NCBI RefSeq assembly: GCF_003259375.1
Contig: NZ_QLLN01000009.1
Span: 62,001 to 126,000, forward strand
DNA: 64,000 nucleotides
Source of the DNA: Arenibacter echinorum
Lineage (GTDB): Bacteria; Bacteroidota; Bacteroidia; Flavobacteriales; Flavobacteriaceae
Direction of reading: 5' to 3'
Positions 1-64,000 of the stretch are shown here, piece after piece. The notes beneath the pieces were generated by a model, which saw nothing but the letters and a program-made list of their open reading frames with translations, searched no databases and had not been told where the DNA came from. A program made the translations under genes and the position numbers. Each line of letters starts with the position of its first letter. Positions within the stretch are counted from its first letter, which is position 1.

Positions 1-3
1 CTT

Positions 4-951
4 ATGTTAGCAAGAGTTGCCAATAACCTTTTTTGGATGGGGCGTTATATTGAACGTGCCGAACATGTTGCCAGATACCTGAACGTAAATTATTTTTCGT
101 CTTTGGATGCTCCTAACGAGCTCTCCCAATCCAGACAATTTGTACTGCGTTCCATGATGTTCCTAGTAGGAGAACCTATAGCGGACGATTCCATTATTCT
201 TAAAGAAGAAGACATTCTATACAATATTGGCCTAAACCCGGTTATACCATATTCTGTTATCAACAATGTAAAAAGTGCCAGAGAGAACGCCAACAGTGCC
301 AGGGACCTTATTTCTACGGAATTGTACGAATCCATCAACAAATTCTATCATTTTGTAGTCAATTATTCTGTAGAGGATTTTACAAAAAAGGGGTTATACG
401 ATTTTACCGTAAATGTCACTGAAATGACAGCCATTTTAAGAGGCAAAATACGGGGTACCCTTTTGCACGATGAGGTATATGCCATCATCATGCTTGGTAT
501 AAATCTAGAAAGGGCCACGCAGGTAATCCGAATCATCAACGCGAAATACAATGATGCCGTAAAGGCCAAGGGCAATTATGGGGACGAAATAGGCCATAGC
601 TTTGAATGGATCACCTTGCTCAAATGTGTGGAATCCTATGATATGATGCGCAGGTATTACAAAAAGACCCCTACGAGTATCTCTACCTTGGAATTTTTGA
701 TATTAAATCCCGATTGTCCAAGATCGGTCATCAACAGTATCAACCAGGTCCATAAGCACATCAGAGTATTGGATGAATCCAAGACTCCAAACAAAAATTC
801 CACCGCCTTCTTAATAAGCAAAGTTAAAGGGGAGTATGAATTTAAATATGCCGAGGAAATTGAAGAGGACATTCAAAGCTTCATTGAAAAAATCCTTAAT
901 AATCTGGTGCAGATTAGCCTTAAAATGGAAAATGAGTTTTTTAACTATTGA
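4..951 (+). CDS. Alpha-E domain protein (DUF403 family)
   Basis: A 315-residue soluble protein. The opening LARVANNLFWMGRYIERAEH is the typical start of alpha-E (DUF403) proteins, so the ATG three bases into the window is probably the true start. The family is helical and of unknown biochemical role. It is usually encoded next to a circularly permuted ATP-grasp protein and a transglutaminase-like protein, and such sets are suspected of making or processing a peptide. The transglutaminase partner follows here after 42 bases; an ATP-grasp gene, if present, would lie left of the window. No signal peptide is seen. Family assignment is confident; function is unknown. Confidence 0.88.
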   Translation: MLARVANNLFWMGRYIERAEHVARYLNVNYFSSLDAPNELSQSRQFVLRSMMFLVGEPIADDSIILKEEDILYNIGLNPVIPYSVINNVKSARENANSARDLISTELYESINKFYHFVVNYSVEDFTKKGLYDFTVNVTEMTAILRGKIRGTLLHDEVYAIIMLGINLERATQVIRIINAKYNDAVKAKGNYGDEIGHSFEWITLLKCVESYDMMRRYYKKTPTSISTLEFLILNPDCPRSVINSINQVHKHIRVLDESKTPNKNSTAFLISKVKGEYEFKYAEEIEEDIQSFIEKILNNLVQISLKMENEFFNY

Positions 952-967
952 TGTTAAACCATTGACC

Positions 968-975
968 TACATTTG
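968..975 (+). promoter_or_regulatory. Possible -7 promoter element before the transglutaminase gene
   Basis: TACATTTG matches the Bacteroidota -7 consensus TAnnTTTG and lies 18 bases before the ATG at 994. No clear TTTG-type -33 box is seen at the right spacing. The gene may equally be read from an upstream operon promoter. Confidence 0.3.
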
Positions 976-993
976 CTTTAAGAACTACTATAA

Positions 994-1845
994 ATGTCAA
1001 TTGAATATTCAATTACCTATAATGCCGAAAATGAGTACGAAAATCCGGTAGACAATGCCTCATGGCAATTTCTAATTGTACCCGAAAATAATGAAACACA
1101 GGAATTGATGAGTGTTGATATTAAGAATTCATTGGGTGCCAAAAATGAGTTTTCGGAAAATGGTTATGGTTTTCGGACCATAAGGATAAATACCCAAGAG
1201 AAATTCCAAAACTTAAATTTTAGGGCCAATTTTAAACTAAAGAAAATAAGCCTTAATCCTTTTGGACAAGTTCCAATCTTTAATATCGCGAGCAATTATG
1301 AGCTTGTTCAAAGTTTGGATTTCAAGGTAGATTTTGAGCCCTTTTTAGGCCAAACCCAATTTACAACTTTGCCAAAAGGTTCAAAAAATCTATTTGTTTT
1401 CGACACTGCCCTAAGTATATTTGATAATCTTCAAAAATTAAATAACTGGGTCTATCAGTTTATTAAATTCAACACCGGGGTGACCCATGTAAATACGCTC
1501 CTAGAGGAAATACTTGAAAATCCAGAAGGTGTTTGTCAGGATTTTGCACATTTATTCTGTGCCTTGGCCAGGGCCAATAAAATCCCTGCCCGTTATGTAT
1601 CCGGATATTTGCACCAAGGAAATGGTTATTTTGGAGACTCACAGATGCATGCCTGGGTGGAGGCCTATGTTCCCCAAGTTGGCTGGGTGGGCTTTGACCC
1701 TACCAACAATTTATTGGTCGATGACAACCACATTAAAGTAGCCCATGGTAAGGACTTTAATGATTGCTCCCCTCTAAAAGGGGTAGTACACTCCCATGGA
1801 GCTAATAAAACCTCCCATTCCGTGGATGTACAGACCCAACAATAA
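994..1845 (+). CDS. Transglutaminase-like cysteine peptidase family protein
   Basis: A 283-residue protein with a beta-rich N-terminal region (about 1-110) and a transglutaminase-like core (about 140-245). The catalytic triad is visible as Cys181 in EGVCQDFAHLF, His219 in QMHAWVEAY and Asp235 in GFDPTN. It has no signal peptide and is probably cytoplasmic. It follows the alpha-E gene by 42 bases on the same strand, the usual neighbourhood for this family. By family knowledge it is a papain-fold amidase or peptidase acting with the alpha-E and ATP-grasp partners; the substrate is unknown. Confidence 0.85.
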   Translation: MSIEYSITYNAENEYENPVDNASWQFLIVPENNETQELMSVDIKNSLGAKNEFSENGYGFRTIRINTQEKFQNLNFRANFKLKKISLNPFGQVPIFNIASNYELVQSLDFKVDFEPFLGQTQFTTLPKGSKNLFVFDTALSIFDNLQKLNNWVYQFIKFNTGVTHVNTLLEEILENPEGVCQDFAHLFCALARANKIPARYVSGYLHQGNGYFGDSQMHAWVEAYVPQVGWVGFDPTNNLLVDDNHIKVAHGKDFNDCSPLKGVVHSHGANKTSHSVDVQTQQ

Positions 1846-1912
1846 ATAACATTTCCCATTTGGTCCATAATCAAAAAAAAGAATCCTATTTTTGGCTGAA
1901 AATAATTAGAAT

Positions 1913-3011
1913 ATGATAACTACGGACCATTATAATAGTCTCATTGATCGCCTTGGTGCGTTAAGGAGGTATCTTTGACATAGATGCCAAGCTTGTAGAA
2001 ATAGAAAACGAGGAAGAAAAGACCTTGGCCCCGGATTTTTGGAATCATCCCCAAGAGGCACAGGAGCAGATGAAGTTGATTCAGTCCAAGAAACAATGGG
2101 TGGATGATTTTAACAATGCCCAAAGTTTGGTAGCAGATCTTGAAATTTTCTTGGAATTTCAGAAAGAAGGTGAAATGTCCGAGGACGATGTAAAGAGCCA
2201 TTACGACAAGACCATCGAGGCCTTGGAAAAATTGGAATTCAAGAACATGCTCTCAGCGGAAGGGGATGAACTTACGGCCATACTTCAAATAACCGCAGGT
2301 GCCGGAGGTACCGAAAGCTGTGATTGGGCCTCCATGCTCATGAGGATGTACATGATGTGGAGCGAAAAAAATGGCTACAAGGTAAAAGAGCTAAATTATC
2401 AGGATGGGGATGTTGCAGGAATAAAAACCGTAACCTTGGAAATAGAGGGCGATTATAGCTTTGGATGGCTTAAGGGCGAGAACGGAGTACATAGGCTGGT
2501 ACGTATTTCCCCTTTCGACAGCAATGCCAAGCGCCATACTTCCTTTGCTTCAGTGTACGTGTACCCTTTGGTAGACGACAGTATCGAAATTGATATTAAT
2601 CCGGCCGATGTGGAGATTACTACTGCCCGATCCAGTGGAGCTGGGGGACAGAATGTGAACAAAGTAGAAACCAAGGTACAGCTGACCCACAAACCTTCTG
2701 GAATTCAGATTTCATGTTCAGATTCAAGATCACAACACGACAATAGGGCCACTGCCTTAAAAATGCTCAAATCCCAATTGTACGAAATAGAATTGCGAAA
2801 AAAAATGGAAGCCAGACAAGAGATTGAGTCTTCCAAAATGAAAATTGAATGGGGCTCACAGATCAGGAATTACGTAATGCACCCATACAAATTGGTAAAA
2901 GACGTGCGTAGTGGCGAGGAGACGGGCAATGTGGATGCGGTAATGGACGGGAATATAGATCAATTCTTAAAGGCCTATCTGATGATGATGGGGCAAAAGG
3001 AAGAAAGTTGA
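1913..3011 (+). CDS. prfB: Peptide chain release factor 2, expressed by programmed +1 frameshift
   Basis: Release factor for UGA and UAA stop codons, read as join(1913..1975,1977..3011), 365 residues. The zero frame begins at ATG 1913 and meets UGA after 21 codons. Skipping the U at 1976 continues as [21 protein letters not shown] into the main body. The stop-codon recognition tripeptide SPF is at about 199-201 and the peptidyl-hydrolysis motif GGQ at about 244-246, the same 45-residue spacing as in E. coli RF2. Regulation is visible in the sequence: low RF2 makes UGA slow to decode, which favours the frameshift. Any annotation starting near 2025 would miss the first 37 residues. Confidence 0.95.
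1963..1979 (+). other. RF2 programmed frameshift site
   Basis: AAGGAGG (1963-1969) acts as an internal Shine-Dalgarno sequence three bases before CTT TGA C (1973-1979). This is the classical arrangement of an SD-like sequence, CUU slippery codon and UGA followed by C, a poor termination context. The UGA is codon 22 here; it is codon 26 in E. coli. Confidence 0.93.
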
Positions 3012-3148
3012 ACCATGACTACCTTATACAAACTTTTAAATTGTTAATGGACAAGGGGGAAAAGTTTCAGGTACCTGATCTTAAGATTTTTATCATGACC
3101 AATAGGAGCCCGGAAACTTATGGCCCTAAAACTTAAAACCTAGTAAAT

Positions 3149-3493
3149 ATGATCAAAATATATCACAACCCCAGATGCGGAAAGTCCAGGGAAGGATTGG
3201 CCATTCTAGAAAATTCGGGAAACGACTTTGAGATTATTAAATATCTTGAAAACGTGCCTACCAAAAAAGAACTTGAAGCCATTTTAAAAGTTTTAGGTAT
3301 AATACCTATGGAGTTGGTGAGAACCAACGAAGCCATTTGGAAAGAAAAATTCAAGGGAAAATCTATGACGGACGATGAAGTAATTGCGGCCATGATAGCG
3401 TTTCCCAAACTCATAGAACGTCCCATCGTCATCAAGGACAACAAAGGGGTGGTCGGACGACCTCCCGAAAAAATAAAGGCGCTTTTAAATTAG
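3149..3493 (+). CDS. ArsC/Spx-family thioredoxin-fold protein, probable arsenate reductase
   Basis: A 114-residue protein of the ArsC family. Catalytic-type Cys10 sits in YHNPRCGKS, and Arg58, Arg91 (in ERPIV) and Arg104 fall where the oxyanion-binding arginines of glutaredoxin-linked arsenate reductases fall. It would reduce arsenate to arsenite using glutathione or glutaredoxin-like donors. There is no arsenic efflux or ArsR gene nearby, so a general reductase role is possible. It is a stand-alone gene about 140 bases after prfB. The family is secure; the substrate is inferred. Confidence 0.8.
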   Translation: MIKIYHNPRCGKSREGLAILENSGNDFEIIKYLENVPTKKELEAILKVLGIIPMELVRTNEAIWKEKFKGKSMTDDEVIAAMIAFPKLIERPIVIKDNKGVVGRPPEKIKALLN

Positions 3494-3614
3494 TAACCGT
3501 GTTAAAATGCTTGGTAAAAGGAGTATTTATTCTTACATTATTTCCTTAGCAGCAGAACAGACTACTAAGCGCCACAGAACGGCATAGTTCTTGAATTATT
3601 CATTTTAACAAACA

Positions 3615-3650
3615 TTTAACCCTTAAGGGTTAAACCATCTATTAATTTTG
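3615..3650 (+). promoter_or_regulatory. Perfect 20-bp palindrome next to a -7 element, upstream of the TonB-receptor operon
   Basis: Bases 3615-3634 are a perfect palindrome, TTTAACCCTTAAGGGTTAAA. Nine bases further on, TAATTTTG (3643-3650) fits the TAnnTTTG -7 consensus, 24 bases before the ATG at 3674. The palindrome lies within the promoter where a dimeric repressor or activator could bind. It could also form a hairpin, but no T-tract follows, so it is not a normal terminator. Confidence 0.5.
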
Positions 3651-3673
3651 GAATCCCATTAACCACTGACATT

Positions 3674-4165
3674 ATGAAAACTGACAAAAGATTATTTTTT
3701 AGTGTTTTATTTATCTTATTATCCTTTCCCTTTTTAAGCGCCCAATATGGATACGGAAATGGTTATGGATATGGATACGGAGGATATGGAGGGTATGGAA
3801 GACAGAGAAATAGTATTCCACAAGCACAAGAAACCCCCAAGGAGCCTGAAAAATTAACGGCAGAACAGATTGTGGATCAGGAAATGCCCGGAATTACCGA
3901 AAAATTAGGTTTAAATCCGTTCGAGGAGGCTGTTTTGAGTACCACCTTAAAAAAGTATCTCCAAGAAAGAATTGAATTACAAATACTGGATTTACCGCCG
4001 GACAAAATGAGGGAAAGTTATGAGAAAATCACCCTAAAGCAGGACGAAGAACTTATGGCAGGACTACCTGCCGATAAATATGAAGCCTTTGTAGAACTGC
4101 AGAAAAACGGTTTTAAAAAGGTTAAAGAAAAAAAGAAGAAGAAAAAAAATAAATCCAAAACATAG
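3674..4165 (+). CDS. Secreted Gly/Tyr-rich hypothetical protein
   Basis: A 163-residue exported protein. A signal peptide ends near residue 23 (PFLSAQ). It is followed by a low-complexity YGYGNGYGYGYGGYGGYG tract (about 24-42), a charged helical middle and a Lys-rich tail (KKKKKKNKSK). It ends 3 bases before the TonB-dependent receptor gene, so the two are almost certainly co-transcribed and perhaps functionally paired. I do not recognise a named family. The middle resembles small periplasmic helical proteins, but no function can be assigned. Confidence 0.75.
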   Translation: MKTDKRLFFSVLFILLSFPFLSAQYGYGNGYGYGYGGYGGYGRQRNSIPQAQETPKEPEKLTAEQIVDQEMPGITEKLGLNPFEEAVLSTTLKKYLQERIELQILDLPPDKMRESYEKITLKQDEELMAGLPADKYEAFVELQKNGFKKVKEKKKKKKNKSKT

Positions 4166-4168
4166 CAC

Positions 4169-6679
4169 ATGAACAAACTACTCCCAGTTGCACTATTTCT
4201 AATTTCTTTAGTTGGTTACACCCAAGGAGCCCAAGGCCCGCAAGAACCAATAAAAATAACTGGGACCGTTTTGGACCAAGAAACAGGTCAACCCTTGGAA
4301 TATGCCACTTTGGTGCTACAAAGTGTTAGAAATCCTGAAAAAGTCACTGGCGGTATTACGGATGCCACCGGGCAATTCGAAGTGGAGACAGCTCCTGGAA
4401 ACTATAACGTTAGTGTAGAATATATCTCCTACAAATCCTATAAATTGAACAATCAAAATCTAAGATCTTCCACCAACCTTGGTGTAATTAGGCTTTCCTT
4501 GGACGTTGCCCAGTTGGCAGAGGTAGAAGTGGTCGGCGAGCGTACCACAGTAGAATTGCGATTGGATAAAAAAGTATATAACGTTGGTTCGGATCTAACC
4601 GTCAAAGGTGGTTCGGTAACCGATGTACTGAGCAACGTACCTTCGGTTTCCGTGGATGTAGAAGGTAATATTAGTCTTAGGGGAAACGAAAGTGTTAGAA
4701 TCCTTATCAACGGCAAACCATCGGCCTTGTCCGGTCTGAGTCCCGAGGCCCTGCAACAGTTACCTTCCGATGCGATAGAAAAGGTGGAGGTAATTACCAA
4801 CCCTTCCGCAAGATATGATGCAGAAGGTACGGCAGGTATTTTGAATATAATATTAAAGCAGAGCAAGACGGCTGGGATAAATGGATCGGTCAATGTTTAT
4901 ACAGGCCACCCAGAAACTTATGGAGGCTCCTTGAGTCTCAACCTAAGACGCGATAACTTCAATATCTTCACCAATACCACTTACCGCTATCGCAACGGCC
5001 CTGGGAATGCGTTATTCGATCAAGAGAACTTTGACAGTAACGGCAATACCTTGAGCTTTCAAAATGAAATAAGGGATTACCAAAGAAAAGATAAAAGCTT
5101 TAATACCAATGTTGGCTTTGAACTGTTTTTGGATGAAAGCAGCAGCATTACCAATTCTTTTGTTTTTAGTAAATCCAATGGGGACAACTCGGTTAATGTG
5201 GATTTTTCCAATTTTGATGCCAATAGAAACCCAACCATCCAAAGAAACCGATTTACCCTTGAGGACGAGTTTGAGGAGGAGCATCAATACTCTTTAAATT
5301 ACCAGAAAAAATTTGAAAAAGAAGGACACACCCTTACCTTCGATTATCAATACTCCAAAGGAGTGGATGATGAAAATTCTATAATTGAAGAGGTAATCTT
5401 GGGGGATAATATTGCTTTGGATACCGAAAGGACCATAGATAACCAAACACAGATAACGCAATTGGTACAAATGGATTATGTACTTCCCTTTGGAAAGGAC
5501 AACCAGTCCCAATTTGAACTAGGCTATCGCGGTACCTTCAACAATAACAATACCGATTTTGATTTTGGTATACAGCAACAAGACGGCGGTTTCACAAGTG
5601 ACCCCAACTTCAGTAATGAATTAAACTATAAGGAATACGTAAATGCGGCCTATACACAATTGGGATCTAAATTTAATAAATTCAGTATTCTAGGTGGATT
5701 GAGAGTAGAGGCGTCCGATATTGCCATAGAATTGGTAAACTCCAATGACCTTAACAATAAGGATTACGTCAACTGGTTTCCATCTATATTTTTAGGATAT
5801 GAATTTTCGGAAAAAGAGCAGCTTACCTTAAGCTATAGCAAAAGACTTAGAAGACCTCGATCTAGATTTATTAACCCATTTCCTTCCAGATCAAGTAACA
5901 CTAACCTTTTTCAAGGAAACGCCGATTTGGACCCTACTTTTACCGATGCATACGATTTGGGATATTTAAAAAGATGGGATAAGTTTACTTTTACTACTTC
6001 CGGATACTTTAACAGATCTACTGGAGTGTTTCAATTTGTTTCCAGGGAGACGGGCGACTTTGTAACCATTGAAAATCCGGACGACCCCCAAAATCCTATT
6101 GTAGTTCCCGTACAAGTGCGAAGCCCTATAAATTTAGCCACCGAAGAGCGCTATGGTATGGAATTTACCACTACCTATACCCCTAAAAGAAACTGGAGAT
6201 TAACCTGGAACCTAAATGCCTTCCAAAGGGATCTACAGGGAGACTACACCTATACCAACAGTCAGAATGTAGAGATTGTTCAAAATTTCGATGCCAATAA
6301 TTTTTCATGGTTTACACGCTTTAGTGCCAAATTACCTTTACCGGGAAAAATCGATTTTCAGACCAACTTCTTTTATATGGGACCTTCCGAAGATGCGCAA
6401 AACCGCAATAAGGGAATGTTGAGCTCCGATCTTGCCCTTAGCAAGGATATTCTAAAGGATAAAGGCTCCCTAACTTTGAACGTAAGCGATATATTTAACA
6501 CCAGAAAACGTATTAGCGATACCAGAACTGAAAATGTGGCTACATATAGCGAATTTCAATGGAGGCAAAGGCAGATTACCTTATCGTTCCAGTACCGCTT
6601 CAATCAACCTCAGAACCAAAGGAATGGCAATAGGGAAGGCAGAAGTGGCGGCGGGGAAGATATGGACTTTGAAGGATAA
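4169..6679 (+). CDS. TonB-dependent receptor / outer-membrane beta-barrel protein
   Basis: An 836-residue outer-membrane protein. The order is signal peptide (1 to about 20), carboxypeptidase-regulatory-like domain (about 28-110, ITGTVLDQETGQPLEYATL), plug domain (about 130-235, with SVDVEGNISLRGNESVRILI and YDAEGTAGILNIILK) and a large C-terminal barrel ending in a tail rich in Asn, Arg and Gly. This architecture is the outer-membrane beta-barrel subgroup related to SusC-like receptors but without a SusD partner. The substrate is unknown. It lies 3 bases after the Gly/Tyr-rich protein and is followed by a strong terminator. Confidence 0.9.
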   Translation: MNKLLPVALFLISLVGYTQGAQGPQEPIKITGTVLDQETGQPLEYATLVLQSVRNPEKVTGGITDATGQFEVETAPGNYNVSVEYISYKSYKLNNQNLRSSTNLGVIRLSLDVAQLAEVEVVGERTTVELRLDKKVYNVGSDLTVKGGSVTDVLSNVPSVSVDVEGNISLRGNESVRILINGKPSALSGLSPEALQQLPSDAIEKVEVITNPSARYDAEGTAGILNIILKQSKTAGINGSVNVYTGHPETYGGSLSLNLRRDNFNIFTNTTYRYRNGPGNALFDQENFDSNGNTLSFQNEIRDYQRKDKSFNTNVGFELFLDESSSITNSFVFSKSNGDNSVNVDFSNFDANRNPTIQRNRFTLEDEFEEEHQYSLNYQKKFEKEGHTLTFDYQYSKGVDDENSIIEEVILGDNIALDTERTIDNQTQITQLVQMDYVLPFGKDNQSQFELGYRGTFNNNNTDFDFGIQQQDGGFTSDPNFSNELNYKEYVNAAYTQLGSKFNKFSILGGLRVEASDIAIELVNSNDLNNKDYVNWFPSIFLGYEFSEKEQLTLSYSKRLRRPRSRFINPFPSRSSNTNLFQGNADLDPTFTDAYDLGYLKRWDKFTFTTSGYFNRSTGVFQFVSRETGDFVTIENPDDPQNPIVVPVQVRSPINLATEERYGMEFTTTYTPKRNWRLTWNLNAFQRDLQGDYTYTNSQNVEIVQNFDANNFSWFTRFSAKLPLPGKIDFQTNFFYMGPSEDAQNRNKGMLSSDLALSKDILKDKGSLTLNVSDIFNTRKRISDTRTENVATYSEFQWRQRQITLSFQYRFNQPQNQRNGNREGRSGGGEDMDFEG

Positions 6680-6700
6680 AAGTTTTAACCCATTAAATAT

Positions 6701-6728
6701 AAAAAGGGAGCCTATGGGCTCCCTTTTT
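6701..6728 (+). terminator. Intrinsic terminator after the TonB-receptor operon
   Basis: A 12-bp perfect stem (6701-6712 with 6717-6728) with a 4-base loop. The stem contains AGGGAGCC/GGCTCCCT and ends in a T-run. The A-run on the other side means it could also terminate transcription of the minus-strand gene at 6754. Confidence 0.9.
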
Positions 6729-6753
6729 ATTTATACTATATAATCGTCGTATC

Positions 6754-6927
6754 CTATTGGTTACGTTTTGCTTTTTTAGCGTCGCGCTTTTCTTTCAATA
6801 TTTCCAAGATAGCACCTCCTATCCAGTAGGGAATAACAAAAGTCAACAAAAAAATCATCAACCAAAACCCAATGGTCAAGATGGTCAAAAATGCTAAAAA
6901 CCCTAAATATTGGTCAAAATCGAACAT
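6754..6927 (-). CDS. Small membrane protein, 57 residues
   Basis: A short gene with ATG at 6927-6925 and TAG at 6756-6754. The product starts MFDFDQYLGFLAFLTILTIG, has one or two hydrophobic segments (about 8-42, including FWLMIFLLTFVIPYWIGGAI) and ends in a basic tail (KEKRDAKKAKRNQ). The amphipathic layout with a positive cytoplasmic tail and a clean ORF reaching almost to the terminator supports a real gene. It resembles short conserved membrane proteins of flavobacteria; the role is unknown. Confidence 0.7.
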   Translation of the reverse strand: MFDFDQYLGFLAFLTILTIGFWLMIFLLTFVIPYWIGGAILEILKEKRDAKKAKRNQ

Positions 6928-7097
6928 GATTGCTATGTTTTTTTAATGGTGGTACAAAGATATCAAAATCTAAGTTATTATTCCAAGGGGTATTTAAAAT
7001 AATTTAACTTTAATTTAAAAACTTCTTGGACCAGTCTACCTACATACTACCGCAGGCCTACATATACTAAACCAAAGGAAATACAACTTCCCTATCA

Positions 7098-8270
7098 CTA
7101 TTTCAAATTGTCCAATATAAAATCCAAAGTGCTGTTCTTATTGCAATTCTGTTCAAAGGCCACATTGGTATGTGTTAAATCATTTGCCAAGCCCAAGTCC
7201 TTAAATCGGTTTATAGTGGCCTCAGATTCCATAGTAACCTTACCTGTTAATAAAGTATCCATGGACAAGCCATTTTTATGCCTTTTATAAATCTTCTTCA
7301 ATCCGCTTAGATACAAGCGGTCCTTGGTAAATCCGCCTCCCCTGTGGACCCGCATGGTTATGGTAAAGGCTTTGTTCCGATCCAGTTTGTACTGTCCGTG
7401 CAGCATGTCGAAGGTGTCCGAGAAGCTATATCCTTTTATCAGACTGTCGGAAGCCAAGACCCTATAGGCCAACTCCTTTAATCTTTTCAAGCTTAGGGCC
7501 CCGCTCATATATTCACTAAATACCGCCAAGCCCTCCTGGGTTTCCACGTTTTTTGGAAAACCATTGGAAAATACTTTTAAAGGTTGCAACATGCCATTAT
7601 AGGTAGTTACCAAATGAACTCCAATCTCATGATTGGCCAAGGTAAGCAGTTGGTTTCTGCTAAAAGTGGTATTTTTCTTAATTAAGAGAGATTGGGTATT
7701 ATTGCTCACCATGGCATCAGCGGCAATACTATTGGAAAAGGAAATGTTTAGAGGGAAATTATATTGCTGTACAAACTCTTCAAAATACACCTTGGCGTCT
7801 TCTGGGGTATATATTTTTTCCATGTCCTCGGTATCCGGCTCATCAGCGAAATGCAGAATAAACCTGGCATTTTGAACATCTTTCTCCGTGGGAGTGCCGT
7901 AAACCCTAAGGGAATTATAATAGAACTTTTTGTTCTGGCCAATAGTCTCGATACACTGTATCATATTGGCATAGTAATACACCACTTCTTGATAAAATTT
8001 CCTTATCTGTTCATCCTTTATGCGCTCCAAGCGCTGGGAGAAGAACAAACGGTTTAGCTTATATGGGTCGAATTGTAGTTTTTTATACTTAAATATGGGT
8101 TCATCTACGAACTTGGATGAAAAAAAACGATGCTTTTCTTTTTCAATATTTAAAGGATTTAAATAGGTAAGTAATTCAATTTTTTTTACCAACCTGTCCA
8201 AGTTGGCATCTATTGCAAATACATTGGGAAACTGATTAATAATTTCCCGGCTCATTTCTTGCTTTAACAT
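7098..8270 (-). CDS. DUF1704 / QEGLA-motif metallopeptidase family protein
   Basis: A 390-residue protein with the zinc-peptidase signature HEIGVH (214-219) and the family hallmark QEGLA (245-249), whose Glu is the likely third metal ligand. Bacterial members are called flavohemoglobin-expression-modulating QEGLA proteins; eukaryotic relatives are tubulin tyrosine carboxypeptidases (MATCAP type). By family it is a carboxypeptidase-like metalloprotease, probably cytoplasmic since there is no signal peptide. It lies 37 bases after a dicarboxylate symporter gene on the same strand and may be co-transcribed with it. The natural bacterial substrate is unknown. Confidence 0.85.
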   Translation of the reverse strand: MLKQEMSREIINQFPNVFAIDANLDRLVKKIELLTYLNPLNIEKEKHRFFSSKFVDEPIFKYKKLQFDPYKLNRLFFSQRLERIKDEQIRKFYQEVVYYYANMIQCIETIGQNKKFYYNSLRVYGTPTEKDVQNARFILHFADEPDTEDMEKIYTPEDAKVYFEEFVQQYNFPLNISFSNSIAADAMVSNNTQSLLIKKNTTFSRNQLLTLANHEIGVHLVTTYNGMLQPLKVFSNGFPKNVETQEGLAVFSEYMSGALSLKRLKELAYRVLASDSLIKGYSFSDTFDMLHGQYKLDRNKAFTITMRVHRGGGFTKDRLYLSGLKKIYKRHKNGLSMDTLLTGKVTMESEATINRFKDLGLANDLTHTNVAFEQNCNKNSTLDFILDNLK

Positions 8271-8307
8271 TACTACTATTATTTATTGCACCTCGTTGAG
8301 GCTCTCA

Positions 8308-9600
8308 TTATTTAGGGATATCATTCAATTTCCCTACCGATTTTGCAACAACCACGGACACCATGGCGTCGCCCGTTACGTTTATTACTGTTCTGGCCAT
8401 ATCCAAAGGTCTATCTACCGCAAAGATCAATGCTAAGCCTACCGCCAACTTATCACTGGGAAATCCTATGGACTCCAAAACAATTACCAACATTACCATT
8501 CCAGCTCCCGGTACTGCAGCAGAACCTATAGAGGCCAAAAGCGCGGTCAATATTATCATTAATTGGTCCGAAATCTCCAAATGATGCCCCAATGCCTGAG
8601 AAATAAAAACTGCTGCCACACCTTGATAAAGACTGGTTCCGTCCATATTTATGGTAGCCCCAACAGGAAGCACAAAACTGGCAACCTCCTTGTCCACTCC
8701 CAACTGATTCTCTACCCTCTCCATGGTTACGGGAAGGGTTGCCGCGCTTGAACTGGTAGAAAATGCCAAAAGTTGTGCAGGACTGATGGCCTTTAAAAAC
8801 CAAATGGGGTTTTTTCCGGTTACAAACATCAATACGGTAGAGTAAAAAACAATCATCAGAAAAAGCCCTAAAATAACAACACCAGCATATTTAACCAATG
8901 CCAATAATAAATCCGGATCTCCTGAGCTGGCCACTACATTGGCCAAAAGGGCAAACACGGCAAAGGGAGCCGTTACCATAATTATATCGACCATTTTTAA
9001 TACCGCATCGTTAAGGGAATCAAAAAGGGTCTTTAAAGGTTTTGCCTTGGCTTCCCCAATTAGCAACATGGACACCCCTAGAAACACAGAAAAAAATATT
9101 ACCTGGAGCATTAGTTTATTGTCGCTCATTGCACTAAAAACATTCTCCGGTACCATATCCAACAAAAACTGCAAAGGCGCGGATTCCTTTTGCACAAAAG
9201 CTTCTGCAAGTTTGGACTGCACACCTTGCCGACCAGCATATTCATTGGTAATCCTTGCAACGGTTTCCTCAGAGATTCCTTTTCCAGGGGAAAAAATATT
9301 TACCAGCACCAAGCCTATAATAATTGCCACTATGGTGGTGGTGATAAATAAGGTAACGGAACGGACACCTATTGTTTTAAACTGGGCAATATCCTTTAAA
9401 TCTGAAATCCCCTTTATTATCGAAGCCAAAATTAAGGGAATGGCGATAAGCTTCAATAGGTTGATAAAGATAATGCCAAATGGATTGATCCAATTTTGAA
9501 TAAATAGCTTACCTCCTGATATATATAACATTAACACCCCAAAAAGCAATCCCAAAAGCATACCTATTAGGATTCGCCAGTGCAAGGCAAGTTTTTTCAT
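8308..9600 (-). CDS. Dicarboxylate/amino acid:cation symporter (DAACS/GltP type)
   Basis: A 430-residue inner-membrane transporter of the glutamate-transporter fold with about eight helices and two re-entrant loops. The hairpin-1 serine motif STSSSAATLPVT and the helix-7 motif ATINMDGTSLYQ that binds substrate and sodium are intact. It imports acidic amino acids or C4-dicarboxylates with Na+ or H+. The upstream neighbour on the same strand, at 9716, is a close paralogue, so the pair looks like a tandem duplication. The exact substrate cannot be read from sequence alone. Confidence 0.92.
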   Translation of the reverse strand: MKKLALHWRILIGMLLGLLFGVLMLYISGGKLFIQNWINPFGIIFINLLKLIAIPLILASIIKGISDLKDIAQFKTIGVRSVTLFITTTIVAIIIGLVLVNIFSPGKGISEETVARITNEYAGRQGVQSKLAEAFVQKESAPLQFLLDMVPENVFSAMSDNKLMLQVIFFSVFLGVSMLLIGEAKAKPLKTLFDSLNDAVLKMVDIIMVTAPFAVFALLANVVASSGDPDLLLALVKYAGVVILGLFLMIVFYSTVLMFVTGKNPIWFLKAISPAQLLAFSTSSSAATLPVTMERVENQLGVDKEVASFVLPVGATINMDGTSLYQGVAAVFISQALGHHLEISDQLMIILTALLASIGSAAVPGAGMVMLVIVLESIGFPSDKLAVGLALIFAVDRPLDMARTVINVTGDAMVSVVVAKSVGKLNDIPK

Positions 9601-9715
9601 ACTTTCAATTAAGATTGTGCTAAATTATGGGAACAATCAATTGAATTCACAAAACGACAAAAATAATTTTTGTAGTATTAATAGGCGCTGAATTCAGCAA
9701 TAATGAAGCTGTTTG

Positions 9716-11023
9716 TTATTTTGATGGCTTATAATGATCACTCCATTCCTTTACTTTGGGTTCCCCTAATTTATCTACAGACTTTGCCACCATCATGGAT
9801 ACTGCGGCATCCCCTGTAACATTGACTACCGTTCTACACATATCCAAAGGCCTATCTACAGCAAAGATCAATGCCAGTCCGGCTTCTGGAATGCCAGCCT
9901 GTGCCAAAACAATGACAAGCATCACCATCCCTGCTCCCGGTACAGCGGCACTACCTATAGAAGCCAAGGTGGCCGTTACAATGATTCCCAATTGGGCTCC
10001 AAAACTAAGATCCATTCCAAAAGCCTGTGCAATGAATACCGCTGCAACAGCTTGATAAAGACTGGTACCATCCATATTTATAGTGGCCCCAATTGGCAAT
10101 ACAAAACTGGCAACCTCTTCCTCTACCCCTAAATGCTCCTCTACCCTTTCCATGGTCACAGGTAGTGTTGCAGCACTGGAACTGGTAGAAAAAGCCAGTA
10201 ATTGTGCAGGGGAAATTCCATTTATAAAAAATGATGGTTTGCGTTTGGTAAATATCCATACCAGTGAAATGTATACGCCTATCATCAGGATCAAACCTAA
10301 TAGTACACTTACCGAATACCATCCCAAGGCCTTGAATAGATCCAAACTGGGAGATTCCACTACCAAAGCGGCCAATAAGGCAAAAACACCATAAGGAGCG
10401 GCCAACATAATCAAATCTATCAACTTAAGAATTACCTCATTGAAGCCATCAAAAAACTTCTTTACCGGATCGGCCTGCTCTGCCGGTATCAAAATAAGTC
10501 CCACGCCAAAGAAAATAGCAAAAAAGATGACCTGCAACATGTTGCCATTGTCACCGGCTGCCGCAAAAATATTGCTTGGCACCAAATCTTCCAAGGCTTG
10601 GAGAGGCCCGGATTCTTTTTGTTTATTGGCCTTGGCTATCTGAGAATCGGCATCACCTTGGTAATTTTCCACCAATTCGTTCCTCGTCTCTTCTGAAATG
10701 GAGGATCCGGGTTTTATAATATTCACTATGGTGAGTCCTATGGAAACGGCAATAACAGTAGTTATAATGTAAATTCCAATGGTCCTCCCCCCCATTTTTG
10801 AAAGCTTGGAAATATCCTTTAAATCTGAAACCCCCTTGATCAGGGAAGCCAATATCAATGGAACCGCAATGAGCTTTAGAGAATTAATAAAAATATTCCC
10901 AAAGGGTTTAATCCAATCGGAGACAATTTTGGGGCCCCAATCAAACTGAACCATGGCCAGAGCGAAAAGAACTCCGCCCACCATTCCTAAAATAATTTGC
11001 CAGTGCAATTCCAACTTCCTCAT
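9716..11023 (-). CDS. Dicarboxylate/amino acid:cation symporter, second copy
   Basis: A 435-residue paralogue of the gene at 8308, with the same STSSSAATLPVT and ATINMDGTSLYQ motifs and matching helices throughout. It differs mainly in the soluble loop around residues 120-150 and in its C-terminal tail (VKEWSDHYKPSK). It is 115 bases upstream of the other copy and 63 bases downstream of aroC. A short inverted repeat and possible promoter lie in that 63-base gap, so it may be regulated separately from aroC. The two copies may differ in substrate. Confidence 0.92.
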   Translation of the reverse strand: MRKLELHWQIILGMVGGVLFALAMVQFDWGPKIVSDWIKPFGNIFINSLKLIAVPLILASLIKGVSDLKDISKLSKMGGRTIGIYIITTVIAVSIGLTIVNIIKPGSSISEETRNELVENYQGDADSQIAKANKQKESGPLQALEDLVPSNIFAAAGDNGNMLQVIFFAIFFGVGLILIPAEQADPVKKFFDGFNEVILKLIDLIMLAAPYGVFALLAALVVESPSLDLFKALGWYSVSVLLGLILMIGVYISLVWIFTKRKPSFFINGISPAQLLAFSTSSSAATLPVTMERVEEHLGVEEEVASFVLPIGATINMDGTSLYQAVAAVFIAQAFGMDLSFGAQLGIIVTATLASIGSAAVPGAGMVMLVIVLAQAGIPEAGLALIFAVDRPLDMCRTVVNVTGDAAVSMMVAKSVDKLGEPKVKEWSDHYKPSK

Positions 11024-11043
11024 AAAAACAATGATTTAGATTG

Positions 11044-11074
11044 GAAAGATAGTATTTTGTGGTGCAAAGCACCA
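11044..11074 (-). promoter_or_regulatory. Possible promoter with hairpin operator before the second symporter gene
   Basis: On the minus strand TATCTTTC (11051-11044) matches seven of the eight -7 consensus positions (TAnnTTTG). Upstream of it lies the inverted repeat TGGTGCTTTGCACCA (11074-11060), with 6-bp arms, in the promoter spacer. A repressor site is plausible. An RNA hairpin is the alternative. Confidence 0.3.
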
Positions 11075-11086
11075 AAAAATATAAGG

Positions 11087-12151
11087 CTATAATTTAATAG
11101 TCCTGTTCAGCAAAGTATAATCTGCCATAACCAAGGCCGCCATTGCTTCCACAATGGGCACCGCCCTGGGCACCACACATGGGTCGTGCCTACCCTTGCC
11201 TTGGGTGCTTACTTTATTCCCTTCCCTATCTATGGTATCATAGGCCTGGATAACAGTAGCAACCGGCTTAAATGCGATATTGAAGTAAATATCCATTCCG
11301 TTGCTTATACCGCCCTGAATACCTCCACTATGATTGGTCTTGGTGGTACCATCTGTATTGAACTGATCGTTATGTGCACTCCCCTTCATCTTTACCCCTT
11401 CAAATCCGCTACCATACTCAAAACCTTTAACGGCGTTAATGGACAGCATGGCCTTCCCCAGTTCTGCATGTAGTTTATCAAAAACCGGTTCTCCCAAGCC
11501 TACAGGAATATTTTGGATAACACAGGTAATTACCCCTCCAACGGTATCGCCTTCCTTTTTTATTTTTTTAATATATTCTTCCATTTTAGCCGCAGTAGCG
11601 GTATCCGGACATCGTACAGGATTGGATTCTATAAGTGAGAAATCCAGTTCCTGGTAACTTTTGTTTAAGGAAAGTTCGCCCACTTGCGAAACGTAGGCAT
11701 TTATTTTCATATCGCCCAAAAATTGTTTGGCTATAGCTCCTGCAACTACCCTACTGGCGGTTTCCCTGGCCGAACTTCTTCCTCCTCCGCGATAATCCCT
11801 GAAACCATATTTTTGGTCGTACACATAATCGGCATGCGAAGGTCTATAAGAGTCCTTTATATGTGAATAATCATGTGATTTTTGATTCGTATTGTGTATG
11901 GCAAACCCTATAGGTGTCCCTGTGGTCTTCCCTTCAAAAATTCCGGAGTAAAACTCCACGGTATCAGGCTCCTTACGTTGGGTCACGATGGCCGACTGAC
12001 CAGGTTTACGCCTGTCCAGATCTTCCTGAATGGCCTCCAGATTTAATTCAATTCCTGCCGGGCAGCCATCCAGTACGCCGCCGATGGCCACACCGTGAGA
12101 TTCTCCAAACGTAGATAGTTTAAATAGGGTTCCAAAAGTATTTCCTGCCAT
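11087..12151 (-). CDS. aroC: Chorismate synthase
   Basis: A 354-residue enzyme of the shikimate pathway that converts 5-enolpyruvylshikimate-3-phosphate to chorismate using reduced FMN. Recognisable motifs are [20 protein letters not shown] near the N-terminus, the [19 protein letters not shown] segment at about 125-145, and [20 protein letters not shown] near the C-terminus. Length and N-terminus ([20 protein letters not shown]) are normal. It is first in a minus-strand run followed by the two symporters; it has its own plausible promoter upstream. Confidence 0.97.
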
Positions 12152-12212
12152 GTTTGTAGTTAAAATTTGTGGTTATGAAATGGTTTAAAAGGTCATTTCA
12201 ACTCAAAGATTA

Positions 12213-12220
12213 CAAAGGTA
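12213..12220 (-). promoter_or_regulatory. Possible -7 promoter element for aroC
   Basis: Read on the minus strand the sequence is TACCTTTG, an exact TAnnTTTG match about 62 bases before the aroC start. No clear -33 TTTG box is seen at 19-21 bases. Confidence 0.4.
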
Positions 12221-12381
12221 AATCTTAAAACAGAGATACGAAAATAGAAACCTTGGTTATTGCAAATTAAAACAGAATTAGACCAACTTAATGTAAACTT
12301 AACTATTTCCTTATTCTAATTTGATTTTACCTTCACCTTAAATTTAAATCCAAAGCTTTAATTTGAGAAAATTCCACCTCC

Positions 12382-13242
12382 GTGAAAAAGCGACAAATAG
12401 AATTGGTAGTTATTTCCGATGTACATTTAGGGACAATCGGATGTCATGCGGATGAACTACTGGCCTATTTGAACAGTATAAACCCTAAAACACTCATTTT
12501 AAACGGTGATATAGTTGATATCTGGCAATTCAGCAAAAAATATTTCCCTGCTACACACCTAAAAGTGCTGAGAAAAATTATGGGAATGGCAACTAATGGT
12601 ACCGACGTGTATTACATTGTAGGGAACCACGACGAAAGGCTTCGAAGGTTCTGCGATACTTCTTTGGGAAATATCCATTTTGTAGATCAATTGACCCTAG
12701 AATTAAATGGTAAAAGGGCCTGGTTCTTTCACGGTGATGTTTTTGATATATCCATTCAGAATGCAAAATGGGTGGCCAAACTGGGCAGGCATGGTTACAG
12801 TCTATTAATTCTCATTAACAGAACCATTAATTGGACCTTGGGCAAACTGGGGCGCGAAAAATATTCCTTGTCAAAAAGAATTAAGAACAGCGTAAAAGGT
12901 GCCGTTAGATTTATTCAAAATTTTGAACATACGGCAAAGGAATTGGCCATTGACGAGAACTATGATTATGTTATCTGCGGCCATATCCATCAGCCCAAAA
13001 AAGAGATTTATGAAAGTGAACGAGGTAAATGCACCTATTTAAATTCCGGAGATTGGGTAGAAAATCTCACTGCTCTTGAATATGCCTTTAAACGCTGGAA
13101 GATATATAGATACAGCGCGGATAAACTCTCCCCTTTCTTCGCGGATGAAGAACTTAAGGGCATGGACATTCATGAATTACTGGCTGCAACAAACATCGTA
13201 GAAGAGCCTCTGAAAAAATTATCAAAAAAAGCAAAGATCTAA
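12382..13242 (+). CDS. LpxH-like metallophosphoesterase (UDP-2,3-diacylglucosamine diphosphatase type)
   Basis: A 286-residue calcineurin-like phosphoesterase with the full metal-binding set: DVHLG (Asp13, His15), NGDIVD (about 41-46), GNHDE (about 81-85), HGDVFD (about 113-118) and CGHIHQP (about 204-210). It belongs to the LpxH-like family that cleaves UDP-2,3-diacylglucosamine in lipid A synthesis. In Bacteroidota several paralogues exist and not all are LpxH. It is a single gene, divergent from aroC. Confidence 0.8.
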   Translation: MKKRQIELVVISDVHLGTIGCHADELLAYLNSINPKTLILNGDIVDIWQFSKKYFPATHLKVLRKIMGMATNGTDVYYIVGNHDERLRRFCDTSLGNIHFVDQLTLELNGKRAWFFHGDVFDISIQNAKWVAKLGRHGYSLLILINRTINWTLGKLGREKYSLSKRIKNSVKGAVRFIQNFEHTAKELAIDENYDYVICGHIHQPKKEIYESERGKCTYLNSGDWVENLTALEYAFKRWKIYRYSADKLSPFFADEELKGMDIHELLAATNIVEEPLKKLSKKAKI

Positions 13243-13407
13243 TGTTATCCCCTGATTTGGCCTAGATCATAAAAACCGATTACCGCTGTTTGCAAAACAA
13301 TTGAAAAAAAACCCTGGCCAACAACTACTACAAGTATTGAACAGGGCTAAAATTCTTTATTTTTTTATTGATAAGTCTATGTTTTCCGCCATCCTAATAG
13401 AATCCTA

Positions 13408-16320
13408 TTAGACAATAAGCGCCTGCTTCAATACCGTTATAGGATGCAAGGCCTTCCTTTGGGTACCATCGTAAATCTGATGCCTACAACTTGTTCCATT
13501 GGCAGCAATGATTACATCCTCTGCGGACTTCCTAACGGCCGGGAACAACTTTAGCTCCCCCACCTGCATACTTACCTCATAATGCTCCTTTTCGTACCCA
13601 AAGGACCCTGCCATACCACAACATCCGGAACTAATGATAGAAACAGTATAATTCTTTGGAAGATTCAATATGTCAAAAGTTACCTTTTGGTTGGAGATTG
13701 ACTTTTGGTGGCAATGGGTGTGGATCTTTACGGTCTTGGCTTCCTTTGTAAACAGATCGGCGGTTAAAGCGCCGGACTGAATTTCTTTGGCCAAAAATTC
13801 TTCTATCAAAAAAGAATTGGCAGCAACGGCATCCATCTTCTTTTTATCAAAACCAAATCGTTTATATTCATCCCTAAACGTAAGTATAGCGGAAGGTTCC
13901 AATCCAATTATTGGAAGTCCTTTATCCGTTAGCTGCGAAAGTCTATCTACATTCTTAATGGCCAATTTTTTGGCCTGTTTTAAAAACCCTTTAGAAATAT
14001 AGGTCCTTCCACTCTCTGCATAAAAAAGTTCCACCTCATACCCCAGTCGCGTCAGCACTTCAATTCCATCCCTACCCAATTCAACATCCAAATAGTTGGT
14101 GAATTCATCTATGTACAGCACAACCTTGGACTTGGTAGTATTTACCTGACCCTTAGCTTTTTGAAGCTCTTTATCAAAATCGAATTTATAAACTTTCGGC
14201 AGACTACGTTGCGCTGCTACTCCGACCGACTTCTTAAGCAATCCGCCAAAGAGTTTGGAATCGTACATGGCGTTGGTAATACCTGCCATACTACTTACCA
14301 ATTTATTCAATTGGGTATTATAGGCAAAAAGCTTCGCCCTAAAAGGATATCCGTTCTCTTCCTGATATTGATATAGAAATTCTGCTTTAAGTGTGGCCAC
14401 ATCAACGTTACTGGGGCATTCACTGGAGCAGGCCTTACAGCTTAAACATAGATCAAAAACTTCTTTTAGCTCCTTGTTGTTAAACTTATTCGTCTTTTCC
14501 GAAGAAGTTAAAAATTCACGCAGGGTATTGGCGCGGCCACGTGTGGTATCCTTTTCATTTTTGGTGGCATGATAACTGGGGCACATGGCTCCAGATACCA
14601 AATGGGTCTTTCTGCAATCCCCGCTACCATTACATTTTTCGGCCGCTTTTAGAATGCCTTCACTGTCGGAGAAATCCATCAAGGTTTCTATTTCCGGTTC
14701 CTGACGGTCAATTTCATACCTTAGGGATTCATCCATGGGATAGGCATCCACTATTTTCCCTGGGTTAAAAATATTGTATGGATCAAAATAGGTCTTTACA
14801 CGTTTCAGGAGCTCGTAATTCTTCTCCCCGATCATAAGCGGAATAAACTCGGCCCTTACAATTCCATCGCCATGTTCCCCGCTAAAAGATCCGTGGTATT
14901 TTTTGGTAAGCTTGGCCACGTCTGTGGTAATGGACCTGAATAAGGCCACATCGGTAGATTTCTTTAAATTTAAGATCGGCCTTAAATGCAGCTCCCCTGC
15001 CCCTGCATGGGCATAGTAGACCGCGTCTTGCTTGTAGTCCTTCATTATTTGGGTAAATTCCCCTATAAAATCCTTTAAATCTTCCAAGGCAACTGCAGTA
15101 TCCTCTATGCAGGCAACCGCCTTACGGTCTCCTACTATATTTCCAAGAAGCCCTAATCCGGCCTTTCTAAGTTCGATCGCCTTATTCACATCACCGAACT
15201 TCAATATAGGGTTGGCATAGCTCAATCCCGACTTTTTAACCGTCTCCAATAATTGCTGAAGTTGTTTGTTCAAGTCCTCCTCGGTATCCGCCTTAACTTC
15301 TAACATTAGCAAAGCCGCGGGATCCCCTTCCACAAAAAATCTGTTCTCCAATTGGGTACGGTTATTTTTGGTACAATCCAAAATTACCTTGTCCATCATT
15401 TCACAGGTATGTAGATTATGGGTCATTAGGGGAGCAACATCCAACAAACAATCCTCCAAGGTTTTGTAATGGGTAACCACCATTGCGGAAAGTTTCGGCG
15501 GTAACTCTGCCAATTGAAGCACAATTTCTGTTGTAAATGCCAAGGTGCCTTCACTCCCGCTCAATAATTTACATAAGTTTATGCCTTGGGCACTATCCCC
15601 AAAAATATTGTTCTTGAGCAACTCGTCCACAGCATATCCGGTATTGCGCCTATGGATCTGGGGTTTTGGAAATTCTTTTAAAATTTCCGCCTGTATTTCC
15701 TTATTGCTTAATTCTTTATGAATATTGTTGTAAATTTTTCCTTCAAAATTATCCAAGGACATTTTACCCAGAAATTCGTTCAAGGACAAATCCCTGAATT
15801 CTACCTTGCTTCCATCGGATAAAAAAGTCTGTAAGGATACGACCTGATCACGGGTAACCCCGTATTGTATGGAAGTAGTTCCCGAGGAGTTGTTGCCTAC
15901 CATTCCCCCGATCATACAGCGGTTGGAAGTAGAAGTGTTTGGTCCAAAAAATAGGCCGTAAGGCTCCAAATAGAGATTTAACTCGTCACGGATCACCCCT
16001 GGTTGAACGGTTACTTGTTTTTTATCTACATCAACTGAAAGAATCTTGGTGAAATTTTTGGAGACATCCACTACTATACCATCCCCAACACATTGTCCGG
16101 CAAGGGAGGTTCCTGCAGTTCTAGGTATTAAACCAATTTTGTGTTCTCCTGCAAAAAGAATCAGTTTTCTAATATCCTCTTCAGTCTTCGGGTAAGCCAC
16201 TGCCATTGGCATTTTTCTATATACGGAAGCATCGGTGGCATATAGGGTGGTCATTAATTTGTCAACAAACAAATCGCCCTCTAAATCACCCTTTAATTTA
16301 TTTAGCATATTTTTATCCAA
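13408..16320 (-). CDS. FAD-linked oxidase / Fe-S fusion protein, D-2-hydroxyacid dehydrogenase (YdiJ-like)
   Basis: A 970-residue fusion. The N-terminal FAD-binding PCMH domain (about 35-270) has PRTAGTSLAGQCVGDG and NNSSGTTSIQYG. It is followed by the FAD-oxidase C-terminal domain (to about 530, with HAGAGELHLRP and GEHGDGIVR), then two Fe-S cysteine clusters (CNGSGDCRKT...MCPSYH and CLSCKACSSECP), then a cysteine-rich heterodisulfide-reductase-like end (HCHQKS, SGCCGMAGSFG). This is the layout of YdiJ-type enzymes that oxidise D-2-hydroxyglutarate or D-lactate and pass electrons to the quinone pool. It is monocistronic. The substrate is inferred. Confidence 0.88.
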   Translation of the reverse strand: MDKNMLNKLKGDLEGDLFVDKLMTTLYATDASVYRKMPMAVAYPKTEEDIRKLILFAGEHKIGLIPRTAGTSLAGQCVGDGIVVDVSKNFTKILSVDVDKKQVTVQPGVIRDELNLYLEPYGLFFGPNTSTSNRCMIGGMVGNNSSGTTSIQYGVTRDQVVSLQTFLSDGSKVEFRDLSLNEFLGKMSLDNFEGKIYNNIHKELSNKEIQAEILKEFPKPQIHRRNTGYAVDELLKNNIFGDSAQGINLCKLLSGSEGTLAFTTEIVLQLAELPPKLSAMVVTHYKTLEDCLLDVAPLMTHNLHTCEMMDKVILDCTKNNRTQLENRFFVEGDPAALLMLEVKADTEEDLNKQLQQLLETVKKSGLSYANPILKFGDVNKAIELRKAGLGLLGNIVGDRKAVACIEDTAVALEDLKDFIGEFTQIMKDYKQDAVYYAHAGAGELHLRPILNLKKSTDVALFRSITTDVAKLTKKYHGSFSGEHGDGIVRAEFIPLMIGEKNYELLKRVKTYFDPYNIFNPGKIVDAYPMDESLRYEIDRQEPEIETLMDFSDSEGILKAAEKCNGSGDCRKTHLVSGAMCPSYHATKNEKDTTRGRANTLREFLTSSEKTNKFNNKELKEVFDLCLSCKACSSECPSNVDVATLKAEFLYQYQEENGYPFRAKLFAYNTQLNKLVSSMAGITNAMYDSKLFGGLLKKSVGVAAQRSLPKVYKFDFDKELQKAKGQVNTTKSKVVLYIDEFTNYLDVELGRDGIEVLTRLGYEVELFYAESGRTYISKGFLKQAKKLAIKNVDRLSQLTDKGLPIIGLEPSAILTFRDEYKRFGFDKKKMDAVAANSFLIEEFLAKEIQSGALTADLFTKEAKTVKIHTHCHQKSISNQKVTFDILNLPKNYTVSIISSGCCGMAGSFGYEKEHYEVSMQVGELKLFPAVRKSAEDVIIAANGTSCRHQIYDGTQRKALHPITVLKQALIV

Positions 16321-16411
16321 CTCAAAACAATTTTGGGCACTAAATTAAGTTTTATTGTTTCAGATTAATAATGAATTTTTAATTTTTACATTAATTAACT
16401 TTAGAACACTT

Positions 16412-16921
16412 ATGAAAATTTTAAAATTATTTACCCTATTTATGTTCTGTTCCTGGTTCTCTATGAGTGCCCAGGAAATATCCGATCACGCCATTGGTCT
16501 GCGCTTGGGGGACAGTGATGGTTTTGGTGCAGAAATATCCTATCAAAAATCTTTGGACCGCGACAACAGATTGGAAGCCAACCTTGGATGGCGCGATAGT
16601 CGTTATTTTGATGCCTTTAAATTAACGGCCCTTTACCAATGGGTTAGACCCTTGGACGGAAATTTCAATTGGTACTATGGCGCCGGTGGCGGTCTAGGAA
16701 GTGTGGATTTCGCCTCTAGGCCGAATGGCAATGGAGGATACTATACGCCCGATGGTGGATTGTTTGTTTTGGCTGCCGGGGATATTGGTATAGAATATAA
16801 CTTTGACATTCCATTGTTAATTTCATTGGATTTTAGACCTGAAATCGGTATCGTGGGATACAAAGACTTCTCTGATAATTTTGATTTTGATATCGCCTTG
16901 GGTATTCGCTATCAGTTTTGA
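16412..16921 (+). CDS. Secreted outer-membrane-barrel-like hypothetical protein
   Basis: A 169-residue protein starting MKILKLFTLFMFCSWF. This ATG is preferred over a start at 16355 because it opens directly into a signal peptide (cleavage near residue 20, SMSAQE), and a TAACTTTA -7-like element lies just before it. The mature part alternates polar and hydrophobic residues in short strands (GLRLGDSDGFGAEISYQKSL, LEANLGWRDSRYFDAF) and ends IALGIRYQF, a C-terminal aromatic typical of small outer-membrane beta-barrels. The function is unknown. Confidence 0.75.
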   Translation: MKILKLFTLFMFCSWFSMSAQEISDHAIGLRLGDSDGFGAEISYQKSLDRDNRLEANLGWRDSRYFDAFKLTALYQWVRPLDGNFNWYYGAGGGLGSVDFASRPNGNGGYYTPDGGLFVLAAGDIGIEYNFDIPLLISLDFRPEIGIVGYKDFSDNFDFDIALGIRYQF

Positions 16922-16948
16922 TACAAATAACTAATTACTATTTTATTG

Positions 16949-16984
16949 GCCATGAATGTTCTTGTAGCATTTATGGCTTTTTTT
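16949..16984 (+). terminator. Intrinsic terminator
   Basis: GCCATGAATG (16949-16958) pairs with CATTTATGGC (16968-16977) with a single G-T wobble and is followed by a run of seven T. It ends the transcript of the small barrel-like gene. Confidence 0.8.
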
Positions 16985-17000
16985 ATTACTCATATATAAG

Positions 17001-17008
17001 TACATTTG
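17001..17008 (+). promoter_or_regulatory. -7 promoter element of the TlpA-type lipoprotein gene
   Basis: TACATTTG is an exact TAnnTTTG match 22 bases before the ATG at 17031, directly after a terminator, so this gene must have its own promoter here. No TTTG box is seen at the -33 position; only a T-rich stretch is present. Confidence 0.5.
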
Positions 17009-17030
17009 CGGCAATTAAAAGAAAACAACA

Positions 17031-18161
17031 ATGAAAAAAATATTATTATCCCTTACTGTGATTGTAGGAGTTGTAGCGTGCAACAGTAAACCCGAAGGTT
17101 TTGTATTGAACGGAACTTTAACCGGTGATGTGGAAAACGGTACCCAAATATTTCTTAGAAAGATTGATGAAAACAATCAACCTTATGATATTGACACCAC
17201 CACAGTTGAGAATGGTAAGTTTACCATTAGTGGTCCTGCTGATTCGCCCGATTTAATATATGTTTTTGTTGATAAAATACAGGGTTATACCCCGGTTGTT
17301 GCCGAAAAAGGCGAAATAGAATTTAGTGCACAAAAGGATAGTTTAAATTTTGCCAAGGTCAAAGGAACTGTACAGAATAATATTTTCTTTAACTATCTAA
17401 GTGAATCAAGGGCATTGTCCGATCAGGCAATGTCAATTCAAAAAGATATGCAAAACGCAAATATGAGCGGAAACGAAGCTACCGCTAACTCCTTACGTGA
17501 CGAGTTTGCTGAACTTCAAGAAGAATATAAGAATTTTGAGTTGAATTTCATCAAAAACAATCCAAATGGCCTTATTTCCGCTTTATTGATAGAAAAAGGT
17601 CTTGGTACAAGAATGATTGAGAGCGATGAGGCACAGAAAATGTATGATGCCTTATCCCCTGAAATAAAGGAAACCCTGCCTGCCAAAAACATCCTTAAAA
17701 GTTTGGAAGCTGCCAAAGCTAGGGAAGAAAAAGGCAAGAGTACGGAGATAGGTGCTACTGCCCCCGACTTTTCAGGGCCTACCCCAGACGGTAAGGAATT
17801 ATCCCTAAAAGAGGCAATGGGAAAAGTGACCATCATCGATTTTTGGGCAGCCTGGTGTAAACCATGTAGGGTCGAAAATCCCAATGTGGTCAATATCTAC
17901 AACAAGTACCACTCCAAAGGACTTAACATTATTGGTGTTTCTTTGGATAGAAAGGAAGAAGATTGGAAAAAGGCGATTGCTGATGACAAGCTTAGCTGGA
18001 ACCATATTTCCAGTTTGGATTACTTCAATGATGCCGTGGCCAAACTTTACAATGTAGAAGCCATTCCTGCTACCTTTATCCTTGATGAAAACGGGGTAAT
18101 TGTAGCTAAAAACCTAAGAGGCCCAGAATTGGAGTCGAAAATTTCAGAACTTTTGCAATAA
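17031..18161 (+). CDS. TlpA-family thiol-disulfide lipoprotein with DUF4369-like N-terminal domain
   Basis: A 376-residue lipoprotein; the signal peptide ends in VGVVACNSK with Cys17 as the likely lipidation site. Residues about 20-130 form a beta-rich DUF4369-like domain, 130-230 a helical region, and 235-376 a thioredoxin fold with the active site WCKPC (Cys276, Cys279) and the cis-proline loop AIPATF. The likely role is thiol-disulfide exchange at the periplasmic membrane face, for instance in cytochrome c maturation or protein-thiol repair. It is monocistronic between two terminators. Confidence 0.88.
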   Translation: MKKILLSLTVIVGVVACNSKPEGFVLNGTLTGDVENGTQIFLRKIDENNQPYDIDTTTVENGKFTISGPADSPDLIYVFVDKIQGYTPVVAEKGEIEFSAQKDSLNFAKVKGTVQNNIFFNYLSESRALSDQAMSIQKDMQNANMSGNEATANSLRDEFAELQEEYKNFELNFIKNNPNGLISALLIEKGLGTRMIESDEAQKMYDALSPEIKETLPAKNILKSLEAAKAREEKGKSTEIGATAPDFSGPTPDGKELSLKEAMGKVTIIDFWAAWCKPCRVENPNVVNIYNKYHSKGLNIIGVSLDRKEEDWKKAIADDKLSWNHISSLDYFNDAVAKLYNVEAIPATFILDENGVIVAKNLRGPELESKISELLQ

Positions 18162-18183
18162 GATTGTTCCAGAATTTATAAAT

Positions 18184-18217
18184 AAAAAAGGCCCGTAATA
18201 AATTACGGGCCTTTTTT
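18184..18217 (+). terminator. Strong intrinsic terminator
   Basis: A 15-bp perfect stem (18184-18198 with 18203-18217) with a 4-base loop; the core is GGCCCGTAA/TTACGGGCC, flanked by A and T runs. It can work in both directions, serving the TlpA-like gene and the rhomboid gene on the other strand. Confidence 0.92.
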
Positions 18218-18332
18218 TATGTGAGCTATTGAAATGTCATTGTAATTGACCGTGATTTTGGTGTGCGGAAAATTCCTAAATCCAAAACCCCAAGGGATGG
18301 TGGTAACCATATGCTGTACCTTTGGGCGTTCT

Positions 18333-18983
18333 TTAAATCTTGCCCATTTTCCCTAGAATAAAAAGAAGCACAATGGGCAAAGCCAATAAAAGCACCATTA
18401 AAGTATCTGTAACTAGAAGATCGGGCTTAAAGAACAAGGTAACCACATAGCCGCCAATAGCACCCCCAAAGTGGGCAGTATGCCCAATGTTTCCTAACCG
18501 TGTTTTCATCCCATAGATTGAATAAAATAAATAGAGGATTCCTAAAACGTAAGCCGGTAAAGGAATAGGGATAAACATAATTCCCAATCGCATACCGGGC
18601 TCTAGAAGGATGGCCGAGTACAATATACCGGTTACTGCCCCACTGGCCCCAACGGCACTGTAATAAGGTTCACTTTTATGAAAATATAATGCCAATAAAC
18701 TTCCCGCAACCAGGCTTATAAAATAAAGGATGACGAATTTACTGGGACCAAACCAATCAATCACCACATCGGCAAAAAAATAAAGCGTAAACATATTAAA
18801 AAAGAGATGGGACAGGTCTACATGTAAAAAACCCGAAGTAAGCATCCTGTCCTTTTGCCCTGCCTGTATAGCACCGACACCAAACTTATAACGTTCAAAG
18901 AATGTATTATCGTTAAAACCTTTTAATGAAGCCAAGACGTTCGCAGCCATAATGGCAATGGTAGCAATATGAATATTATTCAT
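18333..18983 (-). CDS. Rhomboid-family intramembrane serine protease
   Basis: A 216-residue membrane protein with about six helices. The catalytic dyad is Ser114 in the GASG motif (VGASGAVTGI) and His171 in GHTAHFGGAIGG; His59 and Asn63 in HLFFNMFTLYFF complete the oxyanion side. The internal ATG at 18983 is chosen because it opens directly into the first helix region (MNNIHIATIAIMAANVL); the longer reading from 19010 would add nine residues inside the divergent promoter region. It cleaves membrane-anchored substrates, unknown here. It is divergent from the acyltransferase gene, with a 58-base gap. Confidence 0.88.
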   Translation of the reverse strand: MNNIHIATIAIMAANVLASLKGFNDNTFFERYKFGVGAIQAGQKDRMLTSGFLHVDLSHLFFNMFTLYFFADVVIDWFGPSKFVILYFISLVAGSLLALYFHKSEPYYSAVGASGAVTGILYSAILLEPGMRLGIMFIPIPLPAYVLGILYLFYSIYGMKTRLGNIGHTAHFGGAIGGYVVTLFFKPDLLVTDTLMVLLLALPIVLLFILGKMGKI

Positions 18984-19041
18984 GAAGAAAACTATTATTT
19001 TTGGGTTCAAATATAGCTATATTTGCTCTAATTATATCTGC

Positions 19042-19929
19042 ATGCAATTTCTGGTCTATATTCTAGTTTACCCCCTGCTATGGCTTATTTCCATATTACC
19101 TTTTAGACTTTTCTACTTTTTTTCGGACTTTGTATTTTTTGTACTTTTCTATGTTGTTGGCTACCGCAAAAGGGTGGTAACCGAAAACCTTGCACGTTCC
19201 TTTCCTAATAAGTCAAAACAAGAAATAAAAAAGATTAAAAAGGAATTCTATCATCATATGTGCGACATGTTCCTGGAAATGGTGAAGACCTTGAACCTAT
19301 CAAAAGAGGAGCTAAAGGAACGTTATAAGATCATTAATATTGAAGTACTTCAGGACATCGTTAAAGATAGAAGCGTACTTATTGTATGTTCCCATTATGC
19401 CAATTGGGAATGGAACGTGAGCATTAACAATTATGTAAATGCCAAAGGATATGCCGTTTATCAAAAAATTGGAAATACCTATTTTGATGATTTAATAAAG
19501 AAAATAAGGGCCAAATGGAACACCACCCTAATTACCCAACAGGAAACCGTAAAAACGGTTTATAGGAATGTCCAAAACGGAGTAATTTCTGCCTATGGCA
19601 TGGTGAGCGATCAATCCCCCCAAGTAAAAAGAGCTCAATATTGGAGTGAATTTATGGGCGTTAAGGTGCCTATATTTAATGGCCCCGAGAGCATGGCCAG
19701 AAAATTGGACCTAGCAGTAGTCTTCCTTAAGGTTTCGAAAGTAAAAAGAGGCTATTACCAAGCAGAATTCATCCCCATTACCACCGCCGGTAAGCAGACC
19801 AAAAAACATCAAATTACAGACCAATTTCTCAGGTTGACCGAAGATCAGATACGGGAAAAACCGGAGTACTACCTTTGGACACACAAACGTTGGAAACACC
19901 GAAATAAAGTACCCGTAGAATTCCAATAG
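19042..19929 (+). CDS. Lysophospholipid acyltransferase, lipid A acyltransferase type (LpxL/HtrB family)
   Basis: A 295-residue inner-membrane protein. The start is set at ATG 19042, which opens into a hydrophobic N-terminal anchor (MQFLVYILVYPLLWLISILP); the longer frame from 18982 runs into the rhomboid start. The acyltransferase signature HYANWE has His118 and Glu123, the HX4(D/E) dyad of LpxL/LpxM-like enzymes. It probably adds the secondary acyl chain to Kdo2-lipid A or a related lipid. It is divergent from the rhomboid gene. Confidence 0.88.
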   Translation: MQFLVYILVYPLLWLISILPFRLFYFFSDFVFFVLFYVVGYRKRVVTENLARSFPNKSKQEIKKIKKEFYHHMCDMFLEMVKTLNLSKEELKERYKIINIEVLQDIVKDRSVLIVCSHYANWEWNVSINNYVNAKGYAVYQKIGNTYFDDLIKKIRAKWNTTLITQQETVKTVYRNVQNGVISAYGMVSDQSPQVKRAQYWSEFMGVKVPIFNGPESMARKLDLAVVFLKVSKVKRGYYQAEFIPITTAGKQTKKHQITDQFLRLTEDQIREKPEYYLWTHKRWKHRNKVPVEFQ

Positions 19930-20068
19930 ACTTGTTTTATCTGATAATTATTCCTTCTCTATTTCGCCTAAAACCCTCTCCATGTGGGTTTTATTGGCAG
20001 CGATAATACTTAAAAAACTAAATAATTTATTTTTTTCTGCGTTATAGAACCAAATTTATTAGTCGTAA

Positions 20069-21364
20069 ATGAGATTTTATACCAAAACAACTATTGGCCG
20101 GTATACTTTGGATTTATTTTTTTGCCTTGTAGTCTTTCTAGCTGGGCAAGTGCAATGTTACTCAATTCCAGAACTAAGTCCGGAGCTCGTTAAGACCAAA
20201 AGCATTGATTTTTATGACCATCCAATGGGAGGGGATCATATATGGGAGGTATCTCCCCCTACCACTAAAAATACCCATCAGGAATTTTGTGCGTTCGACC
20301 GTCCTACCTTAAGTGCTATTCAAATAAATGAATCCAACATTGTTTGGTATGACAGTACCTCCAATGGCCATCCATTATCCCCTGACAGCCCTTTAAAGGA
20401 TAATTCAACTTATTATGCCGCACAATTATTAGAGGGCCATGAAAGTGCACAACGCTTGGCTGTTTCCGTCATCGTGCATGCCCCTTTCACCCCAACTGCG
20501 CCAAATGATGTCCAGGTTTTTGCGGCTGGTCAAAATCCGACTATCGGGGATTTGGAAGTGGAGCAAACCAATGTTGTTTGGTACAACGCGCCTCTGGAAG
20601 GCAAACTACTGGATTTTGATACCCCTTTGCAAAACGGAAAGCACTATTTTGCCGCCCAAGTTTTCTCAAATTGTGAAAGTACCCATAGATTAATGATCAC
20701 GGTTCAAATCAGTGAGCCATCGGATTTAAAAATTAACAAAAAAGTCAGCAACAGACACCCGATGATAGGGGAAAAAGTAATTTTGACCATTACGGTTGAA
20801 AACGAAGGGTTATCCAACTTCAGTGATATAGTGATCAAGGAGCAATTGGACCGGGGTTTTAGTTATGTTAATGCGAAAACCTCCCAAGGCAACTTTGATC
20901 CATCGAACCAGGTGTGGAGGCTTTCATCATTACCAGCCAAGTCAACTGCGGTTTTGAACCTTGAAGTTGAGGCAACGCCCAATGGTAATTACAGTAGTAA
21001 TTCATTCATTGAAACATCCTTACCTGCAGATAAAAATATGCAGAACAATAGTGCTGAAATTACTTTGGAACCATCCTGTATTACCATATACAATGAATTT
21101 ACACCCAATGACGATGGGGATAACGACTATTTCAGAATAGACTGTATAGAAACTTTCCCGGAGTCGGAACTCCAAATATTTAATAGATATGGTGCCCTGG
21201 TTTATCAGCAAAAGGCCTACCAAAATGATTGGAGAGGATTGGCCAATGTAAGCGGCACTGTAAGCAAAGGAAACCCATTGCCCACAGGAACTTACTTTTA
21301 TATTTTAAAAACCGACAGCTTAAGCGAAAACAAAACAGGTTGGCTATTTTTAAGAAAAGACTAA
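20069..21364 (+). CDS. Secreted protein with DUF11 repeat and gliding-motility C-terminal (T9SS type B) domain
   Basis: A 431-residue secreted protein. It has a signal peptide (about 1-30), two similar Ig-like segments (each with a VVWYN/IVWYD...YFAAQ pattern, about 85-215), a DUF11-type domain (about 220-330, NKKVSNRHPMIGEKVILTIT) and a C-terminal domain from about 340 (FTPNDDGDNDYFRIDCIE, ELQIFNRYGALVY, PTGTYFYILK). The last is the gliding-motility-associated CHU_C-type signal for secretion by the type IX system. It sits 25 bases before a PorP/SprF gene, the usual context. It is probably a surface adhesin or scaffold. Confidence 0.88.
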   Translation: MRFYTKTTIGRYTLDLFFCLVVFLAGQVQCYSIPELSPELVKTKSIDFYDHPMGGDHIWEVSPPTTKNTHQEFCAFDRPTLSAIQINESNIVWYDSTSNGHPLSPDSPLKDNSTYYAAQLLEGHESAQRLAVSVIVHAPFTPTAPNDVQVFAAGQNPTIGDLEVEQTNVVWYNAPLEGKLLDFDTPLQNGKHYFAAQVFSNCESTHRLMITVQISEPSDLKINKKVSNRHPMIGEKVILTITVENEGLSNFSDIVIKEQLDRGFSYVNAKTSQGNFDPSNQVWRLSSLPAKSTAVLNLEVEATPNGNYSSNSFIETSLPADKNMQNNSAEITLEPSCITIYNEFTPNDDGDNDYFRIDCIETFPESELQIFNRYGALVYQQKAYQNDWRGLANVSGTVSKGNPLPTGTYFYILKTDSLSENKTGWLFLRKD

Positions 21365-21389
21365 TGAGCCTTACACTTTAAATTAATAG

Positions 21390-22319
21390 ATGAAGATCCC
21401 CCAAAAAAAATTCCTCACGTTTATTATAATCTTACTCCTGTATAGTAAAGGTATACTGCTGGCACAGCAACTTCCCCAATATACCCAGTATATGTACAAC
21501 ACCTCTACCATAAATCCCGCATACGTTAACGACAATAACCGTATGGATGCCACCCTGAGTTACAGGGCACAATGGATCGGCATTGATGGCGCTCCCGAAA
21601 CAAAGGCCCTCACAGTTTCGGGAATCATTAATAATAGAATTGGACTTGGGGTCAATATTTTTAAGGATAATATTGGACCATCGACTGAATTTAGTTCCAA
21701 TGCGGTTTTTTCTTACTATCTAAACATAAGCAAAAAAGTAAAAATGTCCTTAGGAATCAATGCTGGTATCGATTTTTTTGAAGTAGATTATTCCAAAGGC
21801 AACTATTACGACCAAGATGATGTTCTATTTAGTTATGACAACTATTACAATGCCCTTCCAGCAGTAGGAGCTGGAATATATATATTTAATGACAACTGGT
21901 ATGTTGGATTTTCAATGCCGAACGTGCTAATTAATCAATCGAATGTAGTTAGCGACAAAAACTTGATCCACAGGGACAACCATATTTATTTTATCGGTGG
22001 TTATGTAATGGATATCAACGCTTCCCTAAAACTTAAACCTTCTGTGCTGATAAAGGTTGTAGAAAATGCACCTCCAACAATAGACGCCTCCCTAAATGTG
22101 CTTTTCTTGCAAAAATTTACATTGGGAGCCTCCCACAGATTAAAGGACAGTTATAGCGCCTTGGCAGGTTTTGAGATATCCAAAAACTTTTTTCTGGGCT
22201 ATTCCTATGATTACAGCATTTCAGATCTTGGCGATTACAATCAGGGGTCACACGAGATAATATTGAAGTACTTAATGCCAAGATGGGGGCCCAATGCACG
22301 TTCACCCCGATTTTTCTAA
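21390..22319 (+). CDS. PorP/SprF-family type IX secretion outer-membrane protein
   Basis: A 309-residue outer-membrane protein. The signal peptide ends near LLAQQLPQ, followed by the family hallmark YTQYMYNTSTINPAYVN. It then runs as alternating beta strands to a C-terminal barrel end (LKYLMPRWGP). PorP/SprF proteins anchor specific type B secreted cargo at the cell surface and are encoded next to that cargo. It lies between the cargo-like gene (25-base gap) and the OmpA-family gene (10-base gap), so the three form one operon. Confidence 0.92.
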   Translation: MKIPQKKFLTFIIILLLYSKGILLAQQLPQYTQYMYNTSTINPAYVNDNNRMDATLSYRAQWIGIDGAPETKALTVSGIINNRIGLGVNIFKDNIGPSTEFSSNAVFSYYLNISKKVKMSLGINAGIDFFEVDYSKGNYYDQDDVLFSYDNYYNALPAVGAGIYIFNDNWYVGFSMPNVLINQSNVVSDKNLIHRDNHIYFIGGYVMDINASLKLKPSVLIKVVENAPPTIDASLNVLFLQKFTLGASHRLKDSYSALAGFEISKNFFLGYSYDYSISDLGDYNQGSHEIILKYLMPRWGPNARSPRFF

Positions 22320-22329
22320 GCTAAGACCT

Positions 22330-24252
22330 ATGAAGATAATCCTACCCATATTCACTCTTTTCCTAACAAATATCCTTCTGGCACAAAATACCAGAGCGGA
22401 GGCGAACGAGTATTTTCAAAATTTGAATTTCACAGAAGCCATAAATGTTTACCAACAGCTTGAATCTAATAAGAAACGGCCCAAGCCCCTATTTGTTGAG
22501 CGTCTGGCTGAAAGCTATTTCAATATAAACGACTATACCAATGCCAAGATTTGGTACGAAAAACTTTATGCCCTTAAGGAAAAAAGAGTGGATGAAGTAA
22601 CTTTTATACGATATGCACAAAGCCTTAAGGCCTGTCAGGAATACATTACTGCCAACAACCTAATAAAGGAATACTATAATTACGATGAATTAAAGCTTGC
22701 CTCCATTTTGGAGCAGGAAAAATATTTGGACAGCCTGTTGGGGGAGACTCCCACTTACGAAATTAAGAATTTGGAAATAAATTCGCCCCAATCGGACTTT
22801 GCCCCAATGTATTACAAAGATGCCATCGTATTTTCCTCCAGTCGGGCACCGGAGTTTTCGGAGGATACGGAATATTCCTGGAACAAACAGCCCTATTTGA
22901 CCATTTTAACCGCCAAGAGGGATACTAGTACCAATGAACTAAAAGATGTGCAAAAATTACATGCCAATATTCAATCTTCATATCACGAAGGAACACTTAC
23001 CTACTCTTCGGATTACAAAACCGTTTATTTCACCCAAAACTATTTAAAGGACAATGCCTTACAGGTAAATCCAAAAGGATTTTCCAATATGCAGATCTTA
23101 AAGGGGAAGGTTGTAGAAGATTCCATAGTAGGGGCCGTTTCCCTAAAATTCAATAATCCCAAATACTCATTTGGACACCCTTACCTAACGGAGAATGGGA
23201 AGCGACTATATTTTGTTTCCAATATGTACGGAGGTTTTGGGGAGACCGATATTTATTACGTAGATATCAAGGAGGATGGAAGATTGGGTCCGGCCACCAA
23301 TCTTGGTCCCAAGGTAAATACTCCTGGAAGGGAAATGTTTCCATTTATAGACGGCCAATACTTGTATTTTGCTTCTGACAGTCACTTTGGACTAGGTGGA
23401 CTCGACATTTTCAAAGCTGAAATTGAATCCGAAAATGGGTTTGGATTGGCAAAAAACATGGGAATGCCCATTAATAGCAATATGGACGATTTTGCATTTA
23501 TCATAAACCATTCTAAAAATACCGGTTATTTTTCGTCCAACAGGGGAGATGGCAAGGGAGATGACGACCTATATGCCTTTAATAAAATAGCCGAAACGAT
23601 AATCTATAAAGGCATTATAAAGGACGGTATTACCCAATCACCTATCCCGGAGGTTAAGATAAAGGTATATGATCAGGAAAAACAATTGGTTTTGGAAACC
23701 ACTACGGATGAACAGGGTAATTTTGAAGTAGCTTTATCACCCAGCGTGAATCATATATTTGCCTTTTTTAAACTGGAATACAAACAGGAAATCAAGACGG
23801 TGAACAATGCCGATTCGCCAAACCTTTTTAAAGATATCAATAACACCGTATTAACCCCCTTTTCAAGTTTTATAGTTAGCGAAGGTGGTGTGGAAAAAGT
23901 TAGGGTAAATCCTATATTTTTTAATTTAAACCGACATAACATCACCTATAAAGCGGCTGCCGAACTGGACAAGATAGTGAGCTTTATGAACGATTTCCCC
24001 AATGTGAAAATTAAGATTGAAGCCCATACAGATTCTCGGGCATCGGACACTTTTAATTTGGAACTCTCCGATAACAGGGCCAAATCTACCCAGGATTATC
24101 TGGTTTATATGGGCATTGATCCCTCAAGAATTGAGAGCGCCATAGGCTATGGCGAGTCGCGCTTGATCAATAATTGCGCCAACGGTGTTCCCTGCAGCAA
24201 TGAAGATCATCTGGCCAACAGACGCTGCGATTTCATAATAATAGGTAAATAA
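22330..24252 (+). CDS. OmpA-family protein with WD40-like propeller (PorE-like)
   Basis: A 640-residue exported protein. ATG 22330 is chosen because it opens a signal peptide (MKIILPIFTLFLTNILLAQN); a longer reading from 22294 would overlap the PorP gene. The order is TPR-like helices (about 25-130), PD40/WD40-like beta-propeller strands (about 150-420), a carboxypeptidase-regulatory-like domain (about 430-510) and an OmpA peptidoglycan-binding domain (about 525-640, with EAHTDSRASDTFNLELSDNRA). It probably ties the PorP complex to the cell wall. It is the third gene of the operon. Confidence 0.9.
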   Translation: MKIILPIFTLFLTNILLAQNTRAEANEYFQNLNFTEAINVYQQLESNKKRPKPLFVERLAESYFNINDYTNAKIWYEKLYALKEKRVDEVTFIRYAQSLKACQEYITANNLIKEYYNYDELKLASILEQEKYLDSLLGETPTYEIKNLEINSPQSDFAPMYYKDAIVFSSSRAPEFSEDTEYSWNKQPYLTILTAKRDTSTNELKDVQKLHANIQSSYHEGTLTYSSDYKTVYFTQNYLKDNALQVNPKGFSNMQILKGKVVEDSIVGAVSLKFNNPKYSFGHPYLTENGKRLYFVSNMYGGFGETDIYYVDIKEDGRLGPATNLGPKVNTPGREMFPFIDGQYLYFASDSHFGLGGLDIFKAEIESENGFGLAKNMGMPINSNMDDFAFIINHSKNTGYFSSNRGDGKGDDDLYAFNKIAETIIYKGIIKDGITQSPIPEVKIKVYDQEKQLVLETTTDEQGNFEVALSPSVNHIFAFFKLEYKQEIKTVNNADSPNLFKDINNTVLTPFSSFIVSEGGVEKVRVNPIFFNLNRHNITYKAAAELDKIVSFMNDFPNVKIKIEAHTDSRASDTFNLELSDNRAKSTQDYLVYMGIDPSRIESAIGYGESRLINNCANGVPCSNEDHLANRRCDFIIIGK

Positions 24253-24420
24253 CGAACGAAAAAACGGGCACATCCCCCACCCCATAAACTAAATTTTTTC
24301 TTTATTCAACGCCCATTGATTCATTTTAAGGATTCCAGTAGTGGCGTTGGTCTAAATTAGTGGCAAAATTGTCCCTTTTTAATTATATTACTACCTTATT
24401 GATATAAAGTAAAGTTTACT

Positions 24421-25416
24421 ATGGACATTTTAGGTACCCTATATGATGAAGTCGTTGGATTTTTGGGAATAAGTCAGGCACTGGAGTTATTACAGGCCGG
24501 GGATTATAGTGTTTTCTCAACTTACGATGGTGTTGTATCCCTCATTTACCCCATAATTCCTTTGCTATTACTATTGGAATTCATCCTTGGTCTGGTATAC
24601 AAAAAGCCTAATACCAAGGTGTATAAGGTTAACTTCCTCATCTATGTGTTCAATAGGTTTATTGGGCGATTTATAGCCATAGCCATGGTGACCCTTATAA
24701 TAGGGTGGTTACAACCCCATGCCATATTACAGACAAAAATGACCTGGTACTGGTTTATTTACGGATATATTGTTTGGGAATTTGGTCATTTCTTATACCA
24801 CTATTGGGGGCATAAAGTGCGGCTTTTTTGGTGCCTGCACTCTACCCACCACGCGCCGGAACAAATGAACCTTTCCGTAACCCATGCCCATTTTTTTCTG
24901 GAGGCCCCTTATGCCGATGCCATTAGGACAACGGTATGTATACTGTTGGGAGTTGAACCAATTATGCTCTTTTTGATCATGTTTATAGATGGCACCTATG
25001 GAGCTTTTATCCATGTTGGTGAAAATATTATGAAAGATGGCAGAATGGGATTTTTGAACAAGATTATATTAACACCTTCCCATCATAGGGTTCATCACGC
25101 CAGAAACCCCCTGTATATGGATACCAATTTCTGTAATTTGTTGAATATCTGGGACAAGGTTTTTGGAACCTACCAGGATGAACAGCATGATATCGAAATT
25201 GAATACGGCATTACCCGTAAAATGGATAGCGGCAATTTCTTGGATGTTTATTTCGGGGAATTTATTGCCCTTTTCAAAGATGTAGCCAAAGCGCCTGGTT
25301 TAAAGAATAAACTTCTCTATATAGTTATGCCTCCGGGTTGGAACCATACTGGTGAACATCAGACCTCAAAGTTGGTACGTGGAGCCTACTTAAAAGAACA
25401 ACTGGCTAAGGAGTAA
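24421..25416 (+). CDS. Sterol desaturase / fatty acid hydroxylase family protein
   Basis: A 331-residue integral membrane di-iron enzyme. The histidine boxes are intact: HFLYHYWGH (about 122-130), HSTHHAPE (about 140-147) and HHRVHH (about 221-226), with several hydrophobic helices before and between. The family uses O2 to hydroxylate or desaturate lipids; flavobacterial members are candidates for hydroxylating carotenoids, hopanoid-like or fatty-acyl lipids. Its last 11 bases overlap the end of the opposite-strand gene. The substrate is unknown. Confidence 0.88.
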   Translation: MDILGTLYDEVVGFLGISQALELLQAGDYSVFSTYDGVVSLIYPIIPLLLLLEFILGLVYKKPNTKVYKVNFLIYVFNRFIGRFIAIAMVTLIIGWLQPHAILQTKMTWYWFIYGYIVWEFGHFLYHYWGHKVRLFWCLHSTHHAPEQMNLSVTHAHFFLEAPYADAIRTTVCILLGVEPIMLFLIMFIDGTYGAFIHVGENIMKDGRMGFLNKIILTPSHHRVHHARNPLYMDTNFCNLLNIWDKVFGTYQDEQHDIEIEYGITRKMDSGNFLDVYFGEFIALFKDVAKAPGLKNKLLYIVMPPGWNHTGEHQTSKLVRGAYLKEQLAKE

Positions 25417-26194
25417 ATACTAGGGTTGCTATTACGATACAGTGATCGCTGGCATAATTTTCGCAAAACACCTCATAATCCAATACCTTCCATTTGTTAG
25501 GCTGATTGAACATTATGTGATCAATGCAGATATTGGGTCCGGTGGCAGGGAAAGTGCCTTTCCAAGCATTGCTATGCTTGGGCTTCATAAATTTTTCGGA
25601 AAGAATAGCTATTGTTTGGCTATTGGGAACAGCGTTCAGATCGCCTACCAATAAAGTGGGATATTCGGTATCACCCAGGCTTTTAACGATGGACTTGGCC
25701 TGCATAACTTTATCGGTTTCATCCTTTTGATGATCTAAATGTGTGCCAACAAACTGAATAGTATTACCGTTTTTGGTTTTGACACGGGTTACCAAAGCCG
25801 CCCTAGGTTCCGAATTCGGCAAATGGGGCAAAGCTAAGTTTTCACTGGCAATAAAGGTATACTTGGACAGTACCGCCTCTCCGTACTCTCCTCCATCATA
25901 ATACATGGCACGGGCAAATAGCGAAGCCATTTTTGTCCGAATGCCCAATTCGGTGGGCAGATCGTAATTTTTTGCCCTTTTGGTCTTAAAGTCGACCTCC
26001 TGCAAGGCTACCAAATCGGGTTGGTAATGATTTATGACCCCGGCCAGGGAATCCAAGTTAAAATCGTTCTTGGTCGTAGCCCCATGGAGTATGTTAAAAC
26101 TCATTACCCTCAGGGTATCCGCCTGTGCATGACTAGAAAAAGAAGTAACTGCCAGTAAAGAAAAAATAAATAATTTTAAGGTCATTGATTTCAT
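25406..26194 (-). CDS. Secreted endonuclease/exonuclease/phosphatase-family protein
   Basis: A 262-residue protein with a signal peptide (cleavage near SSHAQA) and the EEP fold: MSFNILHG (about 31-38), LQEVD (Glu metal ligand, about 64), GTHLDH (about 148), GDLNAVPNS (about 181) and ASDHCIV at the end. These are the metal and catalytic residues of the DNase I / sphingomyelinase / phosphatase superfamily. The substrate may be a phosphodiester lipid, nucleic acid or phosphoinositide. It lies 59 bases after glmM on the same strand. The ATG at 26194 is used; an in-frame Met three codons later is an alternative. Confidence 0.87.
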   Translation of the reverse strand: MKSMTLKLFIFSLLAVTSFSSHAQADTLRVMSFNILHGATTKNDFNLDSLAGVINHYQPDLVALQEVDFKTKRAKNYDLPTELGIRTKMASLFARAMYYDGGEYGEAVLSKYTFIASENLALPHLPNSEPRAALVTRVKTKNGNTIQFVGTHLDHQKDETDKVMQAKSIVKSLGDTEYPTLLVGDLNAVPNSQTIAILSEKFMKPKHSNAWKGTFPATGPNICIDHIMFNQPNKWKVLDYEVFCENYASDHCIVIATLVFTP

Positions 26195-26253
26195 ATACCC
26201 AATAAAAAATTAGGGCCGGATATAAACGCCCCGACCCTTATTACTGTATAATT

Positions 26254-27642
26254 TTAGATTCCGGCAACCGCCTTTATCTCGCCAATAATTCGATCGGCCA
26301 AGCCATCAGCTTCGTCCTGACTTTTGGCTTCTGTGTAAATTCTGATGATAGGCTCCGTATTGGATTTACGTAAGTGCACCCAGTTTTCTGGAAAATCGAT
26401 CTTTACGCCATCAATTGTTGATATTTCCTCATTTTTATATTTCTCTGCCATAGTTACCAGAATGCCATCCACATCCAAACCCGGAGTCAATTCAATCTTC
26501 TTCTTACTCATAAAATAACTAGGGTAACTGGCTCTTAGCTCACTTACGGTACCTCCCCTTTCTGCCATCAGCATTAAAAATAAGGCCGTTCCTACCAACG
26601 AATCCCTACCATAATGGCTTTCAGGATAAATTATACCTCCATTGCCCTCTCCCCCTATAATGGCCTTATTGGCCTTCATTTTGGTCACAACATTTACTTC
26701 ACCTACGGCAGCGGCCTCATAAGTGCCGCCGTGTTTTTCGGAAATATCCCGCAAAGCCCTGGAAGACGACAGGTTGGAAACGGTATTTCCCTTGGTCTTA
26801 CCCAACACGTAATCCGCGCAGGCCACTAAAGTATATTCCTCCCCGAACATTTCCCCTTCATTGGTAATAAAAGCCAAACGGTCTACATCCGGATCTACAA
26901 CAATTCCAAAATCAGCTTTTTCCTTTACAACCAATGCACATATATCGCCCAAATGTTCTTTTAGAGGTTCTGGGTTATGGGGAAAATGCCCTGTAGGATC
27001 GCAGTATAGTTCCACTACCTCTACCCCCAATTCCTTTAAAAGTTTTGGGATGGCAATACCACCGGTAGAATTTACCCCGTCTACAACTACCTTAAACTTG
27101 GCCGCCCTGATAACTTCCGCATCCACCAAAGAAAGGTCCAACACCTCATCAATATGGATATCGATATAGGAATCGTTCCTATTGACGGTTCCCAAATCAT
27201 CTACCTCCGAGAAATTAAAGGCTTCCTTTTCCGCAATTTCCAATATTTTGGCACCTTGGGCAGCATCCAAGAACTCCCCTTTCTCATTTAGAAGTTTTAG
27301 GGCGTTCCATTGCTTTGGATTATGGCTTGCGGTAAGAATAATACCTCCATCGGCCTTTTCCAAAGGAACCGCTATTTCTACGGTCGGTGTTGTAGACAAG
27401 TCCAGATCTATCACATCTATTCCCAAACCTACTAGGGTGGATACTACTAAATTCTGGATCATTTCTCCGGAAAGTCGGGCATCTCGCCCAATGACTACCT
27501 TTAATTTTTCCTTTTTAGAGTATTCCTTTAACCAAACACCGTAAGCAGCGGCAAATTTAACAGCATCAATAGGTGTGAGATTGTCTCCTGGCCTGCCACC
27601 AATGGTACCCCGTATTCCCGAAATAGATTTTATTAAAGTCAT
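26254..27642 (-). CDS. glmM: Phosphoglucosamine mutase (phosphohexomutase family)
   Basis: A 462-residue alpha-D-phosphohexomutase. The phosphoserine loop is TASHNPKQWNALK (about 101-113), the metal loop DPDVDRLAF (about 250-258), the sugar-recognition loop GEGNGGIIYPE (about 334-344) and the phosphate-binding loop RKSNTEPIIRIY (about 425-436). It interconverts glucosamine-6-phosphate and glucosamine-1-phosphate for cell wall and lipopolysaccharide precursors. Flavobacterial GlmM proteins are similar in length and start (MTLIKSISGIRGTIGG). Other phosphohexomutase activities cannot be excluded. Confidence 0.88.
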   Translation of the reverse strand: MTLIKSISGIRGTIGGRPGDNLTPIDAVKFAAAYGVWLKEYSKKEKLKVVIGRDARLSGEMIQNLVVSTLVGLGIDVIDLDLSTTPTVEIAVPLEKADGGIILTASHNPKQWNALKLLNEKGEFLDAAQGAKILEIAEKEAFNFSEVDDLGTVNRNDSYIDIHIDEVLDLSLVDAEVIRAAKFKVVVDGVNSTGGIAIPKLLKELGVEVVELYCDPTGHFPHNPEPLKEHLGDICALVVKEKADFGIVVDPDVDRLAFITNEGEMFGEEYTLVACADYVLGKTKGNTVSNLSSSRALRDISEKHGGTYEAAAVGEVNVVTKMKANKAIIGGEGNGGIIYPESHYGRDSLVGTALFLMLMAERGGTVSELRASYPSYFMSKKKIELTPGLDVDGILVTMAEKYKNEEISTIDGVKIDFPENWVHLRKSNTEPIIRIYTEAKSQDEADGLADRIIGEIKAVAGI

Positions 27643-27738
27643 ATTTTATTTATAAATTTTTACAAATATAAAAGGTTAGGTTTAAATCCTATGCCGCTAA
27701 GTTGTAAATTCGAACTTAATAAACTTCAACCGAGGTCA

Positions 27739-28326
27739 ATGAATTTTTTAGCACACCTATATCTATCTTTTGAAGACGACCAGATCACTATCGGAAATTT
27801 TATAGCGGACAGTATAAGGGGCAATAAATACAAGCACCTTCCAGAAAAAATTCAAAAGGGAATAGTGCTGCACCGTGCTATAGATACTTTTACGGACAAG
27901 CACCCAATTGTAAGGCAGAGCACCAAACGCTTGCATGAGAACTACAGCCATTATAGCGGTGTAATTGTAGACATATTCTATGATCATTTTTTAGCCAAGA
28001 ATTGGTCGGATTATGCCAATACCCCATTGCCCCACTTTGTGGACAATTTTTATGATCTTTTGGAAAACAATTACGATATACTCCCTATAGGTGTAAAGCG
28101 CATGATGCCGTATATGATTGCGGATAATTGGATTTTGAATTATGCCAAAATGGAAGGAATTTCCAGAGTTTTGAATGGCATGAATAGACGTACCCAAAAT
28201 AAATCCAAAATGAATTTTGCCATTTTGGACCTTGAGGAACATTATACCGATTTTGAAAAGGAATTCACTTATTTTTTTGAAGAACTCATCATATTTTCCA
28301 AACAAAAATATCTCTCCTTGCGATAA
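27739..28326 (+). CDS. Acyl carrier protein phosphodiesterase (AcpH family)
   Basis: A 195-residue protein. ATG 27739 is chosen because it begins with the family start MNFLAHLYLS; the frame extends to 27691 but adds unconserved residues. Motifs include the metal-binding pattern GNFIADSIRG, VLHRAIDTFTDKHP and VDIFYDHFLAKNW. AcpH removes the 4'-phosphopantetheine group from acyl carrier protein, giving apo-ACP. It is divergent from glmM, with a short shared promoter region. Confidence 0.87.
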   Translation: MNFLAHLYLSFEDDQITIGNFIADSIRGNKYKHLPEKIQKGIVLHRAIDTFTDKHPIVRQSTKRLHENYSHYSGVIVDIFYDHFLAKNWSDYANTPLPHFVDNFYDLLENNYDILPIGVKRMMPYMIADNWILNYAKMEGISRVLNGMNRRTQNKSKMNFAILDLEEHYTDFEKEFTYFFEELIIFSKQKYLSLR

Positions 28327-28568
28327 GTACCAGGAATTGTGGGTATAACCCAGTCGGTGTCAAGGGACAACCATGATTTTTTTATCTAAATATGGTATTA
28401 AATTACAATAATTAAGTACCTTTAATCACCTTTCCCAAATGTGGGAACACTCCCCCAAATACTTATAAGTTCCGCTTAAATACATTTCCCCTCACAGTTA
28501 GTCCTTTTAACATTGTGCAAACAATGGCGTGCGTTTTTATTTAAAACTTTACCTAAACAACAACAACT

Positions 28569-29381
28569 ATGGGATTTAAACATTTGAACTACATTGGAAT
28601 TGGATTGATCTTTCTCTTAATGCTTCTGGGCTGTAGTCCGGAGTCAACAATCGAAGATACCCTGGAACCTGTCAATAGCAAGGCCCTTTTAAAATCCAAC
28701 ACTTTCTATGGTCCCCAAATATCCTTGGGGAAAGGCCATGTACGGTCATGGATAAGGATTGCAAAAGATGGCACTCCAGAAGAATTGGGCGTGGAAATGT
28801 CCAAAAAATTACTAAACCAACTGCCCAAAGGTGATGACCCTGTACAATTAGTACTTCCATTGCACAAAAAGGCAATGGATGTGACCCCGTTCAATCATGT
28901 CCTTTTTGATTGGAATCCTCACGGACATGAGCCCGATGGTGTGTTTACAGTGCCTCATTTTGATGTACACTTTTATTTGACATCAGTAGCCGCCCGGGAG
29001 GCAATTCCGACCTACCCCGAAGCAAAGCCCCAGTTCGACAATTATCCGCCGCCAGGCTACCTACCTGCAGACTATATAACTCCGCCGGACGGTGGTACGG
29101 CAGTACCTATGATGGGTACCCATTGGATACCATTGAGTTTTGCTCCCCCATTTACCAATATACTACTTTATGGAACTTACGATGGGGAGGTAACATTTGT
29201 GGAACCAATGAATACAGTGGCATATATAGAAAGTGGAGTTCCTTTCAGCGAAGCTTATTCGCAACCTACAAAATTTACAAAAACCTCCTATTATCCAACG
29301 GTCTATAATGTTTATCAAAATTCAAAGGATCAAAAACAAATTATCTCTCTAAGCGAATTCGTGCATCGAGAAGCCGAATAG
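28569..29381 (+). CDS. Exported lipoprotein of the DUF5602 / TTHB210-like type
   Basis: A 270-residue lipoprotein; the signal peptide ends LLMLLGCSPE with Cys22 as the likely lipidation site. The mature part contains WIRIAKDGTPEELGVEMSKK, then LPLHKKAMDVTPFNHVLFDW, then HGHEPDGVFTVPHFDVHFYL, which includes several His and Asp residues that could bind metal. I associate this pattern with the DUF5602 / TTHB210-like family, of unknown function, but this is from memory. It stands alone and is followed by a terminator. Confidence 0.7.
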   Translation: MGFKHLNYIGIGLIFLLMLLGCSPESTIEDTLEPVNSKALLKSNTFYGPQISLGKGHVRSWIRIAKDGTPEELGVEMSKKLLNQLPKGDDPVQLVLPLHKKAMDVTPFNHVLFDWNPHGHEPDGVFTVPHFDVHFYLTSVAAREAIPTYPEAKPQFDNYPPPGYLPADYITPPDGGTAVPMMGTHWIPLSFAPPFTNILLYGTYDGEVTFVEPMNTVAYIESGVPFSEAYSQPTKFTKTSYYPTVYNVYQNSKDQKQIISLSEFVHREAE

Positions 29382-29389
29382 ACACTATA

Positions 29390-29417
29390 AAAAGGGTTGT
29401 CATAGTACAACCTTTTT
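29390..29417 (+). terminator. Intrinsic terminator
   Basis: AAAAGGGTTGT (29390-29400) pairs with ACAACCTTTTT (29407-29417), with one G-T wobble and a 6-base loop, followed by more T. The remaining 250 bases up to 29680 are AT-rich and show nothing else I can name. Confidence 0.85.
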
Positions 29418-29680
29418 TTTTGCAACTTTTTCAATAACCTACACTTATTTTCCCATGAAAGCGGCCAAGCAAAGAAGATTGGCCGTATTCTATTGACAAG
29501 GCGCACCTTTATCTCGCAGCCTTATACCCATTCCCATTTATTCAATCCCCTAGCAAATTAATTATAAGATTGTCCAAATTTTCCAAGGGATTAATCATTA
29601 TCGATAAATATCTTTTCAATTATATCTTAAAATTCATATTTAATTGGAATATGACTATCTTTTTGGAAAAATTATAATCT

Positions 29681-31369
29681 ATGATCCGCATAACTGGTTT
29701 CTTGCTTGGAATACTCCTATTCATCAATTGCAGAAACGTACCCGACCCAATACCTACAGGCTTAGTTACCGAAAAAGCAATGGTTGTCTCTGCCAGAGTG
29801 GAGGCCTCCAAAATTGGATCGGACATTCTCCAAAAGGGCGGTAATGCCTTCGATGCTATGATTGCAACAGAACTGGCTCTTGCCGTGGCCTATCCCTATG
29901 CCGGAAATATTGGTGGCGGTGGTTTTATGGTATATAGGAAAGCCAACGGGGAAACTGGAGGTTTGGACTACCGCGAAAAAGCGCCTTTGGCAGCGCATGC
30001 AGATATGTATTTGGATTCCTTAGGAAATGTTATTCCGGGCAAAAGTACCTTGGGAGCAACGGCCGTAGGGGTTCCGGGCACTGTGGCCGGTGTAATAGCA
30101 GTCCACGAAAAATTTGGATCATTGCCCTTAAAAGAAATCATGGCGCCTGTTATAGAGCTGGCCAAAAAAGGCGTTGTCGTAACCGAAAAACAGGCCATAA
30201 GGTTGGACAACTATCGCGACATTTTTATGGAAGTGAATAGTGATACGACTTTTTTTGCCACTGTTTACAAGACGGGCGATACCATAAAATACCCCGCTTT
30301 GGCAAATACCCTTCAAAAAATTTCCGATCAGGGAAAAGATGGATTTTACAAAGGGGAAGTTGCAGAAAAATTAGCCAATTTTATTCAAGCCAAAGGCGGT
30401 TACCTTACTATTGAAGATCTTGAAAAATATGAAGCCAAATGGAGATCTCCTATTACGTTCAATTATAAGGACCTAAAAATTATATCTATGAGTCCTCCCA
30501 GTAGTGGTGGGTTTACTATAAATCAAATTTTTAAGATGATGGAACCCTATGACCTATCCGACTATGGGCACAATTCGGTTAAATCCATCCAATTGTTTAC
30601 GGAGGCTGCACGTAGGGCCTATGCCGATAGAAACTACTTTCTGGGGGACCCGGATTTTGTGGAAATCCCTTTAAAGGAACTTTTGTCGGACCAATACCTA
30701 CAGGAAAGAATGCAAAATTTCTCCTTTGACAAGGCTACCAAATCCTCTGAAGTATCCCATGGGGAGGTGCACGTTGTGGAAAGCGATCAAACCACCCACT
30801 ACTCTATTGTAGACTCCTTTGGGAATGCCATTTCGGCCACAACGACTATTAATGGAGGCTATGGCTCCAAACTGTACTCGGATGAACTCGGGTTTTTTCT
30901 AAATAATGAAATGGACGATTTTAGTGCCAAACCAGGAGTTCCCAATATGTTCGGACTTGTGGGTGCAGAGGCCAATAGCATAACCGCAGAAAAACGGATG
31001 TTAAGTAGTATGACGCCCACCATAGTAGAAAAAAATGGGGCATTATGGATGGTGGTCGGGACTCCAGGGGGTTCCACGATAATAACAGCTGTGGCCCAGA
31101 CCATTCTAAATTGCTATGAATATAATATGAGTATGCAAGATGCGGTAAACGCTCCCCGTTTTCACCATCAATGGTTGCCCGATGCCATAATTTTTGAACC
31201 GGAAGGATTTAAGCCGAGCTTACTCACCGATCTAAAAAGCAAGGGATACATCATTAATGAAGAAAATACCCCGGTTATAGGTAAGGTAGATGCCATTAAG
31301 ATATTGCCAAGCGGAAAGTTGGAAGCCGGTGCCGATAGACGTGGGGACGATACCGCTGTAGGTTATTAA
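29681..31369 (+). CDS. ggt: Gamma-glutamyltransferase / glutathione hydrolase
   Basis: A 562-residue enzyme, probably a lipoprotein (signal LLFINCRNV, Cys16). It is an N-terminal nucleophile hydrolase precursor: the nucleophile Thr371 starts TTHYSIVDSFGNAIS, where autocleavage makes the two subunits. Upstream are the substrate arginine region (GGLDYREKAP) and GGGGFMVY; downstream are LNNEMDDFS and the oxyanion-loop SSMTPTIV. It cleaves gamma-glutamyl bonds of glutathione in the periplasm. The next gene downstream is broken. Confidence 0.93.
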   Translation: MIRITGFLLGILLFINCRNVPDPIPTGLVTEKAMVVSARVEASKIGSDILQKGGNAFDAMIATELALAVAYPYAGNIGGGGFMVYRKANGETGGLDYREKAPLAAHADMYLDSLGNVIPGKSTLGATAVGVPGTVAGVIAVHEKFGSLPLKEIMAPVIELAKKGVVVTEKQAIRLDNYRDIFMEVNSDTTFFATVYKTGDTIKYPALANTLQKISDQGKDGFYKGEVAEKLANFIQAKGGYLTIEDLEKYEAKWRSPITFNYKDLKIISMSPPSSGGFTINQIFKMMEPYDLSDYGHNSVKSIQLFTEAARRAYADRNYFLGDPDFVEIPLKELLSDQYLQERMQNFSFDKATKSSEVSHGEVHVVESDQTTHYSIVDSFGNAISATTTINGGYGSKLYSDELGFFLNNEMDDFSAKPGVPNMFGLVGAEANSITAEKRMLSSMTPTIVEKNGALWMVVGTPGGSTIITAVAQTILNCYEYNMSMQDAVNAPRFHHQWLPDAIIFEPEGFKPSLLTDLKSKGYIINEENTPVIGKVDAIKILPSGKLEAGADRRGDDTAVGY

Positions 31370-31449
31370 GCGCAACTGGACATAATGATCGCACTATTTG
31401 TATATTTGGAACACTAGATGTACTTCCAATCCCTAAAAAGCGATTACAC

Positions 31450-32154
31450 TTGATCAAAAAAATAGGCAAAATAGTACTTGGAGCATTACTGCTATTGTTC
31501 ACCTTGGGAGCTATCCTCTTTGCCATTTACAACGAACCCCTGCCCTCAGGTATCAAAAGCCAAAATGCGGATGCCCTGGCCATGAAAATGTTGACAGCCC
31601 TCCATTATGAGGCCTAGAAGGAAACCCGCTTTTTGGAATGGTCTTTTGCCAATGGAAAACACCATTATCGTTGGGATAAAGAGGCGGATATAGTATTTGT
31701 TGCTTGGAGCGACTATCAAGTGCAACTAAATTTAAAAGTACCCTCAAAGAGTTCAGTTGTCAAAGATAAGGTACCTCTTGACAGTGAGGAAAGGGAAAAA
31801 CTTATTAAAATGGCCACCTCTTATTTTAACAATGACTCTTTTTGGCTGGTTGCCCCTTTCAAAATTTTTGACCCGGGTACGGAAAGAAGTATTGTTTCCT
31901 TGAAAGACGGCACCCAAGAATTATTGGTCACCTATTCTAGTGGTGGAGACACTCCGGGCGATTCCTACTTATGGAAATTACAGCCGAACGGCTTCCCCAT
32001 TAGCTTTAAGATGTGGGTAAGCATTATCCCTATTGGTGGCATTGAAGCCAGTTGGGACGATTGGCAAGTAACGGAAAGTGGCGCATTTCTACCCAGTAAA
32101 CACAGTATTGGTCCAATTACTTTGGATATGGGGGATGTGAAGGGTTATCGCTGA
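31450..32154 (+). pseudogene. Membrane-anchored hypothetical protein interrupted by an in-frame TAG
   Basis: One continuous frame from TTG 31450 to TGA 32154 (235 codons) is interrupted only by TAG at 31615-31617 (codon 56). The first part encodes an N-terminal hydrophobic anchor (KIVLGALLLLFTLGAILFAI) and NADALAMKMLTALHYEA. After the stop the frame continues KETRFLEWSFANGKHHYRWD and stays open for another 179 codons in a clearly protein-like sequence. Bacteroidota have intact relatives of this shape, I believe, of unknown function. A point mutation to TAG or a sequencing error explains it. A product from a restart near 31633 would lack the anchor. Confidence 0.75.
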
Positions 32155-32156
32155 TA

Positions 32157-32243
32157 CAATGAACAATTAGCAAGGAACAATTGTTAGTGATCAGTGAACA
32201 GTAAACAGTAGTCAGTGAACAGTAGCAGTAATTAGTGGTCAGA
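32157..32243 (+). repeat. Degenerate 7-base repeat array, AACAGTG type
   Basis: Beginning right after the stop codon, the sequence falls into 7-base units such as ACAATGA, ACAATTA, ACAATTG, TCAGTGA, ACAGTAA, ACAGTAG and TCAGTGA, with one shortened unit. The units are degenerate but hold phase. Further short pieces of the same kind lie at about 32322-32346, and TTTTGGC-type heptads at 32409-32436. Confidence 0.8.
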
Positions 32244-32251
32244 GGGCTGCC

Positions 32252-32314
32252 CGTCACTTCGAGCCTGCCTACCGGCAGGTAGGTGATCCGACGAAGGAGG
32301 ATTGTCTCGAGAAG
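32252..32314 (-). repeat. Palindromic intergenic element copy 1 (core A with nested hairpin)
   Basis: Starts CGTCACTTCGAG and ends CTCGAGAAG, the constant arms of the dispersed element. The core is TGATCCGACGAAGGAGGATT. A 20-base insert, CCTGCCTACCGGCAGGTAGG, sits between left arm and core and can form alternative hairpins. A similar insert sits at the same place in the copy at 39448. Confidence 0.8.
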
Positions 32315-32481
32315 GGATTACAGTAATCAGTGGACAGTTGTACAGTTGAAACAGAAAATTCTCCTTCCACTGGTCAGGGGGAGGAGCGAAAATTCCCGTC
32401 AACCTCTTGTCTTTTGGCTAATGGCTATTGACTCTTTTATCATGACATTTACCTTCCTTTAGTCTTATTCAACAACTAATG

Positions 32482-32521
32482 AAAAAAGCACCTTCATCGG
32501 TTTAGGAGAAGGTACTTTTTT
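32482..32521 (-). terminator. Intrinsic terminator of the epimerase operon
   Basis: AAAAAAGCACCTTC (32482-32495) pairs with GAAGGTACTTTTTT (32508-32521), with one mismatch and a 12-base loop. Its A and T tracts allow action in both directions. It ends the minus-strand operon 33 bases after the last stop codon. Confidence 0.8.
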
Positions 32522-32553
32522 AGTCAAATAGTTATGTCCTAAGTTCATTCGCC

Positions 32554-33447
32554 CTATTTAAAATCGGGCCAATACTCCTTTATTTTCTTTCTTAAAAAGG
32601 CCACACTGCGTTCCAACTGATCCATTCCGTCCACACCGTCTTCAATACTGATCCAGCCATCAAAACCAACTCTTTTCAATTCCTTGAAAATGGCATCATA
32701 ATCGTTTAGGCCCTTCCCTATCTCACCATGGCTAAGTCTTTTGGCATAGCCCATGGCTCCACCTTCTTCCTTGCGCAGATCTTCAATGGTACCTTCTTTT
32801 AGGTAACGGTCGCTGGCATGCATGGTCACTACACGATCGGACACCCGATACAAGAGTTCCAAAGGGTCCTCCCCTGCCAAAAAGGTATTGCTAGGATCGT
32901 AATTGACCCCAAAATTAGGATGGTGGATACGATCTACCAACTTGCAAAAAATGTCCATTTGCTGGGCAAATTCGGGATACTCCCAAAAATCGTCCTTATA
33001 GTGGTTTTCCAATATTAATGTAACTCCCAACTTTTCCGCATGGGGTAGACATTCTTTAATGCAATCCGCAGCAAAGCCGATCCCCTCTTCCATAGTTAAT
33101 TCGGGACGACGCTGTCCTGACAATACCCTACAATAGGAACCGCCCAATGCGTGGGTCATTTCGATCCACCCTATTTGTTTTTTAATTTCTTTTTCCCGAA
33201 AAGCGGCATCAGGATGGGTAAAATCCGGGGAACAGCACAGCATGGGTATTGTTTTTCCATGACGTTCCACTTGCTCCCTAAAAACGGGCCAGTTGGACTT
33301 ATCGGCCATCTCCAAAAATCCGGCGTACCATTCCAATCCGTCTACCTCTAGCTCAACGGCCAGGTCGATCCATTCGGAAACCTTCATAGTTCCATCCTTA
33401 CAAAGTTCATGCATAAATGCTTTGGGAAATACTGCTAATTGTGGCAA
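32554..33447 (-). CDS. Sugar phosphate isomerase/epimerase-like TIM-barrel protein
   Basis: A 297-residue AP-endonuclease-2-like TIM barrel. Metal-ligand-type segments are visible: ILENHYKD (Glu, about 146), NYDPSNTF (Asp, about 186), TMHASDRY (His, about 210) and ISIEDG near 275 (Glu). Such enzymes isomerise or epimerise keto sugars, hydroxypyruvate or inosose. It is the last gene of a four-gene operon with an SDR, a Zn-ADH and a HUMPS-family enzyme, so it probably handles a keto-sugar intermediate of one pathway. The exact substrate is unknown. Confidence 0.85.
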   Translation of the reverse strand: MPQLAVFPKAFMHELCKDGTMKVSEWIDLAVELEVDGLEWYAGFLEMADKSNWPVFREQVERHGKTIPMLCCSPDFTHPDAAFREKEIKKQIGWIEMTHALGGSYCRVLSGQRRPELTMEEGIGFAADCIKECLPHAEKLGVTLILENHYKDDFWEYPEFAQQMDIFCKLVDRIHHPNFGVNYDPSNTFLAGEDPLELLYRVSDRVVTMHASDRYLKEGTIEDLRKEEGGAMGYAKRLSHGEIGKGLNDYDAIFKELKRVGFDGWISIEDGVDGMDQLERSVAFLRKKIKEYWPDFK

Positions 33448-33473
33448 ATCTTTATTCTTTTAATGTTATTAAA

Positions 33474-34274
33474 TTATTTCTTTTTATGGGAACCTTCCCA
33501 GTTCTTGGGGAGGTTACGCCCTATAATGGGGAACTGTTCCAAGTCCATCACTTGGGAACTAACAGGTCCGCATTCATCGGAAAGCCAATAAAGGCAGGCT
33601 GATGCTATTTCTTCGGGGGTAAAAATTCGTTGTGCAGGGGCAAAAATGTCCGGTATGTCTTTATACCAATCCGATTTCATCCCCTGTTCCTTCTTGTTCA
33701 ATATTTCCTTTTCCGTAAGTACCCAACCTGGGTTGATCTGGTTTACGCGTACGCCGTATTCCCGAAACAAACTGTCGCCCAGATTCCTCGTCAAGGTCAT
33801 CAATGCCCCTTTGGACATGCTATAAGCCAATAGATCGGGTTCCCCGCCCCAGGCGTTAATGGAACCTATATTGAGTACACAACCGCGAACAGCGGATAAA
33901 TGAGGTAATGCTGCCTGAATGATCATTAGAGGAGCAATGGAATTCACTGCCAACATACGTTTCATAAAAGGTACTTCGGTGCTTGTAATATTGGAGGAAG
34001 CAATATAGGCGGCATTGTTCACAACGGCGTTCAATTTTCCAAATTTAGATATGGCCTCCTCTACCAATAATTGCGGGGCACTTTCCTCGGTGATATCCAT
34101 AGTAAGATGACCAACATTATCCGCACCCAATTCCTCCAGCAGTGCCAAGCCTATTTCCTCTTCCAAGCCGTTGACCAATACCTTGGCCCCTTCCTGTACG
34201 CTGCGCTTGGCTATGGCCTTGCCTATACCGGTATATCCTCCCGTTATTAAAACTACTTTATCCTTTAAACGCAT
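33474..34274 (-). CDS. SDR-family oxidoreductase
   Basis: A 266-residue short-chain dehydrogenase. The cofactor motif TGGYTGIGKAI is at about 11-21, NNAAY (NNAG equivalent) at about 86-90, the catalytic Ser in NIGSIN at about 138 and YSMSK (Tyr and Lys) at about 151-155. An acidic residue after beta-2 is not obvious, so NADP preference is possible. It lies 26 bases before the epimerase gene and 5 bases after the ADH gene, so the three are tightly linked. It is likely to oxidise or reduce a sugar or polyol hydroxyl. Confidence 0.9.
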   Translation of the reverse strand: MRLKDKVVLITGGYTGIGKAIAKRSVQEGAKVLVNGLEEEIGLALLEELGADNVGHLTMDITEESAPQLLVEEAISKFGKLNAVVNNAAYIASSNITSTEVPFMKRMLAVNSIAPLMIIQAALPHLSAVRGCVLNIGSINAWGGEPDLLAYSMSKGALMTLTRNLGDSLFREYGVRVNQINPGWVLTEKEILNKKEQGMKSDWYKDIPDIFAPAQRIFTPEEIASACLYWLSDECGPVSSQVMDLEQFPIIGRNLPKNWEGSHKKK

Positions 34275-34279
34275 AAGTT

Positions 34280-35305
34280 TTAACTTGGTTTTAAAACACT
34301 TTTCACCACCTTTCCGGAATGCATTTGATCAAAAGCCTCATGCCAATCCTTCAATTCCCAAACCCCACCAATTATAGGCTTTACATCTAAAGCTCCGGAA
34401 GCCAAAAGGGAAAGCACTTTTTCCCATATGGGCCAGTTATGGCTAAAGCTACCCTGTAGGGTAACATTCTTTTGCACTAATGGATCCAAGGAGAAGTTTA
34501 GAGGTTGTGGGCCCCACCCAACCTTGGTAATATGTCCATTGGGACGCACCAATTGTAAGGCAATTTTTAGCGTAGCACTTGCCCCGGCTGCGTCTATAAT
34601 GCAATCCGCTCCCAACCCATCTTGTTTATTGGCCCAAGCACTTGCGTCTCCCACAATTCCCTCACATCCATATTGCTTGGCGATGTTCAATCTTTCCCTA
34701 TCGGATTCCAATCCAACAATGGCTACTTCGGCACCACATAAGCGCGCCATGGCAGCACAAAGGATGCCTATGGTCCCAGGTCCCAATACAATAACCCTGT
34801 CCCCTGGTTTAATTTTAGAGTTCATCACCACCGCACTATATGCCACCGAACAGGGCTCGGTTAAACAGGCTTGCTCAAAAGGTAAATTTTCCGGTACAGC
34901 GTGCAGACATCTGGCAGGTACCTTAACAAAACGGGTCATGGCACCATTTACCCCATATCCAAATCCCTTTCTAGTTGGATCCAGGTTGTAAAGGCCTTGT
35001 CTAGAAAGCGGACTGTTCTGATCTATTATTGCAGCGGTCTCACTTACTACCCTATCACCTTCCTTCCATCCGATTACCCTTTTCCCCAATGCCGCAATAT
35101 GGCCACCAAACTCGTGCCCAAGCACCACGGGATAATTTACAGGCCAACTATGGTCTGAAGTCCATTGATGCAGATCACTTCCGCACACCCCAACGTTGGC
35201 CACTTCCAACAACACATCATCTTCGCCAATACTTGGCTTTTCTATTTCCCTAATTTCTACACTTCCTGGCTCGGAAGAGAAATTTACTACTCCTATTGAA
35301 CTCAT
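34280..35305 (-). CDS. Zinc-type medium-chain alcohol dehydrogenase lacking the structural-zinc cysteines
   Basis: A 341-residue MDR enzyme. Catalytic-zinc ligands are present (GVCGSDLHQW, Cys38; GHEFGG, His63-Glu64), and the nucleotide-binding motif is LGPGTIGIL (about 174-182). The lobe that normally carries four structural-zinc cysteines reads SETAAIIDQNSPLSRQGLYN, with none, so this subtype has lost that site. Glu147-type ligand LTEPCSVAY is intact. It is probably an NAD-dependent polyol or sugar-acid dehydrogenase of the operon's pathway. Confidence 0.9.
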   Translation of the reverse strand: MSSIGVVNFSSEPGSVEIREIEKPSIGEDDVLLEVANVGVCGSDLHQWTSDHSWPVNYPVVLGHEFGGHIAALGKRVIGWKEGDRVVSETAAIIDQNSPLSRQGLYNLDPTRKGFGYGVNGAMTRFVKVPARCLHAVPENLPFEQACLTEPCSVAYSAVVMNSKIKPGDRVIVLGPGTIGILCAAMARLCGAEVAIVGLESDRERLNIAKQYGCEGIVGDASAWANKQDGLGADCIIDAAGASATLKIALQLVRPNGHITKVGWGPQPLNFSLDPLVQKNVTLQGSFSHNWPIWEKVLSLLASGALDVKPIIGGVWELKDWHEAFDQMHSGKVVKSVLKPS

Positions 35306-35336
35306 TTTTTTGATTCTTTTATTTTGTAATTGTTGA

Positions 35337-36035
35337 TTAACGTGTTACTTCCCCGTAGGCATGAATCTTTTCACATATAAGTCGCAAAGAACTTTCCAAG
35401 TCACCATCGGCAGTCTTAAAGGAATCTGCATCTATAGTCAAGGGAGCTCCCAGTACTACCATTGGCGCCCCATATTCTGGACAGCGTATGGCCTGTTCCA
35501 AGGTTAGTCCACCCACCGCCTGTACCGGAACTTTAACGGCATTGACCACCTCGCGCAATTGATCCATTGGGCTTGGCATTTTTAAGCCTTGGGCAGCAAT
35601 TCCACGGCGTTCGTCATAACCTATATGATGGATTATATAGTCACAGCCAAGGTCTTCCAACCATTTGGCCCCTTCCACCATATCCGGACAACCTAAATTA
35701 TCGCCCATTACCTTTACCCCGTAATCTTTGCCGGCCTGTACTACGACTTTAATAGTTTCTGCATGTGCCCTGGCCATTACCACCACATGGGTAGCTCCAG
35801 CCTTTGCCATCATTTCGGCCTCCAAATACCCTCCGTCCATCGTCTTAAGATCAGCTACTATAGGGATATTAGGAAACGCCTCCCTTAATTTTCGAACCCC
35901 GTGCAATCCTTCTGCCAGAATAAGGGGAGTGCCCGCTTCCAGCCAGTCCACCCCTGCTCGCAATGCCATGGCGGCCGTTTCTAAAGCTTCATCTATATTG
36001 GTAAGGTCTAAGGAAATTTGTACAATTGGTTTCAT
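35337..36035 (-). CDS. HUMPS-family enzyme (3-hexulose-6-phosphate synthase / 3-keto-gulonate-6-phosphate decarboxylase type)
   Basis: A 232-residue orotidine-monophosphate-decarboxylase-fold barrel. The active-site signature ADLKTMDGG (DxKxxD, about 61-69) and an HHIGYDERRG segment (about 136-145) are those of 3-hexulose-6-phosphate synthases and 3-keto-L-gulonate-6-phosphate decarboxylases. The family makes or breaks a C-C bond through an enediolate. It is first in the operon with ADH, SDR and epimerase. No sugar kinase is in the operon, so the phosphorylated substrate must come from elsewhere, or the substrate is not phosphorylated. Confidence 0.85.
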   Translation of the reverse strand: MKPIVQISLDLTNIDEALETAAMALRAGVDWLEAGTPLILAEGLHGVRKLREAFPNIPIVADLKTMDGGYLEAEMMAKAGATHVVVMARAHAETIKVVVQAGKDYGVKVMGDNLGCPDMVEGAKWLEDLGCDYIIHHIGYDERRGIAAQGLKMPSPMDQLREVVNAVKVPVQAVGGLTLEQAIRCPEYGAPMVVLGAPLTIDADSFKTADGDLESSLRLICEKIHAYGEVTR

Positions 36036-36479
36036 AAATGGTCAATAAATTTTTAAATTATAAAGTTGTATTTTTTGATTTACCGTAAGCCGTAATCAAT
36101 CTAAAACACTAGTAAAAAGTTAATTAAAAGCGTTGATTTTTTGGGCTGCAGCGTCAATCCAAAGATAAAGAATCACAATACATAAAATTTATCAATTATA
36201 AATCCAATATTACCCTTTTATGATTTATCAACCCTGGTATGGCCACAATCAATAATAAACATGCCCAATGTTTGCCAATGCCATTATTGTCTTTTATATT
36301 CTTGGAAGAACTATTATTATTGCAAAAGATAAATTTTAGATAATACTAATTTAATACCCAATAAAGTTAAATAAGCCAATTTTGCCACCTTAAAATGTAA
36401 AGAACCTAAGTCTCCCGTTAGGGATTAAATCCACTCAAAACATAGTATCCAAAATCATTTTTACCCAATTACCTATATA
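36036..36479 (+). other. 444-base divergent intergenic region
   Basis: This lies between the HUMPS operon (minus) and the TonB receptor (plus) and must hold promoters for both. It is strongly AT-rich. I see no ORF, riboswitch, convincing -7/-33 pair or repeat element. The absence of a regulator gene in or next to it is notable for a catabolic operon. Confidence 0.5.
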
Positions 36480-38537
36480 ATGACCTTAGCTTTAAATAGT
36501 CCTTCCAAATTTCTTTTTGCCATAATTTTCAACTGTATCACAGGATTCCTTTTTGGCCAGGAAAACTCCCGGTCCCAAAATGACTCTTTACCCTTAAACA
36601 CTTTGGAGGAGGTAGTGGTTACGGCAAACCGATACGGATCTTCACAATACAAGACCCCGGAAGCCATTGAGGTTGTCAACAACAATTCCATTCAGAGATT
36701 TCAATTGCGTACTGCTCCTGAAGCACTGCTATTGGCTCCCGGGGTGTTTGTACAAAAAACCAACCATGGAGGCGGATCGCCATTTTTAAGGGGATTAACG
36801 GGGAACCAAACCTTACTGCTATATGACGGTATCCGACTTAATAATGCCACGGTAAGATCGGGACCCAACCAATATTTTAATACTATTGATGTGTTCAGCG
36901 TTGGGAAAATGGAGGTTTTACGCGGTAGCGGTTCTGTACAATATGGTTCCGATGCCGTAGGGGGAACCATCCAAGCCTTGAGCAAGGAGGTAGAAACGGC
37001 CGAAAAGTCGGTTTGGGGTACGGACCTTTTTACCCGATTTGTGACGCAGGGCATGGAACAGACAGCCAACGCGGCCTTAAAATACGGGGATAAACGAGCG
37101 GCCTTTAGGGCCAATGCCACTTGGCGAAATTTTGGGGACCTTGTAGGTGGTGATACCACCGGACAACAGACTCCAACAGGCTATCGCGAATTGGATTTTG
37201 ACCTCAAGGGAAAAATATTGCTAACAGACCGTTCCCACCTCACCTCGGTATACCAAAGAGTGCACCAAAAAGATGTGCCCGTATACCACAAGGTAGCCTT
37301 GGAGGATTATGCCATAAATAAGATGGACCCGCAAAAAAGGGAATTGGCCTATCTTAGACTCCACCAAGACCTCGGAAACAATATCTTTAAAACTGCGGTG
37401 GTCACCGCTTCCTACCAGCATCATGAGGAAGGTAGGATATTGCAAAAAAATGGTTCAAATTCCCTACGTACCGAAAACGATAAGGTGAGGACCTTTGGAT
37501 TTTCGGCCGAAACATTTTCGGGCCATGGAAAAATATGGTCTGCAAATAGTGGGGTCGAGATCTATAACGACAAGGTAAAAAGTAGTCGCAACGATAAGGA
37601 TCTAACCACCAATACTGAAACGGCCAGTCGCGGATTATATCCAGATGGGGCCACCATGACCAGTATTGCCGCTTTTAGCATGCATACCTTGAGCATGGAG
37701 AAATGGGATATTACAGCAGGTTTGCGGTTCAATACCTTTATCAACAAAGTGACCGATTCGGTCTTGGGTGCTACCAAACTTACACCCTCGGCATTAGTTG
37801 GAAATCTGGCAGTGCAGCGAAGATTGAATGAAACATCTAATGTCTTTGCCTCCATCAATACAAGCTTTAGGGCTCCGAATATTAATGATCTTGGTTCCTT
37901 GGGCATAGTAGATTTTCGATATGAAACACCCAATTTCGATTTAAAACCGGAACATTCCCTACAATATCAACTAGGCTACAAATTTCGGAATCGTGTCGTG
38001 AAGGCCGAAGTATTTTTATATCGCAATGAATTGTACGATTTAATTGTGCGCAACAGAATAGCTGGTGACAGCATTGAAGGTTATCCTGTTTATCAAAAGA
38101 AAAATGTGGAACGCGGCTTTATCCAAGGGGCCGAAATGGGATTGGATCTAAGCCTGAATCCGAATTGGAACCTATCAGGCAATATGACCTATACCTATGG
38201 CCAGAATAAAACCAGTGATGAACCTGCACGCCGCATCCCGCCTATATTTGGGCGATTGGCCACCTCCTACTCCATAAAGAACTGGAACCTCAATGCTGAT
38301 TGGCTCTTGGCCGGCAAACAGGATCGTTTGGCTTCTGGGGATATAGACGATAATAGAATCCCTCTCGGGGGCACCCCTGGTTGGAACGTCCTAAATATTC
38401 ATGGCAGTTATTCCATTAGCTACATTACCATCGCTGTTGGACTACAGAATATCTTCAATGAGGATTATAGATACCATGGTTCTGGAGTGAATGGATATGG
38501 TAGGTCTGGAGTGCTATCTGTTTCTGCTAGGTTGTAG
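36480..38537 (+). CDS. TonB-dependent receptor (siderophore/vitamin type)
   Basis: A 685-residue outer-membrane receptor. A signal peptide (about 1-26, GFLFGQ) is followed by a TonB-box-like LEEVVVTANR, a plug domain (about 50-165, with FVQKTNHGGGSPFLRGLTGN and MEVLRGSGSVQYGSDAVGG) and a barrel ending VLSVSARL, a typical last strand. It lacks the carboxypeptidase-like N-terminal domain of SusC types and looks like the iron, heme or cobalamin group. It is divergent from the HUMPS operon. Transport of that operon's sugar is possible but not supported by its type. Confidence 0.9.
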   Translation: MTLALNSPSKFLFAIIFNCITGFLFGQENSRSQNDSLPLNTLEEVVVTANRYGSSQYKTPEAIEVVNNNSIQRFQLRTAPEALLLAPGVFVQKTNHGGGSPFLRGLTGNQTLLLYDGIRLNNATVRSGPNQYFNTIDVFSVGKMEVLRGSGSVQYGSDAVGGTIQALSKEVETAEKSVWGTDLFTRFVTQGMEQTANAALKYGDKRAAFRANATWRNFGDLVGGDTTGQQTPTGYRELDFDLKGKILLTDRSHLTSVYQRVHQKDVPVYHKVALEDYAINKMDPQKRELAYLRLHQDLGNNIFKTAVVTASYQHHEEGRILQKNGSNSLRTENDKVRTFGFSAETFSGHGKIWSANSGVEIYNDKVKSSRNDKDLTTNTETASRGLYPDGATMTSIAAFSMHTLSMEKWDITAGLRFNTFINKVTDSVLGATKLTPSALVGNLAVQRRLNETSNVFASINTSFRAPNINDLGSLGIVDFRYETPNFDLKPEHSLQYQLGYKFRNRVVKAEVFLYRNELYDLIVRNRIAGDSIEGYPVYQKKNVERGFIQGAEMGLDLSLNPNWNLSGNMTYTYGQNKTSDEPARRIPPIFGRLATSYSIKNWNLNADWLLAGKQDRLASGDIDDNRIPLGGTPGWNVLNIHGSYSISYITIAVGLQNIFNEDYRYHGSGVNGYGRSGVLSVSARL

Positions 38538-38586
38538 TTTTGGGTTACAAGGTTGGGTTGTAATCAATATTTAACATCTTAAACTT
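38538..38586 (+). repeat. Short degenerate 7-base repeat array
   Basis: From the stop codon of the receptor gene the sequence can be cut as TAGTTTT, GGGTTAC, AAGGTTG, GGTTGTA, ATCAATA, TTTAACA, TCTTAAA. This is a weak 7-base pattern, less regular than the other arrays, but in the same position directly after a stop codon. Confidence 0.45.
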
Positions 38587-38608
38587 GAGTGCTTCTCGGT
38601 GCCGTCTA

Positions 38609-38651
38609 CTTCTCGATACAATCCTCCTCTGTCGGATCACTCGAAGTGACG
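38609..38651 (+). repeat. Palindromic intergenic element copy 2 (core A)
   Basis: CTTCTCGATACAA arm, core TCCTCCTCTGTCGGAT, then CACTCGAAGTGACG arm; 43 bases. With the preceding GAGTGCTTCTCGGTGCCGTC it is nearly identical to the copy at 39138. It lies 28 bases before the end of the GIY-YIG gene. Confidence 0.85.
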
Positions 38652-38679
38652 GTGAATGGAAAATATGTTGAAAGATGTC

Positions 38680-38973
38680 CTACATTCTAAATTTTTTCTT
38701 CGCTAAATTGGGTAATTTTTCGAACTCGTTATTAATTAATGCTTCCTTTTTAGCCCTTGACCATTTCTTAATTTGCTTTTCTGTTAGGATGGCTAAATTT
38801 ATATCTGAAAATTCAGCATAGTAAACCAATGATAACGGTCTTCGAGTAAACGTATAACTATCTTTGTGGATTCCTGAAATATGTTCCAAAAGTCGTCCGT
38901 TTAAATTTGATGTTACACCTGTATAGTATGAATCATCAGAACATTTAAGAATATATACATAGGACAATTTCAT
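38680..38973 (-). CDS. GIY-YIG nuclease-domain protein
   Basis: A 97-residue stand-alone GIY-YIG (UvrC N-terminal-like) nuclease domain. The motif is YVYILKCSDDSYYTG (about 5-19), followed by the conserved Arg27 in NLNGRLLEH and the Glu side in LTEKQIKKWSRAKKEALI. It is complete for this short family. It sits alone between copies 2 and 3 of the palindromic element (28 and 31 bases away), with no functional partner gene. A homing-type or repeat-associated role is possible; a repair role is the alternative. Confidence 0.88.
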   Translation of the reverse strand: MKLSYVYILKCSDDSYYTGVTSNLNGRLLEHISGIHKDSYTFTRRPLSLVYYAEFSDINLAILTEKQIKKWSRAKKEALINNEFEKLPNLAKKKFRM

Positions 38974-39004
38974 GATTAATATGATTCTATCATCAGTTCA
39001 AGTC

Positions 39005-39057
39005 CTTCTCGATACAATTTTATTTCGTTTCACTCCATAAAACCACTCGAAGTGACG
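39005..39057 (+). repeat. Palindromic intergenic element copy 3 (core B)
   Basis: 53 bases: arms CTTCTCGATACAA and CACTCGAAGTGACG around a core containing TTTTAT...ATAAAA, which can fold as an inner hairpin. It lies 31 bases upstream of the GIY-YIG start codon. Confidence 0.85.
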
Positions 39058-39137
39058 GTAAGCAGGCTCGAAATGAAGGGCATTCGACTTTGCTTCTCTG
39101 TTCTATCGACAGTTCGAGTGCTTCTCGGTGCCGTCTA

Positions 39138-39180
39138 CTTCTCGATACAATCCTCCTCTGTCGGATTACTCGAAGTGACG
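39138..39180 (+). repeat. Palindromic intergenic element copy 4 (core A)
   Basis: 43 bases, differing from copy 2 by a single base (TCGGATTACTC instead of TCGGATCACTC); the preceding 20 bases also match copy 2. Confidence 0.85.
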
Positions 39181-39247
39181 GGTATTCAACATTTACTCTT
39201 TTAAACTTCTAACATCTTAGTTTGAGGTTCTTTCGTCAGTTCGAGCA

Positions 39248-39300
39248 CTTCTCGATACAATTTTGCTCCACTTCGTTATGCAAAATCACTCGAAGTGACG
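39248..39300 (+). repeat. Palindromic intergenic element copy 5 (core C)
   Basis: 53 bases; the same arms around a core with TTTTGC...GCAAAA (inner hairpin). It is the first of three copies spaced exactly 100 bases apart. Confidence 0.85.
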
Positions 39301-39347
39301 GGCGATAGCCATTTTGTATCGAGAACCAGTATGGTTCAAAACGTCTA

Positions 39348-39400
39348 CTTCTCAAACCAATTTTATTTCGTTTCACTCCATAAAATCACTCGAAGTGACG
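39348..39400 (+). repeat. Palindromic intergenic element copy 6 (core B)
   Basis: 53 bases; left arm slightly decayed (CTTCTCAAACCAA), core as in copy 3. It follows a linker beginning GGCGATAGCCATTTTGTAT that recurs after this copy. Confidence 0.8.
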
Positions 39401-39447
39401 AGCGATAGCCATTTTGTATAGATAACCTTTAGGGTAACCCGTGCCTG

Positions 39448-39521
39448 CTTCTCGATACAATTTTGCTCCACTTCGTTATGCAAAACCACCTGCCCGACAG
39501 GCTGGCGGGCTCGAAGTGACG
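39448..39521 (+). repeat. Palindromic intergenic element copy 7 (core C with nested hairpin)
   Basis: Arms and core as copy 5, but with a 21-base insert (CCTGCCCGACAGGCTGGCGG plus G) just inside the right arm, the same place as the nested insert of copy 1. Confidence 0.8.
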
Positions 39522-39549
39522 ACTTTGATCTTTGAACTGAAAACTTAGG

Positions 39550-39755
39550 TCTAGATTCTAGATTTTAGGATCTCACTTCTCAATTCTAATTGCTCAATAC
39601 TAAATCTCAACTTTCAACATTCCGACTGTCGACTGCCCACTGATTACTGATCACTGATTACTGATCACTGATTACTGTTTACTATTCACTGTTAACTTTT
39701 CACTGATTACTGTTTACTGTTCACTGTTTATTGTTAATTGCCAATTGTTCACTCT
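39550..39755 (-). repeat. Long degenerate 7-base repeat array ending at a stop codon
   Basis: About 29 consecutive 7-base units can be read without losing phase, e.g. TAGATTC, TAGATTT, TAGGATC, TCACTTC, TCAATTC, TCAATAC, CAACTTT, CAACATT, TCGACTG, CCCACTG, ATTACTG, ATCACTG, ATTACTG, TTCACTG, TTTATTG, CCAATTG. The unit type drifts gradually along the array. On the strand of the adjacent gene it begins GAGTGAACAATTGGC, where TGA is that gene's stop codon. Confidence 0.88.
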
Positions 39756-42469
39756 TCATCATCCGTCTTATTCTCATAGTGATTTACCCTTGCATCGTCC
39801 TCGTTATCCATAGGAGGGCCCTGTTCAATTTTGCGCCAATCGATGGTTTTATTGTACTTCTTCATAGAAAGTTCGGCATTGTACATACGTTCATCATGCC
39901 GTTCCATGGTATAGGGCGTATAGTCGGGCTCCGAAGTGAAAAAATCTTGAAGTAAGGACGCCGTAACATCGAATTGATTTACATAGGGCACATTCAAAAT
40001 GTTGTACATGGTTTTTAAAATAGCTCCAAAATTGGCATGGGTGTTGGAAACATAGCCTTTTTTAACATAAGGGCCCGCCATCATTAAAATGGACCTATGG
40101 GCGTCCACGTGATCTACACCGCCCTGGGGATCATCCTCCGTGATGATTACCAGCATATTCTTCCAGTATTTGGTCCTGGACAGAAAATGCAATACCCTTC
40201 CTACCGCCAAGTCATTATCTACCATAAAGGATTGTGGGTAAGGATAGCCATCTTCGGGACGTATTCTTGCCCCGTGATCATTGGGCAACATCATGGTCAC
40301 CAATTGTGGCATTTCTTCCTCCCCTTCAATCCATTTCTCTGTAAACTCCCTTTCAAACTGATCCATTCTGTATTGGTCCGGGATATTCATATTATAACCG
40401 GCAAAGTCGTGGCTGGTCCTTGTAAACAAAGCCTTTTGCATAGGCACCATCACCCCGTGGGCAGCGCCGGTATTTGTATCGTACCATTCTTCGCGCACAT
40501 GTGCCGTTTCGTTGGCCTGTCCAAAATTGTAGAAAGAAACTTTTTCCCTATCCAAGGCTTCCCATAGTCCACCAATCTCCGCATAATCCTCGGGGTCTAC
40601 ACTTCCAATAGTGCCTGGGTGACGACGCCCGGGAGCGTCCGAGAATATTTTGGCAGTCTTGCTAACGCTGGCATTGGCCTCTACCCATTCGTTGGGAATA
40701 ACCCCTACCAGCCAATGATGTCCGTGAACCGAAGCATCACTATCGCAATAGTAATTGTCCGAATAGGCAAATTGCTTTGCAGCCTTATGGTGGTTGGGTG
40801 AAATACGCAGATTGGGAAACTGGGCCTGAACGGAATCGGGCAAGGTATAGGTATTATTAACGCCATATCGGGCCAAGGTACTATCGCCCTTTCCTGTTTT
40901 AAGCTGGCCAAAAACCTCATCGTAAGTCCTGTTTTCCTTGGTAATATACACCACATGTTTAATAGGACTCTGGCGTAGTTTTGGCAAGGGAGGCAAAGGA
41001 TTGGTCCCATCGTCGGTTATGGTACTTTCCCTGAAGGTATTGTCGATGGACATTTTGGTGTACTTTGCAAGTTTTTCATCGCTTGGCATGGCTACCCTTT
41101 GAAAGCTTCCCAATTGAATATCCCCAATGTAATCGCCCTGTGGGGGTTCTACAAAGTCCTTCCCTCCATTGGGTCCGGCCCCAAGTCCTCTACAGGTAAT
41201 AATATAAATGTTCTTTTCATCTTTGGACAATTCAACCCTTGTAGGCCCCCATCCACTGGGAATAAGCCCTTTGGTAGTTTGGGACGGGATATCTATTACG
41301 GCCACCGCATTGAAGCCCAACAAGGCCACGTACAAAGTTTTTTCATCCTTATCCATGGTGATACCAAAAGGCAGGAGACCACGATATTTGTCTATACGGG
41401 CATCGACCTTTATCGGAATATGGCCTACAATTTCCTGACTTAAATGATCAATGATGGTGATATTGTCGTTGGTGGCATTGGTTATATAGGCAAATTGTTT
41501 CCCTACAGCAATGGAGTTGGGACTGGCGCCACCAACCACTTCCGCATCTTCCACGGTCTGTCCTATTTGATGTCCCGTTTTAAATTTTTTGATCACTTTA
41601 TTGTTGTCGAGGTCTATGGTAAAGACACTCATGGCATCCGGGTGCAAAGGACTCCCCAAGCCTGGAACCTTTCGTCCTTCCACTACGGTACCCTCTATGG
41701 ATTCCTTGGTGTTGTCCCCATAAGGGTGATGGGAAATCATTAAGGAATCGTAATTGGCAGGAGTGGCTCCTTCTATCAAAGGATAGGAATACACTCCGAC
41801 ATTGGCCACAAAGGCCTGCTTTTTATCGGGACTGATCGCCAATCCAAAAGGCTGTCTTCCTACATTGACAGATCCCTTTATTTTTTTGGTATCCAGATCG
41901 ATACGCACCAGTCTAAAATTGCCGCGATCCAGCACCAACAATTCGTTCTCGGCTTCATTGATCCGCAGATCGGAAGTAAAACTATCCTGATAATCCTTCC
42001 CGCCAACAAGACCGTTCAAGGAGATTGAATCCACTTTTACAAGATTCTCCACATCGTATTGGATAACTGCTCCCGTATCTCCCCCACTTAAATAAACCGT
42101 TTTGGAATCCTGGGCAAATTCAACCCCCAAAAAAGAACCCTTGGCCAAAGGTGACGGTATGCTGCCATCATAACTGGGAATCCTGACCGACTCCAAGGAG
42201 GCAACATCTATAACCGTAAAAACCCCATTGTGCAGGGTAACCGCCTTGCTCCCATCAGGAGAAACGGCCATCCCAAAGGGATCATGTGTTATCCGCAATT
42301 TATCCCCTACAGGAGTTACATATCTCCCACTGGCCAAAATGGATATTCCATTTTCATCAATAATACTGTACTGATCTTTACCAGGTACCTGTAAAATGGA
42401 AATGCTGTTTTGGCGGGAATTGCAAGAAATAAAAATTAGCGTTAAAAGGAGGATAATTAGCCGATTCAT
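39749..42469 (-). CDS. Lipoprotein with YncE-like beta-propeller and phosphoesterase (alkaline-phosphatase superfamily) domain
   Basis: A 906-residue exported lipoprotein (signal LIFISCNSR, Cys16). Residues about 30-480 form a YncE-type seven-bladed propeller with repeated units such as GRQPFGLAISPDKKQAFVAN and YRGLLPFGITMDKDEKTLYV. Residues about 505-880 form a phosphoesterase domain (HVVYITKENRTYDEVFG; MLPNDHGAR; DDPQGGVDHVDAHRS) with Asp, Asn and His metal ligands. The fusion is known in Bacteroidota; the substrate is unknown, with phosphodiesters or phospholipids most likely. Its stop codon is the first bases of a 7-base repeat array. Confidence 0.87.
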   Translation of the reverse strand: MNRLIILLLTLIFISCNSRQNSISILQVPGKDQYSIIDENGISILASGRYVTPVGDKLRITHDPFGMAVSPDGSKAVTLHNGVFTVIDVASLESVRIPSYDGSIPSPLAKGSFLGVEFAQDSKTVYLSGGDTGAVIQYDVENLVKVDSISLNGLVGGKDYQDSFTSDLRINEAENELLVLDRGNFRLVRIDLDTKKIKGSVNVGRQPFGLAISPDKKQAFVANVGVYSYPLIEGATPANYDSLMISHHPYGDNTKESIEGTVVEGRKVPGLGSPLHPDAMSVFTIDLDNNKVIKKFKTGHQIGQTVEDAEVVGGASPNSIAVGKQFAYITNATNDNITIIDHLSQEIVGHIPIKVDARIDKYRGLLPFGITMDKDEKTLYVALLGFNAVAVIDIPSQTTKGLIPSGWGPTRVELSKDEKNIYIITCRGLGAGPNGGKDFVEPPQGDYIGDIQLGSFQRVAMPSDEKLAKYTKMSIDNTFRESTITDDGTNPLPPLPKLRQSPIKHVVYITKENRTYDEVFGQLKTGKGDSTLARYGVNNTYTLPDSVQAQFPNLRISPNHHKAAKQFAYSDNYYCDSDASVHGHHWLVGVIPNEWVEANASVSKTAKIFSDAPGRRHPGTIGSVDPEDYAEIGGLWEALDREKVSFYNFGQANETAHVREEWYDTNTGAAHGVMVPMQKALFTRTSHDFAGYNMNIPDQYRMDQFEREFTEKWIEGEEEMPQLVTMMLPNDHGARIRPEDGYPYPQSFMVDNDLAVGRVLHFLSRTKYWKNMLVIITEDDPQGGVDHVDAHRSILMMAGPYVKKGYVSNTHANFGAILKTMYNILNVPYVNQFDVTASLLQDFFTSEPDYTPYTMERHDERMYNAELSMKKYNKTIDWRKIEQGPPMDNEDDARVNHYENKTDDEE

Positions 42470-42636
42470 TAGGTTGAATTTAAGGTGTAAATAGATATTT
42501 TAAATATTAAAAAATAATATTACGCATTTTTGGCCAAAGGAAAAGGGTCTTTACAATGATTTTACATTATGTTAAAATAATTTCATTGAAGTAAAAGTGA
42601 CAAACAATCAAGATTGTACACAAGTTCAAGTTCATT

Positions 42637-43776
42637 TCAATTGACGTTCCCATAAATAGGCGCTATAAAATTCCCGTTCAAAAAAGGCTTTGGATCTATC
42701 TGACTTTGCAGAACAACTCCTTTGTGTTCGGACTCCATCAACATAAAAGCAGCCTGAACCATGGGTGCCGCCGTGGTGGTCTGTATGGCCCTAAGTCTGT
42801 GTATCCCTACTTTTTGAGGCAATATTAGCTTGGAAACCTCGCTTCTTCTCAGGATACCCGTACTGTCCTTGCCCTCTACAGCGGCATACAGTACAATTTG
42901 GTCATTCTCTATATGGGGAATTTCACCTTCCATTTTCTCCTGAAGGGTCTTAATGGAAGTATCGGTATTTTTCAAACCTGCAATCTGTTGTTGCACCCAT
43001 GCATAGTGTCCGGGATATCTCAAGGTCTTATAATCCAAGTTTCGCACCTTGCCCGCTAGGGCGTCCGGCAGATCGGCGGCCCCACCTGAAGTGAGGTCCT
43101 CCTCATAGGTCCTGCCGTCTATAATAATAGTTGCCCTTTCTGAGAGGGATTTAAGGGGTACTTTTTTAAAATCACGGACTGCCTCCGCATCTTTAATATA
43201 TTCTGTGGCCACCCCCACTGGACTCCAGGTAAATCCGTAGTAATGTGGTGCCACGGCATGGTCCGTTAAGGCCCCCACCTTAAACTGCAGTTTATCTACC
43301 TTGTCTACCTTATGTTTCTTGCAAAATTCCTGAAAGATATGGTGCGCCAACAGATTGATATACCCTGGTGCCAGACCGGATTGGAGCACAAAACCGGTTT
43401 CGGCATTTTTGGCCAATGCAATTATTTCATTGGTCTCCGCCACATATTCGGTGAGGTTTACATAGTGCATTTTAAAATCTTTGGCATAGCTCGCCATTTT
43501 GGGCGCCAAACTACCGGGCAGACAATCCAAAAGCACATCGCCCTTTGTAAAAATGTCCTCCATTTCTTTGGTCAGGCCAGCTTCGGAAAGGCAAAACGCC
43601 TTGACCATTCCCGGGTCGGTGGTGCCTTTCCCTATCCAATGGGCCACCTTTTCGGCTTTTTCCAGCGTCCGATTGCCAATAAATATTTTTAGGGGTACGT
43701 TTCCCCAATCCGCCATTATTAATCCAACGGCCTGGGCAATACCCCCAGCACCGGCAATAACCATGTTATAAGACAT
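42637..43776 (-). CDS. Saccharopine dehydrogenase-family NAD(P)-binding protein
   Basis: A 379-residue protein with an N-terminal Rossmann fold (MVIAGAGGIAQAVGLIMADW, GxGGxxQ pattern) and a saccharopine-dehydrogenase-like C-terminal half (VLQSGLAPGYINLLAHHIF, HAVAPHYYGFTWSPVG, RYPGHYAW). The family includes saccharopine and carboxynorspermidine synthases and many unassigned enzymes. It is single, 167 bases upstream of the phosphoesterase gene on the same strand. I cannot name its substrate; lysine or polyamine metabolism is possible. Confidence 0.82.
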   Translation of the reverse strand: MSYNMVIAGAGGIAQAVGLIMADWGNVPLKIFIGNRTLEKAEKVAHWIGKGTTDPGMVKAFCLSEAGLTKEMEDIFTKGDVLLDCLPGSLAPKMASYAKDFKMHYVNLTEYVAETNEIIALAKNAETGFVLQSGLAPGYINLLAHHIFQEFCKKHKVDKVDKLQFKVGALTDHAVAPHYYGFTWSPVGVATEYIKDAEAVRDFKKVPLKSLSERATIIIDGRTYEEDLTSGGAADLPDALAGKVRNLDYKTLRYPGHYAWVQQQIAGLKNTDTSIKTLQEKMEGEIPHIENDQIVLYAAVEGKDSTGILRRSEVSKLILPQKVGIHRLRAIQTTTAAPMVQAAFMLMESEHKGVVLQSQIDPKPFLNGNFIAPIYGNVN

Positions 43777-43957
43777 AAATGAGAAGCTTAATATGTTATA
43801 AGAAAGATACCAATTTTTCTTGGAAGTTTCCGCTGTTTTTTGTAGACACTATCTTCCTTTGGAAGACTACATACTTGCTGGTGGGAAGGCTCACACGAAC
43901 AGGCGGGATGCTAAGAGGCAAGAGCCTAGAGCCAAGACTCTATCGACCGTACGAGTG

Positions 43958-44030
43958 CTTCTCGATACTATTTTGCTCCACTTTATTATTCCAAACCACC
44001 AAACTGAAGGTAGGTAGACTTGAAGTGACG
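43958..44030 (+). repeat. Palindromic intergenic element copy 8 (decayed core C)
   Basis: Starts CTTCTCGATACTATTTTGCT and ends TTGAAGTGACG. The centre is altered and carries AAGGTAGGTAG inside the right arm, perhaps a decayed nested insert. The rest of the 43777-44314 gap holds a 7-base array at about 43905-43950 (GCAAGAG, CCTAGAG, CCAAGAC, TCTATCG) and a hairpin, CCCGCTAAAAAGCGGG, at about 44116-44131. Confidence 0.6.
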
Positions 44031-44173
44031 GGCTGACCTCTGTCCATTGTAAGAAGCAGATTGACTCGCAGGCTACCCCTTCCGTCTTCTCCTACGTCGA
44101 AGCCACCTTTTCCTCCCGCTAAAAAGCGGGACAGGCCAAGCTAGGGGAAGGAACACCAGGTTAAACAATTTTC

Positions 44174-44325
44174 AACACAAGACTTTAGTCTAGGCTCTAG
44201 CATCTAGGTTCTTCCAACGCTCCATCTCCGTAAGGACTATCAATTTTTTAACATTGAACTTTGGCCTTTTGCCCAGTGGCTTATGGCTGAAGAAAACTGA
44301 TTACTGAAGACTGTTCACTCAACAC
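44174..44325 (-). repeat. Degenerate 7-base repeat array running into a stop codon
   Basis: Units such as TTTAGTC, TAGGCTC, TAGCATC, TAGGTTC (44182-44211) and ATTGAAC, TTTGGCC, TTTTGCC, CAGTGGC, TTATGGC, TGATTAC, TGAAGAC, TGTTCAC, TCAACAC (44253-44325), with a break between. On the gene's strand the array again begins GAGTGAACAG, with TGA as the stop codon of the FMN-binding gene. Confidence 0.75.
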
Positions 44326-44998
44326 TCTTCAAATAGCTTTTATATTTTCGCAAGCCCTGATTCACCATGGCCACAGCCCCTTGACTTGTCATGGTTGCTC
44401 CGGATATCCCGTCAATAAAATGTCCGTCATCATTGGCTTTTTCAATGGCTTTTTGCAATGTAAAGGTGTCTTCCTCCAAATTGATTTTCACGCCTAAGAA
44501 CTGATCTTCAAATGCTTTTTCGCTAACTGCCGCACCATAACCATCAGATTCTGCCTTGTGCTCAAAGGCTATGTTTTTTATTTCCAAGGTCTTTTTATCC
44601 AACAGCACCTTTGCCCAGATGGCCCCACCAAAACCAACACCCTGTACGGGCAGAACAACTAGATCTGTTCCCTTAACCTCAAATATGGGCAATGAAGTAG
44701 CTTGCCCTCGTGTCGCCAACTTTTTGTACAGGTCACCCGCGCTATCGGTATCTATGGTAGAAATGGTGTTGTTAGATAAATCGAGCTCCTTAAAAATAAT
44801 CAGGTTCTGAATGTCCGTCGTATCCGTAAAAGCAGGTGTTACAAAGGTTGCAATCTCCTTTATACTCGCAGGTAAAGAGGTAGTGGCTTTGGTTTCCTGT
44901 TTTACGGTTTCAATTTTTTGCTCCGTCTGTTTTGGATTTTCCTTGCAGCTCCATCCCAAGACAACCAAGATCATCAAAAGTATTTTTATTTTCTCCAT
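44315..44998 (-). CDS. FMN-binding domain lipoprotein (NqrC/RnfG-like)
   Basis: A 227-residue lipoprotein (VLGWSCKEN, Cys18). The C-terminal half is an FMN_bind domain with the flavinylation motif DGISGATMTS; the Thr at about 202 is the expected site of covalent FMN attachment by an ApbE-type flavin transferase. VQGVGFGGAIWAKVLL (about 130-145) resembles the NqrC/RnfG core. The protein is not beside other Nqr or Rnf genes, so it is a stand-alone extracytoplasmic flavoprotein, perhaps in electron transfer at the envelope. No ApbE gene is in the window. Confidence 0.85.
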   Translation of the reverse strand: MEKIKILLMILVVLGWSCKENPKQTEQKIETVKQETKATTSLPASIKEIATFVTPAFTDTTDIQNLIIFKELDLSNNTISTIDTDSAGDLYKKLATRGQATSLPIFEVKGTDLVVLPVQGVGFGGAIWAKVLLDKKTLEIKNIAFEHKAESDGYGAAVSEKAFEDQFLGVKINLEEDTFTLQKAIEKANDDGHFIDGISGATMTSQGAVAMVNQGLRKYKSYLKSVE

Positions 44999-45103
44999 GT
45001 TTAGTTTTATTTAAAAAGTTCCAAATTGCCCAAAATGCTATTTTTTCGAAGGTAATGCGAAGTCAGAATTCCTGAAATGATTTTGGTCAGTCCCCTATAT
45101 CAA

Positions 45104-45144
45104 GATTCTAGAGGCTAGAAACTAGACACTAGACACTACAGTCA
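45104..45144 (+). repeat. Degenerate 7-base repeat array, CTAGA type
   Basis: GATTC, TAGAGGC, TAGAAAC, TAGACAC, TAGACAC, TACAG: a short run with an exact 7-base period, directly before palindromic element copy 9. Confidence 0.75.
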
Positions 45145-45153
45145 GTTCGAGTG

Positions 45154-45206
45154 CTTCTCGATACAATTTTATTGCGCTGCGCTACATAAAATCACTCGAA
45201 GTGACG
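45154..45206 (+). repeat. Palindromic intergenic element copy 9 (core D)
   Basis: 53 bases: the same arms around core TTTTATTGCGCTGCGCTACA plus TAAAAT. It is the exact reverse complement of copy 10 at 49197, about 4 kb away, with no mismatch. Confidence 0.9.
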
Positions 45207-45243
45207 ACTTTCAACATTGAACTTTAAACCTTGAACAGAACAC

Positions 45244-45412
45244 TTTAGTCCAGTTTCTAGATTCCAGACTCTAGACTCCCGTTTCTAAATTCTCACTACT
45301 AAATACTCAATTCTATACACTCAATACTAATTTCCCACTTCCCAATACACCTTTAGCCCTTCATAACTTTTAACATTGAACATTCAACATTGAACTTTAA
45401 GCTTTCAACATT
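45244..45412 (-). repeat. Long degenerate 7-base repeat array between divergent genes
   Basis: From 45244 the units read TTTAGTC, CAGTTTC, TAGATTC, CAGACTC, TAGACTC, CCGTTTC, TAAATTC, TCACTAC, TAAATAC, TCAATTC, TATACAC, TCAATAC, TAATTTC, CCACTTC, CCAATAC. After a small slip come ATTGAAC, ATTCAAC, ATTGAAC, TTTAAGC, TTTCAAC. The order of unit types is the same as in the array at 39550. Together with the element at 45154 it fills most of the 543-base gap between the FMN-binding and ADH genes. Confidence 0.85.
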
Positions 45413-45541
45413 TTTTAAATCTTTTTGGCTAAATTACACCCCTAAACCATATTAGCATTTTAGCTATTGTACTTTCATGCAATAGCCTTAAAATGATAAT
45501 GATCAATCACATCAACCATAAAAAACAAAAGAAGTAAACGC

Positions 45542-46549
45542 ATGAAATACATTGTTTGTGAGGAACCTGGGGACTTTCAGTTAAAGGAAAAAGAGGCCCC
45601 GATCAGAAAAAAAGGGGAAGCCCTGTTAAAAGTGAACAAGGTGGGTATCTGTGGTACCGACCTGCACGCCTATACCGGCAACCAAGCCTTTTTTACCTAT
45701 CCTAGGATCCTGGGCCATGAACTGGCCACCACTGTACTGGAAATAGACGAAAATGATAAGGGCATTGAGGCGGGCGACAATGTGGTTATCATGCCCTACC
45801 TAAGCTGTGGCCATTGTGTGGCCTGTAGAAACGGCAAGACCAATTGCTGTACCCAGATCCAGGTTTTGGGCATACATACGGACGGCGGCATGCAGGAACA
45901 GATTACCGTTCCGGTTGATATATTGTTGCCCGCCAAGCACCTGACCAACGAACAAATGGCCATTGTGGAGCCTTTGGCCATAGCGGCACATTCCATCCGA
46001 CGGGCTCAGATAGTAGCTGGGGAAACGATTGTTGTAGTAGGTTGTGGTCCCATAGGAATCGGTATCATGAAACTGGCCCAGATAGAAGGGGCCAAGGTCA
46101 TTGCCCTGGACATGAACCAGGACCGACTTCAGTATGCCAAGGAAAAAATCGGGGTGGACCATATTGTAAATGTCACCGAAGACCCCGTAAAACAGATTTC
46201 AGAAATTACCAATGGCGATATGGCCACGGCCGTATTCGATGCCTCGGGTCATAAGGGGGCCTTGGAACAGGGACCTTCCTATATGTCGCACGGCGGTAGG
46301 TATATTTTAGTGGGACTCTCCAAAGGGGAACTTACCTTTACCCACCCGGCCATACACGCCAAGGAGACCACCCTTATGTGTAGTAGAAATGCCACGGTGG
46401 CCGATTTTGAAAGGGTCATTGCCATATTGGACCAGTTCCCCACAGAATCTTTCATTACCCACAACGTGCATTTCTCAGAGATGAAGGAGAATTTCGATAG
46501 CTGGTTAAAACCCGCCACAGGAGTAATAAAAGCTACCGTAGAATTTTAA
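45542..46549 (+). CDS. Zinc-type alcohol dehydrogenase, probable sugar (fucose/galactose-type) dehydrogenase
   Basis: A 335-residue MDR enzyme with both zinc sites: catalytic GICGTDLHAY (Cys37) and GHE (His61-Glu62), and the structural four-cysteine lobe CGHCVACRNGKTNCC (about 91-105). The nucleotide motif is VGCGPIGIG (about 165-173). It is followed after 20 bases by a UxaA-type dehydratase and then an amidohydrolase lactonase. In that set it should oxidise an aldose to its lactone, the first step of a non-phosphorylating pathway for L-fucose, L-rhamnose or L-galactose-type sugars. The sugar is inferred. Confidence 0.85.
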   Translation: MKYIVCEEPGDFQLKEKEAPIRKKGEALLKVNKVGICGTDLHAYTGNQAFFTYPRILGHELATTVLEIDENDKGIEAGDNVVIMPYLSCGHCVACRNGKTNCCTQIQVLGIHTDGGMQEQITVPVDILLPAKHLTNEQMAIVEPLAIAAHSIRRAQIVAGETIVVVGCGPIGIGIMKLAQIEGAKVIALDMNQDRLQYAKEKIGVDHIVNVTEDPVKQISEITNGDMATAVFDASGHKGALEQGPSYMSHGGRYILVGLSKGELTFTHPAIHAKETTLMCSRNATVADFERVIAILDQFPTESFITHNVHFSEMKENFDSWLKPATGVIKATVEF

Positions 46550-46569
46550 AAAAAAAATAGCATCCCAAT

Positions 46570-48222
46570 ATGTCAAAGAACTTTTTACAGATACATCCCA
46601 ACGATAATATCCTTGCAGCTTTGCAGGATATGAAAAAAGATTATGTGGTAGATTTTGAAGGGAAATCCTTCCCGCTCAAAAACAATGTTACCGCCAAACA
46701 TAAATTCGCCCTTCAGGATTTCAAGGTGGGAGACCCCATCCTTATGTACGGTGCCCTGATAGGAAAATCTGTTAAGCCCATTGCCCAAGGGGAAAGCATT
46801 ACCATTGATAATGTGGTGCATGCCTCTTCCGATTACAATGTGGGGGAACAACAATCCCACTGGGTGGCACCGGATATTTCCAAATGGAAGAACGGTAGCT
46901 TCAACGGGTACCACCGTGCCGACGGCACTGTAGGAACCGCCAACCATTGGCTGGTTATCCCTATGGTATTCTGTGAAAACAGAAATGTAAACGTGCTCCG
47001 CACTACTCTACTCAATGCCCTGGGCTATGAGACTGCCCAGGACTATATAATAGATACCGAAGTGCTGGTATCCCAATACAAAAAAGGGGCCAGTGCAGAG
47101 GACCTGATGGCTTTGCCCATTATTAAAACGGCCGAAGATATTAAACAGAACCGGACCTTTCCCAATGTGGACGGTATTAAGTTCCTTACCCACGACGGAG
47201 GCTGCGGCTGTGATCGCGGGGATTCGGACACCCTGTGCAACCTATTGGCAGGATATATTACCAATCCCAATGTTGCAGGGGCTACTATCCTTAGTTTGGG
47301 CTGCCAGAACGCAGAGGTGAAAATTTTGGAGGCCGCCATAGCCAAACGCGACCCCAACTTTTCCAAACCATTACATATATTGGAACAACAAAAAAGCAAG
47401 AGCGAACGCCATTTTATAGAGGAAGCGGTGAAGAAGACCTTTTTGGGCCTTATTGAAGCCAACAAGGTAACACGCCAACCCGCCCCACTAAGCAAATTGG
47501 TACTGGGCTTGGAATGTGGCGGTTCGGACGGATTTTCTGGAATTTCGGCCAATCCGGCCCTGGGCTATGCTTCCGACCTTATAGTGGCCTTGGGCGGGGC
47601 TACCGTGCTATCGGAATTCCCAGAACTCAATGGGGTAGAACAAGAGCTCATCAACCGATGTGAAACACCGGAAAATGCAGAAAAGTTTGCGGGTATTATG
47701 AGGGCCTATTCCGCCAAGGCGGTTTCCATAGGCTCCGGATTTGAAAACAATCCATCGCCAGGAAATATAAAGGACGGACTCATCACAGACGCTATGAAAT
47801 CGGCCGGAGCGGCCAAAAAAGGCGGTACTTCCCTGGTCCAGGATGTGCTTGACTATACCGAAAGGGTCACCAAAAATGGTTTAAACCTATTATGTACTCC
47901 GGGAAACGATGTGGAAAGCACCACAGGCTTGGCCGGATCAGGATGCAATGTCATAGCCTTTACTACCGGCTTGGGCACGCCTACCGGCAACCCGGTGGCC
48001 CCGGTCATCAAAATGTCGAGCAACAATGCCCTAAGTGAGCGTATGAAGGACATTATCGACTTTAACACGGGTACCATTATTACCGGAGAGGATACCATAC
48101 AGACCAAAGGAGAGGAATTGCTGGACTATATCATCGAAGTAGCCAGTGGCAACATTGTCCCAGCGGCGGTTAGATTGGAGCAGAACGACTTTATCCCATG
48201 GAAAAGAGGGATTTCCCTATAA
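46570..48222 (+). CDS. UxaA-family sugar-acid dehydratase (altronate/galactarate dehydratase type)
   Basis: A 550-residue dehydratase. The N-terminal SAF domain is at about 1-90, and the UxaA catalytic part has WLVIPMVFCENRNV, the cysteine-rich THDGGCGCDRGD (about 216-227), GLECGGSDGFSGISANPALG (about 313-332) and VESTTGLAGSGCN near 455. These enzymes use iron to dehydrate aldonates or aldarates to 2-keto-3-deoxy acids. Its position between an ADH and a lactonase suggests it acts on the aldonate they produce. The substrate could be altronate, fuconate or another six-carbon acid. Confidence 0.87.
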   Translation: MSKNFLQIHPNDNILAALQDMKKDYVVDFEGKSFPLKNNVTAKHKFALQDFKVGDPILMYGALIGKSVKPIAQGESITIDNVVHASSDYNVGEQQSHWVAPDISKWKNGSFNGYHRADGTVGTANHWLVIPMVFCENRNVNVLRTTLLNALGYETAQDYIIDTEVLVSQYKKGASAEDLMALPIIKTAEDIKQNRTFPNVDGIKFLTHDGGCGCDRGDSDTLCNLLAGYITNPNVAGATILSLGCQNAEVKILEAAIAKRDPNFSKPLHILEQQKSKSERHFIEEAVKKTFLGLIEANKVTRQPAPLSKLVLGLECGGSDGFSGISANPALGYASDLIVALGGATVLSEFPELNGVEQELINRCETPENAEKFAGIMRAYSAKAVSIGSGFENNPSPGNIKDGLITDAMKSAGAAKKGGTSLVQDVLDYTERVTKNGLNLLCTPGNDVESTTGLAGSGCNVIAFTTGLGTPTGNPVAPVIKMSSNNALSERMKDIIDFNTGTIITGEDTIQTKGEELLDYIIEVASGNIVPAAVRLEQNDFIPWKRGISL

Positions 48223-48247
48223 CTGGCCTCTCCGAAGGAGAGCTAAA

Positions 48248-48318
48248 GAACCTAAAACCCAAAAAACTTTCAACATTCAACTTTATAACTTTATAACTTT
48301 ATAACATAATACATTAAA
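48248..48318 (+). repeat. Degenerate 7- and 8-base repeat array inside the operon
   Basis: TAAAGAA, CCTAAAA, CCCAAAA, AACTTTC, AACATTC, then AACTTTAT three times (8-base period), between the dehydratase and lactonase genes. It is the only array found between genes of one operon. Confidence 0.7.
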
Positions 48319-48327
48319 CCTTCAACC

Positions 48328-49158
48328 ATGATCATAGATTCTCACCAACATTTCTGGAAATACAACCCTGTAAAACACTCCTGGATAAACGAGCAAATGA
48401 CCGTTATCCGTAGGGATTTTTTACCCTCGGACCTAAAACCGGTATTTGCCAAAAACGGCGTTGATGGTTGTGTGGCGGTACAGGCGGACCAGACCTTGGC
48501 GGAAACCGATTTCCTTTTGGAACACGCCCATAACAACGCTTTTGTTAAAGGTGTCGTGGGCTGGGTAGATTTGAGAAGTGCCGATGTAGACAAAGATCTG
48601 GAGAAATACGCTAAGGACAAGCATCTAAAGGGGTACCGACATATTGTTCAAGAAGAAGCGGACCATAATTTCTTGTTGAGACCAGATTTTTTAAGGGGCA
48701 TCTCCAAATTGGAGCAATACGGGGCCGTCTATGACATCCTTATTTTTCCACATCAGTTAGGGGCTACACTGGAGTTGGTGAAAAAATTCCCCAATCAAAA
48801 ATTCGTCATCGATCATATTGCCAAACCCTATATAAAGGATGGCTTTTATGACGGCTGGGCGGCTATGATGAAAGAGGTTGCCAAGCACGAAAACGTACAC
48901 TGTAAAATCTCGGGCATGATTACCGAGGCCGATTTCAAAACCTGGACTCCGGAACAAATACACCCTTATATGCTCTTGGCCCTAGAGGCTTTTGGCCCAG
49001 AACGCTGTATGTATGGTTCCGATTGGCCCGTTTGCCTTGTTGCGGGATCCTACACCCAGGTAAAAGACCTGACCACCAATTTCATTTCCAGCCTTAGCAC
49101 CACGGAGCAGGCCGCCATTATGGGGCAGAATGCGGTGGACTTTTATGGACTTGAATAA
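48328..49158 (+). CDS. Amidohydrolase-family lactonase (L-fucono/rhamnono-lactonase type)
   Basis: A 276-residue TIM-barrel amidohydrolase of the fuconolactonase type. It shows the N-terminal HQHFW pattern (DSHQHFWKYNP), VIDHIAKP (about 166-173), a His at LIFPHQLGA (about 143) and the C-terminal YGSDWPVC (about 231-238, catalytic Asp). It hydrolyses a sugar lactone to the aldonate, which the UxaA-type enzyme upstream would dehydrate. No aldolase or 2-keto-3-deoxy-acid dehydrogenase follows, so the pathway must be completed elsewhere. A repeat array begins soon after its stop codon. Confidence 0.87.
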   Translation: MIIDSHQHFWKYNPVKHSWINEQMTVIRRDFLPSDLKPVFAKNGVDGCVAVQADQTLAETDFLLEHAHNNAFVKGVVGWVDLRSADVDKDLEKYAKDKHLKGYRHIVQEEADHNFLLRPDFLRGISKLEQYGAVYDILIFPHQLGATLELVKKFPNQKFVIDHIAKPYIKDGFYDGWAAMMKEVAKHENVHCKISGMITEADFKTWTPEQIHPYMLLALEAFGPERCMYGSDWPVCLVAGSYTQVKDLTTNFISSLSTTEQAAIMGQNAVDFYGLE

Positions 49159-49165
49159 GGGAGAA

Positions 49166-49196
49166 GTAATCAGTGAACAGTGGTCAGTTGACAGCC
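49166..49196 (+). repeat. Short 7-base repeat array, AACAGTG type
   Basis: AGTAATC, AGTGAAC, AGTGGTC, AGTTGAC, AG: four exact-period units starting a few bases after the lactonase stop codon and running into palindromic element copy 10. Confidence 0.8.
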
Positions 49197-49249
49197 CGTC
49201 ACTTCGAGTGATTTTATGTAGCGCAGCGCAATAAAATTGTATCGAGAAG
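49197..49249 (-). repeat. Palindromic intergenic element copy 10 (core D)
   Basis: Exact reverse complement of copy 9 (45154-45206) over all 53 bases. Confidence 0.9.
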
Positions 49250-49256
49250 CCCTCGG

Positions 49257-49299
49257 TTCTCGATACAAAATGCCTAACGGCATTTCACTCGAACTGACG
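49257..49299 (+). repeat. Palindromic intergenic element copy 11 (core E)
   Basis: TTCTCGATACAAAATGCC...GGCATTTCACTCGAACTGACG, with an inner hairpin AAATGCC/GGCATTT around TAAC. The right arm has one change (GAACTGACG). It follows copy 10 by seven bases in the opposite orientation. Confidence 0.8.
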
Positions 49300-49312
49300 A
49301 CAGAACTAAATC

Positions 49313-49411
49313 CGTCATTGCGAGTTTACCTGCTGGCAAGCAGGCGCAGCGCGGCAATCTGCTTGTTCCTATGAAGAGATTGCTTCGTCGCTATCGCTCC
49401 TCGCAATGACG
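49313..49411. repeat. Second repeat family: 99-base inverted-repeat element
   Basis: Perfect 12-base terminal inverted repeats, CGTCATTGCGAG and CTCGCAATGACG. The inside has GGCAATCTGC and GAGATTGCTTCGTCGCTATC, a widespread bacterial intergenic repeat type. It also carries CCTGCTGGCAAGCAGG just inside the left arm, comparable to the nested inserts of elements 1 and 7. Confidence 0.8.
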
Positions 49412-49429
49412 AATGCCCTCACGGAGATT

Positions 49430-50003
49430 GAGCGTAGTCGAAATCGAAGTCGGCGACAGTTATTAGTTATGAGTAGTTATAATTTAGACTCTTTTCTCTT
49501 TCCTCTCTTCTCTCTTCTCTCTCCTCATCGCTTTTGGCTTTTGCCTTCTGGCTTTTGCCTATTCCATCATTGGCACATTTCCACATTAACACATTACCCC
49601 ATTTCTCTTTCCTCTTTTCTCTTTTCTCTTGGCTTTTGGCTTTTGGCTTTTGGCTATTCCTTCATTGCTAAATTAACCCATTGGTACATTTCCAAATTAA
49701 CACATTACCCCATTGCTCTTTCCTCTCTTCTCTTTTTTCTTTTCTCTCTCCTCTCTTCTCTCTCCTCATCGCTTTTGGCTTTTGCCTTCTGGCTTTTGCC
49801 TATTCCATCATTGGTACATTTCCACATTGAGCAATTCCTCCCCAGCTGCGGAATAACTCCCCATATCTCCTTTTTTAGGCTCATTTTATTCCCTATACAA
49901 ACCCCTGACTTACAAATACTTAAACAACCCCACTAAATCATAGGGATTAAGGGCATTGTTCTTGCTTTATGCAAAACCATAAGTGGCAATTACTGTACCC
50001 AAA
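49430..50003. repeat. Low-complexity intergenic block with 77-base direct repeat
   Basis: Heptads of GTTATTA/GTTATGA type (about 49458-49490) are followed by a pyrimidine-rich tract. Then come CTTTTGG/CTTTTGC heptads and an octad run (GGCACATT, TCCACATT, AACACATT, ACCCCATT). Bases 49511-49587 recur at 49752-49828 with one mismatch, offset 241; a shorter variant lies between. A long plus-strand reading frame (49406-49936) through this block is Leu/Ser/Phe-rich low complexity and not a credible gene. Confidence 0.75.
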
Positions 50004-50019
50004 AACAATAGCCCTCCCC

Positions 50020-50039
50020 CCTTGCGGTTTTCCGCAAGG
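50020..50039 (+). terminator. Stem-loop, terminator-like
   Basis: CCTTGCGG (50020-50027) and CCGCAAGG (50032-50039) form a perfect 8-bp stem with a TTTT loop, followed by ATTTTATT. The downstream T-tract is weak, and no gene ends immediately before it. Confidence 0.4.
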
Positions 50040-50417
50040 ATTTTATTGGGTTTGGGTATAGTTTTGACTAGGTAAAAAATAATAGGTGTCATCATTTCTG
50101 GAAAACATGGCATATGGGCTGGCTTGTTGAAATCGTGTTCGGGGGAACGCACAAATTTCACGAGCTAAGCCTTTATTCTATGAAGAAATCGTTAAAATGT
50201 ACTCAAAACCTTAAAAACAAAGGATAAACCAACGTTTTTTTTAACGCGTTTAAAAAATTTATTAACACAAATAACATGCAAAAATTGCAAAACAAAGAGC
50301 CTATAGCCGAAGGCTAATTCCGTCCTATCTTGGGTATGTCGGTCATAAATAAGCCTACAAGGGTTTTAAGGCCCGTAAAACCAACATAAACGCCTAACCA
50401 TTTGTTAACAACACGGG

Positions 50418-50495
50418 TTTGTATATATGGATTTATATAGTTTATTTTGACAGATAAGGAGTACAAAAAACACTTCATAACGAAAAAGTGCTTTT
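50418..50495 (+). promoter_or_regulatory. Candidate promoter and leader hairpin of the polysaccharide operon
   Basis: TTTG (50418-50421) and TATTTTG (from 50443) resemble -33 and -7 boxes with a 21-base spacer, though the -7 box is one base short of consensus. Just downstream AAAAACACTT (50466-50475) pairs with AAGTGCTTTT (50486-50495) with one mismatch, a terminator-like hairpin. The first gene starts about 210 bases later. This would fit a long leader with attenuation. The rest of 50040-50703 is AT-rich with no ORF. Confidence 0.3.
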
Positions 50496-50703
50496 AATCG
50501 ATGAAATAATATATATCAAAGTCAAATCATGTTATAAAAAATAAATAAGCTTACATTTGCCTATTAAGGATTTACTCCTGAAATGTACTATTCTTAATCC
50601 CTAAATTTTACATTTGTTCCTTTAGAATTCCCCCTATAAAGTGTAACAAAATTAGTGCAGAATACAATAAATGAACAGTTCCCTTATGTGCTAATCAATA
50701 ATT

Positions 50704-51864
50704 ATGGCATACCTATATGACCTATTTACCAATACCTACATATTGGTTTTTATCGCCTTGCTTATTCCCATTCTGCTATCACTGAGAATGTACCCGGTAA
50801 TCATCTACTTGGTAAAGTCCAAAAATCTAATGGACGAACCTGTGGATCGCAGTATACACACCACCAAAACCCCTACTTTGGGTGGGGTGGGCATGTTCAT
50901 TACCTTTTCTTTGACCTTGATTATCGCAGGGATGTTATTGGATCTTTCCCAAGCAAACCTCCTAAAATTGCTTTCCCTCTTGGCGGCCACCATTACCCTC
51001 ATGTTTTTGGGCATTAAGGACGATCTTTTGGGCCTGGCACCCAAGAAAAAATTTCTGATACAAATCTTGGCCGCAACCCTGGTCATTGTTTTTACCGATG
51101 TTCGGATCGTGAGCTGCCATGGCCTATTGGGTTTGGAGGAACTCCCCTATTTGGTCTCGGTATTTTTTAGCATATTTGTTTTTCTGGCGGTAATCAATGC
51201 CTATAATATGATCGACGGGATAAACGGATTGGCCGGTACCATAGGCATAGTTGTCAGTGCCACTTTTGGTGTGTTTTATTTGCTCAACGGTCGCTATTTA
51301 ATGATCGCTGTTTCCTTTGCCCTAATAGGGGCACTTATAGGGTTTCTCCGTTTTAACCTCTGGGAAAGGCGTAGAATATTCATGGGCGATTCAGGCTCCA
51401 TGTTTATTGGCTTTATTTTGGCCTACCAGGCCATTTCCTTTTTGGAATTTAATGCCACTACGGTAACCCCATACACCATACCTGTAGCCCCTATTATGGC
51501 CATGGCCATCCTTTCCTTTCCCATCTTGGATACGGTAAGGGTCTTTATTATTCGTATTGCCCAAAAACGCAGCCCCTTTAGTGCGGATCGCAACCATATT
51601 CACCACCGTTTATTGGACTTGGGCCTATCTCATAGAAAAGCTACCTTGACCCTGGCGATTATAAATATCCTGGTCATAGTCCTGGCATTTGTAATAAAGG
51701 ATCTATATATAAATTTACAGTTGTACATTTTAATCTTGGCGGTTCCTTTACTCTATTTCTCTCCTTGGTTGGTGAAACGCAAGGAAGGTAATATTAAACT
51801 AAGGATACCTAAAAAAAGCAGATGGGCCAAGCTCAGAACCTTAATTAATAACTTTTTGGGATAA
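50704..51864 (+). CDS. WecA/MraY-type undecaprenyl-phosphate sugar-1-phosphate transferase
   Basis: A 386-residue polytopic membrane protein (about 10-11 helices) of the polyprenyl-phosphate N-acetylhexosamine-1-phosphate transferase family. Signatures are DEPVDRSIHTTKTPTLGG (about 40-57), IKDDLLGL (Asp pair, about 101-108), NAYNMIDGINGLAG (about 161-174), RRRIFMGDSGSMF (about 217-229) and the cytoplasmic loop RNHIHHRLLDLG, the HIHH typical of WecA-like enzymes. It starts glycan assembly on undecaprenyl phosphate and is the first gene of the surface polysaccharide locus. Confidence 0.93.
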   Translation: MAYLYDLFTNTYILVFIALLIPILLSLRMYPVIIYLVKSKNLMDEPVDRSIHTTKTPTLGGVGMFITFSLTLIIAGMLLDLSQANLLKLLSLLAATITLMFLGIKDDLLGLAPKKKFLIQILAATLVIVFTDVRIVSCHGLLGLEELPYLVSVFFSIFVFLAVINAYNMIDGINGLAGTIGIVVSATFGVFYLLNGRYLMIAVSFALIGALIGFLRFNLWERRRIFMGDSGSMFIGFILAYQAISFLEFNATTVTPYTIPVAPIMAMAILSFPILDTVRVFIIRIAQKRSPFSADRNHIHHRLLDLGLSHRKATLTLAIINILVIVLAFVIKDLYINLQLYILILAVPLLYFSPWLVKRKEGNIKLRIPKKSRWAKLRTLINNFLG

Positions 51865-51961
51865 ATTGAAGTTAACAATCGGCTTTTGAAAAGAAGAAAA
51901 TCATTTATCGTGTATTTATATAAAATGAAAAACCTCATACTCTTTATACAAACAATCTAGT

Positions 51962-53803
51962 ATGTGCGGAATAATAGGATTTAATTTTAAAGCCCCAGAC
52001 CATTCTGCATTTTTAAATATTGCCGAGTACCGCGGTCCGGACAATGTCACTACAAGGAGCTTTGGTGAATATACGTTTGCACATAACCGTCTTTCTATCA
52101 TAGACCTTACTGAGGGTGCCAATCAGCCATTTGTTTCGGCCTGTGGTAATTTTGTAATTGTCTTCAATGGGGAAGTGTATAATTACAAGGAGATACGGAA
52201 AAATTTAGAAGGTAAGTATGCCTTTAGAACAAAGTCCGATACCGAGGTTATTTTATATAATTACATTGAAAAAAAGGAAAAATGCCTTGAAGACTTCATT
52301 GGTATGTTTGCCTTTACCGTTTACGATATAAAAAAGGATACTTTATTTGGAGCACGCGATAGGCTAGGGATCAAGCCTTTTGTTTATTACAAAAATGAAA
52401 GACAATTTGCATTTGCTTCCGAAATAAAAGTTCTAAAAGAATTGGTGAAAGGGCTATCTGTAAATCATGAAGCCGTAAGCCAATATCTAAGATACCTTTA
52501 TGTCCCCTCCCCTAACTCCATTTATCAGGAGATAAAAAAACTGGAACCTGCACATTATTTTTTTTACAAACAAGGAGATTTAAAAATTACTAAATATTGG
52601 GATTCTATAGATTCGATTGGTTTGAACTATGATCTAAGCGAAGGAGAAATCCTTGATAAATTAGACTACCTATTAAATGACGCTGTTAGGCTAAGAATGA
52701 TTGCCGATGTAGAACTAGGCTCGTTCCTTTCGGGAGGAATCGATTCTTCTACTATTTTATATTATATGGCCAAGAATTCCAATAAGCCTATTAATACCTT
52801 TACCCTAGGGTTTGCCGGTGCCGATAAATATGATGAAACCAGTGATGCCAAGAAAATGGCAGCTCATTTTAACACTAACCACCATGAAATCATAATTCAC
52901 CCGAATGTCACTGATTTATTGCCAAAAATGGTACATCATTTTGACGAGCCTTTTGGTAATCCTACCTCTATATTAATCCATGAACTTACCAGGGAAACTA
53001 AAAAATACGCTACTGTAGCTTTGGCCGGGGATGGTGGCGATGAAATTTTCGGAGGGTATCCCAGGTATGAAGCAGCTCTACTATACAATAAAATAAAATT
53101 TGTACCAAGGCTTTTTTGGAAAGCCTTGAATCCGTTTTTCAAACTTATCTCGGAAGATATTTCTGGTAATCATAAATTGAGAAGGGTAAAGACTTTTGTC
53201 AATTCATTGTCGAAGCCAGTAGATGAAATGTACGAGGATTGGATCGCCTATTTTTCAATTAAAGAAATAAATACCTTATTTAAGGTTGAACAAGATTTCA
53301 ATAGAGTAGTACTAGATGTTTTTAATGCTATTCCGTCTCAGGACCTAATCATTAAAACATCCATAACAGATTTGAAAACTTTTTTGGTCAATAACCTTTT
53401 AAACTATGGTGATGCCATGAGTATGGCCAACAGTTTTGAAGTGCGACTACCCTTGATCGATCATCGGATTATTGAATTTATGACTTCCATCTCATCGGAT
53501 TATCGAATTAAGGACGGGCAGACCAAATATTTAATGAAAAAACTCCTGAAAGGTAAAGTGCCGGATGAAATTATTAATAAACCAAAATTAGGTTTAAATC
53601 CTCCAATGGGTCTTTGGTTAAAAAATGATCTAAATGGATTTATTACAACCTATTTATCTAAAAAAAGTGTTGAAAAAAGAGGGATGAATTACCAATTCGT
53701 ATCTCAACTATTAAAAGAACATAATTCTGGAAAAAGGGACAGATCGCTTTATCTATGGAGTTTAATAGTCCTGGAAGAATGGCATAGACAAAATTTGAAT
53801 TAG
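51962..53803 (+). CDS. asnB: Asparagine synthase (glutamine-hydrolysing)
   Basis: A 613-residue class II glutamine amidotransferase. The N-terminal nucleophile is Cys2 (MCGIIGF) and the glutaminase domain spans about 1-190 with RLSIIDL and NGEVYNYKE. The synthetase domain has the pyrophosphate loop LSGGIDSS (about 257-264), ALAGDGGDEIFGGY (about 355-368) and SMANSFEVRLP. Located second in a polysaccharide locus, it may amidate a sugar acid or an amino-acid decoration rather than free aspartate. That role is inferred from context. Confidence 0.92.
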   Translation: MCGIIGFNFKAPDHSAFLNIAEYRGPDNVTTRSFGEYTFAHNRLSIIDLTEGANQPFVSACGNFVIVFNGEVYNYKEIRKNLEGKYAFRTKSDTEVILYNYIEKKEKCLEDFIGMFAFTVYDIKKDTLFGARDRLGIKPFVYYKNERQFAFASEIKVLKELVKGLSVNHEAVSQYLRYLYVPSPNSIYQEIKKLEPAHYFFYKQGDLKITKYWDSIDSIGLNYDLSEGEILDKLDYLLNDAVRLRMIADVELGSFLSGGIDSSTILYYMAKNSNKPINTFTLGFAGADKYDETSDAKKMAAHFNTNHHEIIIHPNVTDLLPKMVHHFDEPFGNPTSILIHELTRETKKYATVALAGDGGDEIFGGYPRYEAALLYNKIKFVPRLFWKALNPFFKLISEDISGNHKLRRVKTFVNSLSKPVDEMYEDWIAYFSIKEINTLFKVEQDFNRVVLDVFNAIPSQDLIIKTSITDLKTFLVNNLLNYGDAMSMANSFEVRLPLIDHRIIEFMTSISSDYRIKDGQTKYLMKKLLKGKVPDEIINKPKLGLNPPMGLWLKNDLNGFITTYLSKKSVEKRGMNYQFVSQLLKEHNSGKRDRSLYLWSLIVLEEWHRQNLN

Positions 53804-53952
53804 ATAACTTTTTATGTCATCCACCGAAGAAAAAACTAATCTATTAAAATTGGTTGGAGCTGAAAACCATTAAAAAATGAATCCGATCCAAATAGAGAAT
53901 AAGGTTAACCCAAATTGGCATTCCACAAAGGCTGCCCTTTAACAGTGTTTTA

Positions 53953-55227
53953 ATGATAGATTTTTTAAAAAGTAGGTTTTTTAAAAACGCAAGTATATAT
54001 ACGGTATCGGATATTATCAACAAAATGGTGCCTTTTATTCTTTTGCCGGTCTTAACACGATATTTATCTCCTGCTGATTATGGAATTATTTCAATCTTCG
54101 CTGTATTTACTTCCATATTAGGAGTGTTTATTTCATTGGAAACACACGGTGCTATTAGCGTTAAATTTTTTAAAATTTCACGGGAGCAATTAAAAATTTA
54201 TATTGCCAATGTGTTGCTTATAGTTGCCATAACTACAAGTATAGTTTTATTAATAGTTATTATTTTCCATACCTATATCACAGATTTACTGGCTTTGCCA
54301 ACTGAATGGGTTATTATAGGGGTCTTTGTCACAGTTTTAATATTTTTCACGACAATAAATTTAATTTTATGGCAGTCCGAACACAAACCGTTCCCTCTAG
54401 GGATTTATCAAATATCGGAAAGTGTTTTTAATCTTTCCCTTTCACTTGTGTTGATCGTTGGTTTTGGAATGGGCTGGCGCGGTAGGCTTATTGCCACATC
54501 AGTAGCAGCGCTCCTATTTGGCTTTTTGAGTTTTACGCTTTTATTTAAGCGCAATTACCTAAATTTAAAGTTAAGTAAGCCTTATCTAAAAGATGCCCTG
54601 AATTTTGGGGTGCCATTGTTACCACATGCCTTAAGTACATGGGTACGAACAGGTATTGATAGAGTGTTTCTCACCATGTTAATTTCCACTACGGCTACAG
54701 GCCTATATACAGTAGGGTTTCAAATTGCGTCAGTAATTATGGTCATAACCACTGCCTTCAATAAGGCCTATACCCCTTTTCTATTTGAAAAATTAAAGGA
54801 TATTACCTTATCTCAAAAAAAAGTATTAGTAAAATACGGATACTTATATTTTCTAGGTCTATTAATATTAGCTACCGGTCTTAGTATAACAGGGCCTTAC
54901 ATAGTGGATATTTTTTTGGGTAAGGAATTTATTGAATCCCAAGAATATATTACTTGGTTTGCTTTTGGTTTTGCTTTTTATGGAATGTACTCCATGTTGG
55001 TCAATTATATTTTTTATACCCAAAAAACAATTTATCTTAGTTACGTGACCTTTTCTATTGGGTTGTTACATGTGGGCTTAAGTTATTTATTTATAACCTA
55101 TAACGGGACTATTGGGGCTGTACAAGCCACAGCCATTATATCTTTTATAACATTCATTGCTGTTTGGTGGCTAAGTAATAAATTGTACCCTATGCCATGG
55201 TTATATTCAATTAGGACAACAAAGTGA
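53953..55227 (+). CDS. Wzx-type oligosaccharide flippase
   Basis: A 424-residue membrane protein with about 12 hydrophobic segments. The N-terminal NASIYTVSDIINKMVPFILLP followed by LTRYLSPADYGIISIF is the common start of the polysaccharide synthase / MATE-like flippase family. It moves lipid-linked repeat units across the inner membrane. It follows the asparagine synthase gene by 149 bases. The family is secure; substrate specificity is unreadable. Confidence 0.92.
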   Translation: MIDFLKSRFFKNASIYTVSDIINKMVPFILLPVLTRYLSPADYGIISIFAVFTSILGVFISLETHGAISVKFFKISREQLKIYIANVLLIVAITTSIVLLIVIIFHTYITDLLALPTEWVIIGVFVTVLIFFTTINLILWQSEHKPFPLGIYQISESVFNLSLSLVLIVGFGMGWRGRLIATSVAALLFGFLSFTLLFKRNYLNLKLSKPYLKDALNFGVPLLPHALSTWVRTGIDRVFLTMLISTTATGLYTVGFQIASVIMVITTAFNKAYTPFLFEKLKDITLSQKKVLVKYGYLYFLGLLILATGLSITGPYIVDIFLGKEFIESQEYITWFAFGFAFYGMYSMLVNYIFYTQKTIYLSYVTFSIGLLHVGLSYLFITYNGTIGAVQATAIISFITFIAVWWLSNKLYPMPWLYSIRTTK

Positions 55228-55258
55228 GATCAATTTAGTTGACATATAAAAAAAATGT

Positions 55259-55429
55259 ATGAAAATTAGGGTAATCAGCATTATATCAAGGATAATTATG
55301 CCGGCATGGCCAATGTCCTTAATTATATTTAGGAAAATAAATTATGTACTTCAAGAAGAAATAACTAAAATGAAGCAGGAATTTAAAATTATAAAGCAAT
55401 TCTATTTATTGCAATTAAAGTACAAATGA
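55259..55429 (+). CDS. Small ORF, 56 codons, coupled to the glycosyltransferase gene
   Basis: ATG 55259 to TGA 55427-55429. The product begins MKIRVISIISRIIMPAWPMS and is basic (many Lys, Arg and Ile) with a possible amphipathic helix at the C-terminus. Its stop overlaps the start codon of the next gene as ATGA, a classical translational-coupling arrangement, and it begins 31 bases after the flippase gene. The family is not recognised. It could be a real small protein, a leader for coupling, or the remnant of a larger gene. Confidence 0.45.
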   Translation: MKIRVISIISRIIMPAWPMSLIIFRKINYVLQEEITKMKQEFKIIKQFYLLQLKYK

Positions 55430-56556
55430 AACATTCCTTACTATATATCAATACATTCCAATTTGGCTATCATATAGATAGTTATATGCACTGTAAGTAC
55501 CTGAGAAATGATTTTAGGGTTACCTATATATGTTTTGATAATGGGTATCCAAAGATTAAAGAGGACGGCGTAGAAGTCACATATGTCCCTTGGAATAGTT
55601 CCTATTTCAAAAATGGCCTAAGATTTATGAGATCTTGCATTAACCACTACAAAACTAATAAAACTGAATACCTATTTGCCGTATATTTTCCCTTAGTTTC
55701 CTTATTGAAAACAATACTGGGGCATAGAAATATGATTCTGGATTTTAGGACGGGGAGTGTTGACGGGTCTAAATCTAAAAGAAGAATTACCAACACTTTA
55801 ATGCGTTTTGAGTCACTATTTTTCAAAAGAATATCTGTAATCTCTGAAAGTCTTGCCCTAAAATTAAAATTGAATATGCGCAAGGTATTTGTTTTGCCAT
55901 TGGGTGCCGACATACTTTCTACGAAAAATAAGACCTTTGATAGTCTTAGGTTATTTTATATTGGCACTTTGGATGGACGTAATATTCATGATACCGTATA
56001 TGGCCTTAAATTGTTTCATGAAAGTAACTATTCCGCAGACCTAAAAGTTTCCTATGACATTGTTGGCAACGGAAATTCAGAATATGTTACCCTCTTGCAA
56101 AAAGCCATTGAAAATACAGGATTACAAAAGGAAGTTATTTTTCATGGTAAGAAATTACATAAAGAATTAAAATATTATTTTGATCATTGCAATATTGGGG
56201 TTTCCTATATACCAATAACCGAATACTACGATTGCCAACCCCCTACCAAGACTTTTGAATATGTTAATGCCGGTATGGTTTGTATGGCGACGGAAATACA
56301 AGAAAACAAGAAATTAATAACCTCTGAAAATGGACTTCTTTGCCAAGATAACCCTGAAAGCTTTTGCATTGCTTTAATAGAATTTTCTAAGGATTTGAAA
56401 AAATGGGATTCTAATATGATACGGAATACGTTATCACATTACAACTGGGCCAATATTTCCGAGAACCTAAAAAACTATATTCTAAGCCAGCCCCAACTAA
56501 AATGTAAAATAGAAAGAAGTGCCCCTATTAAACCAACCAAGATCAAACTAAAATAA
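55426..56556 (+). CDS. Glycosyltransferase, GT4-like (GT-B fold)
   Basis: A 376-residue predicted GT-B glycosyltransferase. The C-terminal half has LFYIGTLDGRNIHDTVYGL (about 182-200), YDIVGNGNSEYVTLLQ (about 206-221), VIFHGKKLHKEL and the donor-site region CQPPTKTFEYVNAG with an E-x7-E-like stretch. It uses an NDP-sugar to extend the lipid-linked repeat unit at the inner-membrane face. It overlaps the preceding small ORF by four bases and the following polymerase gene by one base, so all three are translationally coupled. Confidence 0.87.
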   Translation: MKHSLLYINTFQFGYHIDSYMHCKYLRNDFRVTYICFDNGYPKIKEDGVEVTYVPWNSSYFKNGLRFMRSCINHYKTNKTEYLFAVYFPLVSLLKTILGHRNMILDFRTGSVDGSKSKRRITNTLMRFESLFFKRISVISESLALKLKLNMRKVFVLPLGADILSTKNKTFDSLRLFYIGTLDGRNIHDTVYGLKLFHESNYSADLKVSYDIVGNGNSEYVTLLQKAIENTGLQKEVIFHGKKLHKELKYYFDHCNIGVSYIPITEYYDCQPPTKTFEYVNAGMVCMATEIQENKKLITSENGLLCQDNPESFCIALIEFSKDLKKWDSNMIRNTLSHYNWANISENLKNYILSQPQLKCKIERSAPIKPTKIKLK

Positions 56557-57665
56557 TGGCGGACCTCTTTACATATATCGTCTATTTTTCTACCCTTTTA
56601 TTAAGCGTTGTCTTAATAAAAATGGGATACAACAAACAGACCCTTAAAAGGAATTGTAAAGGACATATATTATTTATTTTATTAGCCCTAATAGTACTAG
56701 TAATCGTTAGTGGACTTAGGTACAATGTAGGTGCTGATTACCCTGGTTATTCATTTATATTTACAGAACAGCCATATAATGATGATTCATTAGGAATGGA
56801 GATTGAATATGGGTTTGTTTTAATAGTGGACACCTTGAACAATATTGGATTGGAAGTTTGGACATTTTTCACGTTTACAGCCTTTACCACGTGTTTCCTA
56901 TTGTTTTACAGTTTTAGAAATTATAAATTTCAATTATATTTAGGTGTTTTCTTTTTTATCACTTATGGTTTTTATTTCTTCTCCTTTAATGCTGTTCGTC
57001 AAGCCATTGCCATGAGTGCCTTGGCAGTTGCTGTGGCATTTATTCAAGAACGTAAATTATTCCCTTTTCTGGGGGTTATTTTGATAGGAGGTCTAATGCA
57101 TAAAAGTTTATATCTATTTCTTCCTTTGTACTTTGTATTAGATAAGATTAAATTATCCAAATACATTTGGTATGGCGCTTTTATTATCAGTTTGGCACTG
57201 CACTTTATTCCTATGACCAGTATAATGAATATCTCCTCAGTTTTCAATGTCTTGGCTGATTCACAAATTGACTATAGTAATTTCTTAGAGGACAATAATA
57301 GCGACCTTAGTGTAACCGGTTCCTTAACCTTGGGATATTTGGCAAGAGTAGGTGCTGGATTTATAATACTTGTTTATTACGATAAATTAACCAAACTGAA
57401 TCCAAATTACTTCCCATATTTCACACTGTCGTTAATCGGAATTTTTATGTATAATTCATTTTCTACTATATTTTTTATAGGTCGTATAAATAATTATTTT
57501 TTATTGTTTCATGTTTTTACGCTTGCCTTTATTATTGACTATTTGTTTAGATCAAAACAAAAATTAATGGCCAATGCAATTCTCTTGTATTTCCTAATCC
57601 TATTTTTCTCTAATATTTACTATAGTGATAATGGCAGTGCACCATATAAATTCATCGCATTTTAA
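56556..57665 (+). CDS. EpsG/Wzy-type polysaccharide polymerase
   Basis: A 369-residue membrane protein with about 10-12 hydrophobic segments. The SGLRYNVGADYPGYSFIF motif (about 50-67) and FFSFNAVRQAIAMS (about 141-154) are typical of EpsG-family polymerases, where the Arg and Asp in an extracytoplasmic loop are important. It joins repeat units on the periplasmic side, with the Wzx flippase two genes upstream. The start codon overlaps the stop of the previous gene (TAATG). Confidence 0.88.
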   Translation: MADLFTYIVYFSTLLLSVVLIKMGYNKQTLKRNCKGHILFILLALIVLVIVSGLRYNVGADYPGYSFIFTEQPYNDDSLGMEIEYGFVLIVDTLNNIGLEVWTFFTFTAFTTCFLLFYSFRNYKFQLYLGVFFFITYGFYFFSFNAVRQAIAMSALAVAVAFIQERKLFPFLGVILIGGLMHKSLYLFLPLYFVLDKIKLSKYIWYGAFIISLALHFIPMTSIMNISSVFNVLADSQIDYSNFLEDNNSDLSVTGSLTLGYLARVGAGFIILVYYDKLTKLNPNYFPYFTLSLIGIFMYNSFSTIFFIGRINNYFLLFHVFTLAFIIDYLFRSKQKLMANAILLYFLILFFSNIYYSDNGSAPYKFIAF

Positions 57666-57723
57666 TTTCACATTGGTTTATTTAAAATTAAAAGGCACAC
57701 ACATATATAATAGATTTTAATAA

Positions 57724-58665
57724 ATGATATTACAGATAGCAAAACTACCTCCTCCTATAGGAGGTGTTACAATACATGTTAAGAGACTATTGGCCTCCTT
57801 AAAAACTGTAGACAATATGGAGGTTGGTATATTGGACTATTCTAAGGAGCGTAATGTGTTGGGTATAATTCAAAAGATCATTAATGCCAAAATAGTTCAT
57901 TTACATGTAACCAAAAAAATGCTAAGGCTCTTGTTGGTACTATTTTTTAGACTTTTGAATAAAAAGGTTATAATAACTTTTCATGGGAATTATAATTTCC
58001 AAAATATTCTGGATAAATATTCCCTTAAATTTTCCAATGCTGCTCTTCTTTTAAACAAAATTAGTTTTAATGCGGCTTCGGGTATACGAAAAAATAAGAA
58101 CTTTTTAATTGGAGCGTTTATCCCACCCATTGAATGTGACATTGTGCCCTTGGATGAAAAACTTATAACAACGATTAAAGAGTTTAAAACAAACTTCAAT
58201 TTTGTTTATTCCACCAATGCTTTTAACTATGCTATTGACGCTCAAGGCAAAGAAACCTACATGGGTGCCGAACTTGTAAGTTTTTTTGCAAAAAATAAGG
58301 AAAAAGGGCTCATTTTTTCCGACCCTAGCGGAAATTATTATAAACATTTAGTTGGCATTTTTAAAAATTTACCTGAAAACGTATTGTTCATTACACAGCC
58401 CCATGATTTCATTAATGTAATAAAAGTCACAGATGCCTTAATTAGGGCTACAACAACGGATGGCGATTCCTTATCCGTTAAGGAGGCTTTATACTATAAA
58501 AAGACAGTAATGGCAACGGGGGTAGTTGATCGACCAAGTGACGTATTAATTTTTAACAATTTTGACGAGTTGCAATATTTAATTTCAAATAATACAAAGA
58601 ACATTACGCATTCAGATGTAAAGAATAATTTCGATGACATATTAAAGGTTTATTCGAACATGTAA
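57724..58665 (+). CDS. Glycosyltransferase family protein, short GT-B type
   Basis: A 313-residue protein whose start, ILQIAKLPPPIGGVTIHVKRLL, is the nucleotide-sugar GT4 N-terminus (GG-x-x-x-H loop). VIITFHGNYNF (about 80-90) ends the first half, and the C-terminal half has VTDALIRATTTDGDSLSVKEALYYKKTVMATG, matching the donor-site E-x-x-A pattern. It is shorter than most GT4 enzymes (about 350-400 residues), lacking part of the middle. It belongs to the polysaccharide operon; the linkage made is unknown. Confidence 0.82.
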   Translation: MILQIAKLPPPIGGVTIHVKRLLASLKTVDNMEVGILDYSKERNVLGIIQKIINAKIVHLHVTKKMLRLLLVLFFRLLNKKVIITFHGNYNFQNILDKYSLKFSNAALLLNKISFNAASGIRKNKNFLIGAFIPPIECDIVPLDEKLITTIKEFKTNFNFVYSTNAFNYAIDAQGKETYMGAELVSFFAKNKEKGLIFSDPSGNYYKHLVGIFKNLPENVLFITQPHDFINVIKVTDALIRATTTDGDSLSVKEALYYKKTVMATGVVDRPSDVLIFNNFDELQYLISNNTKNITHSDVKNNFDDILKVYSNM

Positions 58666-58777
58666 TTGAACAACCATTTTTAATCTATTAAGAAATTTTA
58701 TAAATCAAATAATGAATAAATATAGTATTTAAAAAAAGAGGTCGATAAATATGAATTTCACGTTATAAACAGTATGT

Positions 58778-60226
58778 ATGCTCTTTAATTCAATAGACTT
58801 TGCAATATTTCTGCCAATAGTTTTTGTACTCTATTGGTTTGTGACCCATAAAAACCTAAAATGGCAAAATTTCTTAATAGTTGCCGCCAGTTATTTGTTT
58901 TATGGCTGGTGGGACTGGCGGTTTTTATCACTAATTATTTTCAGTACAGCTGTTGATTATATAATTGGACGCGAGCTCGAAAACGAAGGACATCAGATAA
59001 AACGAAAAGTGCTACTATGGATTAGTATTTCGGTAAATCTTGGATTTCTAGGATTTTTCAAATATTACAACTTCTTTCTTGACAATTTTGTGACGGTCTT
59101 TACCTTCTTTGACCAACCAATAAATCCACAGGGATTAAATATTATTCTTCCTGTAGGAATAAGTTTTTACACTTTTCAAACATTGAGCTATACAATTGAC
59201 GTATATAAAAGTAAACTGAAACCAACTAGAGATTTTATTGCTTTCTCTGCTTTTGTAAGTTTTTTTCCACAATTAGTTGCAGGACCAATTGAAAGGGCCA
59301 CAAACTTACTTCCCCAATTCTATAAAAAAAGAAGTTTCGAATATAATAAAGCGGTCGATGGATTGAGACAGATCTTGTGGGGCTTATTTAAGAAAGTTGT
59401 AATTGCAGATAATTGTGCCGAATATGCAAACTTGATCTTCAATAACTCAGAGGACTATTCCGGGAGTACTTTGTTATTAGGGGCTTTATTTTTTACTTTC
59501 CAAATTTATTGTGACTTTTCAGGTTATTCTGATATTGCCATTGGCACTTCTAGGCTTTTTGGTTTTAACCTTATGCAAAATTTTAATTTTCCATATTTTT
59601 CCAGAGATATTGCCGAGTTTTGGCGACGGTGGCATATTTCTCTTTCAACTTGGTTTAGAGATTATCTATATATTCCATTAGGAGGTAGTCGAGGGGGTAC
59701 ATGGATGAAGATACGAAACACTTTTATTATTTTCATTGTAAGTGGTTTTTGGCATGGGGCAAATTGGACTTTTATAATATGGGGTGCCTTAAATGCACTT
59801 TATTTTCTACCACTCATGCTCACTAAAAATAATCGAAACAATTTAGATGTGGTGGCTAAAGGGAAATTAATACCAAGCATTAAAGATCTTTCCTATATAC
59901 TATTAACTTTTAGCTTAACGGTTTTTGCTTGGATATTTTTTAGAGCAGAAAGTGTTGGGCATGCAATAAGTTATATTTCTGAAATTTTATCGCCTTCTCT
60001 ACTTAGCATACCTAAATTAGCTGATATGCAAAACGTTCTGATTACGATTATTCTTGTTGTATGTTTCGTTATAATAGAATGGTTTGGGAGAGAGGAACAG
60101 TATGCAATTGCCAAATTTGGTCTAAAATGGAGAAGACCTCTAAGACATGCAATGTATTATGTTATAATCTTCACCATTTTTTGGTTTTGGGGAAAAGAGC
60201 AACAATTTATATATTTTCAATTTTAG
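58778..60226 (+). CDS. MBOAT-family O-acyltransferase (AlgI/DltB-like)
   Basis: A 482-residue polytopic membrane protein of the AlgI/DltB group. Motifs are FFPQLVAGPIERATNLLPQF (about 165-185), IYCDFSGYSDIAIG (about 247-260), FWRRWHISLSTWFRDYLYIPLGG (about 285-307) and the catalytic-His motif FWHGANWTFIIWG (about 325-337). It transfers acyl groups, usually acetyl, from the cytoplasm to polysaccharide outside, often with an SGNH partner. That partner is encoded 3 bases downstream. Confidence 0.93.
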   Translation: MLFNSIDFAIFLPIVFVLYWFVTHKNLKWQNFLIVAASYLFYGWWDWRFLSLIIFSTAVDYIIGRELENEGHQIKRKVLLWISISVNLGFLGFFKYYNFFLDNFVTVFTFFDQPINPQGLNIILPVGISFYTFQTLSYTIDVYKSKLKPTRDFIAFSAFVSFFPQLVAGPIERATNLLPQFYKKRSFEYNKAVDGLRQILWGLFKKVVIADNCAEYANLIFNNSEDYSGSTLLLGALFFTFQIYCDFSGYSDIAIGTSRLFGFNLMQNFNFPYFSRDIAEFWRRWHISLSTWFRDYLYIPLGGSRGGTWMKIRNTFIIFIVSGFWHGANWTFIIWGALNALYFLPLMLTKNNRNNLDVVAKGKLIPSIKDLSYILLTFSLTVFAWIFFRAESVGHAISYISEILSPSLLSIPKLADMQNVLITIILVVCFVIIEWFGREEQYAIAKFGLKWRRPLRHAMYYVIIFTIFWFWGKEQQFIYFQF

Positions 60227-60229
60227 AAT

Positions 60230-61210
60230 ATGAGAAAATTTATTGGTAAGACTATATCGTTTATAACATATCTAATAATTCCTATAGTTATTATTTTTGC
60301 TGGTTCTTTCATAATTATAAATAATGGAAAATATTGGAAATTGCCTAAAAAGACGGATTACATTGTTCTAGGTCATTCGCATCCCGAATGCGCATTTAAT
60401 GACTCTCAAATTTCAGGTTTGGTAAATCTCGGAAAATCGGGAGAATCATATTTCTATACGTATTTAAAGGCAAATAAAATTATACCAAATAATAAAACGC
60501 TAAAAGCGGTATTTATAGAATTTGGTAATTCTAACATAGAAAAAAATATGGATTCTTGGATTTGGGATAACGAACATATTCAACAAAATTTTCCTCGTTT
60601 TTTTTCACTTTTGGATTACTCCGATTTTAAATTACTTATGGAGAATAATTCAAAATCCATTCTAAATTGTCCTCCAAGTAGGTATATAAAAGAAATTGGT
60701 TATACCTACTTAAGCTCACTAATTATAAAAAAAAACTTTTTATCAAACACCAGATTTGGCGGTTATAATTATTTAGATTACAGCAAAATTGATTCTTTAA
60801 TTAATAATAAAGTGCCAAATAATAAGAATAATGAAATTAATAAAAAGGATATTTCAGAAACGAATTTAAAATATCTTCAAAAGATTGTAGAATTATGTAA
60901 TGAAAATGGTATTAAAGTATTCCTAATAAGAAGTCCCCTTCACACTAAATACTTGGCTGAATTTCATGAAGAGGAGTTTAAAAGGGTTCAGAATTCATAT
61001 TTTCAAAATATTGAGTTTCTTGATTTGGCTTCATTCCCATTACAAAATAATGAATATGCGGATTTGGAGCATTTAAACTATAAAGGAGCTCACAAGTTTT
61101 CAATTTGGTTTAATCAAATATTAAGAAATAATTTATTAGAAGATATAGAGGAACAGTTAATAATTCATAAAACAATTCAAGCAAGTACTCACAACAATAC
61201 ATTAAATTAA
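60230..61210 (+). CDS. Membrane-anchored SGNH-like protein, probable O-acetylation partner of the MBOAT
   Basis: A 326-residue protein with one N-terminal membrane segment (about 8-30). It has a block-I-like VLGHSHPECAFNDSQI (about 44-59), where His and Ser replace the usual GDS, and a C-terminal Asp-His motif ADLEHLNYKGAHKFS (about 283-297). In between is LCNENGIKVFLIRSPLHTKY. This is the DltD/AlgX/SGNH-like pattern of periplasmic acyl carriers. The 3-base spacing from the MBOAT gene supports a joint role. The sequence is strongly AT-rich. Confidence 0.72.
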   Translation: MRKFIGKTISFITYLIIPIVIIFAGSFIIINNGKYWKLPKKTDYIVLGHSHPECAFNDSQISGLVNLGKSGESYFYTYLKANKIIPNNKTLKAVFIEFGNSNIEKNMDSWIWDNEHIQQNFPRFFSLLDYSDFKLLMENNSKSILNCPPSRYIKEIGYTYLSSLIIKKNFLSNTRFGGYNYLDYSKIDSLINNKVPNNKNNEINKKDISETNLKYLQKIVELCNENGIKVFLIRSPLHTKYLAEFHEEEFKRVQNSYFQNIEFLDLASFPLQNNEYADLEHLNYKGAHKFSIWFNQILRNNLLEDIEEQLIIHKTIQASTHNNTLN

Positions 61211-61240
61211 AGGTAGAGATCGTATTAAATTCATGGATTG

Positions 61241-61545
61241 ATGATATCAGAGTTTTGCCAAAATAAAAATATAAAGCTTAGCTTTTTTATTCCTCCTACT
61301 CGTACGGGCCGTCGTATAAAGTAAATGAATTCGGACTTAAGGAAGCAGAAATTAGGTTTAAAAAGGACCTTAGCAAGTTAGGTTTATTATATGATTTTGA
61401 TTACCCCAATAATATGACCGAAAGTAAAGATAATTTCACGGATCCATTTCATTACAAGGATTCCATTGCTAATATTATTATTAATAAGATAGTTATGGAC
61501 AAAATTAATTATGCAAGAACCAATAATTGGGCAAATAGAAATTAA
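61241..61545 (+). pseudogene. Frameshifted C-terminal remnant of an SGNH-like gene
   Basis: In the 438-base gap after the SGNH-like gene, one frame reads ISEFCQNKNIKLSFFIPP and stops soon after. One base earlier in phase, the sequence continues YSYGPSYKVNEFGLKEAEIR, then ...YDFDYPNNM... and DPFHYKDSIANIIINKI, ending at TAA 61543. Joined, they look like the final third of an SGNH/DltD-like protein, with an FFIPPYS segment and a catalytic-type D-x-x-H. A single missing T near 61297 restores the frame. The N-terminal two-thirds is absent. Confidence 0.6.
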
Positions 61546-61648
61546 TTGTTTTAACATTCATTGAAGAATAAATAATCATTCAAAATAGACCTACAATTAG
61601 TTTTAAAATATACTAGAAGAATTGTTGATATTACAGTGCTGATTTAAT

Positions 61649-63052
61649 ATGAGATTTAAAGATTACATATACGAAAATTCCCCCATATACGTACAAAACC
61701 TGTTCTGTACTGCCTATGGCCTTATTGAAAAAAACAAACGTTTTTCTAAAGAATTTTTCACCTATTTGGAATGGCTGGAAGAATCCCAGTATTGGGGAGA
61801 ACAGGAAATATATGACTATAAATTAAGGGAATTACGGCAAATTTACCAACATGCCTTTACCACGGTACCCTTTTATAAGGAAAAATATAAAAAGGCAGGC
61901 TTATCGCTAAATCATATTCAGGAATTGGAGGACGCCAAGAAAATACCCATTTTAAAAAAAGCAGAAATTAGGAAACATTGGAAAGAGATGGTATCCAACA
62001 AAAGTCCAGATGGAAAATTGTACCCCAGGCAGACCAGTGGCAGTTCCGGGATGGCATTGGACTTCTACACTACCAAACGGTCCATTAACTTTCAATGGGC
62101 ACTCTGGTGGCGGCTAAGGCAACAATATGGAGTGAATTTTGGAGACAAAAGCCTGAGCTTTATAGGTAAAATAACTGTCCCCATACAGCAAGTTAATCCC
62201 CCTTTTTGGCGGGTAAACAAACCGCTTAACCAGCATTTGGTAAATATGCAGCATATTAAGGACGAGAATATTAAGTTTTTTATAGACTACATAGATCAAG
62301 AGAAATTTATTTTCTTTTCTGGCTATCCTTCCATTATTTATTCCTTTTGTCATATCGTGGAAAGTTTAGGGCTAATAATAAAGAACCCTCCAAAATTTGT
62401 TTTCACCGGGGCTGAAAAATTATTGGCAAATCAGAAATTCTGTATAGAAAGGGTATTGCAATGTATTGTTACCGATCATTACGGATTTTCCGAAGGGGCT
62501 GGTAACGCCACACGATGTAAACATGGCAATTATCATGAAGACTTTGAATTTGGCCATTTGGAACCGAATCAAAAAACGCTTTTGACACCAAACACCTTTT
62601 CGGGAGAAATATTGGCTACTGGTTTTGCCAATTACGGCATGCCCTTTATTAGATATAATGTAGGGGATACCGCCACTTGGACCACCGAAAAATGTAACTG
62701 TGGCCGCAATTCCAGTACTATCGTAAACATTGACGGGAGAAACGAGGATTTTATTATTACTCCAGAAGGCCTAACCATGAAGATCCATAGCTATCTATTT
62801 AAGGATACTAAAGAAATACAGGAGTGTCAGATTGTGCAATATAAATTAGGGGAAGTTGTCTTTAGAATAGTGCAACGCCCAGGTTATACAACTTGGAACG
62901 AAATACATTTAAGGCAAAAGGTCCGGAAATGGATCAGTTCCAGCATTGTTGTGAATTTTGAATATGTGGATGAAATAGAACGTACGGACTCGGGAAAATT
63001 TAAGGCCGTTGTTTCCTACATAGACATCAATAATATAGAAGTACATATATAA
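61649..63052 (+). CDS. CapK-like AMP-binding ligase (phenylacetate-CoA ligase family)
   Basis: A 467-residue adenylate-forming enzyme of the phenylacetate-CoA ligase / CapK group. The phosphate loop is RQTSGSSGMALDFYTT (about 128-143). HYGFSEGAGNATRCKHGNYHE (about 278-298) carries a Cys/His pattern, and CNCGRNSSTIVNIDGRNEDFI (about 349-369) is the adenylate-binding end. CapK homologues are common in capsule loci and are thought to activate an acyl group for sugar decoration, but their chemistry is not settled. Base composition returns to the genome average here. Confidence 0.88.
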   Translation: MRFKDYIYENSPIYVQNLFCTAYGLIEKNKRFSKEFFTYLEWLEESQYWGEQEIYDYKLRELRQIYQHAFTTVPFYKEKYKKAGLSLNHIQELEDAKKIPILKKAEIRKHWKEMVSNKSPDGKLYPRQTSGSSGMALDFYTTKRSINFQWALWWRLRQQYGVNFGDKSLSFIGKITVPIQQVNPPFWRVNKPLNQHLVNMQHIKDENIKFFIDYIDQEKFIFFSGYPSIIYSFCHIVESLGLIIKNPPKFVFTGAEKLLANQKFCIERVLQCIVTDHYGFSEGAGNATRCKHGNYHEDFEFGHLEPNQKTLLTPNTFSGEILATGFANYGMPFIRYNVGDTATWTTEKCNCGRNSSTIVNIDGRNEDFIITPEGLTMKIHSYLFKDTKEIQECQIVQYKLGEVVFRIVQRPGYTTWNEIHLRQKVRKWISSSIVVNFEYVDEIERTDSGKFKAVVSYIDINNIEVHI

Positions 63053-63096
63053 TAAATAGATTACCAATTTTTAATATCAAGCATAAGAAAGTTAAA

Positions 63097-64000
63097 ATGA
63101 AGCAAATTATACAAGACCTTAAAAAAGGGGACACTATTTTAGAGGAAGTACCAGTACCAAAGGTAAAGGGAGGGTCCGTACTTATAAAAACAACTAGAAG
63201 TCTCGTATCCTTGGGTACCGAGCGTATGCTGGTCGATTTTGGTAAAGCCAATTTTTTGGATAAGGCACGGCAGCAGCCAGATAAGGTAAAAATGGTATTG
63301 GATAAGGTAAAGACAGACGGCTTAAAACCCACCTTGGATGCTGTCTTTAATAAGTTGGGGCAACCCCTACCCTTAGGGTATTGTAACGTCGGAGAAGTGG
63401 TCACCGTGGGTAAAGGGGTAACGGAATTCCAAATTGGTGACCGGGTAGCTTCCAATGGCAATCATGCCGAATTTGTATGTATCCCTAAAAATTTGGTAGC
63501 CAAAATCCCCGATAACGTTTCCGATGAGGAGGCTGCATTTACCGTAGTAGGTGCTATTGGATTACAGGGCATTCGATTGTTAAACCCCACCTTTGGAGAA
63601 ACGATCGTAGTGGTAGGTCTAGGCCTTATAGGCTTGGTAACAGCAGAGCTGCTATTGGCCAACGGATGTAATGTAATAGGCTTTGACTATGATGCCAAAA
63701 AGGTAGCTATGGCCAAAGAAAAAGGAATTGTGGCCATAAATCCTGGCGAAGGAACGAATCAGGTTAAGTTTTTGGAGAATTATACCAATGGTGTGGGCGC
63801 AGACGGAGTAATTATTACGGCATCCAACAAAAGCAATGAAATTATTTCCCAATCTGCCCAAATGTGCCGCAAGCGAGGCCGCATTATTTTAGTAGGAGTC
63901 ATTGGCCTGGACATCAGTAGGGCCGATTTTTACGAAAAGGAGATTTCATTTCAAGTGTCTTGTTCCTACGGTCCTGGCCGCTATGATGATAATTACGAGC
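63097..64000 (+). CDS. Zinc-type dehydrogenase, start of a probable bi-domain oxidoreductase (truncated by the window)
   Basis: An open frame from ATG 63097 to the window edge with no stop (at least 301 residues). It begins MKQIIQDLKKGDTILEEVPV and contains SLVSLGTERMLV, GYCNVGEVVTVGKGVTEFQIGDRV, and a Rossmann site VVVGLGLIGLVTAELLLANG. The SLGTER start is the mark of bi-domain proteins in which an MDR dehydrogenase is fused to a Gfo/Idh/MocA oxidoreductase, typical of polysaccharide loci. The second domain would lie to the right of the window. Confidence 0.85.
   Translation, partial: MKQIIQDLKKGDTILEEVPVPKVKGGSVLIKTTRSLVSLGTERMLVDFGKANFLDKARQQPDKVKMVLDKVKTDGLKPTLDAVFNKLGQPLPLGYCNVGEVVTVGKGVTEFQIGDRVASNGNHAEFVCIPKNLVAKIPDNVSDEEAAFTVVGAIGLQGIRLLNPTFGETIVVVGLGLIGLVTAELLLANGCNVIGFDYDAKKVAMAKEKGIVAINPGEGTNQVKFLENYTNGVGADGVIITASNKSNEIISQSAQMCRKRGRIILVGVIGLDISRADFYEKEISFQVSCSYGPGRYDDNYE

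Follow-up and report, generated by a model that had tools for sequence, protein, structure and literature searches.

Degenerate heptanucleotide arrays with drifting units in Arenibacter echinorum crowd into repeat-rich islands

Main finding
Arrays with a 7-base period, real but degenerate, are found mainly between the genes of Arenibacter echinorum, and their kind is already described in other bacteria. They probably grow and shrink by neutral slippage combined with point mutation, and nothing was found to call for a dedicated enzyme or for a conserved function. Together with REP-like palindromes the arrays crowd into bounded, repeat-rich islands; one such island recurs at the corresponding gene block in the Arenibacter relatives examined. 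This clustering is the most surprising feature of the arrays, and slippage alone does not account for it.

Arrays of the window
The window, meaning the whole 64-kb stretch of DNA that was analysed, comes from a contig of 138,692 bases in a draft genome of 5.19 Mb, and its features are collected in Table 1. In the main array the 7-base phase is held over about 29 units while the unit passes from TCTAGAT through TCTCAAT and AACATT to ACTGNNN, with ATTGNNN closest to the gene; the array reaches the stop codon of a 906-aa ORF (39749-42469, minus strand). The 7-base period claimed for it by a first-pass annotation is real: lag-7 identity is 0.704, compared with 0.292 ± 0.031 in dinucleotide-preserving shuffles (0/1000 as high), and the values at lag 6 (0.230) and lag 8 (0.232) lie under the shuffle mean. 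The first 79 bases, which precede the ACTG run, give 0.625 by themselves (0/1000 shuffles). The same annotation had named disappearance of the period without its best units as grounds for refutation; with the six best unit steps removed, identity stays at 0.656 over 157 positions against 0.296 expected from composition, so this test does not refute the period. No TAACTGA direct repeats were found by reading 39550-39755. A known structured RNA was rejected, as no Rfam family matched at its gathering score in 30000-52000, and the minus strand of the main array has no unusually stable RNA fold (z-score -0.20). The two genes on either side of the main array also enclose a 97-aa ORF with a GIY-YIG domain (38680-38973).

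Table 1. Repeat features of the window
Feature	Coordinates	Strand	Basis
Main degenerate heptad array	39550..39755	+	Lag-7 identity, read unit types
ACTGNNN-type array (CAGTGAA on +)	32157..32245	-	Lag 7 0.585, 0/1000 shuffles
Short mixed array of CTAG, AACATT, GGCT and ACTG types	44174..44314	+	Lag 7 0.485, 0/1000 shuffles
CTAGACA-type array	45104..45144	+	Lag 7 0.735, 0/1000 shuffles
Drifting array, CTAGA, CTAAAT/CTCAAT, AACATT	45244..45413	+	Lag 7 0.595, 0/1000 shuffles
AACTTT-core array of mixed period 7 and 8 (AACTTTC / AACTTTAT)	48248..48325	+	
Four CAGTNNN units	49166..49195	-	Lag 7 0.696, 0/1000 shuffles
CTCTTNN and GGCTTTT arrays	49457..49813	+	
REP-like palindromic element (GTCACTTCGAG ... 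CGAACTGACGAC)	49198..49301	none	Sequence reading, motif counts
Second REP-like palindromic element (GTCATTGCGAG ... CTCGCAATGACG)	49313..49411	none	Sequence reading, motif counts
Repeat island	32157..49828	none	10-kb bins

The other sites that had been listed also hold at lag 7, with at most 2 of 1000 shuffles reaching any of 11 stretches, some of them overlapping. The lag-7 maximum of six array-bearing intergenic regions was reached by 0/500 shuffles, that of six other hand-picked intergenic regions of the window by 10 to 489 of 500. A 70-base scan of the whole window returned four stretches at or above 0.6 at lag 7, one at lag 8, and none at lags 4-6 and 9-13. In the AACTTT-core array, which varies among relatives, period 8 is at least equal to period 7 (0.629 at lag 8 and 0.563 at lag 7, each 0/1000). 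Several arrays abut gene ends: the one at 32157 begins right behind the stop of ORF 31633-32154, that at 44174 extends to the stop of ORF 44315-44998 (minus strand), and the CAGTNNN units stand behind the stop of ORF 48328-49158. A 99-bp array stretch is duplicated locally at 49489-49587 and 49730-49828 (96% identical). ORF 49406-49936 consists largely of arrays; its matches in relatives, among those listed, are only interrupted ones, and we take it as non-coding.

The island holds the window's arrays; the six REP-like motifs that were counted have their matches in the 30-50 kb bins. GC content falls to 0.29-0.35 next to it, at 52000-62000, and the genes at 50704 and 51962 have matches of 63-80% and 35-83% identity, in the few relatives where they were found.

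Islands in the genus
In 29 stretches of the A. echinorum genome (591 kb), 32 arrays were detected at lag 7, compared with 2, 4, 2, 7, 0 and 0 at lags 5, 6, 8, 9, 10 and 11. Seventeen of these stretches had been picked for ACTG pattern hits, one is the window, and 11 were placed blindly (220 kb); none of the 32 arrays falls in the blindly placed ones. The pattern ACTGNTNACTGNTNACTG is present in 16/18 genomes of the genus and its backward reading in 11/18, so a hit to it is not core-specific.

In A. palladensis (G011) 23 arrays lie within about 37 kb of 179 kb scanned, and in A. troitsensis (G017) 19 lie within about 29 kb of 180 kb, with no arrays in the first 100 kb of either contig, where the two are 92-94% identical. 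REP-like motifs in both species fall in the 10-kb bins that hold arrays and in two bins beyond, save for one hit of a further motif. Over about 17-19 kb within the island the two species are unalignable, and the island is therefore also a site of gene turnover. In a third relative, G003, with another surrounding gene order, 6/8 arrays lie in the single stretch that carries the orthologous amidohydrolase gene, a stretch deliberately included in a sample of 20. Across 28 stretches of the A. echinorum genome, 17 of them chosen for ACTG hits, arrays and REP-like motifs co-occur with a Spearman coefficient of 0.74. Stretches at lag 8 (10 in the G011 contig and 7 in the G017 contig) were seen in the same islands as those at lag 7, which makes period 8 a minor companion of period 7.

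Two simple explanations of the islands were rejected. Longer gaps alone do not produce them: in G011, with mechanical calls of ORFs of at least 120 aa, all 23 arrays fall in 100-141 kb, where 24 gaps average 439 b; in the array-free parts the averages are 106 b (90 gaps) and 136 b (24 gaps). A link of the islands to the origin or terminus of replication fails as well. In G011, G017 and G008 dnaA is about 0.1 Mb away from the gene block that is rich in arrays, but G003 has this block at 3.47 Mb; the GC skew of G003, taken from 20 stretches, changes sign at 1.8-2.0 Mb and 4.2-4.4 Mb and flips to a smaller extent at 1.06 and 3.22 Mb. Our guess is that crowding reflects tolerance of junk in zones of gene turnover.

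Change between relatives
Comparison of orthologous intergenic regions, which the first-pass annotation had proposed, showed that arrays recur at shared sites with differing units. In six orthologous gaps a lag-7 maximum of at least 0.6 was reached in 6/6, 5/10, 5/6, 7/7, 3/10 and 4/5 genomes, A. echinorum included. Among indels of at least 4 nt, 23/34 inside arrays were multiples of 7 versus 3/28 elsewhere, in nine pairwise Arenibacter comparisons that share species and with an aligner that tends to gap at multiples of the period. One array shows differences of 7 and 14 bases between G011 and G017, flanked by matching sequence, and in the small sample of flank-anchored indels from one pair multiples of 7 made up 3/3 versus 1/5 (p = 0.14). 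Judged by eye, the gap preceding the amidohydrolase gene holds no AACTTT units in G006, two in G017 and more in the other eight genomes. Set against its counterpart in G016, the window's array behind the 906-aa ORF is so different that only the gene-proximal end could be aligned; the flanking protein is 98% identical.

Core, spacer and unit order
Arrays frequently have the look of a fixed 4-base core followed by three free bases. The core seen most often is ACTG, in 21/135 arrays, seven of which come from plasmids picked by similarity, and in 10/20 cored arrays of the A. echinorum sample. Island sequence (137 kb) contains 97 instances of ACTG-N3-ACTG, 41-fold the expected number; in array-free DNA the figure is 1.56-fold, rank 29 of 256, and ACTG as a generally frequent pattern was thus rejected. 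It is not a core unique to arrays of the phylum either, as a four-core ACTGNYN pattern is present in 40/148 Bacteroidota genomes and its backward control in 27/148. The control pattern, with GTCA cores every 7 bases, is very frequent in G118, G130, G138 and G153 (up to 208 and 227 matches); some Bacteroidota are therefore rich in other core families.

The ACTG core recurs at many A. echinorum loci and on plasmids of cyanobacteria, Mycetohabitans and Pantoea, plasmid arrays that were found by similarity and thereby selected for this core; ACTGNNN arrays are present on plasmids of Gloeothece and Nostoc. On a megaplasmid of Mycetohabitans rhizoxinica (L184, 967-1169) runs of identical units shift step by step from TTACTGA to TTACTGG, TCACTGA and TCGTCGG, so that drift is plain to see in this betaproteobacterium. 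Within the family of Arenibacter, G046 carries long ACTGATA arrays.

In orthologous ACTG units the core differs by 3-18% per column and the spacer by 28-41%, a contrast that could be due to selection or to an alignment effect. Units containing CT or AG exceed shuffled units in A. echinorum (27/31 vs 21.6), in relatives (60/70 vs 48.8) and in other genera (24/27 vs 16.8, several Algoriphagus arrays being orthologous). In perfect ACTG runs, identical spacers make up 0.17 of 77 neighbouring pairs and 0.34 of 47 pairs at distance 2. The pyrimidine strand of the arrays has a G content of 0.113 and a C content of 0.237. One conserved gene of Algoriphagus is preceded by a heptad array in which CT recurs and which runs up to the ATG; 8/11 aligned sequences reach the lag-7 threshold (L134 at 6578-6657; L145, L157, L160, L161, L165, L167 and L182 near 9044-9161), units differ between sequences, and two records belong to one species.

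The same order of unit types had been reported at 39550 and 45244. It stands for these two arrays, which share CTAG, then CTCAAT/CTAAAT, then AACATT types; as a general rule it was rejected. In the A. echinorum sample the GGCT type precedes ACTG 6 times and follows it 3 times, and AACNTT precedes ACTG 3 times and follows it 3 times; at nine loci of relatives, with shared sites, GGCT precedes ACTG in 8/8 and AACNTT precedes it 4 times and follows it 8 times. Orders are thus mixed, despite a preference for GGCT then ACTG in 14/17 neighbouring pairs overall, the relatives' sites being shared. Counts of two-unit motifs exceed a Markov control for ACTG (41 vs 6.3), AACNTT (16 vs 1.3) and GGCT (24 vs 13.0) and not for the CTAG type (19 vs 17.3) or the CTMAAT type (7 vs 5.0).

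Orientation at gene ends
Only 10/92 arrays lie inside mechanically called ORFs of at least 90 aa, so the arrays are mainly intergenic. A stop codon is no more than 25 nt away from 28 of the 78 intergenic arrays, where random placement predicts 12.1, and a start codon from 6, where 9.3 are expected. At least 4 of the 28 stop-proximal arrays are, by eye, weak A-rich stretches in array-free DNA, and the ORF calls are mechanical. The sense strand of these 28 is purine-rich in 26 and exactly even in 2, and CAGTGAACAGTAA exemplifies a purine-rich stop-proximal unit sequence with stops. Further downstream of stops no strand bias was seen (27 purine, 30 pyrimidine). Inside ORFs, 8/10 arrays have the stop-poor orientation, those of the doubtful ORF 49406-49936 included. 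A reading-frame filter by stop codons fits the orientation of arrays at gene ends, and MacGregor 2015 (PMC4679880) makes the same argument for TAACTGA. Selection for stops within arrays was rejected by column shuffles, with 920 stops vs 943.7 ± 14.8 on the purine strand and 585 vs 593.7 ± 15.0 on the pyrimidine strand.

Slippage, point mutation and alternative readings
In the mechanism proposed, arrays would gain or lose 7, 14 or 21 bases per step, most likely through slipped-strand mispairing when the DNA is replicated or repaired, and the units would be altered by point mutation. New units would be copied from adjoining units, and such copying would keep the phase of the array constant while the unit drifts. 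We infer that the copying step is slippage and not recombination. Arrays that overrun a gene end would survive where the sense strand provides stop codons.

Slippage and point mutation were simulated, and simulated arrays were selected in the same way as observed ones. Simulated lag-7 identity at ratio 3 is 0.637 vs 0.637 observed, and spacer-minus-core entropy is 0.43-0.455 vs 0.497 observed in 61 arrays. Identical neighbouring spacers amount to 0.28-0.40 at mutation/slippage ratios of 1-6; the observed values are 0.27 in the A. echinorum sample, 0.41 in relatives and 0.39 in other genera. Mean column entropy of simulated arrays (0.96-1.10) lies under the observed 1.18, and this, with the low neighbour identity in perfect ACTG runs, leaves the match incomplete. 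A ratio of about 1-3 point changes to one slippage event is what the simulation needs. Since the neutral simulation reproduces the lag-7 identity and the core/spacer look, no special enzyme is needed, and preservation of the core by selection was rejected as the contrast is nearly matched. The first-pass annotation had suggested growth by slippage or templated copying without a fixed unit. Its slippage part is upheld by the interspecies indels in multiples of 7 and by the simulation, and its templated part, as copying between arrays, gained no support, since sharing of neighbouring spacer pairs between loci is 0.0055 vs 0.0078 in shuffles, 288/300 of which reach it. Against slippage, independent events should not yield the same core, ACTG, repeatedly, and the excess of CT or AG in the units also counts against it.

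One alternative would cover both this recurrence and the islands: a region-bound, sequence-preferring enzyme with a 7-base step (a polymerase, nuclease or repair factor) might expand CT-containing cores such as ACTG inside islands tied to gene blocks, so that the same cores would arise anew across loci and phyla and intergenic DNA outside would stay free. We hold it to be improbable. Another reading, also unlikely, takes the arrays as tandem binding sites under selection, whose short core is read every 7 bases in untranslated leaders or trailers by a putative RNA- or single-strand-binding protein of the S1, cold-shock or Csr type, which MacGregor (PMC4679880) suggested in the case of TAACTGA, or by a DNA-binding protein. 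The lower divergence of core columns than of spacer columns among orthologues agrees with such sites, as do the Algoriphagus array at a conserved ATG, one array that retains the core AACTTT with a spacer of one or two bases, and the recurrence of ACTG across loci and phyla. Weighing against them are the similar core/spacer contrast of the neutral simulation, the unrelated families of neighbour genes with Pfam matches, the lack of enrichment near gene starts, and an array make-up that differs strongly between species. A dispersed mobile or templated element that lays arrays by copying units between loci, perhaps with the REP-like palindromes, is very unlikely: the stretches shared with REP-like motifs, the one unit family at many loci, and the common order of three types in two window arrays with GGCT before ACTG speak for it, but spacer-pair identity between loci is not above shuffles, the remaining unit orders are mixed, and the A. 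echinorum genome has no Y1 (REP-type) transposase match at E <= 0.001. That search for the Y1 (RAYT) family (PF01797) gave 0 matches, and its control was positive in 5/14 genomes; REP-like palindromes are present in the A. echinorum genome without such a match. Slippage with point mutation remains the preferred reading of array growth.

Relation to known heptanucleotide repeats
The arrays fit prokaryotic intergenic heptamer repeats in having a period of 7 above chance, a mainly intergenic location and copy variation by whole units. Gramella, Aequorivita and Elizabethkingia are flavobacteria. The earlier statement that no equivalent was described in flavobacteria is wrong, since MacGregor 2015 (PMC4679880) describes heptamer arrays in Gramella forsetii, Aequorivita sublithincola and Elizabethkingia anophelis, where further heptamers share the intergenic regions. 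The paper also reports relatives with the same gene neighbours and without obvious repeats, and stop codons placed in all three frames by forward TAACTGA repeats. Both systems are intergenic heptamers, and TAACTGA is a rotation of ACTGATA and falls within the ACTGNNN type. However, TAACTGA is treated there as one fixed unit and, in the main genome of the paper, stands mostly just before start codons, whereas in Arenibacter the unit drifts within the array and arrays are enriched at stops.

Heterogeneous heptamers, (GGGANTN)n, are described for Xanthomonas, with similar ones in Nostoc, in PMC4692102. Like the present arrays they are degenerate heptamers with conserved and variable positions and strong variation in length and sequence, and two related species mostly carry them between the same genes; unlike the G-poor Arenibacter arrays, they are G-rich and quadruplex-forming. 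PMC4692102 also mentions heptanucleotides of Calothrix. According to Mrazek 2007, as relayed in PMC4679880 and PMC4692102, heptanucleotides are the commonest long simple sequence repeats in most genomes studied, and slippage was proposed for them in view of the polymerase footprint. Those repeats are runs longer than expected, whereas most Arenibacter arrays are degenerate. Among the matches listed, which came mostly from outside subscription journals, no other account of such arrays was recognised. The short tandemly repeated heptamers of cyanobacteria are described as a few fixed units; they resemble the present arrays as tandem heptanucleotides and differ from them in that the Arenibacter units drift.

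Significance
To heptamer repeats whose units are mostly fixed, Arenibacter and other Bacteroidota add arrays that drift and mix unit types, and a neutral model accounts for most of the appearance of these arrays with no special enzyme. The bounded islands, which relatives share and which are found at one gene block even where a rearrangement has occurred, and the repeated appearance of ACTG cores make the question of why the step is seven testable in culturable marine bacteria.
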